Shown here: positions 1 through 42,945 of the stretch, piece after piece
Layout of the letters: every line of letters starts with the position of its first letter
How positions within the stretch are numbered: position 1 is the first letter of the stretch
Assembly: GCA_017962495.1 (NCBI GenBank)
Contig: JAGCVH010000102.1
Location: 1-42,945, forward strand
Reading direction: 5' to 3'
DNA length: 42,945 bases
DNA from: Bacteroidaceae bacterium
GTDB lineage: Bacteria; Bacteroidota; Bacteroidia; Bacteroidales; Bacteroidaceae
The notes under the pieces: model-generated
What the model was told of the DNA's origin: nothing
Databases searched by the model: none
The model's input: only the letters and a program-made list of their open reading frames with translations
Made by a program: the position numbers and the translations under genes

Positions 1-41
1 ATATAATAAAGTAACTCTAAATCTATAGAGCCAAAAACGAA

Positions 42-64
42 CTGTTCATCTGTTCGAACTGTTC
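42..64. repeat. Three close direct copies of CTGTTC
   Basis: CTGTTC occurs at 42-47, 50-55 and 59-64, at steps of 8 and 9 bp, about 65 bp upstream of the -7 box of the helicase gene. The spacing is close to one helical turn, so it may be a protein-binding site. Nothing in the sequence shows which protein would bind. Confidence 0.35.
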
Positions 65-130
65 GCCAGGGGTATTTTATCTCGTTTTTGAAAAGTTCTT
101 TATTATTTCCTTAAATGATTATTTATTTCG

Positions 131-138
131 TATATTTG
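131..138 (+). promoter_or_regulatory. Promoter -7 box of the helicase-nuclease gene
   Basis: TATATTTG fits the Bacteroidetes -7 consensus TAnnTTTG exactly. A poor -33 candidate, TTTC, lies at 106-109, 21 bp upstream. The start codon is 30 bp downstream, giving a 5' leader of roughly 25 nt. Confidence 0.55.
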
Positions 139-168
139 TGGCAGTATAGTTGAGATCGAGCTAAATAT

Positions 169-3100
169 ATGGGATATAAGGAACAGCTAAGTGAACATGT
201 AGAGCGGATGTTCATGGCGTTTACTACGCCAGGATTACATATCTGCGATATAGCCACGGGTGGAGGTAAGTCTTACACTATCGGCAAACTTACATGCGAA
301 TTCTATCCTCAATACTTTGACAAGATAATAATTCTCTGTGTTCAGAACAAGTTGGTGGTTGGAATGAATCAGGAGATAGACAGGTTCATCGAGAGCTCCA
401 ATAGCCTTATCAAACCCAAAGATAAAATGATAATCGAAAACAATCCGGTTGTCATTTCAAAAGCCATAAATAATGGTAAATTTATGTCTTTGCTAGGTGA
501 GATGGAAGCATTCTTGGATGTGCAGAAGAAGAAAAAATTCAAAAATAATGAGTTAAGTTATTCAAATAAATGGGTAAAGCGCACATACGAAGGACTTGTC
601 GGACTTGTAAAAGCCAGTGAGGCGAACAACAATAACGAATACATTCAACAGCAAATAGACGAGAATGAAGCGAACCTACGCAAGTCCGTCCGTAATTTTT
701 TTGAAAGTGTAACAAAGCACCTTGAGCGCACAAAACAATATAATAAGGTATCTGTTTCTCAATTAAAGAAAATCTTCCCGTCATTGGTCGAAGTCTATCC
801 TCAAATAGAGTACAAGAACAAACGCGTGTTGTTGATGACTGTTCACAAGGCGATGTATGGTATCGACCCTATTATAGATGAGAAGGTAAACATATCTAAG
901 TTCACGAAGAAAGACAAACGCACCCTTATCATATTTGACGAAAGTGACCAGGCTGCTGTTGCGATGCGTAATACCATTATAGACCAAGCGATGGAAGAGA
1001 TAGCTGGAAACAGGCGTTTTTCGAGGGGGTATAATGGTTATTTACAATACAAAAGCTTGCTTGAAAGTCCAGAACATCTTTCTATGGAATACTATGGCAA
1101 GCGGTTGGAGGATTGCATAAAGAGTGCCTTGTCGTCTATTCAAAAGAGATGGGAGGATACTTTCGAGAATATAAAACCCTACAAAAACATCTTCCTTAGC
1201 AAAGATGAGGACATTGAGAACTATCGCAGAGGTGTATTTTTCTCTGGTCCCATCATGCGCCTGAATGTTTCGCAAGCAAACGACAACACAAACTCATACG
1301 TTTGTTATAAAAAGGGTACGCGACATTTCACTCTTGTCCATAGTGCTGACAAGGAGTCCTTGAAGGAGGAATACGAGAAGGTGGTTGCATTAGAGGATTT
1401 TTTGAGCCTTTGTTCGAAGAATATTACAGACGTTAAAACAAAGTTCCGTAAACTTGTCACTCAGGCGCTAGATGAAAGTCGTCGAAAATATAACGAGGAA
1501 GTTCAGAAGGTTCGCCAACAAAAGGGGGCTGATTACTTCATGGGCTACCCAACAAATGAAAGAGAAGTTCACACGCTATTCTCACGATTCGAGACGGCAT
1601 TAGAGTTCCAATTTGAACAACAATTGTTGGAGTACATTACGAATCGCAAGAATGTGGTAAAGACGAAGGACGAGAATCCCCTTAGCCTACCTGACTATAC
1701 CGTTTATACACAAGGCGTGCGACTATATCAGGAGGAAGTTGACGAACGCGACAACCAACATCGCGTAAAACTTTCGTGCAGGGAAATAAACAACACCCCT
1801 GAGAAAATCTTACTCGACCTCACATATTTCGACAACACGTCAGTTGTCCTATGCTCGGCAACGGCATCTTGCAATTCCGTGGTCAGCAATTTCGATATCC
1901 GGTACCTTCGCGACATTCTGGGGACAAAGGTAAAGATGTTGCCTAAAGCAGACAGAATTCGATTCGATGAACTTTCATCATTAACCTATCCCCAAGACCA
2001 CCACATCGAGGTTCTTCCGATAAAACATTTCAACATATCGACCCTCCCACAACCACTGTTGCCACAAAGATATCGTGAAATGTTCTCACAATCGGCACAG
2101 GAGGAAGGACTTGCTGACAAATGGTTTGAAACAACATACAAGATTCTTCTAGCCTACACAGAAAAGAAGAAAGCAGAAGAGGTTTCCTTCCCCATGTACC
2201 GTCTACTGCAGTTCATCGAAGCATATCATTGGTTTATTCATCACAACGATGTACGAAGCATGATCTTCTTCCAGAATCGAACGGGAGACAAGGACAAGCC
2301 CCAGATACACCTGCTCAGTTCCTTAATCGACGGGTCATACACCGAAATGCCATCCCAATTTACCGATACAATACCTACAGACTGGGAGAACAAGCACATA
2401 CGCATTTCCAAAGATTGGGAGGAGGTGAATGTAGATATTCTTCGTCAACTCAGCTTGGACAAGGAAGCGAAGATTATGTTAGTATCAGCATACGGAAGTT
2501 TCAAGGCAGGAACAAATATGCAATATGACATACCTGAAGGTCTTGATTATCTTTCGGGTGACAATTGGAATGTCGAAGGCGAACGCCAAAAGAAGGACTG
2601 GGATGCAGTTTACCTGCAGTCGCCAACGGGTTATCTAATGATGAACGACGATGGCAATGTGTTCTCATATGAAAAAAGCCTGTACAACGCCATGCTTACC
2701 TTGATGATGCTTTATGAGCGCAATTACCTGTCAAAGAGCGATGTCAGGCATTGGATGTATCAGGCATTCGCCAATACGTTCTATTTTAGTGAAAAAACTG
2801 ACAAAGGAATAGCAATGGACAAATCAGCATGGGCGCAAACCATAGTAGAGCAGGCCGTGGGACGCCTTTGTCGCACTAGAAATAAACCTCACACGACTCA
2901 TATTCTTTATGACGAGTCGATGGTTTCCTTCTTTCATCCCACGAATCTCGAAAAGTCCCTAACGAAAGAGTTTAAGGTGCTGGCGGACAAAATTGTAAAT
3001 ACTATCGACAACAAAGCTGATGAGCTAACAGCAGAAGAAACGATACTTTACAACTCTGCCAATGAGGCACAAGCCCGACTAAGACAAGTTAGGAAACTTG

Positions 3101-3918
3101 CTTTGAGATATTGTACTCCATCAGGAGAAAATGCTGACGACATAATCGACGATGAAGATTATGGTGAGATCCCGTATGAGGTAAGGGCGACGCAACGCAT
3201 GAATCAAGCCTTTAAGCGCACTATCATTTCAAAGCCAGTCATCAATAACATCGACGAACTTACAGAGGAAGATAAATACACAACGTTCATCTCTAAGTGT
3301 TACGGACGTTGGCAACGCAACAGCGACGGTGGATTTTCATTCTTTTATGACAATGAAAGGAAGAGAATACATAAGAGTGGAATGGTATATCCAATATCAC
3401 CTTCTCACACAAGGCTTGATAGATTCATGAAAAACGATGTGATACGAAAACACTTTGAGAAAGAAGGTTTTGCAACGGAATGGAAACAGGGCGATTTGAT
3501 ACTACATCCAGAGATTCTTGCACACGAATATGCGGGAGAGATTGGCGAAGAAGCCTTTAAGGCAATTCTCTTGTATTACACTGATTTGCAAGAAAGCCAG
3601 GTTAGGCACCTTGAGGGCAAACAATACGAACTTGCAGATTTTGTAATTCTCAATCCTGATGGAAGTTATCGTGTGGCAATCGATGTAAAGAACATGAAAG
3701 ATAACTATGAAGGAAAGTTCTCATTAGCAGAAATTAGGAATTTCAAACGTCATAAGTTAGGATGTGAACTACTTATCATAAACCTAATTGACCTAGAAAC
3801 GGAGTCTAATGATATACGAGAGATTTGTGGTCTTATCGATAAGGAGGGGCATATAAATCAAAAAGCAATAAGCATATTGCAACAATTCGTAAATAATGAT
3901 AATAGAAGCATCAAATAA
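169..3918 (+). CDS. Superfamily 2 helicase with C-terminal PD-(D/E)XK-like nuclease domain
   Basis: This 1249-residue protein has a full set of SF2 helicase motifs. Walker A is TGGGKS near residues 30-35, and Walker B is DESD at 257-260, a variant of DEAH. Motif III SAT is near 563-565, a motif V-like SAYGSFKAGTN starts near 773, and motif VI EQAVGRLCRTR lies near 894-904. The last 130 residues contain D1157 followed by D1172-x-K1174 (IDVKN) in beta-strand-like surroundings, with an earlier EE near 1126. That is the pattern of a PD-(D/E)XK nuclease. The layout resembles DinG/XPD-like or type III restriction (Res) helicases, but there is no methyltransferase or other partner gene beside it. 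It is likely to process nucleic acid in the cytoplasm, and a phage-defence role is plausible. The codons look more AT-rich than in the mannan locus next door, which suggests transfer. The helicase call is firm; the nuclease call is moderate; the biological role is unknown. Confidence 0.8.
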   Translation: MGYKEQLSEHVERMFMAFTTPGLHICDIATGGGKSYTIGKLTCEFYPQYFDKIIILCVQNKLVVGMNQEIDRFIESSNSLIKPKDKMIIENNPVVISKAINNGKFMSLLGEMEAFLDVQKKKKFKNNELSYSNKWVKRTYEGLVGLVKASEANNNNEYIQQQIDENEANLRKSVRNFFESVTKHLERTKQYNKVSVSQLKKIFPSLVEVYPQIEYKNKRVLLMTVHKAMYGIDPIIDEKVNISKFTKKDKRTLIIFDESDQAAVAMRNTIIDQAMEEIAGNRRFSRGYNGYLQYKSLLESPEHLSMEYYGKRLEDCIKSALSSIQKRWEDTFENIKPYKNIFLSKDEDIENYRRGVFFSGPIMRLNVSQANDNTNSYVCYKKGTRHFTLVHSADKESLKEEYEKVVALEDFLSLCSKNITDVKTKFRKLVTQALDESRRKYNEEVQKVRQQKGADYFMGYPTNEREVHTLFSRFETALEFQFEQQLLEYITNRKNVVKTKDENPLSLPDYTVYTQGVRLYQEEVDERDNQHRVKLSCREINNTPEKILLDLTYFDNTSVVLCSATASCNSVVSNFDIRYLRDILGTKVKMLPKADRIRFDELSSLTYPQDHHIEVLPIKHFNISTLPQPLLPQRYREMFSQSAQEEGLADKWFETTYKILLAYTEKKKAEEVSFPMYRLLQFIEAYHWFIHHNDVRSMIFFQNRTGDKDKPQIHLLSSLIDGSYTEMPSQFTDTIPTDWENKHIRISKDWEEVNVDILRQLSLDKEAKIMLVSAYGSFKAGTNMQYDIPEGLDYLSGDNWNVEGERQKKDWDAVYLQSPTGYLMMNDDGNVFSYEKSLYNAMLTLMMLYERNYLSKSDVRHWMYQAFANTFYFSEKTDKGIAMDKSAWAQTIVEQAVGRLCRTRNKPHTTHILYDESMVSFFHPTNLEKSLTKEFKVLADKIVNTIDNKADELTAEETILYNSANEAQARLRQVRKLALRYCTPSGENADDIIDDEDYGEIPYEVRATQRMNQAFKRTIISKPVINNIDELTEEDKYTTFISKCYGRWQRNSDGGFSFFYDNERKRIHKSGMVYPISPSHTRLDRFMKNDVIRKHFEKEGFATEWKQGDLILHPEILAHEYAGEIGEEAFKAILLYYTDLQESQVRHLEGKQYELADFVILNPDGSYRVAIDVKNMKDNYEGKFSLAEIRNFKRHKLGCELLIINLIDLETESNDIREICGLIDKEGHINQKAISILQQFVNNDNRSIK

Positions 3919-3965
3919 TCTAAATTTAAGAGATTATTTAACGCAAATCACCTAACTAATTGAGA

Positions 3966-3997
3966 CTCCGAAACTCATGTTTTCGGGGCACTTTTTT
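3966..3997 (+). terminator. Rho-independent terminator after the helicase gene
   Basis: An 8-bp stem (CTCCGAAA at 3966-3973 with TTTCGGGG at 3981-3988, including one G-T pair) closes a 7-nt loop. A run of six T follows at 3992-3997. It lies 48 bp after the helicase stop codon. Confidence 0.75.
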
Positions 3998-4093
3998 ATG
4001 TAAAAATAACGCGAAAATAGCGTCAACGTAAGCTATGAAAAGCAAACTCAGATTTCGAAAACGAGATGTTCGGAACTATCCAGACAATGACAA

Positions 4094-4289
4094 ATGAGAA
4101 GGGTGAAAGTTAACGGACGGAATTTTCCGTTGGTTAAATACGCAGACAAGAAAGGCGAGATGAGACCCTGCTATTCCTCAGCAAGACGGAGACCCTGTAC
4201 ATCGCCACGAAGTTTAATGATGAAGCGCGCGCACGACCTCGCTGGAGATTGACAAGAAGGGAAATACAGATGAAACCCTAGAGAAATGA
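4094..4289 (+). pseudogene. Possible decayed small gene, frame broken
   Basis: Coding-like stretches continue here only by switching frame. A piece beginning MRRVKVNGRNFPLVKYAD runs from 4094. It continues in another frame as SKTETLYIATKFNDEAR and in a third as SLEIDKKGNTDETLEK, ending at the TGA at 4287-4289. No single frame gives more than about 50 plausible residues. I do not recognise the family. It could be a remnant of a mobile-element or phage-type gene that came in with the helicase, or it could be chance. Confidence 0.3.
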
Positions 4290-4368
4290 AGAATTCTTGA
4301 ATGAGCCAAACGTCACTAGTGGTGAGTGAAAAATTAATAATTAATCATCAAGGAAAGAAAATTATGCT

Positions 4369-4376
4369 TATCTTTG
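4369..4376 (+). promoter_or_regulatory. Promoter -7 box of the AraC-type regulator
   Basis: TATCTTTG matches TAnnTTTG. It is followed by 27 bp to the ATG at 4404. No clear -33 TTTG is seen in the AT-rich stretch upstream. Confidence 0.6.
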
Positions 4377-4403
4377 CAGTGACAGAACCACACTTGAGGA
4401 GTC

Positions 4404-5291
4404 ATGGAAAACAAGTCACAGATCATGCGGGAGATTACGCCTCTGTCAGAGCGTGATTGCTTCTACATCGCCGATAGGCACAAGGCAGCCTTCGACTATC
4501 CCATTCATTGCCACCATGAGTACGAACTGAACTTTACGGAGCATGCCATAGGCGCGCATCGCATCGTGGGTGACTCGGAGGAGGAGGTGGGCGACTACGA
4601 CCTCGTGCTCATCGCGGGGTCGAACCTGGAACATGTGTGGGAACAAGGTACTTGCACGCGTGACGACATTCGCGAGATTACCATACAGTTTGAGCAGGAC
4701 CTCTTGCCCGAGAGTCTGCTGCAGAAGAACCAGTTCAACTCGATTCGTCGTATGTTCGAGCGGGCGCAGTGTGGTTTGGCGTTTCCCCTGCCCGTGATTA
4801 TGAAGGTGTATTCCAAACTCGACAATCTGGCGCATCACAGGAAGGGCTTCCATGCCGTGCTCGACTTTCTGGACATCCTCTACGAACTGTCGATCTGCAA
4901 CAATGCGCGACAACTGAGCAGTTCGGCGTTTGCACGCATAGAGACGCATAGCGAGAGCAGGCGGGTGGACAAGGTGCAGAAGTACATAGCACGGCACTTT
5001 GCCGAGGAGATACGCCTGGAGAAGATGGCAGAGATGGTGGGGATGACGCCTGAGGCCTTCAGCCGTTTCTTCCATCAGCGTTCGGGTCGCACACTGTCGG
5101 ACTATATCCTGGACATACGCATCGGGTCGGCAACCCGCATGTTGGTGGATTCCACTACCAGCATTGCCGAAATCTGTTACGATTGCGGTTTCAACACGCT
5201 GTCGAACTTCAATCGCGTGTTTAAGCGTAAGAAGGGGTGTTCGCCTTCGGAATTCAGGGAAAACTATCAGAAGAAAAAAGTATTCATTTAG
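4404..5291 (+). CDS. AraC-family transcriptional regulator
   Basis: This 295-residue protein has the two-part build of AraC regulators. The N-terminal part (about residues 20-110) is a cupin-like sensor domain with the His-rich start HCHHEYELNF. The C-terminal part (about 190-290) is a double helix-turn-helix: the first includes LEKMAEMVGMTPEAFSRFF, and the second ends in the signature DCGFNTLSNFNRVFKRKKG followed by SPSEFRE. It is likely a cytoplasmic activator that responds to a mannan-derived sugar. It lies 99 bp upstream of the first gene of the mannan locus and points the same way. Local AraC-type control, rather than a hybrid two-component or SusR-type regulator, would be the control point of the locus. 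The ligand is not known. Confidence 0.9.
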   Translation: MENKSQIMREITPLSERDCFYIADRHKAAFDYPIHCHHEYELNFTEHAIGAHRIVGDSEEEVGDYDLVLIAGSNLEHVWEQGTCTRDDIREITIQFEQDLLPESLLQKNQFNSIRRMFERAQCGLAFPLPVIMKVYSKLDNLAHHRKGFHAVLDFLDILYELSICNNARQLSSSAFARIETHSESRRVDKVQKYIARHFAEEIRLEKMAEMVGMTPEAFSRFFHQRSGRTLSDYILDIRIGSATRMLVDSTTSIAEICYDCGFNTLSNFNRVFKRKKGCSPSEFRENYQKKKVFI

Positions 5292-5345
5292 AAAAAGGTA
5301 TAAGTATTGGTTAAAATAGTGTCAGCCATTATGTAGGAATAGCAA

Positions 5346-5353
5346 TAATTTTG
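5346..5353 (+). promoter_or_regulatory. Promoter -7 box of the mannan-utilisation operon
   Basis: TAATTTTG fits TAnnTTTG and sits 37 bp before the first start codon of the operon. No TTTG lies at the normal -33 distance. A promoter with only a -7 box, directly downstream of an AraC-type gene, is what an activator-dependent promoter would look like. Confidence 0.55.
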
Positions 5354-5390
5354 CAGACGGATAAGTGTATAACCTTTTAATTAATAGATT

Positions 5391-8300
5391 ATGAAAAGAC
5401 TGTTTACATGTTTGTTTGCAATGCTATTGACACTGGTTGTCAATGCGAAGGTGGACATCGACTATTCTTCACGCTTTGAGGAAGGCACGAACACCATCAA
5501 CTGTACTTCCGCATGGGGATGGCACAGTGTGAATCTGGGCAGTAGTTTCGAGATTGAGGAGGCCGAGTACCTGTACATCAGCTACGAGTCGTCATGCAAC
5601 TTCAATCTTATCCTTCAGAACGAGAATTGGCAGAACGCCTATTCCGTTGTTTGTAGAATGGACGAGACGGAGGGTTACATTAAGCTTACGCCTGGTGCCG
5701 TTCCGTATTTCAGTTGTGTTGTCATTCAGAACCATGCCGAGGGAGAGATCACGATCAACAAGATCTATTTCTGTTCCGAGGACGAGTTCTACAACCCTGC
5801 TCCCGACGACCTCGAGGGCGCACGCGCGAACCTTATAGAAATATATCTGCGCTATCAGAAGTACCTGGACCAGTTTGAGGTGGGCGAGGACTATGGTCAG
5901 TACCCTGCCGACCTGTACCAGACATTCTCCGATGCCGTGAATGCCGCACTCATCATGGACAATGAGGAGGAGATGGAGAAACTGACGGTGGAACAACTGA
6001 ACGCCATGTCGCAGGCCATCGTGGACGCTTACAAGGCACTGGTTGCCGCCAAGAAGATGTATCTGCCCAGCAATGGTTACTATCGTTTCATCTGTGCTCG
6101 ACAGTTTGTCGAGGGAAGCTACGAAGAGGGATGGACCAATGTGACGAAGGCTATGTACAGCGACAACACTGGTGCCAACAACTGGAAGACGGTGGACCGC
6201 GAGGACGCTACCTTCCTGTGGACTCTCGAACAACAAGAAGACAAGACCTACATCCTGCGCAACGCTTCGAACAAGCTCATCTTCAACTCGGCAGAGAAGT
6301 GCGGTGACAAGGAAAACTTCATCAGCATCGACGCCATCTCGAAGGTGGACGGCGCATACAACACCATCTGGCCCTTGAGCACGGACGAGGACATCATCAT
6401 GTTCAACTTCCGATTCAGTGACCAGCCTGCCAATGACTATAAATACATCCACATGAACTGGCACAGCAGTGGCACGGGTTGGGGTGGTCCCATCACCGTA
6501 TGGTGCAACACCACCGAGGACAGTGGCGCCAGCGAGTGGTATCTGGAACCCGTGGATGAGTCTGTGGCTCAGGAACTGTTGAACTCCAACTACAGCTTTG
6601 CCTTTGCACAGATGCTTACCGACGCCAAGGAGAAGGCCGCCATTGCCGACGATATGACGCGTGAGAAACTGATTACGGATGCCGAACAGTTCAGCAGTCC
6701 TTTCAGTCAGAACGACCTGGGACAGCGCGACGGCGGTAATCTCGCCGAGGGCGTGTTGCTCGACGGAAGCAACTCCACCTTCTGGCACTCGTACTGGTCG
6801 GGAGGCAATGCCGAGGCTGGCTTGCATTATCTGCAAGTGGAAATGGCTGAGGAGATAGGCGGTGAGATAGAGTTCGACTTCTCGCGACGAAAAGGTGCCA
6901 GCGATGACCATGTGACAATGTGGGGAATCTATGGCAGTAACGACTTCGACGGTGAGAAATACGATTATGAGTGGATTACCGACCTCGAGACACCTTATGG
7001 GTCGAATGACGAGAGCATCGTTACGCGTTTCACCATCGAGGATGGCAAGAAGTATCAGTACCTGCGCTTCTATGCCGAGAAGACCAGTTCGAACCGTGGT
7101 TACTGGCATGTGAGCGAGTTCCAACTCTATGCCTTGAGTGAGAATCCCAACAACCAAGCCCAGAACATGGGTGAGACATACACCAACCTGCTCAATGCCA
7201 TTGCCAAGGCCGAGACGGTGGATCAGAGTGCAGTGAGCAAAGCCGACTACGACGCACTGAAAGCCGCTTACGATGCATTCATGGAGAAGTTTGTTGATCC
7301 CTCTGAATTGCGTATGGCACTCGAATCGGCAGAGACAGCCATTGACCTTTGCACGATAGGCGACAATCCTGGTGAGTGGACACAGGAGGTGTATGACGGA
7401 TTTATACAGCAAATAGAAGAGGTGAAGACCTATGACCAGTCAGGTAAGTACACACAGGAACAGACGGATGCCTTTATTGCATTGTTAGGCGACGGAAAGT
7501 CGGCCATCCTTGCCTCTGCCAACAAGGTTTCACCCGATAAATTCTACACCATCCGCTTCGCCAGCGAAGACCTGTACGATGAGAGAGGTTGGAGCACCAG
7601 CAATGTGCTGAGTGAGGACTGGGGCGACCTGTTCGATACCTATCTCTGTCCTGCTGACGCCGAGACGCTGGAAAGCACTCCCGCCGACGAACTTCGTCAG
7701 GGCAGTTTCATGTTCTTTACCAATGACGATAAGGCCGACATCGCCTTCCGATTCATCCCTGTAGGCGATAAGTTCATCATCCAGCATCAGGCAAGCGGAC
7801 TCTTCATCCAATGCTATGGACGCAACAGTTGGACGGGTCTCACACTCACGCCTTCACTCTTCACCGTTGAAGCTGTGGGATATGGCGAAAACATCATTCG
7901 TGGCGTGGATTACGAAGACAAGGACTTGGCTTGCTTGCATGCCCAGCTCAACAATCACCGTCTGGTGACTTGGCAGGACGACTATGCAGGCTGTAACTCA
8001 GGACTCATCATCGAGGAGATTGATGCCGATGCAGTGGGTAAGCCCCTTGCCGACTACAAGGCTGGCGAAGTCACGACGATGTGCTATCCCGTTAGCGTTC
8101 AACCCAGCGAGGGAAGCCTGTTCAGCGTAGTAGGAACCTACTCTGCCGATGACAAGGTGTATGTGGCTATGAACAAGGTGGAAAAGGCCGAAGCTGGTCA
8201 GCCCGTTGTGTATATTGCCAAGGGTACATACGACGAGGAAAAGGAGGATGATGTGAACACCATCACCCTGACCATTGGAACCAGTGTTGTCACGACTCCA

Positions 8301-8654
8301 CAGAACGACGGTGTCCTGCAAGGTACATACGAAGAAATGGATCTCACAAGCGAGGCTATCATCTTCCGTGAAGGCAAGTGCGAGATGAGCACTGAGGAGA
8401 CAGCTAAGATCTACAGGAATCAGGCTTATGTGGTTCCCGACGGCAAGGCAGACGCCAGTGGTTCGTACAGCCTCGTGCTGGAGGTTGGCGCAACAGTCGA
8501 CGGCATCAGCAAGGCCATCAGTAATGTTTCCCGTCAGGGCGATGTCTATGACATGTCGGGTCGGCTTGTTAAGAGCAAGGCCACGCTTAATGACGTTCAT
8601 TCACTCCCGCAAGGAATCTATATCCTGAACGGAATAAAGATATTGGTAAAATGA
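5391..8654 (+). CDS. Large secreted multi-module protein with discoidin-like (F5/8 type C) domain
   Basis: This 1087-residue protein begins with a signal peptide (MKRLFTCLFAMLLTLVVNAK). A beta-sandwich-like module (about 25-130) is followed by a helical FIVAR-like segment (about 140-225). A beta-trefoil-like module then starts with GYYRFICARQF. A discoidin/CBM32-like domain (about 440-585) includes DGSNSTFWHSYW and YQYLRFYAEKTS. A second helical segment and a second trefoil-like module (KFYTIRFASEDL) follow. The C-terminus has the VYDMSGRLVK...GIYILNGIKILVK tail, a sorting-type end seen in many secreted Prevotella proteins. I see no catalytic domain, so it probably binds glycan at the cell surface or in the periplasm. 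As the first gene of the operon it may replace a SusD-like binder. It overlaps the next gene by 4 bp (ATGA). Domain borders are approximate. Confidence 0.7.
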   Translation: MKRLFTCLFAMLLTLVVNAKVDIDYSSRFEEGTNTINCTSAWGWHSVNLGSSFEIEEAEYLYISYESSCNFNLILQNENWQNAYSVVCRMDETEGYIKLTPGAVPYFSCVVIQNHAEGEITINKIYFCSEDEFYNPAPDDLEGARANLIEIYLRYQKYLDQFEVGEDYGQYPADLYQTFSDAVNAALIMDNEEEMEKLTVEQLNAMSQAIVDAYKALVAAKKMYLPSNGYYRFICARQFVEGSYEEGWTNVTKAMYSDNTGANNWKTVDREDATFLWTLEQQEDKTYILRNASNKLIFNSAEKCGDKENFISIDAISKVDGAYNTIWPLSTDEDIIMFNFRFSDQPANDYKYIHMNWHSSGTGWGGPITVWCNTTEDSGASEWYLEPVDESVAQELLNSNYSFAFAQMLTDAKEKAAIADDMTREKLITDAEQFSSPFSQNDLGQRDGGNLAEGVLLDGSNSTFWHSYWSGGNAEAGLHYLQVEMAEEIGGEIEFDFSRRKGASDDHVTMWGIYGSNDFDGEKYDYEWITDLETPYGSNDESIVTRFTIEDGKKYQYLRFYAEKTSSNRGYWHVSEFQLYALSENPNNQAQNMGETYTNLLNAIAKAETVDQSAVSKADYDALKAAYDAFMEKFVDPSELRMALESAETAIDLCTIGDNPGEWTQEVYDGFIQQIEEVKTYDQSGKYTQEQTDAFIALLGDGKSAILASANKVSPDKFYTIRFASEDLYDERGWSTSNVLSEDWGDLFDTYLCPADAETLESTPADELRQGSFMFFTNDDKADIAFRFIPVGDKFIIQHQASGLFIQCYGRNSWTGLTLTPSLFTVEAVGYGENIIRGVDYEDKDLACLHAQLNNHRLVTWQDDYAGCNSGLIIEEIDADAVGKPLADYKAGEVTTMCYPVSVQPSEGSLFSVVGTYSADDKVYVAMNKVEKAEAGQPVVYIAKGTYDEEKEDDVNTITLTIGTSVVTTPQNDGVLQGTYEEMDLTSEAIIFREGKCEMSTEETAKIYRNQAYVVPDGKADASGSYSLVLEVGATVDGISKAISNVSRQGDVYDMSGRLVKSKATLNDVHSLPQGIYILNGIKILVK

Positions 8655-9835
8655 AAAGGATTTGGTTAATAAATATGGGTCAGTCATTGCGAGCTCTCTT
8701 CGGAGGGCTTGCAATGCTGCTTTTTGCACCACCCGTAATGGGACAAGTGCAAAACATGATTGTCCATCGGAGTGATGGCACAAAAGTGATGTACAATGTC
8801 GAGCAAATAGACAGTGTCACCTTCGAAGAAGTTCCTCGCTGGGCAAACCGTTCGGTGGAGGCTCGCAAGTTGCTTACCTATCTCGACGAAGGGGTGGGCA
8901 AGCGCATGCTCTCAGGCGTCCATGCTTGTGTGAACTATAACACTCAAGAGGCCGACTGGGTGTATAAGCACACTGGAAAATACCCTGCCATCAACTGCAT
9001 CGATTTCATTCACGACATCTATTCCAGTTCGGGTGGATGGATAGATTATGGTAACCAGACGATATGGAAGAACTGGACCAACAAGCGAGGCATCATAGCG
9101 GCAATGTGGCACTGGAACATGCCTACGAACGACGGCAAAGACTATACCTGCACACCTGGTACCGCCGATGGTGAGACCAGTTTCAGTCCGTCGGCCATCT
9201 TCGACCCGACGAGTGAGGATTACAAGACTATGATTGCACGCATCGACCAAGTTGCCAATTGGATGAAGCCTATGGCGGCGGCTCGAGTTCCCATCATTTG
9301 GCGTCCTCTCCACGAGGCACAGGGAAACTGGAGCGACCAGTACCCTGGCACCAGTTGGCATAAGGCATGGTTCTGGTGGGGAATAGACGGACCAGAGGCC
9401 TTCGTGGAACTGTGGAAGGTGATGTATGATAGGATGGTCAACTATCATGGTTTGACCAATCTCATCTGGGTCTACAACGCAGGCGACTCGATGAAGTGGT
9501 ATCCTGGTGACGAGTATGTGGATGTAGTCGCTTTCGACTTCTACAACCAATCGCTTGCTGGCACGCGACAGTGGTATCAGTTCTTCAAAAAGAACTTCCC
9601 CGGCAAGATCTATGCCATCAGTGAGTTTGGCAGTATTCCCAAGATTTCCGAACTATGGGCCGATGGTCAGTACTGGAGTTTCATGGTGCCTTGGTGGGAC
9701 AATGCCCGCACGGGTAGTCCCAATAGCGAGGCTTTCAACAGCACCGACCATAACAATGCCAACATCGAATACTGGCAGGATGCACTGAAACAGGATTGCA
9801 TCATCACTCGCGACGAACTTCCCAATTTCAGATAA
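8651..9835 (+). CDS. Secreted GH26 endo-beta-1,4-mannanase
   Basis: This 394-residue protein has a signal peptide ending near VMGQ (31). A short module (about 35-60, with MIVHRSDGTKVMYNVEQIDS) follows, of a kind often seen at the N-termini of Prevotella secreted proteins. The rest is a complete GH26 barrel. The acid/base is E222 in IIWRPLHEAQGNW and the nucleophile is E325 in YAISEFG. The aromatic AWFWWG motif (239-244) follows the acid/base as in known mannanases. The reaction is internal hydrolysis of beta-1,4-mannosyl bonds; some GH26 enzymes release mannobiose. It overlaps the upstream gene by 4 bp and lies 4 bp before the esterase gene, so the three are translated from one message. The sequence does not tell endo from mannobiose-releasing mode. 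Confidence 0.92.
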   Translation: MKRIWLINMGQSLRALFGGLAMLLFAPPVMGQVQNMIVHRSDGTKVMYNVEQIDSVTFEEVPRWANRSVEARKLLTYLDEGVGKRMLSGVHACVNYNTQEADWVYKHTGKYPAINCIDFIHDIYSSSGGWIDYGNQTIWKNWTNKRGIIAAMWHWNMPTNDGKDYTCTPGTADGETSFSPSAIFDPTSEDYKTMIARIDQVANWMKPMAAARVPIIWRPLHEAQGNWSDQYPGTSWHKAWFWWGIDGPEAFVELWKVMYDRMVNYHGLTNLIWVYNAGDSMKWYPGDEYVDVVAFDFYNQSLAGTRQWYQFFKKNFPGKIYAISEFGSIPKISELWADGQYWSFMVPWWDNARTGSPNSEAFNSTDHNNANIEYWQDALKQDCIITRDELPNFR

Positions 9836-9839
9836 AACG

Positions 9840-10628
9840 ATGAAGAAGCAAGTATTTCTCCTCCCTCTCTTTGCCCTTCTTGCTTTGGGCGTGAAAGCAC
9901 AACTCTTCCCCGATTTCACGAAGATGAACTTCGGGTGTGACGGCAACAGTATTACCTCGGGCAATCAATGGTCTGCAACCGTTGTCAAGCAACTGGGCTT
10001 TGCCACACATCACAATGTTGCAGTGGGTTCTGCCACATGGGCTTGCCACGCCGACACGCAGGACTATGGCACAGAGGGCTTTGCCGGTATTTCCGGAGGA
10101 TGGCAACCCACCCAAGACGCCTCCGAACTCCAGAAGCGTCACAACAACACATCGAAAGTCCACATCCAGAAGTTTATCGCAGAAGTGGAGTCGGGTCAGT
10201 ATCCCGAACCCGATGTATTCGTCTTTTCCATGGGTACGAACGACAACAAACTGGGTTCGGCAGAGGAGGCATTGAAGGGTAAATCGTTGGACGAAGTGGA
10301 TGTGACGACAATGGCAGGAGGTGCGCGATGGGCTATCCAGACCATCATCGAACGCTTCCCCAAGTGTCGCGTATTCGTATGCACACCCATCCAAACGGCG
10401 AATACGGGACACAATGAATTCAACCTGAAAAAGATAGAAATCCTGCGCGAGATTTGTCGTTCCCTCTCTGTGCAACTGATTGATTGCTATGGCGAGAGTG
10501 GCATCACGGAGAAACTGGAGAACGGACATGGGCAGAGATACCTTCGCGATGGGCTCCATCCTGCCGAGGAAGGCCAGCAACTGATGGGACGATACATTGC
10601 CAAGGAAATACGCAACAATTACTTTTAA
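9840..10628 (+). CDS. Secreted SGNH/GDSL-family carbohydrate esterase
   Basis: This 262-residue protein has a signal peptide (cleaved near VKAQ, 18-21) and the SGNH blocks. The nucleophile is S37 in CDGNSITSG, block III is GTND (N134), and D237-x-x-H240 is in RDGLHP. The fold removes ester groups from sugars. Set between two GH26 genes, it most likely removes acetyl groups from mannan so that the mannanases can reach the backbone. The exact CE family is not certain from the motifs. It is probably periplasmic or secreted. It is in the same operon, 4 bp after the GH26 gene and 27 bp before the GH26-CE7 gene. Confidence 0.85.
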   Translation: MKKQVFLLPLFALLALGVKAQLFPDFTKMNFGCDGNSITSGNQWSATVVKQLGFATHHNVAVGSATWACHADTQDYGTEGFAGISGGWQPTQDASELQKRHNNTSKVHIQKFIAEVESGQYPEPDVFVFSMGTNDNKLGSAEEALKGKSLDEVDVTTMAGGARWAIQTIIERFPKCRVFVCTPIQTANTGHNEFNLKKIEILREICRSLSVQLIDCYGESGITEKLENGHGQRYLRDGLHPAEEGQQLMGRYIAKEIRNNYF

Positions 10629-10655
10629 TCCTTTCTAACTTCCGCATCATCAATT

Positions 10656-12932
10656 ATGAAACGGTTCCTCCTTTCCCTGTTCCTCATGACTGCACTCTCA
10701 AGTGTGGCACAAAACGAGATAACCCCTCAACTTGTCGATAAAGAGGCAACAGGAGCAACGCGACAACTCTACCGCTATCTCCGTGAGGAAGTGTGGGGCA
10801 AGCAAGTGCTTTCGGGATGTCAGGCTCGGTGGGACTATAACACGACAGATGCCGATGGCATTCGTGAGCGTGCTGGCAGATATCCTGCCATCAACATCTT
10901 CGACTTCCAACACTTCCGCCAGCGCAATCTGAATTATATGGGACCTACGGCAAAGGCTTGGAATGACGCAGGTGGTATTGTAGGTTTCATCTGGCATTGG
11001 AGTGTACCCATCAGTACTGACCTATCGCCGAAGGAGGGCTTTGCTTTCTATTCCCCTTCTGGTGCACAGGGTCGTCGGGGTACGCTTTTCTCACCGCGTC
11101 GTGCCGTGCAGCCAGGAACACCTGAACAACGCATCATCAACGAAAACCTTGACACCATCGTCAAGTATTTCCTGCACTATCAGGAACAAGGCATCGCCAT
11201 CCTCTGGCGTCCCTTCCACGAGGCGGCAGGCAATAGCAACCGTGGTGGAAAGGCTTGGTTCTGGTGGGGTAACGACGGTGCTGAAGCCTTCAAAGCGCTC
11301 TACCTCTACACCCAACGCTATCTCTTGGAGCGTGGTGTACACAATCTCATCTACATCTGGACTTCAGAGTTGGACGACGATGACTGGTATCCTGGTGACG
11401 AGTATGTCGACATTGTGGCGCGCGACCAATATCATGTGGCTTCGCAACACGGTTCGTTCAAGAAACAGTTTGATATCTTGCGTGAAAAGTATCCTACCAA
11501 GATGCTCGCTCTTGCCGAATGTGACTGTGTGCCAAGTGCCGAGGCTATGCAGAAGGACGAAGCCCTTTGGCTCTTCGTTGCACCTTGGACAACACCCTTC
11601 GTCTTCAGTCAGCAAAACGACGATGCATTCTGGCGGAAGTTCCTTTCAGAGAGACTTATCCTGACACGCGACGAGGTGAATCGTACAGGGCAGTTTAGAC
11701 TCAGTATCAACAAGGAGAGTGGGGTGTATGAGAAAGGCGAGCGTGCAGTGGTATCGTGTCATGCCAGTGTTGTGCCTCTCGATTCGCTCACGGTTCGCGT
11801 CTCATATAACAATAAGGTGGATAGTGTATTTCGTCTGTTGCCATCGAGCAATGACTTCACGGTCTTCGAACAAGCGCTCGATAGCACTTGTGCCATTGTT
11901 CTATCGTTGGAAGGCATAGGTTCGAGACGCATCGAGTCTATAGGTTATGTCGTAAGCCCTGAGGGATTCAAAGCGGGATATGCCGAACCGTCCGACTTTA
12001 TGTCGTATTGGGACAATCAGAAGAAACAACTCAAGGCATTGCCCATGCAGGTCAAGACGACATCGTTGGAAGTACCTCAACAGTATCAGGGCAAATATGT
12101 TTGTCAGGATGTGGAGATCAACTGCCTTGGACCTGCCCCAGTGCGAGCTTATATGGCAAAGCCTGTCAAAGCCAAGAAGAAGTCACTGCCCATCATCATC
12201 CTTTGTCGTGCGGCAGGTGTCAGTGGAGACTGGTGTCGTTGTCAGGTAGGCGAATGTGTGGGAAATGCAGCCTTAGGCAATGGAGCCCTAAGCCTCGACA
12301 TCAATGCCCATGGGATGCTCAACGGACAGACGAACGAGTATTACCGAATGCTTGAAGAGGGAATGCTTCGCAACTATTATGAACACAATGCGGCAGACCG
12401 CGAGACCTATTATTTCCGTGGGATGTACCTGCGTCTCTTACGCGCTATCGAGTACATGACACAACAACCCGAATGGGACGGTAAGCGCATACTCGTCATT
12501 GGTGAGAGTCAGGGCGGAGGACAGGCTGTTGCTGCAGCAGGACTGGATTCACGCGTGTCTGCCATCGTACTCAATGTTCCTGCGATGCAAGATTTAGGTG
12601 GAGCCCGTGCTGGAAGGCGCAGTGGATGGCCACAACCCATCGAGAGTCACAGAAACCTTACCCCTGCACAGATTGATGCCACATTGCCATACTTCGATGG
12701 GGCGCAACTCATTCGCCATTCGAAGGCAGAGATATATTGCGAAATAGGGCTCATCGACACCACCTGTCCACCCTCTGCCGTTTGGGCTTCGCTCAATGGT
12801 GCACCAGGCAAGAAGACCGTCAATTGTGTGCCTTATCGCACGCATTCCTGGCCATCTGGAGACATACGACCTCAGTGGGAAGAAAAGTATTTGCGTCCTC
12901 GTCTGGCATTCATAGATAACTATCTTAAATAA
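10656..12932 (+). CDS. GH26 mannanase fused to CE7-type acetyl esterase
   Basis: This 758-residue protein starts with a signal peptide (cleaved near SVAQ, 16-19). Residues about 30-345 form a GH26 domain with acid/base E189 in LWRPFHEAAGN and nucleophile E288 in LALAECDCVP. A beta-rich linker module (about 350-435) follows. Residues about 440-758 form an alpha/beta hydrolase of the acetyl xylan esterase (CE7, AXE1) type: S618 in GESQGGG, D701 in GLIDTTCPP and H730 in YRTHSWP form the triad. One chain therefore carries both backbone cleavage and deacetylation, which suits acetylated glucomannan. The surroundings of the GH26 nucleophile (ECDC) differ from the common SEFG. The neighbours are an SGNH esterase upstream and a GH5 20 bp downstream. 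Confidence 0.88.
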   Translation: MKRFLLSLFLMTALSSVAQNEITPQLVDKEATGATRQLYRYLREEVWGKQVLSGCQARWDYNTTDADGIRERAGRYPAINIFDFQHFRQRNLNYMGPTAKAWNDAGGIVGFIWHWSVPISTDLSPKEGFAFYSPSGAQGRRGTLFSPRRAVQPGTPEQRIINENLDTIVKYFLHYQEQGIAILWRPFHEAAGNSNRGGKAWFWWGNDGAEAFKALYLYTQRYLLERGVHNLIYIWTSELDDDDWYPGDEYVDIVARDQYHVASQHGSFKKQFDILREKYPTKMLALAECDCVPSAEAMQKDEALWLFVAPWTTPFVFSQQNDDAFWRKFLSERLILTRDEVNRTGQFRLSINKESGVYEKGERAVVSCHASVVPLDSLTVRVSYNNKVDSVFRLLPSSNDFTVFEQALDSTCAIVLSLEGIGSRRIESIGYVVSPEGFKAGYAEPSDFMSYWDNQKKQLKALPMQVKTTSLEVPQQYQGKYVCQDVEINCLGPAPVRAYMAKPVKAKKKSLPIIILCRAAGVSGDWCRCQVGECVGNAALGNGALSLDINAHGMLNGQTNEYYRMLEEGMLRNYYEHNAADRETYYFRGMYLRLLRAIEYMTQQPEWDGKRILVIGESQGGGQAVAAAGLDSRVSAIVLNVPAMQDLGGARAGRRSGWPQPIESHRNLTPAQIDATLPYFDGAQLIRHSKAEIYCEIGLIDTTCPPSAVWASLNGAPGKKTVNCVPYRTHSWPSGDIRPQWEEKYLRPRLAFIDNYLK

Positions 12933-12952
12933 GACTTTGACATCATATCATT

Positions 12953-14320
12953 ATGCGTATCCGAAGATTTACATCCATCCTGTTGTTGACGTTTCTCGTC
13001 AAAAGCCTGTCGGCACAAGAGGTTATCACTTTCGAGTTGGCTTCCGAGGCGGTAGAACACATGCGTTTAGGGTGGAATCTGGGCAATACCCTGGACAGTA
13101 ATTCGGGTGATACGCTACGCATGTGGATAGAGGCCAACAAGAACCGAACCCCTACAAGCTATGAGACGGCATGGGGACAGAAAGTGACGCAAGCCAAACT
13201 CTTCAAACTCTTCAAGGAAGCAGGATTCAATGCCGTGCGCGTACCCGTAACATGGTATCCTCACATGGAAGCTACCTTCAGTTCAGTAAACGGATATGAC
13301 GATAACGGAACATGGAGTTACACACCCTGGTTGCCTTCGAACGATGACATAGGAACGAAGATACAAAAGACTTGGATGAGGCGTGTGCGCCAGATAGTTG
13401 ACTACATCGTCAAGCAAGGCATGTACTGCATCCTGAACATTCATCACGACACTGGAGCATCCAATACGGCGTGGCTCATTGCTGACGAAGAAGTCTATGC
13501 ACGCCAGCACGAGCGTTTCGAAGCAATATGGACACAGATAGCAGAGGAGTTCCGCGACTATGACGAACATCTTCTCTTTGAGGGATATAACGAAATGCTC
13601 GATGCCAACCACTCGTGGTGCTATGCTCAGTTTGGTAGTACGCAGGGTTACGACGACGCGAAGGCAAAAGCTTCGTACAAGGCTATCAACAACTATGCCC
13701 AAAGTTTTGTCAATGCCGTGCGAGCAACGGGTGGAAACAATCTGCAGAGAAACCTTGTGGTTAGTACCTATGCAGCATGTGATGGAAATGGAACATGGAG
13801 CAGTCATCTGCAAGACCCACTGAAGGAAATGCAATTGCCCACAGATGTGGTGGACGGGCATCTCCTCTTCGAGGTTCATTGCTATCCCGATATCTCAACG
13901 CTGGCTTCGGCAAAGTCGAACCTAAACAAAACCATCTCACAACTGAAAGCCTATCTGGTGAAGAAGGGTGCTCCTGTGATTATCGGAGAATGGGGCATCA
14001 GTGGTGGTGGTGATAATAGGGACAATCATATCGAATTCGTCAAGTTCTTTGCCCAGCGTTGCAAGGAAAATGGTATAGGACTATTCCATTGGATGGGACT
14101 TTCCGACGGTGAACATCGTACTGTGCCTGAGTTCAACGAACAAGACCTTGTGGATGCAATGGTGGAGGGGTTCTACGGTGAAGGTGGATATGTGGATGGG
14201 ATAGAGATTCCCTATGCGCCACAACCTCAGGATTCGAAATGTTTCAATCTTTCTGGAATCCCATCGTCCGACAAGCAACATGGCATCTATCTGAAGAATG
14301 GCAAAAAATACATCAAATGA
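12953..14320 (+). CDS. Secreted GH5 endo-beta-glucanase/mannanase
   Basis: This 455-residue protein has a signal peptide (cleaved near LSAQ, 19-22) and a GH5 barrel. GWNLGNTLD (40-48) is at the start, NIHHD at 162-166, and the acid/base is E214 in FEGYNEMLD. H309/Y311 is in VHCYPD and the nucleophile is E346 in IIGEWG. The motifs look like the GH5 group with endoglucanase and xyloglucanase members (GH5_4-like) rather than GH5_7 mannanases. In this locus it would cut glucose-containing stretches of glucomannan; direct mannanase activity is also possible. About 60 residues at the C-terminus end in GIYLKNGKKYIK, a short form of the secreted-protein tail seen elsewhere in the locus. Confidence 0.85.
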   Translation: MRIRRFTSILLLTFLVKSLSAQEVITFELASEAVEHMRLGWNLGNTLDSNSGDTLRMWIEANKNRTPTSYETAWGQKVTQAKLFKLFKEAGFNAVRVPVTWYPHMEATFSSVNGYDDNGTWSYTPWLPSNDDIGTKIQKTWMRRVRQIVDYIVKQGMYCILNIHHDTGASNTAWLIADEEVYARQHERFEAIWTQIAEEFRDYDEHLLFEGYNEMLDANHSWCYAQFGSTQGYDDAKAKASYKAINNYAQSFVNAVRATGGNNLQRNLVVSTYAACDGNGTWSSHLQDPLKEMQLPTDVVDGHLLFEVHCYPDISTLASAKSNLNKTISQLKAYLVKKGAPVIIGEWGISGGGDNRDNHIEFVKFFAQRCKENGIGLFHWMGLSDGEHRTVPEFNEQDLVDAMVEGFYGEGGYVDGIEIPYAPQPQDSKCFNLSGIPSSDKQHGIYLKNGKKYIK

Positions 14321-14321
14321 T

Positions 14322-16658
14322 ATGAAAAAGACATTTATGACTAGCCTTTTAGCAACAAGTCTGCTTGCTCTCCATGCCCAGCAACCTGCCATCCCTCGTG
14401 ATGAGAAAGTAGAAAAACAGGTGGAACAAACACTGGCTCGTCTCTCGCTCGACGAGAAGATAGGACAGATGTGCGAACTTACTATCGATGTCATCACAGA
14501 CGGACGGAGTCAGGAATTCCGCCTGAACGAGGATGCCCTGCAGAAAGTGTTCAACCAATATCATGTGGGAAGCATTCTGAATGTGCCAAAGGGTGTGGCA
14601 CAAAAGCCTGAGGTGTGGAGTGTCCTCATCCGACGACTGAACCAACTCTCAATGGAGACTTGTTCTGGAGTGCCTCAGATCTATGGTGTCGACCAGATTC
14701 ATGGTGCTTCATACACTTGGGGGGCAACACTCTTTCCGCAAGAGATAGGTCAGGCGGCTTCCTTCAATCGAAACATCCCTCGCCGTGTCAGTGAGATTGC
14801 GGCTTATGAGAGTAGGGCAGGTCTTATTCCTTGGGTGTATTCGCCCGTGATGGATTTGGGACGCCAACCACTATGGAGTCGAATGTGGGAAAGCTATGGC
14901 GAGGATGTCTATCTCAATTGTGAAATGGCCCGACAGGCAGTGCTTGGCTATCAGGGCAACGACACTAACCATATCGGTCCACAGAACGTGGCCGCATGCC
15001 TGAAACATTATATGGCTTATGGTGTGCCAGTCAGTGGCAAGGATCGTACGCCCAGCAGTGTCACTGAACGGGAGATGCGTGAAAAGTTCTTCCAACCCTT
15101 CCGCAGTGCTATCCTGGCAGGAGCCCTCTCTTTGATGGTGAATTCTGGTGTGAACAATGGTGTGCCTTTCCATGCCAATTCCAAGTATCTGACAACATGG
15201 TTGAAGGAGGAGTTGCAGTGGGATGGTATGATTGTGACGGACTGGGCAGACATCAACAACATCTGCACGCGTGACCATATTGCAGCAACGAAGAAAGATG
15301 CCATCTGTCTGGCCATCAATGCAGGCATAGATATGTCCATGGTGCCTTACGAAGTGGAATTCTGTGACCTGTTGAAGGAATTGGTCGACGAGGGTCGTGT
15401 GCCTATGACACGCATCGATGATGCCGTGCGCCGCATCCTTCGGTTGAAGATTCGACTTGGGCTCTTGGATAAGAAGACCTGGGACAAGGATGTTACGAAA
15501 TTAGCGAAGGAATTCCCCGATTTTGCCAGCGAACGCTATGCTCTTGAGGCAGAACAGATGGCGGAGGAGTGCTTGGTGCTGTTGAAGAATGAAAATATAA
15601 GTGGGGAGAATGAAAAGTTATTGCCTTTGAAGCAAGGCACAAAATTGTTGGTTTGTGGACCTAATGCCGATAATCTGCGTGGCATGAATGGTGGATGGTC
15701 TTATACATGGCAAGGCGACCGTACTAACGAACTTGCACCAAAGATGGGTGTATATCCCACCTTCCAGCAAGCGCTGAAGGAAAGATTCGGAACTGAGAAT
15801 GTGCAGTACTTGCAAGGCGTGCGCTGGGACGGTAGGAACTTTGACCTCGACCACCAGGCATCGGACTGGAGCCAACTGACAGATGCGGCACAAAAGGCCG
15901 ATGTCATCATCTGTTGTGTAGGCGAAAACTCGTATTGTGAGACACCAGGCAATATCAATGACCTGAATCTTAGCGACAATCAAAAGGAGATGGTACGCCA
16001 GTTGGCAAAGACAGACAAACCTATTGTCCTTGTCCTGACCGAAGGACGTCCACGCATCATTCGTGATATCGAACCTCTGTGTAAGGCAGTCGTCCACACA
16101 TTCCTGCCCAGTAACTATGGTGGCACTGCATTTGCACGCCTGTTGGCAGGCGATGCCGATTTCACGGGTCGCATGCCTTATACCTATCCCAAATACACAG
16201 GAGCCCTTGTTACCTACGACTACAAACCTTGTGAAAACATGGGACAGATGGGTGGAAATTACAACTACGATGCCGTCATGGACGTTCAGTGGCCCTTTGG
16301 CTATGGATTGCACTATACTACGGTGAGTTACAACAATATGCGTGTGGACAAGTCCACCTTCCGCAAGGGAGATGTACTCACCATCAGTGTGGATGTGAGC
16401 AACACTGGCCAACGGCTTACCCGTGAGAGCGTCCTTCTCTACAGCAGTGATCTTGTGGCAAGTCTCACTCCCGACATTCGTCGCTTGCGTGCTTTCGAAA
16501 AAGTGGAGTTGCAACCAGGCGAAACGCGGACTATTACTTTGCAATTGCCTGCCAACAATCTATCGTTTGTCGACCTGAACGACAAGTGGGTATTGGAACC
16601 AGGCGAGTTCCGCCTTTCCATTGCCAACCAACATGTGACTGTAAAAGCTCTTGAATAA
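14322..16658 (+). CDS. GH3 beta-glycosidase (beta-glucosidase or beta-mannosidase)
   Basis: The start at 14322 is chosen because it gives a signal peptide (MKKTFMTSLLATSLLALHAQ). An in-frame ATG at 14298 would lie inside the GH5 gene and spoil it. The 778-residue protein has the GH3 N-terminal barrel with K228-H229 in CLKHYMAYG and the nucleophile D307 in VTDWAD. An alpha/beta sandwich domain (about 410-640) and a C-terminal fibronectin III-like domain (about 690-775) complete it. The length is typical of BglX-like enzymes. It removes terminal beta-linked sugars from oligosaccharides in the periplasm. With glucomannan as substrate, glucose or mannose could be released; the sequence does not decide. 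It starts one base after the GH5 stop codon. Confidence 0.88.
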   Translation: MKKTFMTSLLATSLLALHAQQPAIPRDEKVEKQVEQTLARLSLDEKIGQMCELTIDVITDGRSQEFRLNEDALQKVFNQYHVGSILNVPKGVAQKPEVWSVLIRRLNQLSMETCSGVPQIYGVDQIHGASYTWGATLFPQEIGQAASFNRNIPRRVSEIAAYESRAGLIPWVYSPVMDLGRQPLWSRMWESYGEDVYLNCEMARQAVLGYQGNDTNHIGPQNVAACLKHYMAYGVPVSGKDRTPSSVTEREMREKFFQPFRSAILAGALSLMVNSGVNNGVPFHANSKYLTTWLKEELQWDGMIVTDWADINNICTRDHIAATKKDAICLAINAGIDMSMVPYEVEFCDLLKELVDEGRVPMTRIDDAVRRILRLKIRLGLLDKKTWDKDVTKLAKEFPDFASERYALEAEQMAEECLVLLKNENISGENEKLLPLKQGTKLLVCGPNADNLRGMNGGWSYTWQGDRTNELAPKMGVYPTFQQALKERFGTENVQYLQGVRWDGRNFDLDHQASDWSQLTDAAQKADVIICCVGENSYCETPGNINDLNLSDNQKEMVRQLAKTDKPIVLVLTEGRPRIIRDIEPLCKAVVHTFLPSNYGGTAFARLLAGDADFTGRMPYTYPKYTGALVTYDYKPCENMGQMGGNYNYDAVMDVQWPFGYGLHYTTVSYNNMRVDKSTFRKGDVLTISVDVSNTGQRLTRESVLLYSSDLVASLTPDIRRLRAFEKVELQPGETRTITLQLPANNLSFVDLNDKWVLEPGEFRLSIANQHVTVKALE

Positions 16659-16675
16659 TTTCAAACAACCTGAAT

Positions 16676-19600
16676 ATGACTACCAGATTTCTTTCTTCCT
16701 TATTAATGATGCTCATAGGTTGGGGTAGTGTCACAGCACAAACCATCCAACTGAGTGCCAAATCATCGGGTAAACAATTCGACGGTATCGGAGCCGTCAA
16801 TGGTGGTGGTGCCACCTCTGTCCTGCTGAAGGACTATCCCGAACCACAACGTTCACAGATTATGGATATGGTGTATAAGCCCATGTTTGGAGCATCAGTC
16901 AGTGCCATTCTTGTGGAGGTTCCCGGCGATGGCAACAGCACACAAGGTTCGATGCCAAGTCACAGTCATTATCGTGGAGATGCCAACTTCCTGCGTGGTT
17001 ATATGTGGTGGGTAATGCAAGAGGCAAAGCGCCGCAATGCCGCCCTATCACTCGATGCCACTAGTTGGAGCGCACCTGCCTGGGTGGGCAATTTCTGGTC
17101 GGATGATATGGTGGATTATTATATCGATTGGATGAAAGGTCTGCGTCAGGTGCATGGTTTGGAACTCGATGCTTTGGGATGCCACAACGAAAAGGGTTGG
17201 CACGGTGACTTTGCCAAACACATGCGCAAGGCGATGAACGAGCGCGGTTTCCGTGATGTGAAACTTCATGGCTTCGGCAATTGGGGTAATCAGAAGATGG
17301 ATTTTCTCAAGCGCATGCAGGAAGACAAAGAACTGGCGGATGCTCTCGATGCCGTTTGTGCTCACACCTTCAGTGAGATACAGTTGACACCCGAACAACG
17401 CAAGATGGCTGAAGACATGGGTAAACCCATTTGGAACAGTGAGGACCACGTCTATCTGCCAGGCTTCGACTGTCTCATAAGCATCGTCAAATGTTTCAAT
17501 GCCAACTACATCGTCAGTGGAGCAACAAAGGTCGTCAATTGGTATGACATTGGAGCCACCTATCCCTTGGAACCCTACAGCAAGGAGCCTCCTATGCTGT
17601 TGGCACAGGAACCTTGGAGTGGACACTACATCGTGCGTGAGGCACTTTGGGGCTATGCCCACTATGGACAGTTTACTCGTGTGGGTTGGCGTTATGTCGA
17701 CGATGGTTGTCTAAACCTGCCCGAAGGTGGTTCTATGGTGACAATGCGTGACCCGCAGACGGGTAACTACAGCATCATTGCTGAAACGAAGGGCGTTAAA
17801 AAAACGCAAACCGTCAAGGTTCGTGTGGCCAATGATTTGTCTCAAGGAAAACTATGCGTTTGGTATAGCGATGCCCAGCAACAATTTGTTCGTCTGAAGG
17901 ACATCACTCCTAAGGGTGGCAATATCACCCTCACTCTGAAGCCCGATGCAGTATATTCCTTCTCCACGACAACTGGACAGCAGAAGGGTTCGTTTGCCAA
18001 CATTCCAAGTTCCAAGCCCTTCCCAATACCCTATGCCGAAGATTTCGAACAATACGGAAATGCCGAAGAGTGGGGTTACCTGCCACATTATCTGGCCGAC
18101 CTCATAGGATGTTTCGAACTTACTCCTTCACCCGCACGCAAGGGCATGTCGATACGGCAAACCGTTGGTGCCCACACCCTCAGTTGGGCACCTGAATGGC
18201 ATCACTACACCATTTTGGGCGATGCCAGTTGGGAAGATTATGAAATAAGTGCCGATGTTTATCTCAATCCTGGTGATGAGGCTGGTGTGATGGGACGCCT
18301 CTGCGACGTGGGTTCTGGCTATGGCATATGGGCAAAAGGTTACTACTTAAAGTTGGACGACAATGGCCATTGCACACTCATTCTGACCCGTGGAAAGCGC
18401 AATCAAAGAGAACTCATCGGTGATAAGGAACAGCAGGCACTCATCCTTGCCCGTAAGGATGTGGAGATAGGTGGTGAATACACCCTTGCTGAAGCTGATG
18501 TCAAAGGTATCTCAGCCCTGAAGTGGTACAATCTTAAACTTCGCTTCGATGGTGACCAGATTGTTGGTTTCGTCGATGGAGTAGAGGTGGTACGAGCCAC
18601 ATCAGATCATTATGGCAAGGGTATGGCTGGACTTATTGCCCCGATGCACGAACGCAATATATCCACTCCCTATTTCGACAACCTGTGTCTGACACCCATT
18701 GGTCGCACTAAAGCCACATCTACTACTATTCCTACCATACAACCACTCTATCCTCAACAGTCGTCTGTCACAGGCCGCGAAACATTGCTCCAACGTTTAA
18801 GAAGACTCACCGATCGTGGTATTATGTTTGGTCATCAGGATGCTCCGTTCTATGGCTTAGGCTGGCAATGGGATCGTGGTCGTTCGGATGTGCTTGCTGT
18901 CAGTGGTGACTATCCTGCCGTGATGGGTTTCGAACTTGGTGGCATAGAAATGGGTAATGAGAAAAACCTTGACAGCGTACCTTTCAATCGCATTCGCGAA
19001 GAACTATTGGCACACGTTCGTCGTGGTGGCATAGCTACTATTTCGTGGCATCCACGTAATCCGTTGACAGGTGGTACGGCTTGGGACAACAAGAACAAGG
19101 AAGTGGTTCGCAGTATCTTGCCTGAAGGTTCACAGCATGAGAAATTCCAACTTTGGATGTTGCGACTCTCTGCCTTCTTACGGTCGTTGTGTGATGAGCA
19201 CGGGCGTCCCGTTCCTTTTATCTTCCGCCCTTGGCATGAGAATAGTGGTGGCTGGTTTTGGTGGGGTAGAGGACTCTGTACCACAGAGGAATACAAGGCA
19301 TTGTGGAACCTTATTCAAGACCGACTCATAGCCGACGGCCTCACGAACATTGTGTGGAGCTGGAGTCCTAACTATGGTTACCCATCCGACATCTTCGACA
19401 CCTATCCGGGCGACGACCGTGTGGACATTATAGGTCTCGATGCCTACCAACAGCGAGGTGGCGAGAAGGATTTCATCAGTACACTCAACAAGGACCTCAC
19501 TCAGTTATGCAATTATGCTAAGAAAGCTAACCGACTGGTGGCACTTACTGAGTGTGGTTACCTTAATATACCCGACCCCACATGGTGGACGCGTGTGCTG

Positions 19601-19762
19601 AAGCCTCAAATCGAACAATACCCCCTTTGCTATTTCCTCGTGTGGCGCAATGCCGACAGACGGCAGTACTTTGCTCCTGCACCTGATACCAAGGATGCCC
19701 CCGACTTCTGCCGTATGGTTGAGGACAGTAAGATACTGATGTTAAAGGATATTGAAGATTGA
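16676..19762 (+). CDS. GH59 (galactocerebrosidase-like) - lectin - GH26 mannanase fusion
   Basis: This 1028-residue secreted protein (signal peptide cleaved near TAQT, 20-23) joins two glycosidases. Residues about 25-430 match the galactocerebrosidase (GH59) barrel: [17 protein letters not shown] and [20 protein letters not shown] are clear signatures. The acid/base candidate is E172 in CHNEKGW and the nucleophile candidate is E256 in IWNSEDH. Residues about 450-675 match the lectin-like domain of that family ([30 protein letters not shown]). Residues about 695-1025 form a GH26 mannanase with acid/base E855 in [14 protein letters not shown] and nucleophile E959 in [10 protein letters not shown]59 enzymes remove beta-galactose. 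Fusing this to a mannanase suggests a mannan bearing beta-galactosyl side chains. That target is inferred; both domain calls are firm. Confidence 0.85.
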
Positions 19763-19782
19763 ATAATCTCATTTATCATACA

Positions 19783-20949
19783 ATGAATTACGAATCACGA
19801 CTGAAACAGATATGTGAGCGACACGAGGCATTGCTTATGCTTCAGAATGAGCCCGAGGAATGGGGTAACGGAATATATGAGCGCTACAAACATCCCATCT
19901 TGACTGCAGAACATACCCCGTTAGAATGGCGATATGACTTTAATAAAAAGGATAATCCCTACTTGATGCAGCGCATTATGATGAACGCCGTACTTAATGC
20001 CGGTGCCATCAAAATAAACGGACGATACTTGTTGGTATGTCGGGTGGAGGGTGCTGACCGCAAGTCGTTCTTTGCAGTGGCTGAAAGTCCAAATGGTGTG
20101 GATAACTTTCGATTCTGGCCTGAACCTATCACAATGCCCGAATCAGCAATTCCTGCTACCAATATCTACGACATGCGCCTGACACAGCATGAGGACGGAT
20201 GGATATATGGTGTGTTTTGTGCTGAACGACACGATGATTCACAATGTGGTGACCTCAGTGCTGCTGTTGCAACAGCGGCCATAGCGCGTACCAAAGACCT
20301 GAAGACATGGGAGCGATTGCCCGATCTTGTATCGAAGAGCCAGCAACGCAACGTGGTCTTGCATCCAGAATTCGTAGATGGCATGTATGCTTTCTATACT
20401 CGTCCGCAAGATGGTTTCATTGATACTGGTTCGGGTGGCGGAATAGGATGGGCTTTGGTGAAAGACATCACACATGCCAAGATAGAGGAGGAAATCATAG
20501 TCAATTCTCGTCACTACCATACCATCATGGAGGTAAAGAATGGCGAAGGCCCTGCTCCACTAAAGACACCACAAGGTTGGCTTCATCTGGCTCATGGCGT
20601 TCGTGGCACAGCCAGCGGCCTGCGTTATGTACTTTATATGTATATGACAGCTCTCAACGACCCCACCCTCGTCATAGCTCAGCCAGGTGGTTATTTTCTT
20701 GCACCTCAGGGCGATGAGTATATTGGCGATGTGATGAATGTATGCTTTTCCAACGGATGGATTATGGACGATGATGGGCGTGTTCTCATTTATTATGCCT
20801 CCAGCGATACTCGTTTGCATGTGGCAGTTTCTTCTGTCGACCGACTTATTGACTACTGCATGAATACTCCTGCTGACGGATTGACAACAGGTGCCAGCGT
20901 AGAAACCATCAAACGACTCATAAACAAGAATAAACAATGGCGCGATTAA
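19783..20949 (+). CDS. GH130 beta-1,4-mannosylglucose phosphorylase
   Basis: The ATG at 19783 is preferred over a TTG at 19759 that overlaps the previous gene; it gives 388 residues, the usual length. There is no signal peptide, so it works in the cytoplasm. NIYDMRLT holds the catalytic Asp (D130), and [20 protein letters not shown] and [12 protein letters not shown] are typical of GH130 subfamily 1. The enzyme splits 4-O-beta-D-mannosyl-D-glucose with phosphate into mannose-1-phosphate and glucose. Its substrate is made by the epimerase encoded two genes downstream. It overlaps the symporter gene by 13 bp. Subfamily 1 fits better than the chain-trimming subfamily 2, because the epimerase is present. 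Confidence 0.92.
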
Positions 20950-22355
20950 GTGAGAAAATAGGCTATGGACTGGGCGATATGTCGTCGTCGATGTTCTGGA
21001 AGGTGTTTTCCTATTATCTTCCTTTTTTCTATAGCAACATCTTCGGCCTGCGTTTTGCAGATGCAGCTGTCTTAGTGTTGGTAACCCGTATTTGGGATGC
21101 CGTTTCTGATCCCATGATGGGTATTATTGCCGATCGCACTCAGACGCGTTGGGGTAAGTATCGACCCTACCTGTTATGGGTTGCTCCGTTTTTCTCCATC
21201 TGTGGCATTCTGCTATTTACCACACCCGACTGGGAGTATGGGGCAAAGCTTATCTGGGCATACATTACTTATATTTTGATGATGACAGTTTACACAGGCA
21301 TTAATGTTCCCTATGGTGCTATGCTGGGTGTAATAACAGATAATTCGCAAGAGAAAACTGTCTTTTCTTCATTTAGAATGTTCTTTGCCTATGGTGGTTC
21401 GTTTGTCGCTTTGGCCGCATGGGAACCACTTGTGAAATGGATGATGAACAATGGAAAAAGCACAATGACAACAGCCGATGCATGGCAAGGGGCTATGATG
21501 GTAATAGCCGCAGCTTGTTTTATCCTCTTTCTGCTGTGCTTTGCTCTTACCCGTGAACGATTGAAGACCGTTAGCACTGTTTCCATAGGTAGGGACTTCA
21601 AGGCCCTTCTCTCCAATGGTCCTTGGTGGTTAATGATAGGTGCTGCGCTTTGTTTCAATCTCTTCTGTACCGTTCGTGGTGCCACAGTAGCCTACTATTT
21701 TGCCGATGTCATAGGCTTCGATGCTATGCTTGGCCTTTCGGTTTTCAATTCTCATTTTTCGATTCTGTTCTATGCTGGCCTCTTCCTAAGCATTGGCGAA
21801 GTAGCCAATATGATAGGTGTTGTTTGCACTGTTCCTTTGGCTCGTCGGTTGGGCAAGAAATCCACTTTCATATGTGTTAATACTTGTCTGGCAATCTGCT
21901 CAGTATTGTTTTTCTTTATTCCCGTATCGCCATTGGGATTCTGGCTTATGCTACTGATGCAGATAATTATATCCATGCTTACGGGCATTATGTCGCCCCT
22001 CATCTGGTCGATGTATGCTGATGTTAGCGATTATGCCGAGTTGAAGTACAAGACAGCCAGTACAGGTCTTATCTTCTCGTTTTCTTCAATGGCTCAGAAG
22101 TTTGGAGGTGCCATAGGTGGTGCAGCAGTCTTGTGGTTGCTGGGCGCTTGTGGTTATGTGCCTCGAACCGATGAACAGCTGGCAGTTAAAGCCGTACTGG
22201 AACAACCCGAGTCGGCAATCCGCGTCCTCTGGTATTTAATGTCATTCATCCCTGCTGCCGTAGCAATACTGGCTATTGTGATAGCTCGCTTCTATCCACT
22301 TACAGTGCAGCGTGTGAATGATATTGAAGAACAACTGAAACTGCAAAGACAATGA
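20937..22355 (+). CDS. GPH-family sugar:cation symporter
   Basis: This 472-residue inner-membrane protein has about 12 hydrophobic segments. The GPH (glycoside-pentoside-hexuronide) signatures are clear at the N-terminus: [29 protein letters not shown] and [17 protein letters not shown]. It should carry mannobiose or short manno-oligosaccharides into the cytoplasm together with Na+ or H+. It lies between the phosphorylase and the epimerase, overlapping the first by 13 bp and the second by 4 bp. That tight coupling makes import and cytoplasmic breakdown one translational unit. No outer-membrane partner of the SusC type is present in the locus. Confidence 0.9.
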
Positions 22356-23554
22356 TGGAAGCGCTGAAAGCAGACATGCGCCAAGTGCTCGAGGAGAACA
22401 TCCTGCAGTACTGGATGGAACGAATGGTGGATGAAGAGCATGGTGGCTTTTACGGACGCAGGGATGGAGAAGACCATTTAATAAAGGATGCACCCAAGGG
22501 AGCAGTATTAAATGCCCGTATTCTTTGGACCTTCTCAGCCGCCTATCGTGTACTTTCCAAACCTGCTTACCTCGACATGGCCCTGCGAGCCAAGGAGTAC
22601 ATCCTGAATCATTTCATCGATTATGAGTATGGTGGAGTCTATTGGATGCTTGATTTTAAGGGAAATCCCATTGACTGTAGGAAGCAGATCTACGCCATAG
22701 GGTTCATGATATATGGTTTCTCGGAATTGTATCGAGCAACTGGCGATGAAAAGGCGCTAAAGACGGCAATCCAATTGTTTAATGACATTGAACGTCATGC
22801 TTATGACAGTCAGAATAATGGTTACATCGAAGCACTGACACGCGAATGGCAACCCATCGGGGATATGCGTCTCTCCGATAAAGATGAGAACGGAAGTCGC
22901 ACGATGAATACTCATCTGCACATACTTGAACCCTACACCAACCTTTATCGCGTGTGGAAGGATAAGGAGTTGGAACAACAGTTGCGCAATCTTATTCACA
23001 TATTTGTTACCAAGATAGTGAACGCCCATTCGAGCCACCTCGACCTCTTTTTCGATGACCATTGGATGGGCGCTCGAGACATAGTGAGCTATGGGCACGA
23101 TATTGAGGCCGCCTGGCTCTTGACTGAAGCCTTGGAGATATTGGGAGATGAACAGCTTATTTCTGAAATCATGCCCATAGTCAATCGAATAGCGCAAGCC
23201 GCCGAAGAGGGCATACAACCTTGTGGGGCCATGCTAGATGAAAGGCGTGTTGGAGAGTCCATGTCCCCTCCTTTGAAAGGGCAAGGAGGAGATTTCGTTT
23301 GGTGGGTTCAATGCGAATGCATCATCGGTGAGTTGAACCAGTGGCAACATTTCGGAGATAATGAAGCTCTCGCTCGAGCATTGCGTTGTTGGGAATACAC
23401 GAAGCAACACCTTATTGACTGGGAGCATGGTGAATGGTATTGGAGCATACTGGAAAATGGTAAGATTAATCTCGACGACGACAAGGCTGGGCCTTGGAAA
23501 TGTCCTTACCATAACACACGTATGTGCATAGAGGTGATGGAGCGTATAGGGTAA
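22352..23554 (+). CDS. Cellobiose/mannobiose 2-epimerase (AGE family)
   Basis: This 400-residue cytoplasmic enzyme belongs to the N-acylglucosamine 2-epimerase superfamily, with an (alpha/alpha)6 barrel. The expected histidines are present: H188 and H190 in MNTHLHILEPYTN, H249 in SYGHDIEAAW, and H387 in CPYHNTRM near the C-terminus. It should turn beta-1,4-mannobiose into mannosyl-glucose for the GH130 phosphorylase. Around residues 300-313 the protein carries a stretch (ESMSPPLKGQGGD) encoded by a palindromic sequence. Related enzymes have a different loop before WWVQAE, so this looks like a small in-frame insertion. The downstream motif (WWVQCE) is intact, so activity is likely kept. Confidence 0.9.
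   Translation: MMEALKADMRQVLEENILQYWMERMVDEEHGGFYGRRDGEDHLIKDAPKGAVLNARILWTFSAAYRVLSKPAYLDMALRAKEYILNHFIDYEYGGVYWMLDFKGNPIDCRKQIYAIGFMIYGFSELYRATGDEKALKTAIQLFNDIERHAYDSQNNGYIEALTREWQPIGDMRLSDKDENGSRTMNTHLHILEPYTNLYRVWKDKELEQQLRNLIHIFVTKIVNAHSSHLDLFFDDHWMGARDIVSYGHDIEAAWLLTEALEILGDEQLISEIMPIVNRIAQAAEEGIQPCGAMLDERRVGESMSPPLKGQGGDFVWWVQCECIIGELNQWQHFGDNEALARALRCWEYTKQHLIDWEHGEWYWSILENGKINLDDDKAGPWKCPYHNTRMCIEVMERIG
23267..23289. repeat. Palindromic insert inside the epimerase gene
   Basis: CCTCCTT at 23267-23273 and AAGGAGG at 23283-23289 form a perfect 7-bp inverted repeat around a 9-bp spacer, in frame within the epimerase gene. It resembles short C/T-rich palindromes scattered in Bacteroidales genomes. 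It encodes the loop residues PPLKGQGG just before the conserved WWVQCE motif. Confidence 0.5.
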
Positions 23555-23577
23555 TCCCATCAAGAGAATAAAGGGAA

Positions 23578-23605
23578 AACATATTTTTCCTAAAAAGGAA
23601 ATGTT
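23578..23605 (+). terminator. Weak hairpin after the mannan operon
   Basis: AACAT/ATGTT and TTCC/GGAA can pair around a short A-rich loop, with an internal loop on one side. The T run after it is poor. It may end or weaken transcription of the long operon before the next gene. Confidence 0.3.
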
Positions 23606-23645
23606 ATTTCTTCGTTCGACAGGCTTATATTTCGGAAGTTTTATC

Positions 23646-23653
23646 TAAATTTG
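23646..23653 (+). promoter_or_regulatory. Possible -7 box for the CE1-like esterase gene
   Basis: TAAATTTG fits TAnnTTTG and is 84 bp upstream of the ATG at 23738. No TTTG is present at the normal -33 distance, as with the main operon promoter, so the same activator could act here. Confidence 0.45.
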
Positions 23654-23737
23654 TAGCGTCGAAAGCCATGGAAACCTGTTTGGAGACCACGGAACGACTG
23701 ACGGAAAAAGATATAACAGTTTAAGTATTACCCACAT

Positions 23738-25510
23738 ATGAAACGTTCGTTACTTTCGTTTATTCTTATTCTGCTTTCGGCGATGCAATCATACGCCTAC
23801 AAACAGCAGTCGATTGACATCAACGTGAATGGCCAGCAAAGGAATATGGTGGTGTTCACCCCTAACACGTTGCCTGCCAAGTCACCCCTCTTCATCGTGA
23901 CGCATGGCATGAACCAGAATCCGGAATACCAGTACGATTCGGATAAGATGTACGAAATGATAGACACGGCCAAGTTCGTTATCGCTTATTTGCGAAGCGA
24001 TGGGAACACATGGGACATAGGTGGAACGAAAGACCAAAACTTTGTCATTAATACTATCGACGAAATGGCCAGTCGTTTCGATATAGACATTGATCGTGTG
24101 TATTGGTCGGGTTTTTCTATGGGATCGATGCTCATCCACCATTGCATTGGAGCGATGCAGGACCGAATTGCCGCCTTTGCTCCTACGAGCGGTATTCAGT
24201 TCTCCGAGTCGCCTTGGAACAACTGTCAGAAGCCTGTCAACCTGCTGGAGTGTATTGCCTATGGCGATGATGTGTTCGGCTATGAACAATATGGCATTCA
24301 TGACTACATCGAGAACTATGCCAAGCACGACAAGCACACCAATTACAGCAAGACCCCGAACTATAAGCCTATCAACACCAGTTGGTATGACGGCGATTTG
24401 GAGAAGTGGTGGGGTGGTCCTAACGGTGGCGAGGTATGGCTCTATTCCTATAACAATGGCGGACACTGGCCTATGGACCTCAACCGCCACCTTATCTGGA
24501 ACTTTTGTAAGCGCTTCTCCCTCAACAGGCCTACGGTGAGAATCACTCAGCCTGCAGGAGAAACAATCCATTTGTGGATGGCACCGCAAGGAGAGGCGGT
24601 GTTCCCTGATATCACAATCCTTGCCACGGGAAAGGCTACCAAGGGTAAGATAGAGAAAGTAGAGTTCTATGATGGAAAGACACTCTTCGACACGCAGACA
24701 ACTTTGCCCTGTAAGTCAACATTAGTGTCTCCTTCTGCAGCAAACCATAACCTTAGTGTGGTGGTTACTGATAGCGAAGGGAAGACAGCGCAAGCCTCTT
24801 GCCAAGTCAATTATGCTGCACCCAAGAGTACCTACAATTTTCAGCAGTATTTCAACACCGAAGGCATTGTGCCACAAAATTGGTATGTGTCGAATGGTTC
24901 AACGAAGCGTGTGGGCGGTAGTAATACTTACACCAGCGGCCCACGCATACTGCAATTTACTAATTCCACCCGAGGCCTCGACTATGGATTGCTCGTTCAG
25001 AATGCTACAGGTAAGGCAAGGGATGCTTGGGCGAAATTTGGTCTCAAGGCATCCCGTTCCAAACTTACATTAGCCCCAGGACACTATTCGCTTAGGTTCA
25101 GAGTGTGCAATTGGAATCAGCCCGAATTTACTCCTGTGACCATCTCCATACAAGACCTCGGCGGAAAGGAAATAGCAGCTGATACCATTATGCCCACCAT
25201 CAATGTTGGGGGCGATGTTGGCAACAAGTTCTTAAAATTCAGTATACAAAAGTTTGAGTTCAATATAGCCGAGGAGGGCGACTATGTCGTTGTCTTTTAT
25301 CCCGATGCCACGCGAGATGCAGACTTCGTCTTAGGCTATCTCAGTCTACAAGCACTCGAGTATGGTCCCACAGATGCTATCAATGTAATAAAGGAATCCG
25401 TTCCTGTATCCCATTCACAAGTATTTGACCTTAGTGGCAAGCGCTTATCGGGAGGACAGATAAAACGAGGGCTTTATATTATTGACGGTCGAAAGACGCT
25501 CGTTCCATAA
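23738..25510 (+). CDS. Secreted CE1/LpqC-like esterase with Ig-like and C-terminal binding modules
   Basis: This 590-residue protein has a signal peptide (cleaved near SYAY, 18-21). Residues about 25-260 form an alpha/beta hydrolase of the PHB-depolymerase/feruloyl esterase (CE1) type: oxyanion region VTHGMNQN, S127 in GFSMGS, a likely Asp in YGDDVFGYE, and H243 in NNGGHWP. An Ig-like module (about 266-365) and a beta-sandwich module (about 370-555) follow. The tail VFDLSGKRLSG...GLYIIDGRKTLVP is the sorting-type end also seen in the first protein of the locus. It probably removes acetyl or aromatic esters from mannan-rich cell wall, outside the cell or in the periplasm. It lies 183 bp after the operon. 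Confidence 0.82.
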   Translation: MKRSLLSFILILLSAMQSYAYKQQSIDINVNGQQRNMVVFTPNTLPAKSPLFIVTHGMNQNPEYQYDSDKMYEMIDTAKFVIAYLRSDGNTWDIGGTKDQNFVINTIDEMASRFDIDIDRVYWSGFSMGSMLIHHCIGAMQDRIAAFAPTSGIQFSESPWNNCQKPVNLLECIAYGDDVFGYEQYGIHDYIENYAKHDKHTNYSKTPNYKPINTSWYDGDLEKWWGGPNGGEVWLYSYNNGGHWPMDLNRHLIWNFCKRFSLNRPTVRITQPAGETIHLWMAPQGEAVFPDITILATGKATKGKIEKVEFYDGKTLFDTQTTLPCKSTLVSPSAANHNLSVVVTDSEGKTAQASCQVNYAAPKSTYNFQQYFNTEGIVPQNWYVSNGSTKRVGGSNTYTSGPRILQFTNSTRGLDYGLLVQNATGKARDAWAKFGLKASRSKLTLAPGHYSLRFRVCNWNQPEFTPVTISIQDLGGKEIAADTIMPTINVGGDVGNKFLKFSIQKFEFNIAEEGDYVVVFYPDATRDADFVLGYLSLQALEYGPTDAINVIKESVPVSHSQVFDLSGKRLSGGQIKRGLYIIDGRKTLVP

Positions 25511-25532
25511 AGGTCCAATCGTCCATTTTTAA

Positions 25533-27746
25533 ATGTCTGAACTGCCAAAACTCATCGGTGACCTTGCCCTCATTCTCATAGTGGCGGGTCTGACCACCAT
25601 CATCTTCAAGCGATTGAAGCAACCCTTGGTGTTGGGTTATATTTTGGCAGGTTTTCTGGCAAGTCCACATATGCCTTACACCCCTTCGATAGAAGAGAAT
25701 GAGTCGATTGAGGTGTGGAGTCAAATAGGTGTTATCTTCCTCATGTTTTCACTGGGTTTAGAGTTTTCGTTCAAGAAGATTCTAAAGGGTGGGGTGTCGC
25801 CTATCATTGCCGCTTGTTTCATCATGACATCGATGTGGGGCATTGGTTGTGGTGTAGGTTATTTAATGGGTTGGACAACCATCAACTGCATGTTTGTAGG
25901 TGGAATGTTGGCAATGTCCTCGACAACAATCATTTACAAGGCATTCGATGACATGGGTTTGCTAACTCGAAGGTTTGCCTCGAAGGTAATGTCTGTACTC
26001 ATTCTGGAGGACATTCTTGGTATTGTGGTCATGGTGTTGCTTTCGGCAATGGCAGTGAGCAATAGGTTGGAGGGTTCGGAGCTCATTCTATCGTTGTTGA
26101 AATTGGGTTTCTTCCTCCTTCTATGGTTCGTCGTAGGAATGTGGGCAGTACCTACTTTCCTGCACAGAAACCGTTCGTTCATCAACAAGGAGACATTAGT
26201 CATCGTCAGTATAGGATTTTGTTTCCTTATGGTGGTAGTGGCTGACTCTGTAGGTTACAGCACTGCTTTGGGAGCATTCATGATGGGTAGTATTTTGGCT
26301 GAAACGATAGAGGCAGAACGTATAGATTCGGCCATTTCATCGATAAAAGACCTCTTTGGAGCTATCTTTTTCGTATCTGTCGGGATGATGGTTTCGCCAG
26401 CCGATTTGGTGACTCATTGGATACCAATAGTAGTTTTGGTATTTGCCATATTGTTTGGGCAAGCTTTGTTTGGCACTATGGGCTATTTGCTATCTGGTTC
26501 TTCGCGTAGTGATGCCCTGATGAGTGGCTTCTCGATGGCACAGATTGGTGAGTTCGCCTTTATCATTGCTGCCTTGGGCGAGTCTTTGGGTGTGACGGAA
26601 GGTTTCCTGATGCCTATCGTTGTTGCCGTGAGCATTATCACAACCTTTGTGACACCTTACATGATAAGGTTGGCCAGTGCAATCAGTGGTAGCAAGAAGA
26701 CCGTTTTAGAAAAAGATACAACAAAGAAAAAAAGGGTAGAGGAAAAGCCAGTGAATCCCTTATCGCAATTTGTTAAGAAAGTACTTTTGCAATCAGTCAT
26801 TTATGGGGTATTGAGCATAGCTGTAATTTCGCTGTTATTCGTTTCTTTATTGTTGGCTTGCCGACACATCTTTGGTCATTGGGTGGGCAATGGAGTATGT
26901 GGAGTATTGGTGCTCTTGTTATTGGCTCCGTTGTTGCGTCCTATCATCATGAAGAACAATAAATCACGCGAGGCTGATATTTTGCGACGAAGTGGATGGT
27001 GGGGTAATGCCTTTGTCACTTTCACAATTCTTGTACGTTTCTTATTTGCTACGGCAGTAGTTTACTATGTGCTTGATTTCCTATCACCCCATCGTTGGTA
27101 TTGGCATGTACTGATGGCTATTGTGATAGTGTTGCTTATTGTACGCAGTCGATGGATTAGGAAAATCAGCATGCGCATGGAGTCAACATTCCTGGAAAAC
27201 TTGAAACGTCGTGAAAATACGGGACCTGCCTATGCCCGCCAGTTACAAGGACGCGACCTTCATATCGCACGAATACCTTTGCCCAGAAATTCGAACTGGG
27301 GCGGAAAGACATTGGCACAACTGCGTATTGGTGGGCGTAATGGAGTACATGTGGCGGCAATTGTGCGCGACCATCACCGTCTGAACGTGCCAGGAGGATC
27401 TACAATGCTTTTCCCTCACGATATTCTGGAAGTCGTTGGAGACGACCAAAGCATCGAGCAATTCAGTCAGCGCATGAACAGTGAAGTCGAGCGCGTAAGT
27501 CAGGACGAAGGTGAACTGATGCAACTTCTCTGTATCGAAGTGGGCGAAGGTAGTCCGCTTTGTGGTGTGTTGATAAAAGATAGTGGCATTCGCAACGAAC
27601 ATCGTTGCATGGTAGTGGGAGTGGAAGACCGTCGTGGCAATATGCGCGTGGCTGGTGCTGATCATGAAATAGCCAGTGGAAACAAGCTTTGGGTGGCAGG
27701 CAACCACGAACAGTTAGCAAAGCTAAAGAAGATTTTAGCGCAATGA
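25533..27746 (+). CDS. Kef-type (CPA2) cation:proton antiporter with two RCK_C/TrkA_C domains
   Basis: This 737-residue inner-membrane protein has an N-terminal Na+/H+ exchanger domain (about 1-385, with GYILAGFLASP and FLMFSLGLEFSF). A second hydrophobic region of about four segments (415-550) follows. Two soluble TrkA_C-like modules lie at about 570-650 (LPRNSNWGGKTLAQLRIG...HDILEVVGDD) and 655-737 (SGNKLWVAGNHEQL). It should exchange K+ or Na+ for protons. No full RCK_N nucleotide-binding domain is seen between the two parts, unlike KefB/KefC. It starts 22 bp after the esterase gene but looks like a housekeeping gene, and it converges with tadA. Confidence 0.85.
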   Translation: MSELPKLIGDLALILIVAGLTTIIFKRLKQPLVLGYILAGFLASPHMPYTPSIEENESIEVWSQIGVIFLMFSLGLEFSFKKILKGGVSPIIAACFIMTSMWGIGCGVGYLMGWTTINCMFVGGMLAMSSTTIIYKAFDDMGLLTRRFASKVMSVLILEDILGIVVMVLLSAMAVSNRLEGSELILSLLKLGFFLLLWFVVGMWAVPTFLHRNRSFINKETLVIVSIGFCFLMVVVADSVGYSTALGAFMMGSILAETIEAERIDSAISSIKDLFGAIFFVSVGMMVSPADLVTHWIPIVVLVFAILFGQALFGTMGYLLSGSSRSDALMSGFSMAQIGEFAFIIAALGESLGVTEGFLMPIVVAVSIITTFVTPYMIRLASAISGSKKTVLEKDTTKKKRVEEKPVNPLSQFVKKVLLQSVIYGVLSIAVISLLFVSLLLACRHIFGHWVGNGVCGVLVLLLLAPLLRPIIMKNNKSREADILRRSGWWGNAFVTFTILVRFLFATAVVYYVLDFLSPHRWYWHVLMAIVIVLLIVRSRWIRKISMRMESTFLENLKRRENTGPAYARQLQGRDLHIARIPLPRNSNWGGKTLAQLRIGGRNGVHVAAIVRDHHRLNVPGGSTMLFPHDILEVVGDDQSIEQFSQRMNSEVERVSQDEGELMQLLCIEVGEGSPLCGVLIKDSGIRNEHRCMVVGVEDRRGNMRVAGADHEIASGNKLWVAGNHEQLAKLKKILAQ

Positions 27747-27768
27747 GAATGTAATTTACAACGATTAA

Positions 27769-28209
27769 TCACGTTCGCTTTTTCTTAAAGAAATCTTGCA
27801 TGAACTGGCGGCATTCTTCTTCCATGATACCACCGGTTACTTGTGTTTTAGGGTGTAAGGCTTTGGGTGCAAAATGCTGATAACCGCGTTTCTCGTCAGC
27901 ACAGCCATAGACAATACGTCCGATTTGTGACCAGCCCAATGCTCCGGCACACATAATGCAGGGTTCTACAGTGACGAAGAGTGTGCAGTCCTGCAAGTAT
28001 TTCCCACCCAAGGATTCCGATGCTGCCGTGATGGCTTGCATCTCTGCATGAGCTGTCACGTCGTTTAATGTCTCTGTCAGATTGTGGCCGCGTGCAATGA
28101 TGCTGCCTTGGCATACAACCACAGCGCCAATAGGGATCTCACCTTCGTCCAGTGCTTTATGAGCTTCCGCAATGGCCAGCTTCATATAATAGTTATCGTC
28201 GAGTGTCAT
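27769..28209 (-). CDS. tadA: tRNA-specific adenosine deaminase
   Basis: This 146-residue protein carries the zinc deaminase signature: H54-A55-E56 in VTAHAEMQAI and PCIMC (C84, C87) in VEPCIMCAGA. It converts adenosine 34 to inosine in tRNA-Arg(ACG) in the cytoplasm. Length and motifs are standard. It is the only real gene found on the minus strand and is divergent from birA, with which it shares a 70-bp promoter region. Confidence 0.95.
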   Translation of the reverse strand: MTLDDNYYMKLAIAEAHKALDEGEIPIGAVVVCQGSIIARGHNLTETLNDVTAHAEMQAITAASESLGGKYLQDCTLFVTVEPCIMCAGALGWSQIGRIVYGCADEKRGYQHFAPKALHPKTQVTGGIMEEECRQFMQDFFKKKRT

Positions 28210-28231
28210 GAGTTTTTAGGTTTTCTGTGTA

Positions 28232-28239
28232 CAAAGTTA
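28232..28239 (-). promoter_or_regulatory. Promoter -7 box of tadA
   Basis: Read on the minus strand this is TAACTTTG, a match to TAnnTTTG, 22 bp before the tadA start codon. It lies within the same 70 bp as the birA promoter, so the two promoters overlap. Confidence 0.5.
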
Positions 28240-28251
28240 CGAATAATTATT

Positions 28252-28259
28252 TATCTTTG
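28252..28259 (+). promoter_or_regulatory. Promoter -7 box of birA
   Basis: TATCTTTG matches TAnnTTTG exactly, 20 bp before the birA start codon at 28280. The leader would be only about 15 nt. Confidence 0.6.
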
Positions 28260-28279
28260 CAGTCAGTAACCGCAATTAT

Positions 28280-29074
28280 ATGACCGAAACCCATTTCCAA
28301 CTCGATGATAGTCCTTGGTTTCAGATGATAGAACTGGACGAGGTAACAAGTACGAACGATTTTCTGCGTTCATACCGCCCTGTAAAGGAGCGTCGAATAA
28401 CACTTGTTACAGCAGAATATCAGTCAGCAGGTCGTGGGTCAGGACAGAATCATTGGGAATCGGAACGAGGCAAGAATCTTCTGTTCAGTCTTTTGCTCCA
28501 CCCTCGTTACATTGCCGCCGAACACATGTTCGTGTTGTCGGAAGTATTGGCTTTAGCTATACGAGAAGGGTTAAAGGATTTCGTTCAAGATGAAATGGGG
28601 CAAAGCGAGATAAATGCCCAGTTTAAAATAAAATGGCCCAACGACATTTATTTTGGTGACAATAAGATTTGCGGAATGCTAATCGAAAACGACTTGAAAG
28701 GCCAGCAACTGGAAAACTGCGTGATGGGCATTGGAATCAATGTCAATCAAACCACATTTCTAAGCGATGCCAAGAATCCCATTTCACTGGCACAAGTCAT
28801 AGGTCGCGAGGTGGAACGGCGCTTTGTACTTGAAAGGGTAATGGAAAACTTCACTCGATATTATGATTGGGCGGAGCAAGGACATTCCACAGACATTCAC
28901 GAATTGTATCTCAACAATCTTTATCGTAAGGATGAAAAACATCTTTTTTGCGATGAAATGGGTGATTTTTATGGTATAATTATCGATGTAGAGCCTACGG
29001 GACATTTGATAATATCCGATGCTATCAGCAACGATAAGAGGCGTTATGCCTTTAAGGAAGTGGAATATAAATAA
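28280..29074 (+). CDS. birA: Biotin--[acetyl-CoA-carboxylase] ligase
   Basis: This 264-residue protein has the biotin protein ligase fold: LDEVTSTND near the N-terminus, GRGSGQNHW as the biotinyl-AMP loop (a variant of GRGRxGRxW), KWPNDIYF with the catalytic lysine, and GMLIEN and GIGINVNQ beyond it. It attaches biotin to the carrier protein of biotin enzymes. There is no N-terminal DNA-binding domain, so it is a ligase only and not a repressor. It is followed at once by pyrH, probably in one transcript. Confidence 0.93.
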   Translation: MTETHFQLDDSPWFQMIELDEVTSTNDFLRSYRPVKERRITLVTAEYQSAGRGSGQNHWESERGKNLLFSLLLHPRYIAAEHMFVLSEVLALAIREGLKDFVQDEMGQSEINAQFKIKWPNDIYFGDNKICGMLIENDLKGQQLENCVMGIGINVNQTTFLSDAKNPISLAQVIGREVERRFVLERVMENFTRYYDWAEQGHSTDIHELYLNNLYRKDEKHLFCDEMGDFYGIIIDVEPTGHLIISDAISNDKRRYAFKEVEYK

Positions 29075-29103
29075 TGACGAGTCAAGAAATAAAACTAAAG
29101 AAT

Positions 29104-29817
29104 ATGGAAAAAAAGTTTAAGCGCATTCTGCTGAAGCTCTCGGGTGAGAGTCTGCAGGGAGAACAAGGTTACGGAATCGACGTTAATCGTCTGAACGACT
29201 ATGCCCGACAGATTAAGGAAGTAGTGGACATGGGTGTCCAAGTAGGCATCGTCATCGGGGGTGGCAACATCTTCCGTGGACTCAGTGGAGCCAGCAAGGG
29301 TTTCGACCGTGTCAAAGGCGACCAGATGGGTATGCTGGCTACCGTCATCAACTCTATGGCACTCTCCAGTGCTTTGGCAGGCGTGGGGCAGAAGTCTCTG
29401 GTACTGACAGCCATTCGCATGGAACCCGTCGGTGAGTTTTATACCAAATGGAAGGCCATCGAAGCTTTGGAACGTGGCGAAGTCGTTATTATGAGCGGTG
29501 GTACGGGTAATCCCTATTTCACTACTGACACGGGTTCGTCGTTGCGCGGCATTGAGATAGAGGCCGACGTGATGCTTAAGGGTACTCGCGTCGATGGTGT
29601 CTATACTGCCGACCCCGAAAAAGACCCTACAGCAACGAAGTTCTCTGAAATCACTTTCGACGAAATCTACAATCGTGGATTGAAGGTAATGGACCTCACC
29701 GCCACCACTATGTGCAAGGAAAACGGTCTGCCCATCTATGTCTTCAATATGGATGTCGTGGGCAATCTGAAGCGCGTGATGCAGGGCGAGGACATTGGCA
29801 CGCTGGTACATAATTAA
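29104..29817 (+). CDS. pyrH: UMP kinase
   Basis: The ATG at 29104 is preferred over 29074 because MEKKFKRILLKLSGESLQG is the usual N-terminus and gives 237 residues, the family length. The earlier ATG overlaps the birA stop codon. Amino-acid-kinase motifs are present: KLSGES, IVIGGGNIFRG, SGGTGNPYFTTD and DGVYTADPEKDP. The enzyme phosphorylates UMP to UDP in the cytoplasm, a step in pyrimidine nucleotide synthesis. Confidence 0.94.
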   Translation: MEKKFKRILLKLSGESLQGEQGYGIDVNRLNDYARQIKEVVDMGVQVGIVIGGGNIFRGLSGASKGFDRVKGDQMGMLATVINSMALSSALAGVGQKSLVLTAIRMEPVGEFYTKWKAIEALERGEVVIMSGGTGNPYFTTDTGSSLRGIEIEADVMLKGTRVDGVYTADPEKDPTATKFSEITFDEIYNRGLKVMDLTATTMCKENGLPIYVFNMDVVGNLKRVMQGEDIGTLVHN

Positions 29818-29842
29818 GTGAGAAGAGACTAAAATTGTCGAA

Positions 29843-30844
29843 ATGAGAACTTGGGTTATTGCGTTGTTGGCATTGTTCGTTCCCTGCTGTAGTCAGGCAG
29901 GAACGAACCGGAGCAATTATCCCATCGTTGGCGCATGGGTGATGAAAAGCGAAACGGCACCCGACGGAAAGGTGACGAACTCTATCTACACCCAATACAC
30001 GCGCTGCAAGATTTTCGATGCCGACAGCACCTACTATTCAGTGCAACTGCATGCTGTAGGCGACGAGATGATGATTATAGCCCATGAGATGGGGCGCTAT
30101 CGACTCGATGATTCCATCTATATGGAACGCGACAGGGTAATGCCTTTTCGCATCATTGATGACACAACTTTCATTACTGAGTTCGAGGGCTACCAAGAAT
30201 TGATGGTTCGCTCCAAAACTATGACCAAGGAGCGTATGGAGGAGATTCGTGCTTTTGTTCGTCAGCATCCCGACGATGCCGATTCGCCAGTGAAACACTT
30301 TGTCCTGTCCACTACCGAGCGCAAGTTGAGAAAGGAGAACCACTTATTCTTATACATTATAATAGGTATGGCTTTAGTGGCTGCTGGTGTAGGATTCTAT
30401 GCCCATCGGTTGCGGCAACGAAAGCGCGAGGTGGAACGCAAGTTAGCTGAGATAGAAGAGGAACGTGCTCTTCGCCCAACACTTGTTGCCGATGCCATGC
30501 GACAGGTAGAGACAGAATTCTTTCAGTCCGACTATTATCGCGACCTGCGTCGTCGTATTGAGGCAGGTGATAATCTTACCCAACAAGAGTGGCAGGAACT
30601 GGAACAACGCCTGAAGTCTGTCTATCCCCACTTTAGCAGTAGTCTTTATGGACTCTTTAATCTCTCACTCACAGAGCATCAAATGTGCATGCTCTTGAAG
30701 GTTCGTACCTCTCCTGCTGAAATTGCCGCTGTACTAAAGCGTGACAAAAGTACTATTAGTTCCATGCGTCGGCGTCTCTACAAGAAAGTTTTTGGCAAGG
30801 ACGGTAGTGGAAAAGACTGGGACGAATTCATCCTCTCGCTCTGA
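29843..30844 (+). CDS. Membrane-spanning protein with periplasmic sensor domain and cytoplasmic helix-turn-helix
   Basis: This 333-residue protein has an N-terminal signal or anchor (MRTWVIALLALFVPCC). A beta-rich, lipocalin-like domain of about 130 residues follows. There is one transmembrane helix (about 168-188, FLYIIIGMALVAAGVGFYA), a basic/acidic coiled coil (about 190-215), and a C-terminal helix-turn-helix (about 276-316, LTEHQMCMLLKVRTSPAEIAAVLKRDKSTISSMRRRLY) of the LuxR-like kind. Similar one-piece membrane regulators occur in Bacteroidetes. It could sense a periplasmic signal and bind DNA directly. Its likely target is the region just downstream, which has four TGCMAAC sites before the thioredoxin gene. 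This link is an inference. It lies 25 bp after pyrH. Confidence 0.65.
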   Translation: MRTWVIALLALFVPCCSQAGTNRSNYPIVGAWVMKSETAPDGKVTNSIYTQYTRCKIFDADSTYYSVQLHAVGDEMMIIAHEMGRYRLDDSIYMERDRVMPFRIIDDTTFITEFEGYQELMVRSKTMTKERMEEIRAFVRQHPDDADSPVKHFVLSTTERKLRKENHLFLYIIIGMALVAAGVGFYAHRLRQRKREVERKLAEIEEERALRPTLVADAMRQVETEFFQSDYYRDLRRRIEAGDNLTQQEWQELEQRLKSVYPHFSSSLYGLFNLSLTEHQMCMLLKVRTSPAEIAAVLKRDKSTISSMRRRLYKKVFGKDGSGKDWDEFILSL

Positions 30845-30882
30845 TTCATTCTGTGCTTATTATCAACAAGTTATAAGGGGTT

Positions 30883-30941
30883 TGCAAACTTTTTGCAAAC
30901 TCTTTTTTATGCTTATTAGTAAATGCCAACCAATTGCCAAC
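30883..30941. repeat. Four TGCMAAC sites in two pairs, 11 bp apart
   Basis: TGCAAAC starts at 30883 and 30894, and TGCCAAC starts at 30924 and 30935. Within each pair the step is 11 bp, one helical turn. They lie 30-90 bp upstream of the -7 box at 30974 and look like binding sites for a dimeric regulator. The first also forms the palindrome GTTTGCAAAC (30880-30889). Confidence 0.5.
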
Positions 30942-30973
30942 CCATAAAGTTGGAACGTTGGACAAAAAAGGCC

Positions 30974-30981
30974 TATCTTTG
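30974..30981 (+). promoter_or_regulatory. Promoter -7 box of the thioredoxin-like lipoprotein gene
   Basis: TATCTTTG matches TAnnTTTG, 27 bp before the ATG at 31009. No good -33 TTTG is present; the TGCMAAC sites upstream could recruit an activator. Confidence 0.6.
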
Positions 30982-31008
30982 CAATCGAAAACCTAAATAC
31001 AATTAAAG

Positions 31009-32472
31009 ATGAAAAAACAAGCAATCATCCCCATCATCGTTCTTCTTATTATGGGGGCATGTTCTTCCCCACAATCCTCAGAGACCTCGTCAGCCCTTCC
31101 CATGTGGGAGCGAAAGAGTGCTCCTGCCGTTATTCTTGGGCGATATGTGGGTTGGAAGCCTGGCGACGACTGCAATCCCCCTGGTTTCTGGGGAAATGGT
31201 GAATCACTAAAAGGTAATAGCATCCCTGAAATCATTGTTGATTCCACAGCAGGACAATTCACCATCGTGTGGGACATCTGCTATCCGCTGAAGTTTGATT
31301 TTCATGGTTGGTCACTCATGCTTCTCCCAGGCGATACCATCAGACTGGAATTCGACCGTGCTGCTTTTGCAGAATATGAAGCCTATACAAGACCGCCTGC
31401 CGACAGTGTCACCACCCAAAAGATGCAGGAACTCTGGAACAGAGCCATCCATATCGAAGGCGGAACCTTTGAACAACTCAAACCCCTACACATGAAAGGA
31501 ATGACACTGGGTGTTAGTCGTGACTATGCCCAAACTCATGCCCAAGACACCTTCGACGAATGGCGTGAAGTATGTTGGGAAGAGTTTCAGGATGTCGTCA
31601 AGCAGTTGGATTCACTCGACCTCTCAATGGGGGAAAGGGAATATCGCAGAATGCTGATTGAACAGGATTACCTAAACAAACTGAGAGAATTCATGTTCGT
31701 AAAGAACAGTTGGAAGATTATTACAGACAAGGACTCGCTGGAGATGTTTGAGAAGCAATTTACCTTCAAGGACCCTCATGCCACCGAACTGACCTACTAC
31801 CGCAACATAACTGGTTTCTACGCCTGTCTTTCAAATATGTTCGGCGAGGGGAAGGAGTACATCGAGGCCAACGGACTTGGCGACTCGCCTTTAGGATGCT
31901 GGTTCAAGGAATTGGACGAGGCCAAGGCCGTGATGAATCGTGTCAAAGCCAGGTTGTCTGTGACGGAAGCTGAACTGAACGCCCTTTCGCCAGAGTTTCA
32001 AGAACAGATTCGGGAGGTGCAGGCGCTCATGGAACAGGAACTTGCCGACAGCAAGGGCACATGCCATGACTTGCCAGAAGGCAAACCGCAGGAATGGTTG
32101 CCGAAAATCGTTTCCGCTCACAAGGGGAACGTCGTCTTCATCGACTTCTGGGCCACGTGGTGCGGTCCGTGCCGTACGGGAATGAAGGAGATGGAACGTG
32201 TGAAGGATGAACTGACAGGGCGTGGCGTCGATTTCATCTATATTACCGACACAAGCAGCAGTTCTGAAGAATGGCTGAACTACGTCAGTCGTCATGCAGG
32301 TGACCATTACATCGTGCCGAAAGAGAAGTTTAATGAGATGCAAATCCCCGACTACGATAATGCCATCCCTCACTATCTCATCTACGACCGCGAAGGCAAA
32401 CTTGCAAAAGCCATCTCGGGCTGGCCAGGCTTAGAGGAGATGAAAGCAAAGATAGAAGCGGTCCTGAAATAA
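31009..32472 (+). CDS. TlpA-like thioredoxin lipoprotein with large N-terminal region
   Basis: This 487-residue protein has a lipoprotein signal with lipobox IMGAC (C18). Residues about 30-350 are a largely unassigned region; in similar Bacteroidetes proteins this part is a DUF4369-like beta domain plus helices. Residues about 360-487 form a thioredoxin fold with FIDFWATWCGPC, active-site C385 and C388. It is membrane-anchored facing the periplasm and would reduce or exchange disulfides. It lies 32 bp upstream of a second gene of the same kind, probably in one transcript, and is preceded by a multi-site regulatory region. The client protein is unknown. Confidence 0.82.
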   Translation: MKKQAIIPIIVLLIMGACSSPQSSETSSALPMWERKSAPAVILGRYVGWKPGDDCNPPGFWGNGESLKGNSIPEIIVDSTAGQFTIVWDICYPLKFDFHGWSLMLLPGDTIRLEFDRAAFAEYEAYTRPPADSVTTQKMQELWNRAIHIEGGTFEQLKPLHMKGMTLGVSRDYAQTHAQDTFDEWREVCWEEFQDVVKQLDSLDLSMGEREYRRMLIEQDYLNKLREFMFVKNSWKIITDKDSLEMFEKQFTFKDPHATELTYYRNITGFYACLSNMFGEGKEYIEANGLGDSPLGCWFKELDEAKAVMNRVKARLSVTEAELNALSPEFQEQIREVQALMEQELADSKGTCHDLPEGKPQEWLPKIVSAHKGNVVFIDFWATWCGPCRTGMKEMERVKDELTGRGVDFIYITDTSSSSEEWLNYVSRHAGDHYIVPKEKFNEMQIPDYDNAIPHYLIYDREGKLAKAISGWPGLEEMKAKIEAVLK

Positions 32473-32504
32473 TACTTGTTTGAATATATATTTTCAGAAA
32501 AAAA

Positions 32505-34394
32505 ATGAAGAAACTGTTAACTATTCTTTGTGCTATTATGCTGGTGATACCAGTTTCGGCCAAAGACAAAGTATTTGACCGCCCGGCGTTTATCAGCACA
32601 GCAAGCGACCTATGTCCCATCAAAGTTGTACTGACGAAGAAGTCGACCATCGTGCACTTCCGTATGGATTGTGCCCATCGTCGGGCATGGAGCATGACAG
32701 GGGCACGGCTGGAGTGTAACGGACAGACCTATGCCTATCAACGCGGGCGCATCCTTACACACGAGGGAATAGACGTATTGGCGGATGAAGCCTTTGAACT
32801 GGGTAAGGAATATGCCCAGAATGCGCGACAGGACTTGCTCGTCCTCTACTTCGACCCCCTGCCCAAAGGTGCCAAGACCTTCGACTATGCAGAGGGCGAC
32901 AAAGACCTTTCGTGGAAGTCCCGAGGCATCAGGTTGGACAATCAACTATATCCCTCGCTCATCCCACCCTACAAGCCTCGGGTAGATGACGGGCGCCCTT
33001 TGGAACCTATTGCCTTGAAACACGGCGAGGCTACGGCCACTATCACCGTACACGGAGGTGGCAACATCTACTATGTCGGTGATCCCAGTCGCGACATCAT
33101 TACGGGAAACTATGACAGCCGAACCCAGTACCTCGACTCTACCCTGATTTACTGCCACCCAGCCTACACTGCAACAAAGCCGTTGTTCACTGGTTGGAAT
33201 GGGCTTGGCAATATAGACCCCAGCGGTCTGAGTACCAGTTTTCCGATGATCCTGATTCCTGGCGAGACGCTGACACTCGAAGTAGATGCCAATGCCTGTG
33301 TGGCAAGCGAACAGAATTTTGCCGCAGGCAGGCCATCGGCACACGACTACTACCGTCTGGGCGGTACCCTTGGCGACCTCAACCAGGCACTGTTGGAGAA
33401 CCAAATGCTTAACCATGGTTATCTACCGGAAATCCCCACATACACCGACGGACAGACCTTCGTGGAATGGAGCGAACAACTGTGGCAGAATCTCAACACT
33501 CTGAGGCAAAGTCTGATGCAGCGCACCGACTACACTCGCCGGCAGAAGGAATTCCTCTCGCTATTGGTCGATAATGTCTATTTAAATATACGGCACGATT
33601 ATCCAAGGGCGATTCGTTGGAAGATGCGCGATGCTGATTTCGAGGATGCCATATCAAAACTGAAAGCCACATATACCCTGGAAGACCCGCATGCCCGCGA
33701 CCTGCAACTCTTCCGCGACGGACGTTCGTTCTACCTGCCTCTCATGCCTAATCGATTGGAATATCTCGAAGCCAACGGGCTCAATCACGGAGAAGTATAT
33801 GAGATGACAAAAGCCCTTGCCCACGCACAAACCATCGCTGAAAAAATGAAGCAAGGCAAAGTTCAGACTGACAGCGTTTTGCAGACTGTCCATCCTTACT
33901 TCCACCCCGTCCTCCGCACGTTCAACGACAGTACTCGTGTCCTCGTGGAACGCTTGCAGCGTGAGGCAAAAGACCGCATCATGGAGACACCCGACGTTTC
34001 GGGCAGCGAACTGCTGGATTACATCGTCAGACAGCACCCCGGCAAGGCTGTGTTCTTCGACCTATGGGCCACTTGGTGCGGGCCTTGTCTGAACGGCATC
34101 CAAGCCATGGAGCCACTGAAGAAGGAACTGGAGGGACGGGACATCGTCTTTGTCTATCTGACCGACGAATCGAGCCCCCTGAACCAATGGAACGAGCACG
34201 TGCTGGAGATTCCCGGCCTGCACTATCGCATCCCCTCTTCGATGTATCGCCAGTTGCCTTGGCCTCCTGGCGGAGGCGGCATCCCGCAGTACTATCTCTA
34301 CGACCGCCAGGGGCGTCGCGTGTGGGAGCAGACGGGCTTCAGCAACGACGTGATGAAAGAAATAGAGTCAGAGATAAAAAAGATATTACAATAA
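32505..34394 (+). CDS. TlpA-like thioredoxin protein, secreted
   Basis: This 629-residue protein has an ordinary signal peptide (cleaved near VSAK, 17-20), unlike its lipoprotein neighbour. A long N-terminal region (about 20-490) with no domain I can name is followed by a thioredoxin fold containing FFDLWATWCGPC (C525, C528). It resembles the neighbour over the last 250 residues, so the two are probably an old duplication with different anchoring. A periplasmic disulfide reductase is likely. The first 130 residues (DRPAFISTASDL and beyond) look like an all-beta domain. A terminator lies 53 bp downstream. Confidence 0.78.
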   Translation: MKKLLTILCAIMLVIPVSAKDKVFDRPAFISTASDLCPIKVVLTKKSTIVHFRMDCAHRRAWSMTGARLECNGQTYAYQRGRILTHEGIDVLADEAFELGKEYAQNARQDLLVLYFDPLPKGAKTFDYAEGDKDLSWKSRGIRLDNQLYPSLIPPYKPRVDDGRPLEPIALKHGEATATITVHGGGNIYYVGDPSRDIITGNYDSRTQYLDSTLIYCHPAYTATKPLFTGWNGLGNIDPSGLSTSFPMILIPGETLTLEVDANACVASEQNFAAGRPSAHDYYRLGGTLGDLNQALLENQMLNHGYLPEIPTYTDGQTFVEWSEQLWQNLNTLRQSLMQRTDYTRRQKEFLSLLVDNVYLNIRHDYPRAIRWKMRDADFEDAISKLKATYTLEDPHARDLQLFRDGRSFYLPLMPNRLEYLEANGLNHGEVYEMTKALAHAQTIAEKMKQGKVQTDSVLQTVHPYFHPVLRTFNDSTRVLVERLQREAKDRIMETPDVSGSELLDYIVRQHPGKAVFFDLWATWCGPCLNGIQAMEPLKKELEGRDIVFVYLTDESSPLNQWNEHVLEIPGLHYRIPSSMYRQLPWPPGGGGIPQYYLYDRQGRRVWEQTGFSNDVMKEIESEIKKILQ

Positions 34395-34447
34395 GGGCTA
34401 TAGAAAGCAATACTGCTTTTCATTGAAACGGATTTAGTTAGTAATGT

Positions 34448-34483
34448 CCCCATTCGTCGTGATGATGCGTGGGGCTTTTTATT
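34448..34483 (+). terminator. Terminator after the second thioredoxin gene
   Basis: CCCCATTCGTC (from 34448) pairs with GATGCGTGGGG (ending 34474) with one mismatch and G-T pairs. A T-rich run follows at 34476-34483. It closes the thioredoxin pair. Confidence 0.65.
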
Positions 34484-34490
34484 CCTCCTT

Positions 34491-34600
34491 GGTCTTATTC
34501 TGTCGCGACGCAGCATAGAAAATGCAAGCATATCTTTGCATTCTTTCTTCATTTTATTGCGAAAGCGTACTAAAGAAACGATTACGCTGCTCAAAATTTG
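34491..34600 (+). repeat. ~110-bp dispersed repeat, copy 1
   Basis: Copy 1 starts with GGTCTTATT and ends near AAAATTTG. It shares nearly all its bases with copies at 34607 and 39816, including TATCTTTG (34531-34538) inside the inverted repeat ATGCAA/TTGCAT. It is followed by copy 2 after only 6 bp. It has no ORF of note. Confidence 0.85.
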
Positions 34601-34606
34601 ACCTTC

Positions 34607-34718
34607 GGTCTTATTTTCTCACGACTCAGCAAAGAATATGCAAGCATATCTTTGCATTCTTTCTTCATTTTATTGCGAAAGCGTACTAAAGAAACGATTA
34701 CACTGCTCAAAAATTTGC
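34607..34718 (+). repeat. ~110-bp dispersed repeat, copy 2
   Basis: Copy 2 is nearly the same as copy 1 and as the copy at 39816. TATCTTTG is at 34647-34654. It runs into two promoter modules that also follow copy 3. Between them is a hairpin-forming stretch GTACCT...AGGTAC (34737-34763). Confidence 0.85.
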
Positions 34719-34745
34719 GTTTTCTCTCACTTATTCGTACCTTTA
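34714..34745 (+). promoter_or_regulatory. Repeated promoter module, copy a
   Basis: TTTG (34714-34717), a 20-bp spacer, then TACCTTTA (34738-34745), one base off TAnnTTTG. It belongs to a family of six modules with similar spacers in this window. Confidence 0.55.
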
Positions 34746-34768
34746 AGCTATGCTTTTAGGTACTTCCA

Positions 34769-34820
34769 TTCGGCGCTCGGCATCCCGAAGGGTGACGCTT
34801 TCAGAGCGAAGCGGGGAAAG
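34769..34820 (+). other. Extra ~45-bp segment in repeat unit 2
   Basis: This stretch interrupts the unit after ACTTCCATTCGG, where the matching unit at 39816-40029 continues directly with AAAACCTC. It has an inverted repeat CGCTC/GAGCG (34774-34778 and 34804-34808). It is either an insertion here or a loss in the other copy; borders are approximate. Confidence 0.5.
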
Positions 34821-34835
34821 AAAACCTCAAATATA

Positions 34836-34867
34836 TTTGCGTTTTCTCTCACTTATTCGTACCTTTG
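34836..34867 (+). promoter_or_regulatory. Repeated promoter module, copy b: promoter of the CoA-transferase gene
   Basis: TTTG (34836-34839), a 20-bp spacer, then TACCTTTG (34860-34867), a full match to the Bacteroidetes consensus. The CoA-transferase ATG at 34908 is 40 bp downstream. A 12-bp direct repeat, GTTAAACATTAA, follows at 34874 and 34888. Confidence 0.7.
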
Positions 34868-34873
34868 TTACCC

Positions 34874-34899
34874 GTTAAACATTAATCGTTAAACATTAA
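34874..34899 (+). repeat. 12-bp direct repeat in the CoA-transferase leader
   Basis: GTTAAACATTAA occurs at 34874-34885 and 34888-34899, at a 14-bp step, between the -7 box and the start codon. It could be an operator or just a local duplication. Confidence 0.5.
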
Positions 34900-34907
34900 A
34901 CCTTACA

Positions 34908-36419
34908 ATGAGTTTCAATAGACTTACTGCTGCCGAAGCTGCAGCGATGATTAAGAACGGCCAGACCATTGGTCTTAGTGGATTCACACCTGCCGGTACG
35001 GCAAAGATGGTGACGGCAGAGGTGGCAAAGATTGCCGAAGCAGAGCATGCCGCTGGTCGCCCCTTCAAGATAAGTATCTTCACTGGTGCATCGACGGGAC
35101 AGAGCACTGACGGTGACTTGGCCAATGCTCATGCCATTGACTTCCGTGCTCCCTACACCACGAACCCCGACTTCCGTAAGCACGTGAACCTGAACGAACT
35201 GAACTACAGCGACCTCAACCTCTCGAACATGGCCACGCAGATTCGCCAAGGCTATCTTGGTCCTGTTAATTGGGCTATCATTGAGGCTTGTGCTGTGGAG
35301 AAGGTTGGCGACAAAGCCCACATCTACCTGACTGCAGCTGGTGGCATAGCTCCCACGGTTTGCCGTTTGGCCACTGAGGGCATCATTGTCGAACTGAATG
35401 CCTTCCACGAGCGCAGTGGTATGGGTATGCACGATGTTTATGAAATCGAGGACCATCCCTTCCGTAAGCCCGTTATGATTTGCCATCCTGGTGACCGCAT
35501 TGGTAAGCCTTATATTGAGGTCGATGCTTCACGCATCATTGGTGTTGTAGAGGGCAATGTGCCTGATGAGGCTCGTTCGTTTAAGGATCCCGATCCCATC
35601 ACCACACAAATTGGTCAGAACGTGGCCGACTTCCTTGTTGCCAACATGAAGTGTGGTAAGATTCCTCCTACGTTCCTCAACCTGCAGAGCGGTGTGGGCA
35701 GTGGTGCAAACGCAGTATTGGGTGCACTGGGCCACTCAACCGAAGTTCCCAACTTCAATATCTACACCGAAGTGCTTCAGGACGCTCCCGTTCAGCTCAT
35801 GCGTGAGGGTCGCGTGCTTTCTGCATCTGCTTGCTCGCTGACGGTTACTAACGAGTGCATGAAGGGCATCTATCGCGATATGGACTTCTTCCGCGATAAA
35901 CTCGTGCTTCGTCCCTCCGAGATTTCGAATAATCCCGAGGTTATCGCACGCATAGGTGTTTGCTCTTTGAATACTGCTATCGAGGTTGACCTCTATGGAC
36001 ACGTTAACTCCACGAAGATTTGCGGTACCAAGATGATGAACGGTATTGGTGGCAGCGCTGACTTCACCAATAATGCATACCTGAGTATCTTCACCTGCGG
36101 ATCTACCACCAAAGGCGGAGCAATCTCGAGCATCGTTCCTTTTGCCAGCCACATCGACCACACGAACCATTTCGTAGATGCTGTCATTACAGAGTATGGT
36201 GTTGCTGACCTGCGTCACAAGAGTGATATGCAGAAGAGTGTAGAACTCATCAAGGTTGCTCATCCCGACTATCGTCCCATGCTGATGGATTACCTGAAGT
36301 ATGCTGAGAAGGGTGGTGGACATACACATCATTGCCTGAGCGCAGCCTTCGCTATGCACGACACCTTCCTCCGCAAGGGCGATATGCGCTTGACCGATTG
36401 GGCGGAGTACGTGAAGTGA
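34908..36419 (+). CDS. Acetyl-CoA hydrolase/succinyl-CoA:acetate CoA-transferase
   Basis: This 503-residue cytoplasmic enzyme is of the Cat1/AarC type. The likely catalytic glutamate is E288 in NIYTEVLQD. SGVGSGANAVLGAL (261-274) is the CoA-binding glycine-rich loop. GGSADFTNNAYLS and ITEYGVADLRHKS near the C-terminus are also family signatures. It moves CoA between succinate and acetate, or hydrolyses acetyl-CoA, which fits succinate- and acetate-producing fermentation. It is driven by a repeat-borne promoter (34836-34867). Its stop codon is the first unit of a tandem TGATGGAG repeat. Confidence 0.93.
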   Translation: MSFNRLTAAEAAAMIKNGQTIGLSGFTPAGTAKMVTAEVAKIAEAEHAAGRPFKISIFTGASTGQSTDGDLANAHAIDFRAPYTTNPDFRKHVNLNELNYSDLNLSNMATQIRQGYLGPVNWAIIEACAVEKVGDKAHIYLTAAGGIAPTVCRLATEGIIVELNAFHERSGMGMHDVYEIEDHPFRKPVMICHPGDRIGKPYIEVDASRIIGVVEGNVPDEARSFKDPDPITTQIGQNVADFLVANMKCGKIPPTFLNLQSGVGSGANAVLGALGHSTEVPNFNIYTEVLQDAPVQLMREGRVLSASACSLTVTNECMKGIYRDMDFFRDKLVLRPSEISNNPEVIARIGVCSLNTAIEVDLYGHVNSTKICGTKMMNGIGGSADFTNNAYLSIFTCGSTTKGGAISSIVPFASHIDHTNHFVDAVITEYGVADLRHKSDMQKSVELIKVAHPDYRPMLMDYLKYAEKGGGHTHHCLSAAFAMHDTFLRKGDMRLTDWAEYVK

Positions 36420-36448
36420 TGGAGTGATGGAGTGATGGAGTGATGAAG
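36417..36448 (+). repeat. Tandem 8-bp repeat beginning at the stop codon
   Basis: TGATGGAG occurs three times, followed by TGATGAAG, starting at the CoA-transferase stop codon (36417-36419). A change in copy number would keep the stop codon, so it would be harmless to the gene. Confidence 0.8.
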
Positions 36449-36594
36449 TAAGGCGAAAGCCTACTTTGCCGAGTCACGCCACGCATCGACGCGCTCGGCG
36501 ACGATAGGAGACGCTTGCGTAACAAGGTGGAGCAAGAAGTCAATATGTGAAATGATGAAGTGAAGAAGTCTGCGTGTGCAGGCTCAAGTAAAAT

Positions 36595-36628
36595 AAACGG
36601 GACTTGCATGTGCAGGTCCCGTTTTTAT
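36595..36628 (+). terminator. Strong terminator after the CoA-transferase gene
   Basis: AAACGGGAC (36595-36603) pairs with GTCCCGTTT (36616-36624), with more pairs possible inside. A T run follows at 36622-36626. It is one of the best terminators in the window. Confidence 0.85.
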
Positions 36629-36732
36629 CTCTTCTTCGTGTTAGTTGAAGATGCCGTTTATGGTTTCCTTTTCGCTTTTTGTGCCAAAAGCTTATGGTTT
36701 TGTGAACTTATGTGCGAAAAAGTTCGGATGCT

Positions 36733-36764
36733 TTTGGCGTTTTGCTCGCTTAGTTGTACCTTCG
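36733..36764 (+). promoter_or_regulatory. Repeated promoter module, copy c: promoter of the GH20 gene
   Basis: TTTG (36733-36736), a 20-bp spacer similar to the other modules, then TACCTTCG (36757-36764), one base off the consensus. The GH20 ATG is 36 bp downstream. Confidence 0.6.
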
Positions 36765-36800
36765 CATAAGATTATCGAAATGCATACATATTTTTAAGAG

Positions 36801-38423
36801 ATGAAACAGAGAATAATCCTATGGTTCGCTTGCCTGTTTATGGGCGCAATCTCGGCCTTTGCTGAAGTAAATATCATTCCCAAACCCACATCCGTGACGA
36901 TGAGAGAGGGAGGATTCCGGTTGAAGGACGGGATGACTATTGGCTACAGCGACGCCAGTCTCCAGCCTGCCGCCAACTATCTTCAGGAGATTTTGACGAG
37001 AGCCACAGGTTTGCAAATTAAAGCCAAGAAGGGAAAGGGAAGGATACAACTGACCCTCACGCCTTCCTCTCAGGGAAATGAAGAAGGACTCGACGAAAGC
37101 TATGAACTGGTTAGCGATAAGACGGGGGTTCTCATTACGGCTCACAACTATCGGGGCATCGTCAATGGTATTGCCACCTTACGTCAGTTGCTTCCCAATG
37201 AGATAGAGAGCAAGACGCGAGTCGAAGGTGTGGTGTGGTGGGTTCCTGCCGTTCTTGTTCAGGACAATCCAAACTTCCATTGGCGTGGGCTCATGCTTGA
37301 CCCTGTTCGCCATTTCTATTCCGTGGAGGAGACAAAGCAGTTGCTCGATGAAATGGCCTTATACAAACTGAACAAGTTCCATTGGCACCTGTCCGACAAC
37401 GAAGGCTTCCGCATGGAAGTAAAGGCCTATCCCGGACTGACCTCCGATACTGTAGCTTGGCGCCGCTTTAATTACCACGACCGCAAATGTCTGGAACGCG
37501 CCAGCAAGGAAAATAACCCCATGCTCCTGTTGCCTTGGAAGTTTTTCAAGGATGTGGAGGGCTATGGTGAACTCTATGGTGGTTATTATACGCAGGAAGA
37601 AATTCGCGATGTGGTGGCTTATGCTGCCGTACGTGGTATCGACATTATTCCCGAAATCGACATGCCCGGCCACAATGGTTCGGCATGCTATTGCTATCGT
37701 TGGCTCAGTTGCACACAGGACGGTCGCGAACCTCTATGCCTTGGCAGGCAAACAACCATTGAGTTTGCCGAGAAAGTTTATGAAGAGGTGTTCAACCTAT
37801 TTCCTTATGAATACGTAAGCATTGGTGGCGATGAGGTGAATCGTCGCCGATGGTCGGAGTGTGACGAATGCAAGAAGCGCATCGAAGCGGAAGGACTCAA
37901 AGACGTGAGTGAGTTACAGGCGTGGTTCACAAAGCACATGGAACGCTATTTCAATGCCCATGGCAAGCGCATCCTCGGATGGGACGAGATACTGGAAGGA
38001 GGCTTGTCGAAGACAGCTACCGTGCATTGGTGGCGAGGGGACCACACCGATGTCGTTCAGCGCTCTACCGCTATGGGCAACGAGGTGGTTTGTTGTCCCA
38101 CAAGCTTCCTCTATTTCGACTATGCCCAGGATGATAACACCCTGCGAAAGATTTATGACGGCGACATTGTTCCTACTGACCTTACACCTCAGCAACTGAG
38201 CCTTGTCAAGGGAATGCAGGCCAACATTTGGTGCGAATACATCCCCACTGAAGCACGCATGCAATGGATGGTCTTCCCTCGTGCTCTTGCCCTTGCCGAG
38301 AAGGCTTGGACACCACGTCGCGAGCAACAGTGGGACGACTTCCTCCCTCGCCTTCGCCATCATCTCCAGCGACTCGATGCGATGGGTGTCCAATATCGTC
38401 CCTTGTACACCACAAGACCGTAA
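36801..38423 (+). CDS. Secreted GH20 beta-N-acetylhexosaminidase
   Basis: This 540-residue protein has a signal peptide (cleaved near AFAE, 19-22). A GH20b-like N-terminal domain (about 22-155) is followed by the catalytic barrel. WRGLMLDPVRHFY, NKFHWHLSDNEGFR and IDIIPEIDMPGHNGS are family signatures. The catalytic pair is D344-E345 in SIGGDEVNRRRW. It removes terminal beta-GlcNAc or GalNAc from glycans such as host N-glycans, mucin or peptidoglycan fragments. Its length is standard. It stands alone, with its own repeat-type promoter, and is not part of the mannan locus. Confidence 0.92.
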   Translation: MKQRIILWFACLFMGAISAFAEVNIIPKPTSVTMREGGFRLKDGMTIGYSDASLQPAANYLQEILTRATGLQIKAKKGKGRIQLTLTPSSQGNEEGLDESYELVSDKTGVLITAHNYRGIVNGIATLRQLLPNEIESKTRVEGVVWWVPAVLVQDNPNFHWRGLMLDPVRHFYSVEETKQLLDEMALYKLNKFHWHLSDNEGFRMEVKAYPGLTSDTVAWRRFNYHDRKCLERASKENNPMLLLPWKFFKDVEGYGELYGGYYTQEEIRDVVAYAAVRGIDIIPEIDMPGHNGSACYCYRWLSCTQDGREPLCLGRQTTIEFAEKVYEEVFNLFPYEYVSIGGDEVNRRRWSECDECKKRIEAEGLKDVSELQAWFTKHMERYFNAHGKRILGWDEILEGGLSKTATVHWWRGDHTDVVQRSTAMGNEVVCCPTSFLYFDYAQDDNTLRKIYDGDIVPTDLTPQQLSLVKGMQANIWCEYIPTEARMQWMVFPRALALAEKAWTPRREQQWDDFLPRLRHHLQRLDAMGVQYRPLYTTRP

Positions 38424-38470
38424 GAGTTGGTTATCCCTATGCCTTAGCATAACCCCTAAAGCTTTCCGTC

Positions 38471-38510
38471 AATGCCCCTAAGCCTTTCGTCAAGAACGCT
38501 TAGGGGCATT
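38471..38510. terminator. 13-bp perfect hairpin after the GH20 gene
   Basis: AATGCCCCTAAGC (38471-38483) pairs perfectly with GCTTAGGGGCATT (38498-38510) around a 14-nt loop. Only a weak T stretch follows, so it may be a terminator on either strand or an RNA-stabilising hairpin. Confidence 0.55.
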
Positions 38511-38547
38511 CTGTTTCGAATGCTTTTATCCCTCGCCACGCAAATTA

Positions 38548-38633
38548 CCGTCAAAAAACCTTCAATACTTTGACGGTACTTCCGTCAATAGCTTGATGGT
38601 ACTACCGTCAATATATTGACGGCGCTTTGACGG
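38548..38633. repeat. Tandem palindromes of CCGTCAA/TTGACGG
   Basis: CCGTCAA is at 38548, 38582 and 38605. Its complement TTGACGG is at 38570, 38593 (one mismatch), 38616 and 38627. The core is a 23-bp tandem unit. CCGTCAATATATTGACGG (38605-38622) is a perfect 18-bp palindrome. Further half sites lie near 38466. It has the form of a clustered operator and lies about 120 bp upstream of a promoter module. Confidence 0.75.
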
Positions 38634-38754
38634 TTAAGTGTTCTGCTGCCTGCCCCCTTTTGCGTCCTCGCTTACGCCTAATCGCCTCATACCGCGATAT
38701 TTTGTGGCGGGAAACTCGTTCGAAAGAATTTTCTCTCGAAAACACTCAAATATA

Positions 38755-38786
38755 TTTGGCATTTTGCTCGCTTAATCGTACCTTTG
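38755..38786 (+). promoter_or_regulatory. Repeated promoter module, copy d: promoter of the metallophosphoesterase gene
   Basis: TTTG (38755-38758), a 20-bp spacer, then TACCTTTG (38779-38786), a full consensus match. The ATG at 38792 is only 5 bp after the box, so the transcript may start at or next to the start codon. Confidence 0.7.
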
Positions 38787-38791
38787 TTATC

Positions 38792-39760
38792 ATGAACGAA
38801 ATGGACAGAAGAACTTTTATCAAGCGCATGGCTGGGTTCGGGGCACTCATCGCCACCTCGCGTCTGTCGATATTGGCAGAGGACAATCCCGCTGTGTTCC
38901 CCAATCGAGGACAGTACGAACGAATGTCGATAAGTTATGCCACAGTAGAGATAGGACTGGAGAAACCATTTTCGGTGCTCCACATTTCCGATACTCATCT
39001 AACGGCGGCTTACGAACACGAGAACGAGAAAAAGCAACAGTTGCACAACTCCCGCACAACCACCTTTGGAGGACGGCAGGAAGAGGCGCTGCGCGATGCT
39101 TTGGCGTGGGCAAAGCAACATGTAGATTACGTGGTTCATACGGGCGACCTCATCGACTGGCAAAGTGAGGCTAATTTCGACCTCGTAAGGAAATACTTTG
39201 GCGAGAGTATGTTCGGATCGATGGGCAATCATGAATTCAGCACCGACATGTGGCTAAGCGAACCGAAAGAAGAAAAGAACGAGGGTTATAAGGACCATAC
39301 GCGCGACATGCTGCAAAGCGTCTATCCCTTCGATGTCCGCTTTCAAAGCCAGGTAGTCAATGGAGTGAACTTCATCACGTTGGACAATGTCTATGGCTAT
39401 GTGACTGCCACTCAAGTCAGTCTCTTCCAGAAGGAGGTGAGCAAGGGACTTCCCATCGTGTTATGCATGCATGTGCCTTTCTTCACCGATAACCTTTGGC
39501 GAGCAACCATGCGCTTTTGGCGCGACAAGGGAAGACTTACTTATCGCGACCTGCCAACGCCTAATGGAGATTACCTCCGCCAACGCGAAGACCCCGTAAC
39601 GCGAGATTTCATCAGTTATCTTAAGAAAGAACCTCTCCTTCGTTGTATACTTGCAGGACACGAACACATTACAGCCGAGGACCAATTCTCGCCCACCTGC
39701 CGCGAATACCTTGTAGCGGGTAACTTCCTCTTTCATGGTCGCGAAGTTCTGTTTGTCTAA
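38792..39760 (+). CDS. Tat-exported metallophosphoesterase
   Basis: The start at 38792 (or 38801, MDRRTFIK) is chosen because a twin-arginine signal follows: RRTFIKRM, then a hydrophobic stretch to about residue 28. The earlier open frame is non-coding. The 322-residue protein shows all calcineurin-type metal-binding motifs: D67-T-H69 in ISDTHL, GDLID, GNHEF, MHVPF and GHEHI. It is exported folded by the Tat system, probably already carrying its two metals, and hydrolyses phosphate esters in the periplasm. The substrate is not clear; a nucleotide or sugar phosphate is possible. Its promoter is one of the repeated modules, and the message may be nearly leaderless. Confidence 0.85.
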   Translation: MNEMDRRTFIKRMAGFGALIATSRLSILAEDNPAVFPNRGQYERMSISYATVEIGLEKPFSVLHISDTHLTAAYEHENEKKQQLHNSRTTTFGGRQEEALRDALAWAKQHVDYVVHTGDLIDWQSEANFDLVRKYFGESMFGSMGNHEFSTDMWLSEPKEEKNEGYKDHTRDMLQSVYPFDVRFQSQVVNGVNFITLDNVYGYVTATQVSLFQKEVSKGLPIVLCMHVPFFTDNLWRATMRFWRDKGRLTYRDLPTPNGDYLRQREDPVTRDFISYLKKEPLLRCILAGHEHITAEDQFSPTCREYLVAGNFLFHGREVLFV

Positions 39761-39815
39761 TATGTTCATACTTCTGACTTAATTCCAAACTAAAAAGCTC
39801 CATATTTGACCTGTC

Positions 39816-39926
39816 GGTCTTATTTTCTCACGACGTAGCATAGAATATGCAAGCATATCTTTGCATTCTTTCTCCATTTTATTGCGAAAGCGTACTAAAG
39901 AAACGATTACGCTGTTCAAAAATTTG
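39816..39926 (+). repeat. ~110-bp dispersed repeat, copy 3
   Basis: This is nearly the same as copies 1 and 2, 5.2 kb away, with TATCTTTG at 39856-39863. It is followed by two promoter modules, as copy 2 is. The whole unit (39816-40029) matches 34607-34867 except for the extra segment there. Confidence 0.85.
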
Positions 39927-39954
39927 CGTTTTCGCTCATTTAATCGTAACTTTA
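39923..39954 (+). promoter_or_regulatory. Repeated promoter module, copy e
   Basis: TTTG (39923-39926), a 20-bp spacer, then TAACTTTA (39947-39954), one base off the consensus. A hairpin-forming stretch follows, as after copy a. Confidence 0.5.
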
Positions 39955-39997
39955 AGCTATGCTTTTAGGTACTTCCATTCGGAAAACCTCAAATAAA

Positions 39998-40029
39998 TTT
40001 GTGTTTTCGCTCATTTAATCGTACCTTTG
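39998..40029 (+). promoter_or_regulatory. Repeated promoter module, copy f: promoter of corA
   Basis: TTTG (39998-40001), a 20-bp spacer, then TACCTTTG (40022-40029), a full match. Transcription would begin near 40035, giving a corA leader RNA of about 145 nt. Confidence 0.7.
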
Positions 40030-40065
40030 CACTCAGTTTAACAATTAACTCAAATAATAACCACT

Positions 40066-40107
40066 ATGGACGACTATCCGGCGGAGAATGACAGACGCTT
40101 AGGGTAG
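40066..40107 (+). CDS. Short leader peptide upstream of corA
   Basis: ATG to TAG encodes MDDYPAENDRRLG (13 residues), rich in acidic residues with one proline. It lies in the corA 5' leader, with its stop codon inside the start of a hairpin (40106-40132). Acidic and proline-rich nascent chains can destabilise ribosomes at low magnesium, as described for MgtL ahead of mgtA in enterobacteria. A similar role here is an idea, not shown. The ORF could be chance. Confidence 0.35.
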   Translation: MDDYPAENDRRLG

Positions 40108-40132
40108 GGTGGAAATTCGAGAAGGCCACCCT
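40106..40132 (+). promoter_or_regulatory. Leader hairpin upstream of corA
   Basis: AGGGTGG (40106-40112) pairs perfectly with CCACCCT (40126-40132). It starts at the stop codon of the short leader peptide and ends 47 bp before the corA start. No T run follows, so it is not a simple terminator. Confidence 0.5.
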
Positions 40133-40164
40133 CCCTGTAACTTCATTTCTCTCTCAAAAAACAC

Positions 40165-40172
40165 AAGGAGGA
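40165..40172 (+). promoter_or_regulatory. Strong Shine-Dalgarno site of corA
   Basis: AAGGAGGA lies 7 bp before the ATG at 40180. Such a strong site is unusual in Bacteroidetes and fixes the corA start. Confidence 0.75.
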
Positions 40173-40179
40173 AAGGCCA

Positions 40180-41106
40180 ATGCTTACATTCTGGAACACG
40201 AATCGTGGTCTGCGTACCATCGAACAATGGGAACCCAATTGCTGGGTTCAAGTGACTTGTCCCTCACAGGAGGACGTCAATTTCCTGCTTAACGACCTGC
40301 ATGTACCCGACTATTACATTTCGGACATTGCGGATACCGACGAGCGCGCTCGTTACGACATCGACGAAGGATGGATTCTTATCATCCTGCGTATTCCCTA
40401 TGTCAAGGAAGTGAAGTCGCGCACGCCGTACACCACCATCCCTTTGGGTATTATCCTGAAAGGGGATGTATGCATCACATTGTGCAACTTCGAGACGAAC
40501 ATGATGATAGACTTTGTTACCTATCAGCAGAAGCGCGGGTTGGGCTTTACCGACTCGGTGGATATGGTGTTCCGCTTGTTCCTCTCGTCGGCAGTGTGGT
40601 ATCTGAAGCGCTTGAAGCAAATCTCGGCTCGCATCGAAAAGGCGAAGTTGAACCTGGACAAGAATGTAGATAACGTAGATCTCATAGCTCTTTCGCGCTT
40701 GCAGGATAGCCTGACATATTTTGTCACATCCATTCGTGGTAACGAGAACCTGCTTTCGAAGTTGAAGTTCAAATTGCCCGTCGATGAATTGGATGCCGAT
40801 ATGATCGAGGACGTTAACATCGAGATGAGTCAGGCGCGTGAGACCACGAACATATATTCCAACATTCTCGAATCGACAATGGAGACCTATGCCAACATTA
40901 TTAATAATAATATGTCGAAGGTCATGAAGATGCTGACAAGCATCTCCATTATCCTGATGTTCCCCACATTGATAGCCAGTTTGTTTGGTATGAACCTTAT
41001 CAACGGCATGGAGTCTTGGACGCTGGGTTTCCCCATCGCTCTTGTGCTTTGTTTGGTCACCACGGTACTATTCTTTTGGTACTTCAAGCGTAAATCGTGG
41101 TTCTAA
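40180..41106 (+). CDS. corA: CorA-family magnesium transporter
   Basis: This 308-residue protein has a long soluble N-terminal domain with helices (about 1-240) and two C-terminal transmembrane helices. The first ends in the signature GMN (270-272, FGMNLINGME). The second is near 282-302, and the protein ends in a basic tail (KRKSWF). CorA forms a pentamer in the inner membrane that carries Mg2+, and sometimes Co2+ or Ni2+, into the cell. The GMN motif is intact. The gene has an unusual 145-nt leader with a short ORF and a hairpin, and a strong ribosome site, which suggests control of translation or early elongation. Confidence 0.92.
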   Translation: MLTFWNTNRGLRTIEQWEPNCWVQVTCPSQEDVNFLLNDLHVPDYYISDIADTDERARYDIDEGWILIILRIPYVKEVKSRTPYTTIPLGIILKGDVCITLCNFETNMMIDFVTYQQKRGLGFTDSVDMVFRLFLSSAVWYLKRLKQISARIEKAKLNLDKNVDNVDLIALSRLQDSLTYFVTSIRGNENLLSKLKFKLPVDELDADMIEDVNIEMSQARETTNIYSNILESTMETYANIINNNMSKVMKMLTSISIILMFPTLIASLFGMNLINGMESWTLGFPIALVLCLVTTVLFFWYFKRKSWF

Positions 41107-41210
41107 AAGCATTTTTATCGCGAAATATTAGGATATTAGGCTTTTTTTGCATTAATTTGCACCTCGTATGTGAATTAATGTAACCCGAATCATTACCTAA
41201 AAACAAAAGA

Positions 41211-42945
41211 ATGATGGACTCTCAAGAAAAGACCCAAGTGAATGAGGCTGAGGTGGAAATGACTGCCGCCGAGAATGCTGTGACTAACGAAAACGTAGAA
41301 AATGTGGAAACTCCCGAAGTGCAAGAAGTCCCTGTAGAGGAACCTGTTGTAGAGGAAACGCCTGAAGCCCCTGCTGAAGAAGCTGAGGCAGCAAAGGAAG
41401 AACCTGTAGTAGAGGCTCCCGCTGAAGAAGTTCCCGCAGTAGAAGAAGAGGTTCCTGCCGTAGAAGAACCTAAGGATGAAGTTCAACCCGAGGAGGAAGC
41501 TCCTGTTGTTGAAGAGGAAACTCCTGTAGTAGAAGAAGAGGTTCCTGCCGTTGAGGAAGAGCCTGAGTCATCCGATAGTTCAGAGGGTTCCGAAGAACCA
41601 GAGCAATCAGAGGCTTCCGAGGAATCGGAGGAATCTCAAATCCCTCTGATGAGAACCAAGGAGGAAGTGCTCGCACGCGCTCAGGAGATTGCAGAGCAGA
41701 ATGAGGGCGGAAGCAAGCAGGAACTGGAGTTACTGAAACAATTGTATTATAAATACCATCGTGCCGATATGGTGGCTGCTATGCAGGCATGGGTGGATAA
41801 AGGTGGAGCTGCAGAGGACTATCAGCCCGAACCCGATCCCACGGAAGAGCAATTTAAGGCCACCATGCAGCGCATTCGCCAGCGCCGTGCTGAGATGCAA
41901 GCCGAACAGGAACAGCAACGCACAGAGAACTTGGCGAAGAAGCAGGCCGTTATAGATAAGATCAAGCAACTTGCCACCACACCCGAAGAGGCAGGCAAGT
42001 CGTATGACACATTTAAGGAATTGCAGGCCGAATGGCGTGAGATTGGTCCCGTGCCAGCAGAAAACGTTTCGGAGATATGGAAGAACTATCAGCTCTATGT
42101 AGAGCAGTTCTATGATATGCTGAAACTGAATATTCAGTTCCGTGAGTACGACTTCCGCAAGAATTTGGAAGCCAAGACACTCTTGTGCGAACAAGCCGAA
42201 AAGCTGGCAGAAGAGAAGGATGTCGTTTCCGCTATCAATCGCTTGCAGACCTTGCATCAGGAGTGGAAAGAAATAGGTCCTGTTGCAAAGGAACTGAGAG
42301 AGGAAATCTGGAACCGTTTCAAGGAGGCCAGCACTGTCATTCGCAAGCGTCATCAGGAATTCTTTGAAGCTCGCAAGGCTAAAGAAGAGGAGAACCTGAC
42401 GAAGAAGACCGAGCTATGCGATAAGGTGGAAGCAGTCTCCACTGAAGGCTTGAAGACCTTTGCTGACTGGGATGCCAAGACGAAGGAAATCATCGACTTG
42501 CAAGCCATTTGGAAGACCATCGGCTTTGCTCCCCAGAAGGTGAATACTCAGATATTCGAGCGTTTCCGTGCGGCTTGCGACAAGTTCTTTGGCGAGAAAG
42601 CTGCCTATTTCAAGTCAGTGAAGGAAGAACTGAACCAGAACCTGCAGAAGAAGCGTGCTTTGGTAGAACAGGCTGAGGCTTTGAAGGAAAGCACAGATTG
42701 GAAGCAAACTGGAGACGCCCTCATCGAGTTGCAAAAGCAATGGAAGAGCATCGGTGCCGTTCCTCGCAAGGTGAGCGATGAGCTGTGGAAGCGTTTCGTA
42801 GGTGCTTGCGACCACTTCTTCGAGGCAAAGAGTCAGGCAACTGCAGGTCAGCGCGAGGAAGAGAAAGAGAACCTGACCAAGAAGAAGGACATCATCGAAC
42901 GTCTGCGTGCTTTAACGGAAGAAGGCGCAGAGGCAACGGCACAGA
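41211..42945 (+). CDS. DUF349-repeat protein with acidic N-terminus (partial, runs off the window)
   Basis: The frame from ATG ATG at 41211 stays open to the end (578 codons). Residues about 10-145 are a low-complexity acidic stretch of PVVEEE- and VPAVEEE-like units. At least four DUF349 repeats follow, each marked by a W-x-x-IG core: WREIGPV (near 275), WKEIGPV (near 352), WKTIGFAP (near 433) and WKSIGAVP (near 511). They are helical, with many charged residues. DUF349 proteins are widespread in Bacteroidetes and their function is not well settled. It is probably cytoplasmic, as no signal peptide is seen. More repeats are likely beyond the window. Confidence 0.85.
   Translation, partial: MMDSQEKTQVNEAEVEMTAAENAVTNENVENVETPEVQEVPVEEPVVEETPEAPAEEAEAAKEEPVVEAPAEEVPAVEEEVPAVEEPKDEVQPEEEAPVVEEETPVVEEEVPAVEEEPESSDSSEGSEEPEQSEASEESEESQIPLMRTKEEVLARAQEIAEQNEGGSKQELELLKQLYYKYHRADMVAAMQAWVDKGGAAEDYQPEPDPTEEQFKATMQRIRQRRAEMQAEQEQQRTENLAKKQAVIDKIKQLATTPEEAGKSYDTFKELQAEWREIGPVPAENVSEIWKNYQLYVEQFYDMLKLNIQFREYDFRKNLEAKTLLCEQAEKLAEEKDVVSAINRLQTLHQEWKEIGPVAKELREEIWNRFKEASTVIRKRHQEFFEARKAKEEENLTKKTELCDKVEAVSTEGLKTFADWDAKTKEIIDLQAIWKTIGFAPQKVNTQIFERFRAACDKFFGEKAAYFKSVKEELNQNLQKKRALVEQAEALKESTDWKQTGDALIELQKQWKSIGAVPRKVSDELWKRFVGACDHFFEAKSQATAGQREEEKENLTKKKDIIERLRALTEEGAEATAQ

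What the first reader, a model, noticed from the sequence alone, without database searches (positions are those of the whole stretch)
16676..19762. GH59-lectin-GH26 fusion in a mannan locus
A galactocerebrosidase-type (GH59) barrel with its lectin domain is fused to a GH26 mannanase. Catalytic glutamates are in place in both halves. GH59 is known for beta-galactosidase action, while ordinary galactomannan carries alpha-galactose. A mannan with beta-galactose in its side chains, such as the beta-galactoglucomannan reported from plant primary walls, would explain the fusion. The locus has no alpha-galactosidase. The target is inferred.
Basis: partly seen in the sequence, partly recalled or inferred. 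Interest (0 to 1): 0.75.

Follow-up and report, generated by a model that had tools for sequence, protein, structure and literature searches.

The report
Two-enzyme fusion for plant-wall mannan
A bacterium of a ruminant-gut group carries a protein that welds a galactose-removing enzyme (known from animals as the Krabbe-disease enzyme) to a mannan-cutting enzyme, and relatives made the same pairing again with the halves in the opposite order, which points to a shared target, probably the beta-galactose-capped mannan of broad-leaved plants.

Summary
ORF 16676-19762 is a GH59 enzyme with all three galactocerebrosidase domains, a linker, and a GH26 mannanase; both catalytic pairs (E172/E256, E855/E959) are in place. 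It is no accident: 23 of 139 same-genus genomes carry the fusion. New here: Prevotella sp. P6B1, a Xylanibacter ruminicola MAG and two further uncultured genomes joined GH26 and GH59 in the opposite order, from another GH26 lineage (one origin rejected, AU p 3e-47 on 33 chosen rows). The same GH26 type is elsewhere fused to a GH27 alpha-galactosidase, also in this genome. [quoted passage not shown] The window lacks one, but 17 of 25 sister loci have GH36 (3 also GH27); of GH59 loci without GH26 nearby, 1 of 19 has one. Best reading: GH59 removes the beta-1,2-galactose cap, an alpha-galactosidase the stub, and GH26 cuts the exposed backbone. Xyloglucan, with the same cap, is the main rival. Nothing has been assayed; the structure model is weak at the GH59 active site.

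The parts
16676..19762 (+). GH59-GH26 fusion gene, 1028 aa
16676..16738 (+). N-terminal signal-peptide-like stretch (residues 1-21), no lipobox cysteine
   Evidence: read by eye; no predictor run
16778..17671 (+). GH59 barrel (residues 35-332)
   Evidence: (PF02057 E 4.4e-81)
17189..17191 (+). E172, acid/base (GALC E182)
   Evidence: E in 79 of 79 rows that reach this column, of 82 aligned
17441..17443 (+). E256, nucleophile (GALC E258)
   Evidence: E in 81 of 81 rows that reach this column, of 82 aligned
17714..17980 (+). GH59 central beta-sandwich (residues 347-435)
   Evidence: 2.2e-5, below cut-off; inside the span of the GALC alignment
18104..18703 (+). GH59 lectin-type domain (residues 477-676) with W504, the equivalent of GALC W524
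18707..18769 (+). linker (residues 678-698)
   Evidence: pLDDT under 50
18770..19759 (+). GH26 domain (residues 699-1028), BoMan26A/CjMan26C type
19238..19240 (+). E855, GH26 acid/base
19550..19552 (+). E959, GH26 nucleophile
4404..5291 (+). AraC-type regulator
8651..9835 (+). GH26, best solved match BoMan26B (6hf2)
9840..10628 (+). GDSL esterase
10656..12932 (+). GH26-AXE1 esterase fusion; its GH26 lineage is the one used in the reversed GH26-GH59 fusions
12953..14320 (+). GH5, best solved matches 6xso (cellulase) and 3vdh (endoglucanase)
14298..16658 (+). GH3 beta-glucosidase, best solved match BoGH3B (984 bits)
19783..20949 (+). GH130, 4-O-beta-D-mannosyl-D-glucose phosphorylase type (start placed by comparison with relatives)
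20937..22355 (+). MFS/GPH sugar symporter
22352..23554 (+). cellobiose 2-epimerase-like (EpiA; 371 bits, below NCBIfam's cut-off of 800)

Best explanation
A secreted, probably periplasmic, two-step enzyme for beta-galactoglucomannan. [quoted passage not shown] A GH36 or GH27 alpha-galactosidase, encoded near the fusion in most relatives and as GH27-GH26 elsewhere in this genome, removes the exposed alpha-galactose. The tethered GH26 half then cuts the Glc-Man backbone into disaccharides, which pass to GH3, the epimerase and the GH130 phosphorylase. Tethering puts a galactose-sensitive mannanase beside an activity that clears its path. Shown: domain content, catalytic and most sugar-pocket residues, recurrence, two independent joinings in opposite order, the same GH26 type on GH27, co-location with alpha-galactosidases and mannan-disaccharide genes. 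Inferred: the activity, the 1,2 linkage, beta-GGM as target, the location, and the benefit of tethering.
For: Galactose-pocket residues named for GALC in PMC4445328 (G48, T93, W135, N181, E182, E258, W524; passages) are identical in every row that reaches them (79 of 79 to 82 of 82). GH59 and GH26 were joined at least twice: GH59-GH26 (25 of 77 loci plus the window) and GH26-GH59 (4 of 77); one GH26 origin is rejected, AU p 3.4e-47, on 33 rows chosen out of 116. GH26 of the fused type is also attached to GH27, in this genome too (L057). Among the 26 strong GH59 genes of 301 family genomes, 14 lie within about 10 kb of GH26 (in 13 of them a separate GH26 gene, in L046 only the fused one); 12 of these 14 have GH27/GH36 in the stretch, 0 of the other 12 (window). 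In the 74 similarity-chosen loci with a GH59 ORF, 36 of 55 with GH26 have an alpha-galactosidase and 1 of 19 without; for unfused GH59 alone 16 of 26 against 1 of 19. Plant side (passages; abstract): an alpha-galactosidase did not shift the beta-capped oligosaccharides, and worked after a beta-galactosidase; beta-GGM alternates Glc and Man and is likely eudicot-specific. GH130 matches mannosyl-glucose phosphorylase (665 bits). BoMan26A, the nearest solved GH26, is hampered by galactose and helped by an alpha-galactosidase (passages).
Against: No assay exists. GALC S261 is V in the window (V, I or F in 78 of 81 rows) and GALC R380 has no conserved counterpart, so the sugar pocket is not identical. 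Of the two B. ovatus mannanases only BoMan26B, not BoMan26A, cut galactoglucomannan (abstract); the fused GH26 is of BoMan26A type. This window has no alpha-galactosidase beside the fusion, and 8 of 25 fusion loci show none (L068 and L073 of these end at or near the fusion). The GH3 and GH5 neighbours are nearest to glucan- or xyloglucan-type enzymes. 45 of the 74 GH59 loci are unfused or cut off, 19 of them without GH26; some GH59 sit in GH98/GH115 xylan-type loci, and the one other strong GH59 in 390 phylum genomes (G514/L058) has no GH26 found within 10 kb, so the family is not mannan-specific. The model has pLDDT under 50 around the GH59 nucleophile.
Confidence: 0.6

Rival explanations
1. 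The GH59 half removes the beta-1,2-galactose of xyloglucan side chains (Gal-beta-1,2-Xyl-alpha-1,6-Glc), alone or as well as that of beta-GGM; the locus is a mixed primary-wall hemicellulose locus.
For: Same terminal linkage (xyloglucan linkage recalled; likeness of beta-GGM and xyloglucan stated in PMC9614514 and PMC10735049). Window GH3 is closest to BoGH3B (984 bits); sister locus L040 carries an alpha-xylosidase closest to BoGH31A (1332 bits). The own genome has 3 GH31 genes on other contigs, of unchecked type.
Against: A GH31 relative lies in 1 of 25 GH59-GH26 loci and in 4 of all 77, against alpha-galactosidase in 17 of 25; the partner in both fusion orders is a mannanase family.
Confidence: 0.17
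2. The GH59 half is a glycosidase of another specificity, for example for alpha-L-arabinopyranose or another terminal sugar on mannan, because part of the galactose pocket has changed.
For: GALC S261 and R380, both listed among residues contacting the 3-, 4- and 6-hydroxyls, are not kept.
Against: The other listed contacts, including lectin-domain W524, are invariant; GH59 is described as a family of galactosylceramidases (passage of PMC11739564), and one Paenibacillus GH59 is annotated beta-galactosidase (passage of PMC4765114).
Confidence: 0.1
3. The GH59 half has lost catalysis and serves as a carbohydrate-binding or scaffold part of an ordinary galactomannan enzyme.
For: The model is poor around residues 255-321.
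Against: Both glutamates are invariant (79 of 79 and 81 of 81 rows), and GH59 recurs unfused in the same kind of locus.
Confidence: 0.05
4. The fusion is a neutral by-product of adjacent genes losing a stop codon and says nothing about a shared substrate.
For: GH59 and GH26 are often neighbours, and fused/unfused state changes repeatedly on the tree (11 changes; some 'unfused' rows are cut by contig ends).
Against: Two joinings in opposite order from different GH26 lineages; the fusion is present in 23 of 139 genus genomes. Even if neutral, the neighbourhood still ties GH59 to mannan.
Confidence: 0.08

Closest known systems
GH59 galactocerebrosidase (mouse GALC, 3zr5/4ccc)
   Same: Alignment runs over the whole chain (22-677 with 25-668), barrel, beta-sandwich and lectin domain in order; catalytic pair and most galactose contacts kept
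   Different: About 30% identical; S261 and R380 not kept; bacterial, in a polysaccharide locus, fused to GH26
BoMan26A / CjMan26C (GH26, 4zxo/2vx4)
   Same: 45% and 36% identical over 330-332 residues, rmsd 1.5-1.9; loop 2 that closes the cleft beyond subsite -2 has the same length
   Different: BoMan26A is a stand-alone mannanase of a galactomannan locus; here GH26 is tethered to GH59
PbGH26A-GH5A of Prevotella bryantii (6d2w)
   Same: A Prevotella protein with a GH26 mannanase fused to a second glycosidase
   Different: Second domain is a GH5 endoglucanase, not a side-chain galactosidase
B. ovatus galactomannan locus BoManPUL
   Same: Two GH26, GH36, isomerase and symporter (abstract and passages)
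   Different: No GH59 is named in the passages read; its SusD-like protein has no counterpart found in this window, but SusC/SusD genes are in L118
GH27-GH26 fusion of the same group of genomes
   Same: Same GH26 lineage joined to a galactosidase
   Different: Alpha- instead of beta-galactosidase; no account of it was looked for in print
Paenibacillus sp. JDR-2 GH59/CBM6/BIG4/BIG3/3SLH protein
   Same: A multi-domain bacterial GH59, annotated beta-galactosidase (table passage of PMC4765114)
   Different: Partners are binding and surface-layer domains, no second hydrolase

Membership tests
GH59 (galactocerebrosidase) | Sequence match to the GH59 family model over the barrel | tested here: met
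   PF02057 1-294/294, 272.8 bits against cut-off 27
GH59 (galactocerebrosidase) | Catalytic glutamates matching GALC E182 and E258 | tested here: met
   E172 and E256 in the alignments
GH59 (galactocerebrosidase) | Galactose contacts G48, T93, W135, N181, W524 | tested here: met
   residue list from passages of PMC4445328
GH59 (galactocerebrosidase) | Galactose contacts S261 and R380 | tested here: not met
   V259 and a variable K381 column; pocket contacts of GALC, not family-defining
GH59 (galactocerebrosidase) | Catalytic geometry in a structure model | tested here: inconclusive
   pLDDT under 50 at 255-284 and 288-321, though the whole fold aligns
GH59 (galactocerebrosidase) | Beta-galactosidase activity | not testable with these tools
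   needs expression and assay
GH26 mannanase | Family match, acid/base and nucleophile glutamates, conserved subsite residues | tested here: met
   PF02156 128.6 bits; E855, E959, H792, H854, W860, W990, Y924 by reading; subsite list from passages of PMC5217682
GH26 of BoMan26A/CjMan26C type (mannobiose-releasing) | Long loop 2 closing the cleft beyond subsite -2 | tested here: met
   ungapped alignment over loop 2; product pattern not testable here
Beta-GGM utilisation locus | Beta-galactosidase, alpha-galactosidase, mannanase, beta-glucosidase and mannosyl-glucose phosphorylase together | tested here: inconclusive
   All together in sister locus L050/L066; the window lacks the alpha-galactosidase
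Beta-GGM utilisation locus | Induction by, and growth on, beta-GGM | not testable with these tools
   needs cultures and beta-GGM

The most novel reading that the evidence does not exclude
GH59 in these gut Bacteroidales is a beta-1,2-galactosidase that uncaps primary-wall hemicellulose, and these are dedicated beta-galactoglucomannan utilisation loci, with GH59 and GH26 fused convergently in both orders and one GH26 lineage shared between beta- and alpha-galactosidases. If so, the animal galactocerebrosidase family has a bacterial, plant-wall branch with a defined polysaccharide target.
Probability: 0.5. Interest if true: 0.75.

Novelty: new variant of a known kind. Interest (0 to 1): 0.62.

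Why it matters
Beta-GGM was set out as a distinct eudicot primary-wall mannan in 2022 (PMC9614514), and the searches made here turned up no bacterial locus assigned to it (listings, plus passages of PMC11511968 and PMC10952531; the 'beta-galactoglucomannan' of PMC11511968 is spruce acetyl-GGM). A domain pair joined twice in opposite orders gives a directly testable enzyme and a possible tool for reading beta-GGM, where a fungal GH35 is used now. It would also give bacterial GH59 a polysaccharide substrate; the searches showed none, but they cover only the held library.

Tried and rejected
Tri-modular fusions: one search showed 'open frames' of 1451-1461 aa that seemed to hold GH59 and a second enzyme; fetching them and calling ORFs showed separate neighbouring genes, so that reading was dropped.

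Weak PF02057 matches (E about 1e-3 to 1e-18) were not counted as GH59: of 98 genomes with any match, the 26 with E below 1e-70 were kept. One weak-scoring protein was checked and scores far better as GH30; the others were not checked, nor was the second PF02057 match in the own genome (C99, 7e-8).

Xylan as the target of this GH59: a GH98/GH115/GH43 setting is real for L113, L115 and L122, but L115 and L122 fall with two other unfused rows in a separate clade and L113 stands outside the window's starred clade.

Limits of the counts: GH26, GH27 and GH36 were sought with queries taken from these same loci, so other alpha-galactosidase families (L104 has GH97) were not counted; loci are related and of unequal length; the 77 loci are the best 80 of 123 matches and were chosen by likeness to P0001.

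Literature: no paper for GH59-GH26 or GH26-GH59 wording; 3 for galactoglucomannan plus GH59, 1 for GH59, GH26, Bacteroid and fusion, 7 for GH59, GH26 and Prevotella, 4 for GH59, galactosidase and polysaccharide utilization, 0. Of these I saw listings, and passages of PMC10755729, PMC11739564 and PMC4765114; none seen describes this fusion. The library lacks most subscription papers. Passages only were also seen of PMC9614514, PMC4445328, PMC5764952, PMC5217682, PMC6556568, PMC11511968 and PMC10952531; abstract and section list of PMC10735049.

Full report
What is there. The ORF at 16676-19762 encodes 1028 aa. Pfam finds a complete GH59 barrel (35-332), weaker matches to the GH59 central and C-terminal lectin domains, and GH26 at 702-994. 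By sequence the best solved relatives are mouse galactocerebrosidase and B. ovatus GH26 4zxo. The AlphaFold model (45 aligned sequences, mean pLDDT 72, pTM 0.51) aligns over 22-677 with galactocerebrosidase and over 697-1028 with BoMan26A. Its confidence is under 50 around 255-284 and 288-321, so it cannot settle the GH59 active-site geometry.

Active sites. Mapping through and the residue list in passages of PMC4445328, GALC G48, T93, W135, N181, E182, E258 and W524 correspond to G44, T89, W131, N171, E172, E256 and W504, each identical in every row that reaches the column (79 of 79 to 82 of 82). W504 lies in the lectin domain, so that domain probably helps form the pocket, as in GALC. Not kept: S261 (V259) and R380 (a variable column at K381). 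In the GH26 half, E855 and E959 match BoMan26A E188 and E292, and loop 2, which closes the glycone end, has the same length.

How common it is. In 301 genomes of the family, 26 have a strong GH59 gene (E below 1e-70). Six of these 26 are GH59-GH26 fusions: the window, L041, L045, L049, L050 and L046, where the gene is interrupted. In the genus, 66 of 139 genomes match P0001 at 1e-60; 20 match over both halves, and 3 more carry the fusion cut by a contig end or split by the aligner (G753, G777, G740; G740 checked). Of 77 loci from named genomes, 25 hold GH59-GH26, 4 hold GH26-GH59, 45 an unfused or cut-off GH59, and 3 no GH59 ORF. Many titles name a ruminant gut site (goat, sheep, yak, buffalo, roe deer). 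This set was chosen by similarity to P0001, so its proportions are biased. In 390 genomes drawn from the phylum only the window's genome and one other (G514) have a strong GH59.

Two independent joinings. In Prevotella sp. P6B1 (L118), a Xylanibacter ruminicola MAG (L134), RUG765 (L114) and RGIG6979 (L124), GH26 is at the N terminus (28-314 in L118) and GH59 follows (366-663), in L118 beside SusC/SusD genes and a GH27 relative. This GH26 belongs to the lineage of the GH26-AXE1 proteins; the window's fused GH26 belongs to the lineage that is elsewhere fused to GH27. Forcing the two sets of fused GH26 into one clade is rejected (AU p 3.4e-47, 33 rows chosen from the 116). On the GH59 tree the two fusion types also lie in different clades (quick method, several long branches). 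Fused and unfused states change repeatedly (11 changes); some 'unfused' rows end at a contig edge.

Alpha-galactosidases. The window has none in the 24 genes scanned. The closest relative (L050/L066, 91% identical) has a GH36 between the fusion and GH130 and a GH27 with an esterase-like gene between GDSL and GH26-AXE1; the DNA comparison shows the window lacking about 2.2 kb and 2.5 kb at those two places. L067, equally close, has the GH36 but not that GH27. Of 25 GH59-GH26 loci, 17 have GH36 (directly downstream in 16, by the gene order) and 3 of these also GH27; of the 8 without, two end at or near the fusion. The window's own genome has a GH27-GH26 fusion on contig C76 with an esterase-like gene upstream, two other clear GH27-type genes plus one partial match, and a GH36 48% identical to the locus type. 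In the similarity-chosen set, 36 of 55 GH59 loci with GH26 carry an alpha-galactosidase and 1 of 19 without (Fisher p 6e-6; 6e-4 when only the 35 loci of 20 kb or more are kept); fused loci count as 'with GH26' by definition, and for unfused GH59 alone it is 16 of 26 against 1 of 19. In the less biased family survey the figures are 12 of 14 and 0 of 12. Loci are related, so the p values overstate the evidence. GH26 itself is rare: 4 domains on two contigs in this 2.95 Mb genome.

What it most likely does. [quoted passage not shown] The polymer is likely eudicot-specific (abstract of PMC10735049). A locus with GH59, GH36/GH27, GH26, a BoGH3B-like GH3, a mannosyl-glucose phosphorylase and an epimerase matches the order of steps. 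Activity, linkage and target remain inferred.

The main rival. Xyloglucan carries the same beta-1,2-galactose cap (recalled), and some GH59 loci contain an alpha-xylosidase, in L040 closest to BoGH31A. A GH31 is in 1 of 25 fusion loci and 4 of 77 in all; the own genome has three GH31 genes on other contigs, of unchecked type. Xyloglucan is more likely a second target than the main one. That BoGH3B and BoGH31A come from a xyloglucan locus, and the label CE7 for the AXE1 domain in scripts, are recalled.

Novelty. I found no description of the fusion in the held library, which lacks most subscription papers. Fused mannan enzymes are known (PbGH26A-GH5A), hence 'new variant of a known kind'. The unusual points are the second family, the opposite-order repeat, and a likely polysaccharide role for GH59.

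Noticed in passing
window 5391-8654: 1087-aa secreted-looking protein with an F5/8 type C domain and a below-cut-off T9SS tail match; only two weak matches among solved structures; relatives 53-72% identical in sister GH59 mannan loci. Possible surface binder or new hydrolase.
   Followed up: partly
L122:9095-11962 and L115: Esterase-GH59 fusion (L122) and unfused GH59 (L115) near GH98 and GH115, in L122 also a GH2 beta-galactosidase: GH59 also serves a xylan-type locus.
   Followed up: partly
L040:16739-19723: Alpha-xylosidase closest to BoGH31A inside a GH59 mannan locus, suggesting mixed mannan/xyloglucan loci.
   Followed up: partly
window 10656-12932: GH26-AXE1 esterase fusion, a second two-enzyme mannan protein in the same locus.
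   Followed up: no
L123:5187-7442: GH59 with only a 59-residue stretch of GH26-type sequence at its N terminus, within the clade of reversed fusions: probably a decayed one.
   Followed up: no
L080 and L082: GH59-GH26 whose GH26 is 91-94% identical to a GH27-linked one, as if exchanged by recombination; in L085 and L098 the GH59 half, not the GH26 half, falls in another clade.
   Followed up: partly
window 4404-25510: No SusC/SusD match among the scanned genes of the window's mannan locus, unlike L118.
   Followed up: no
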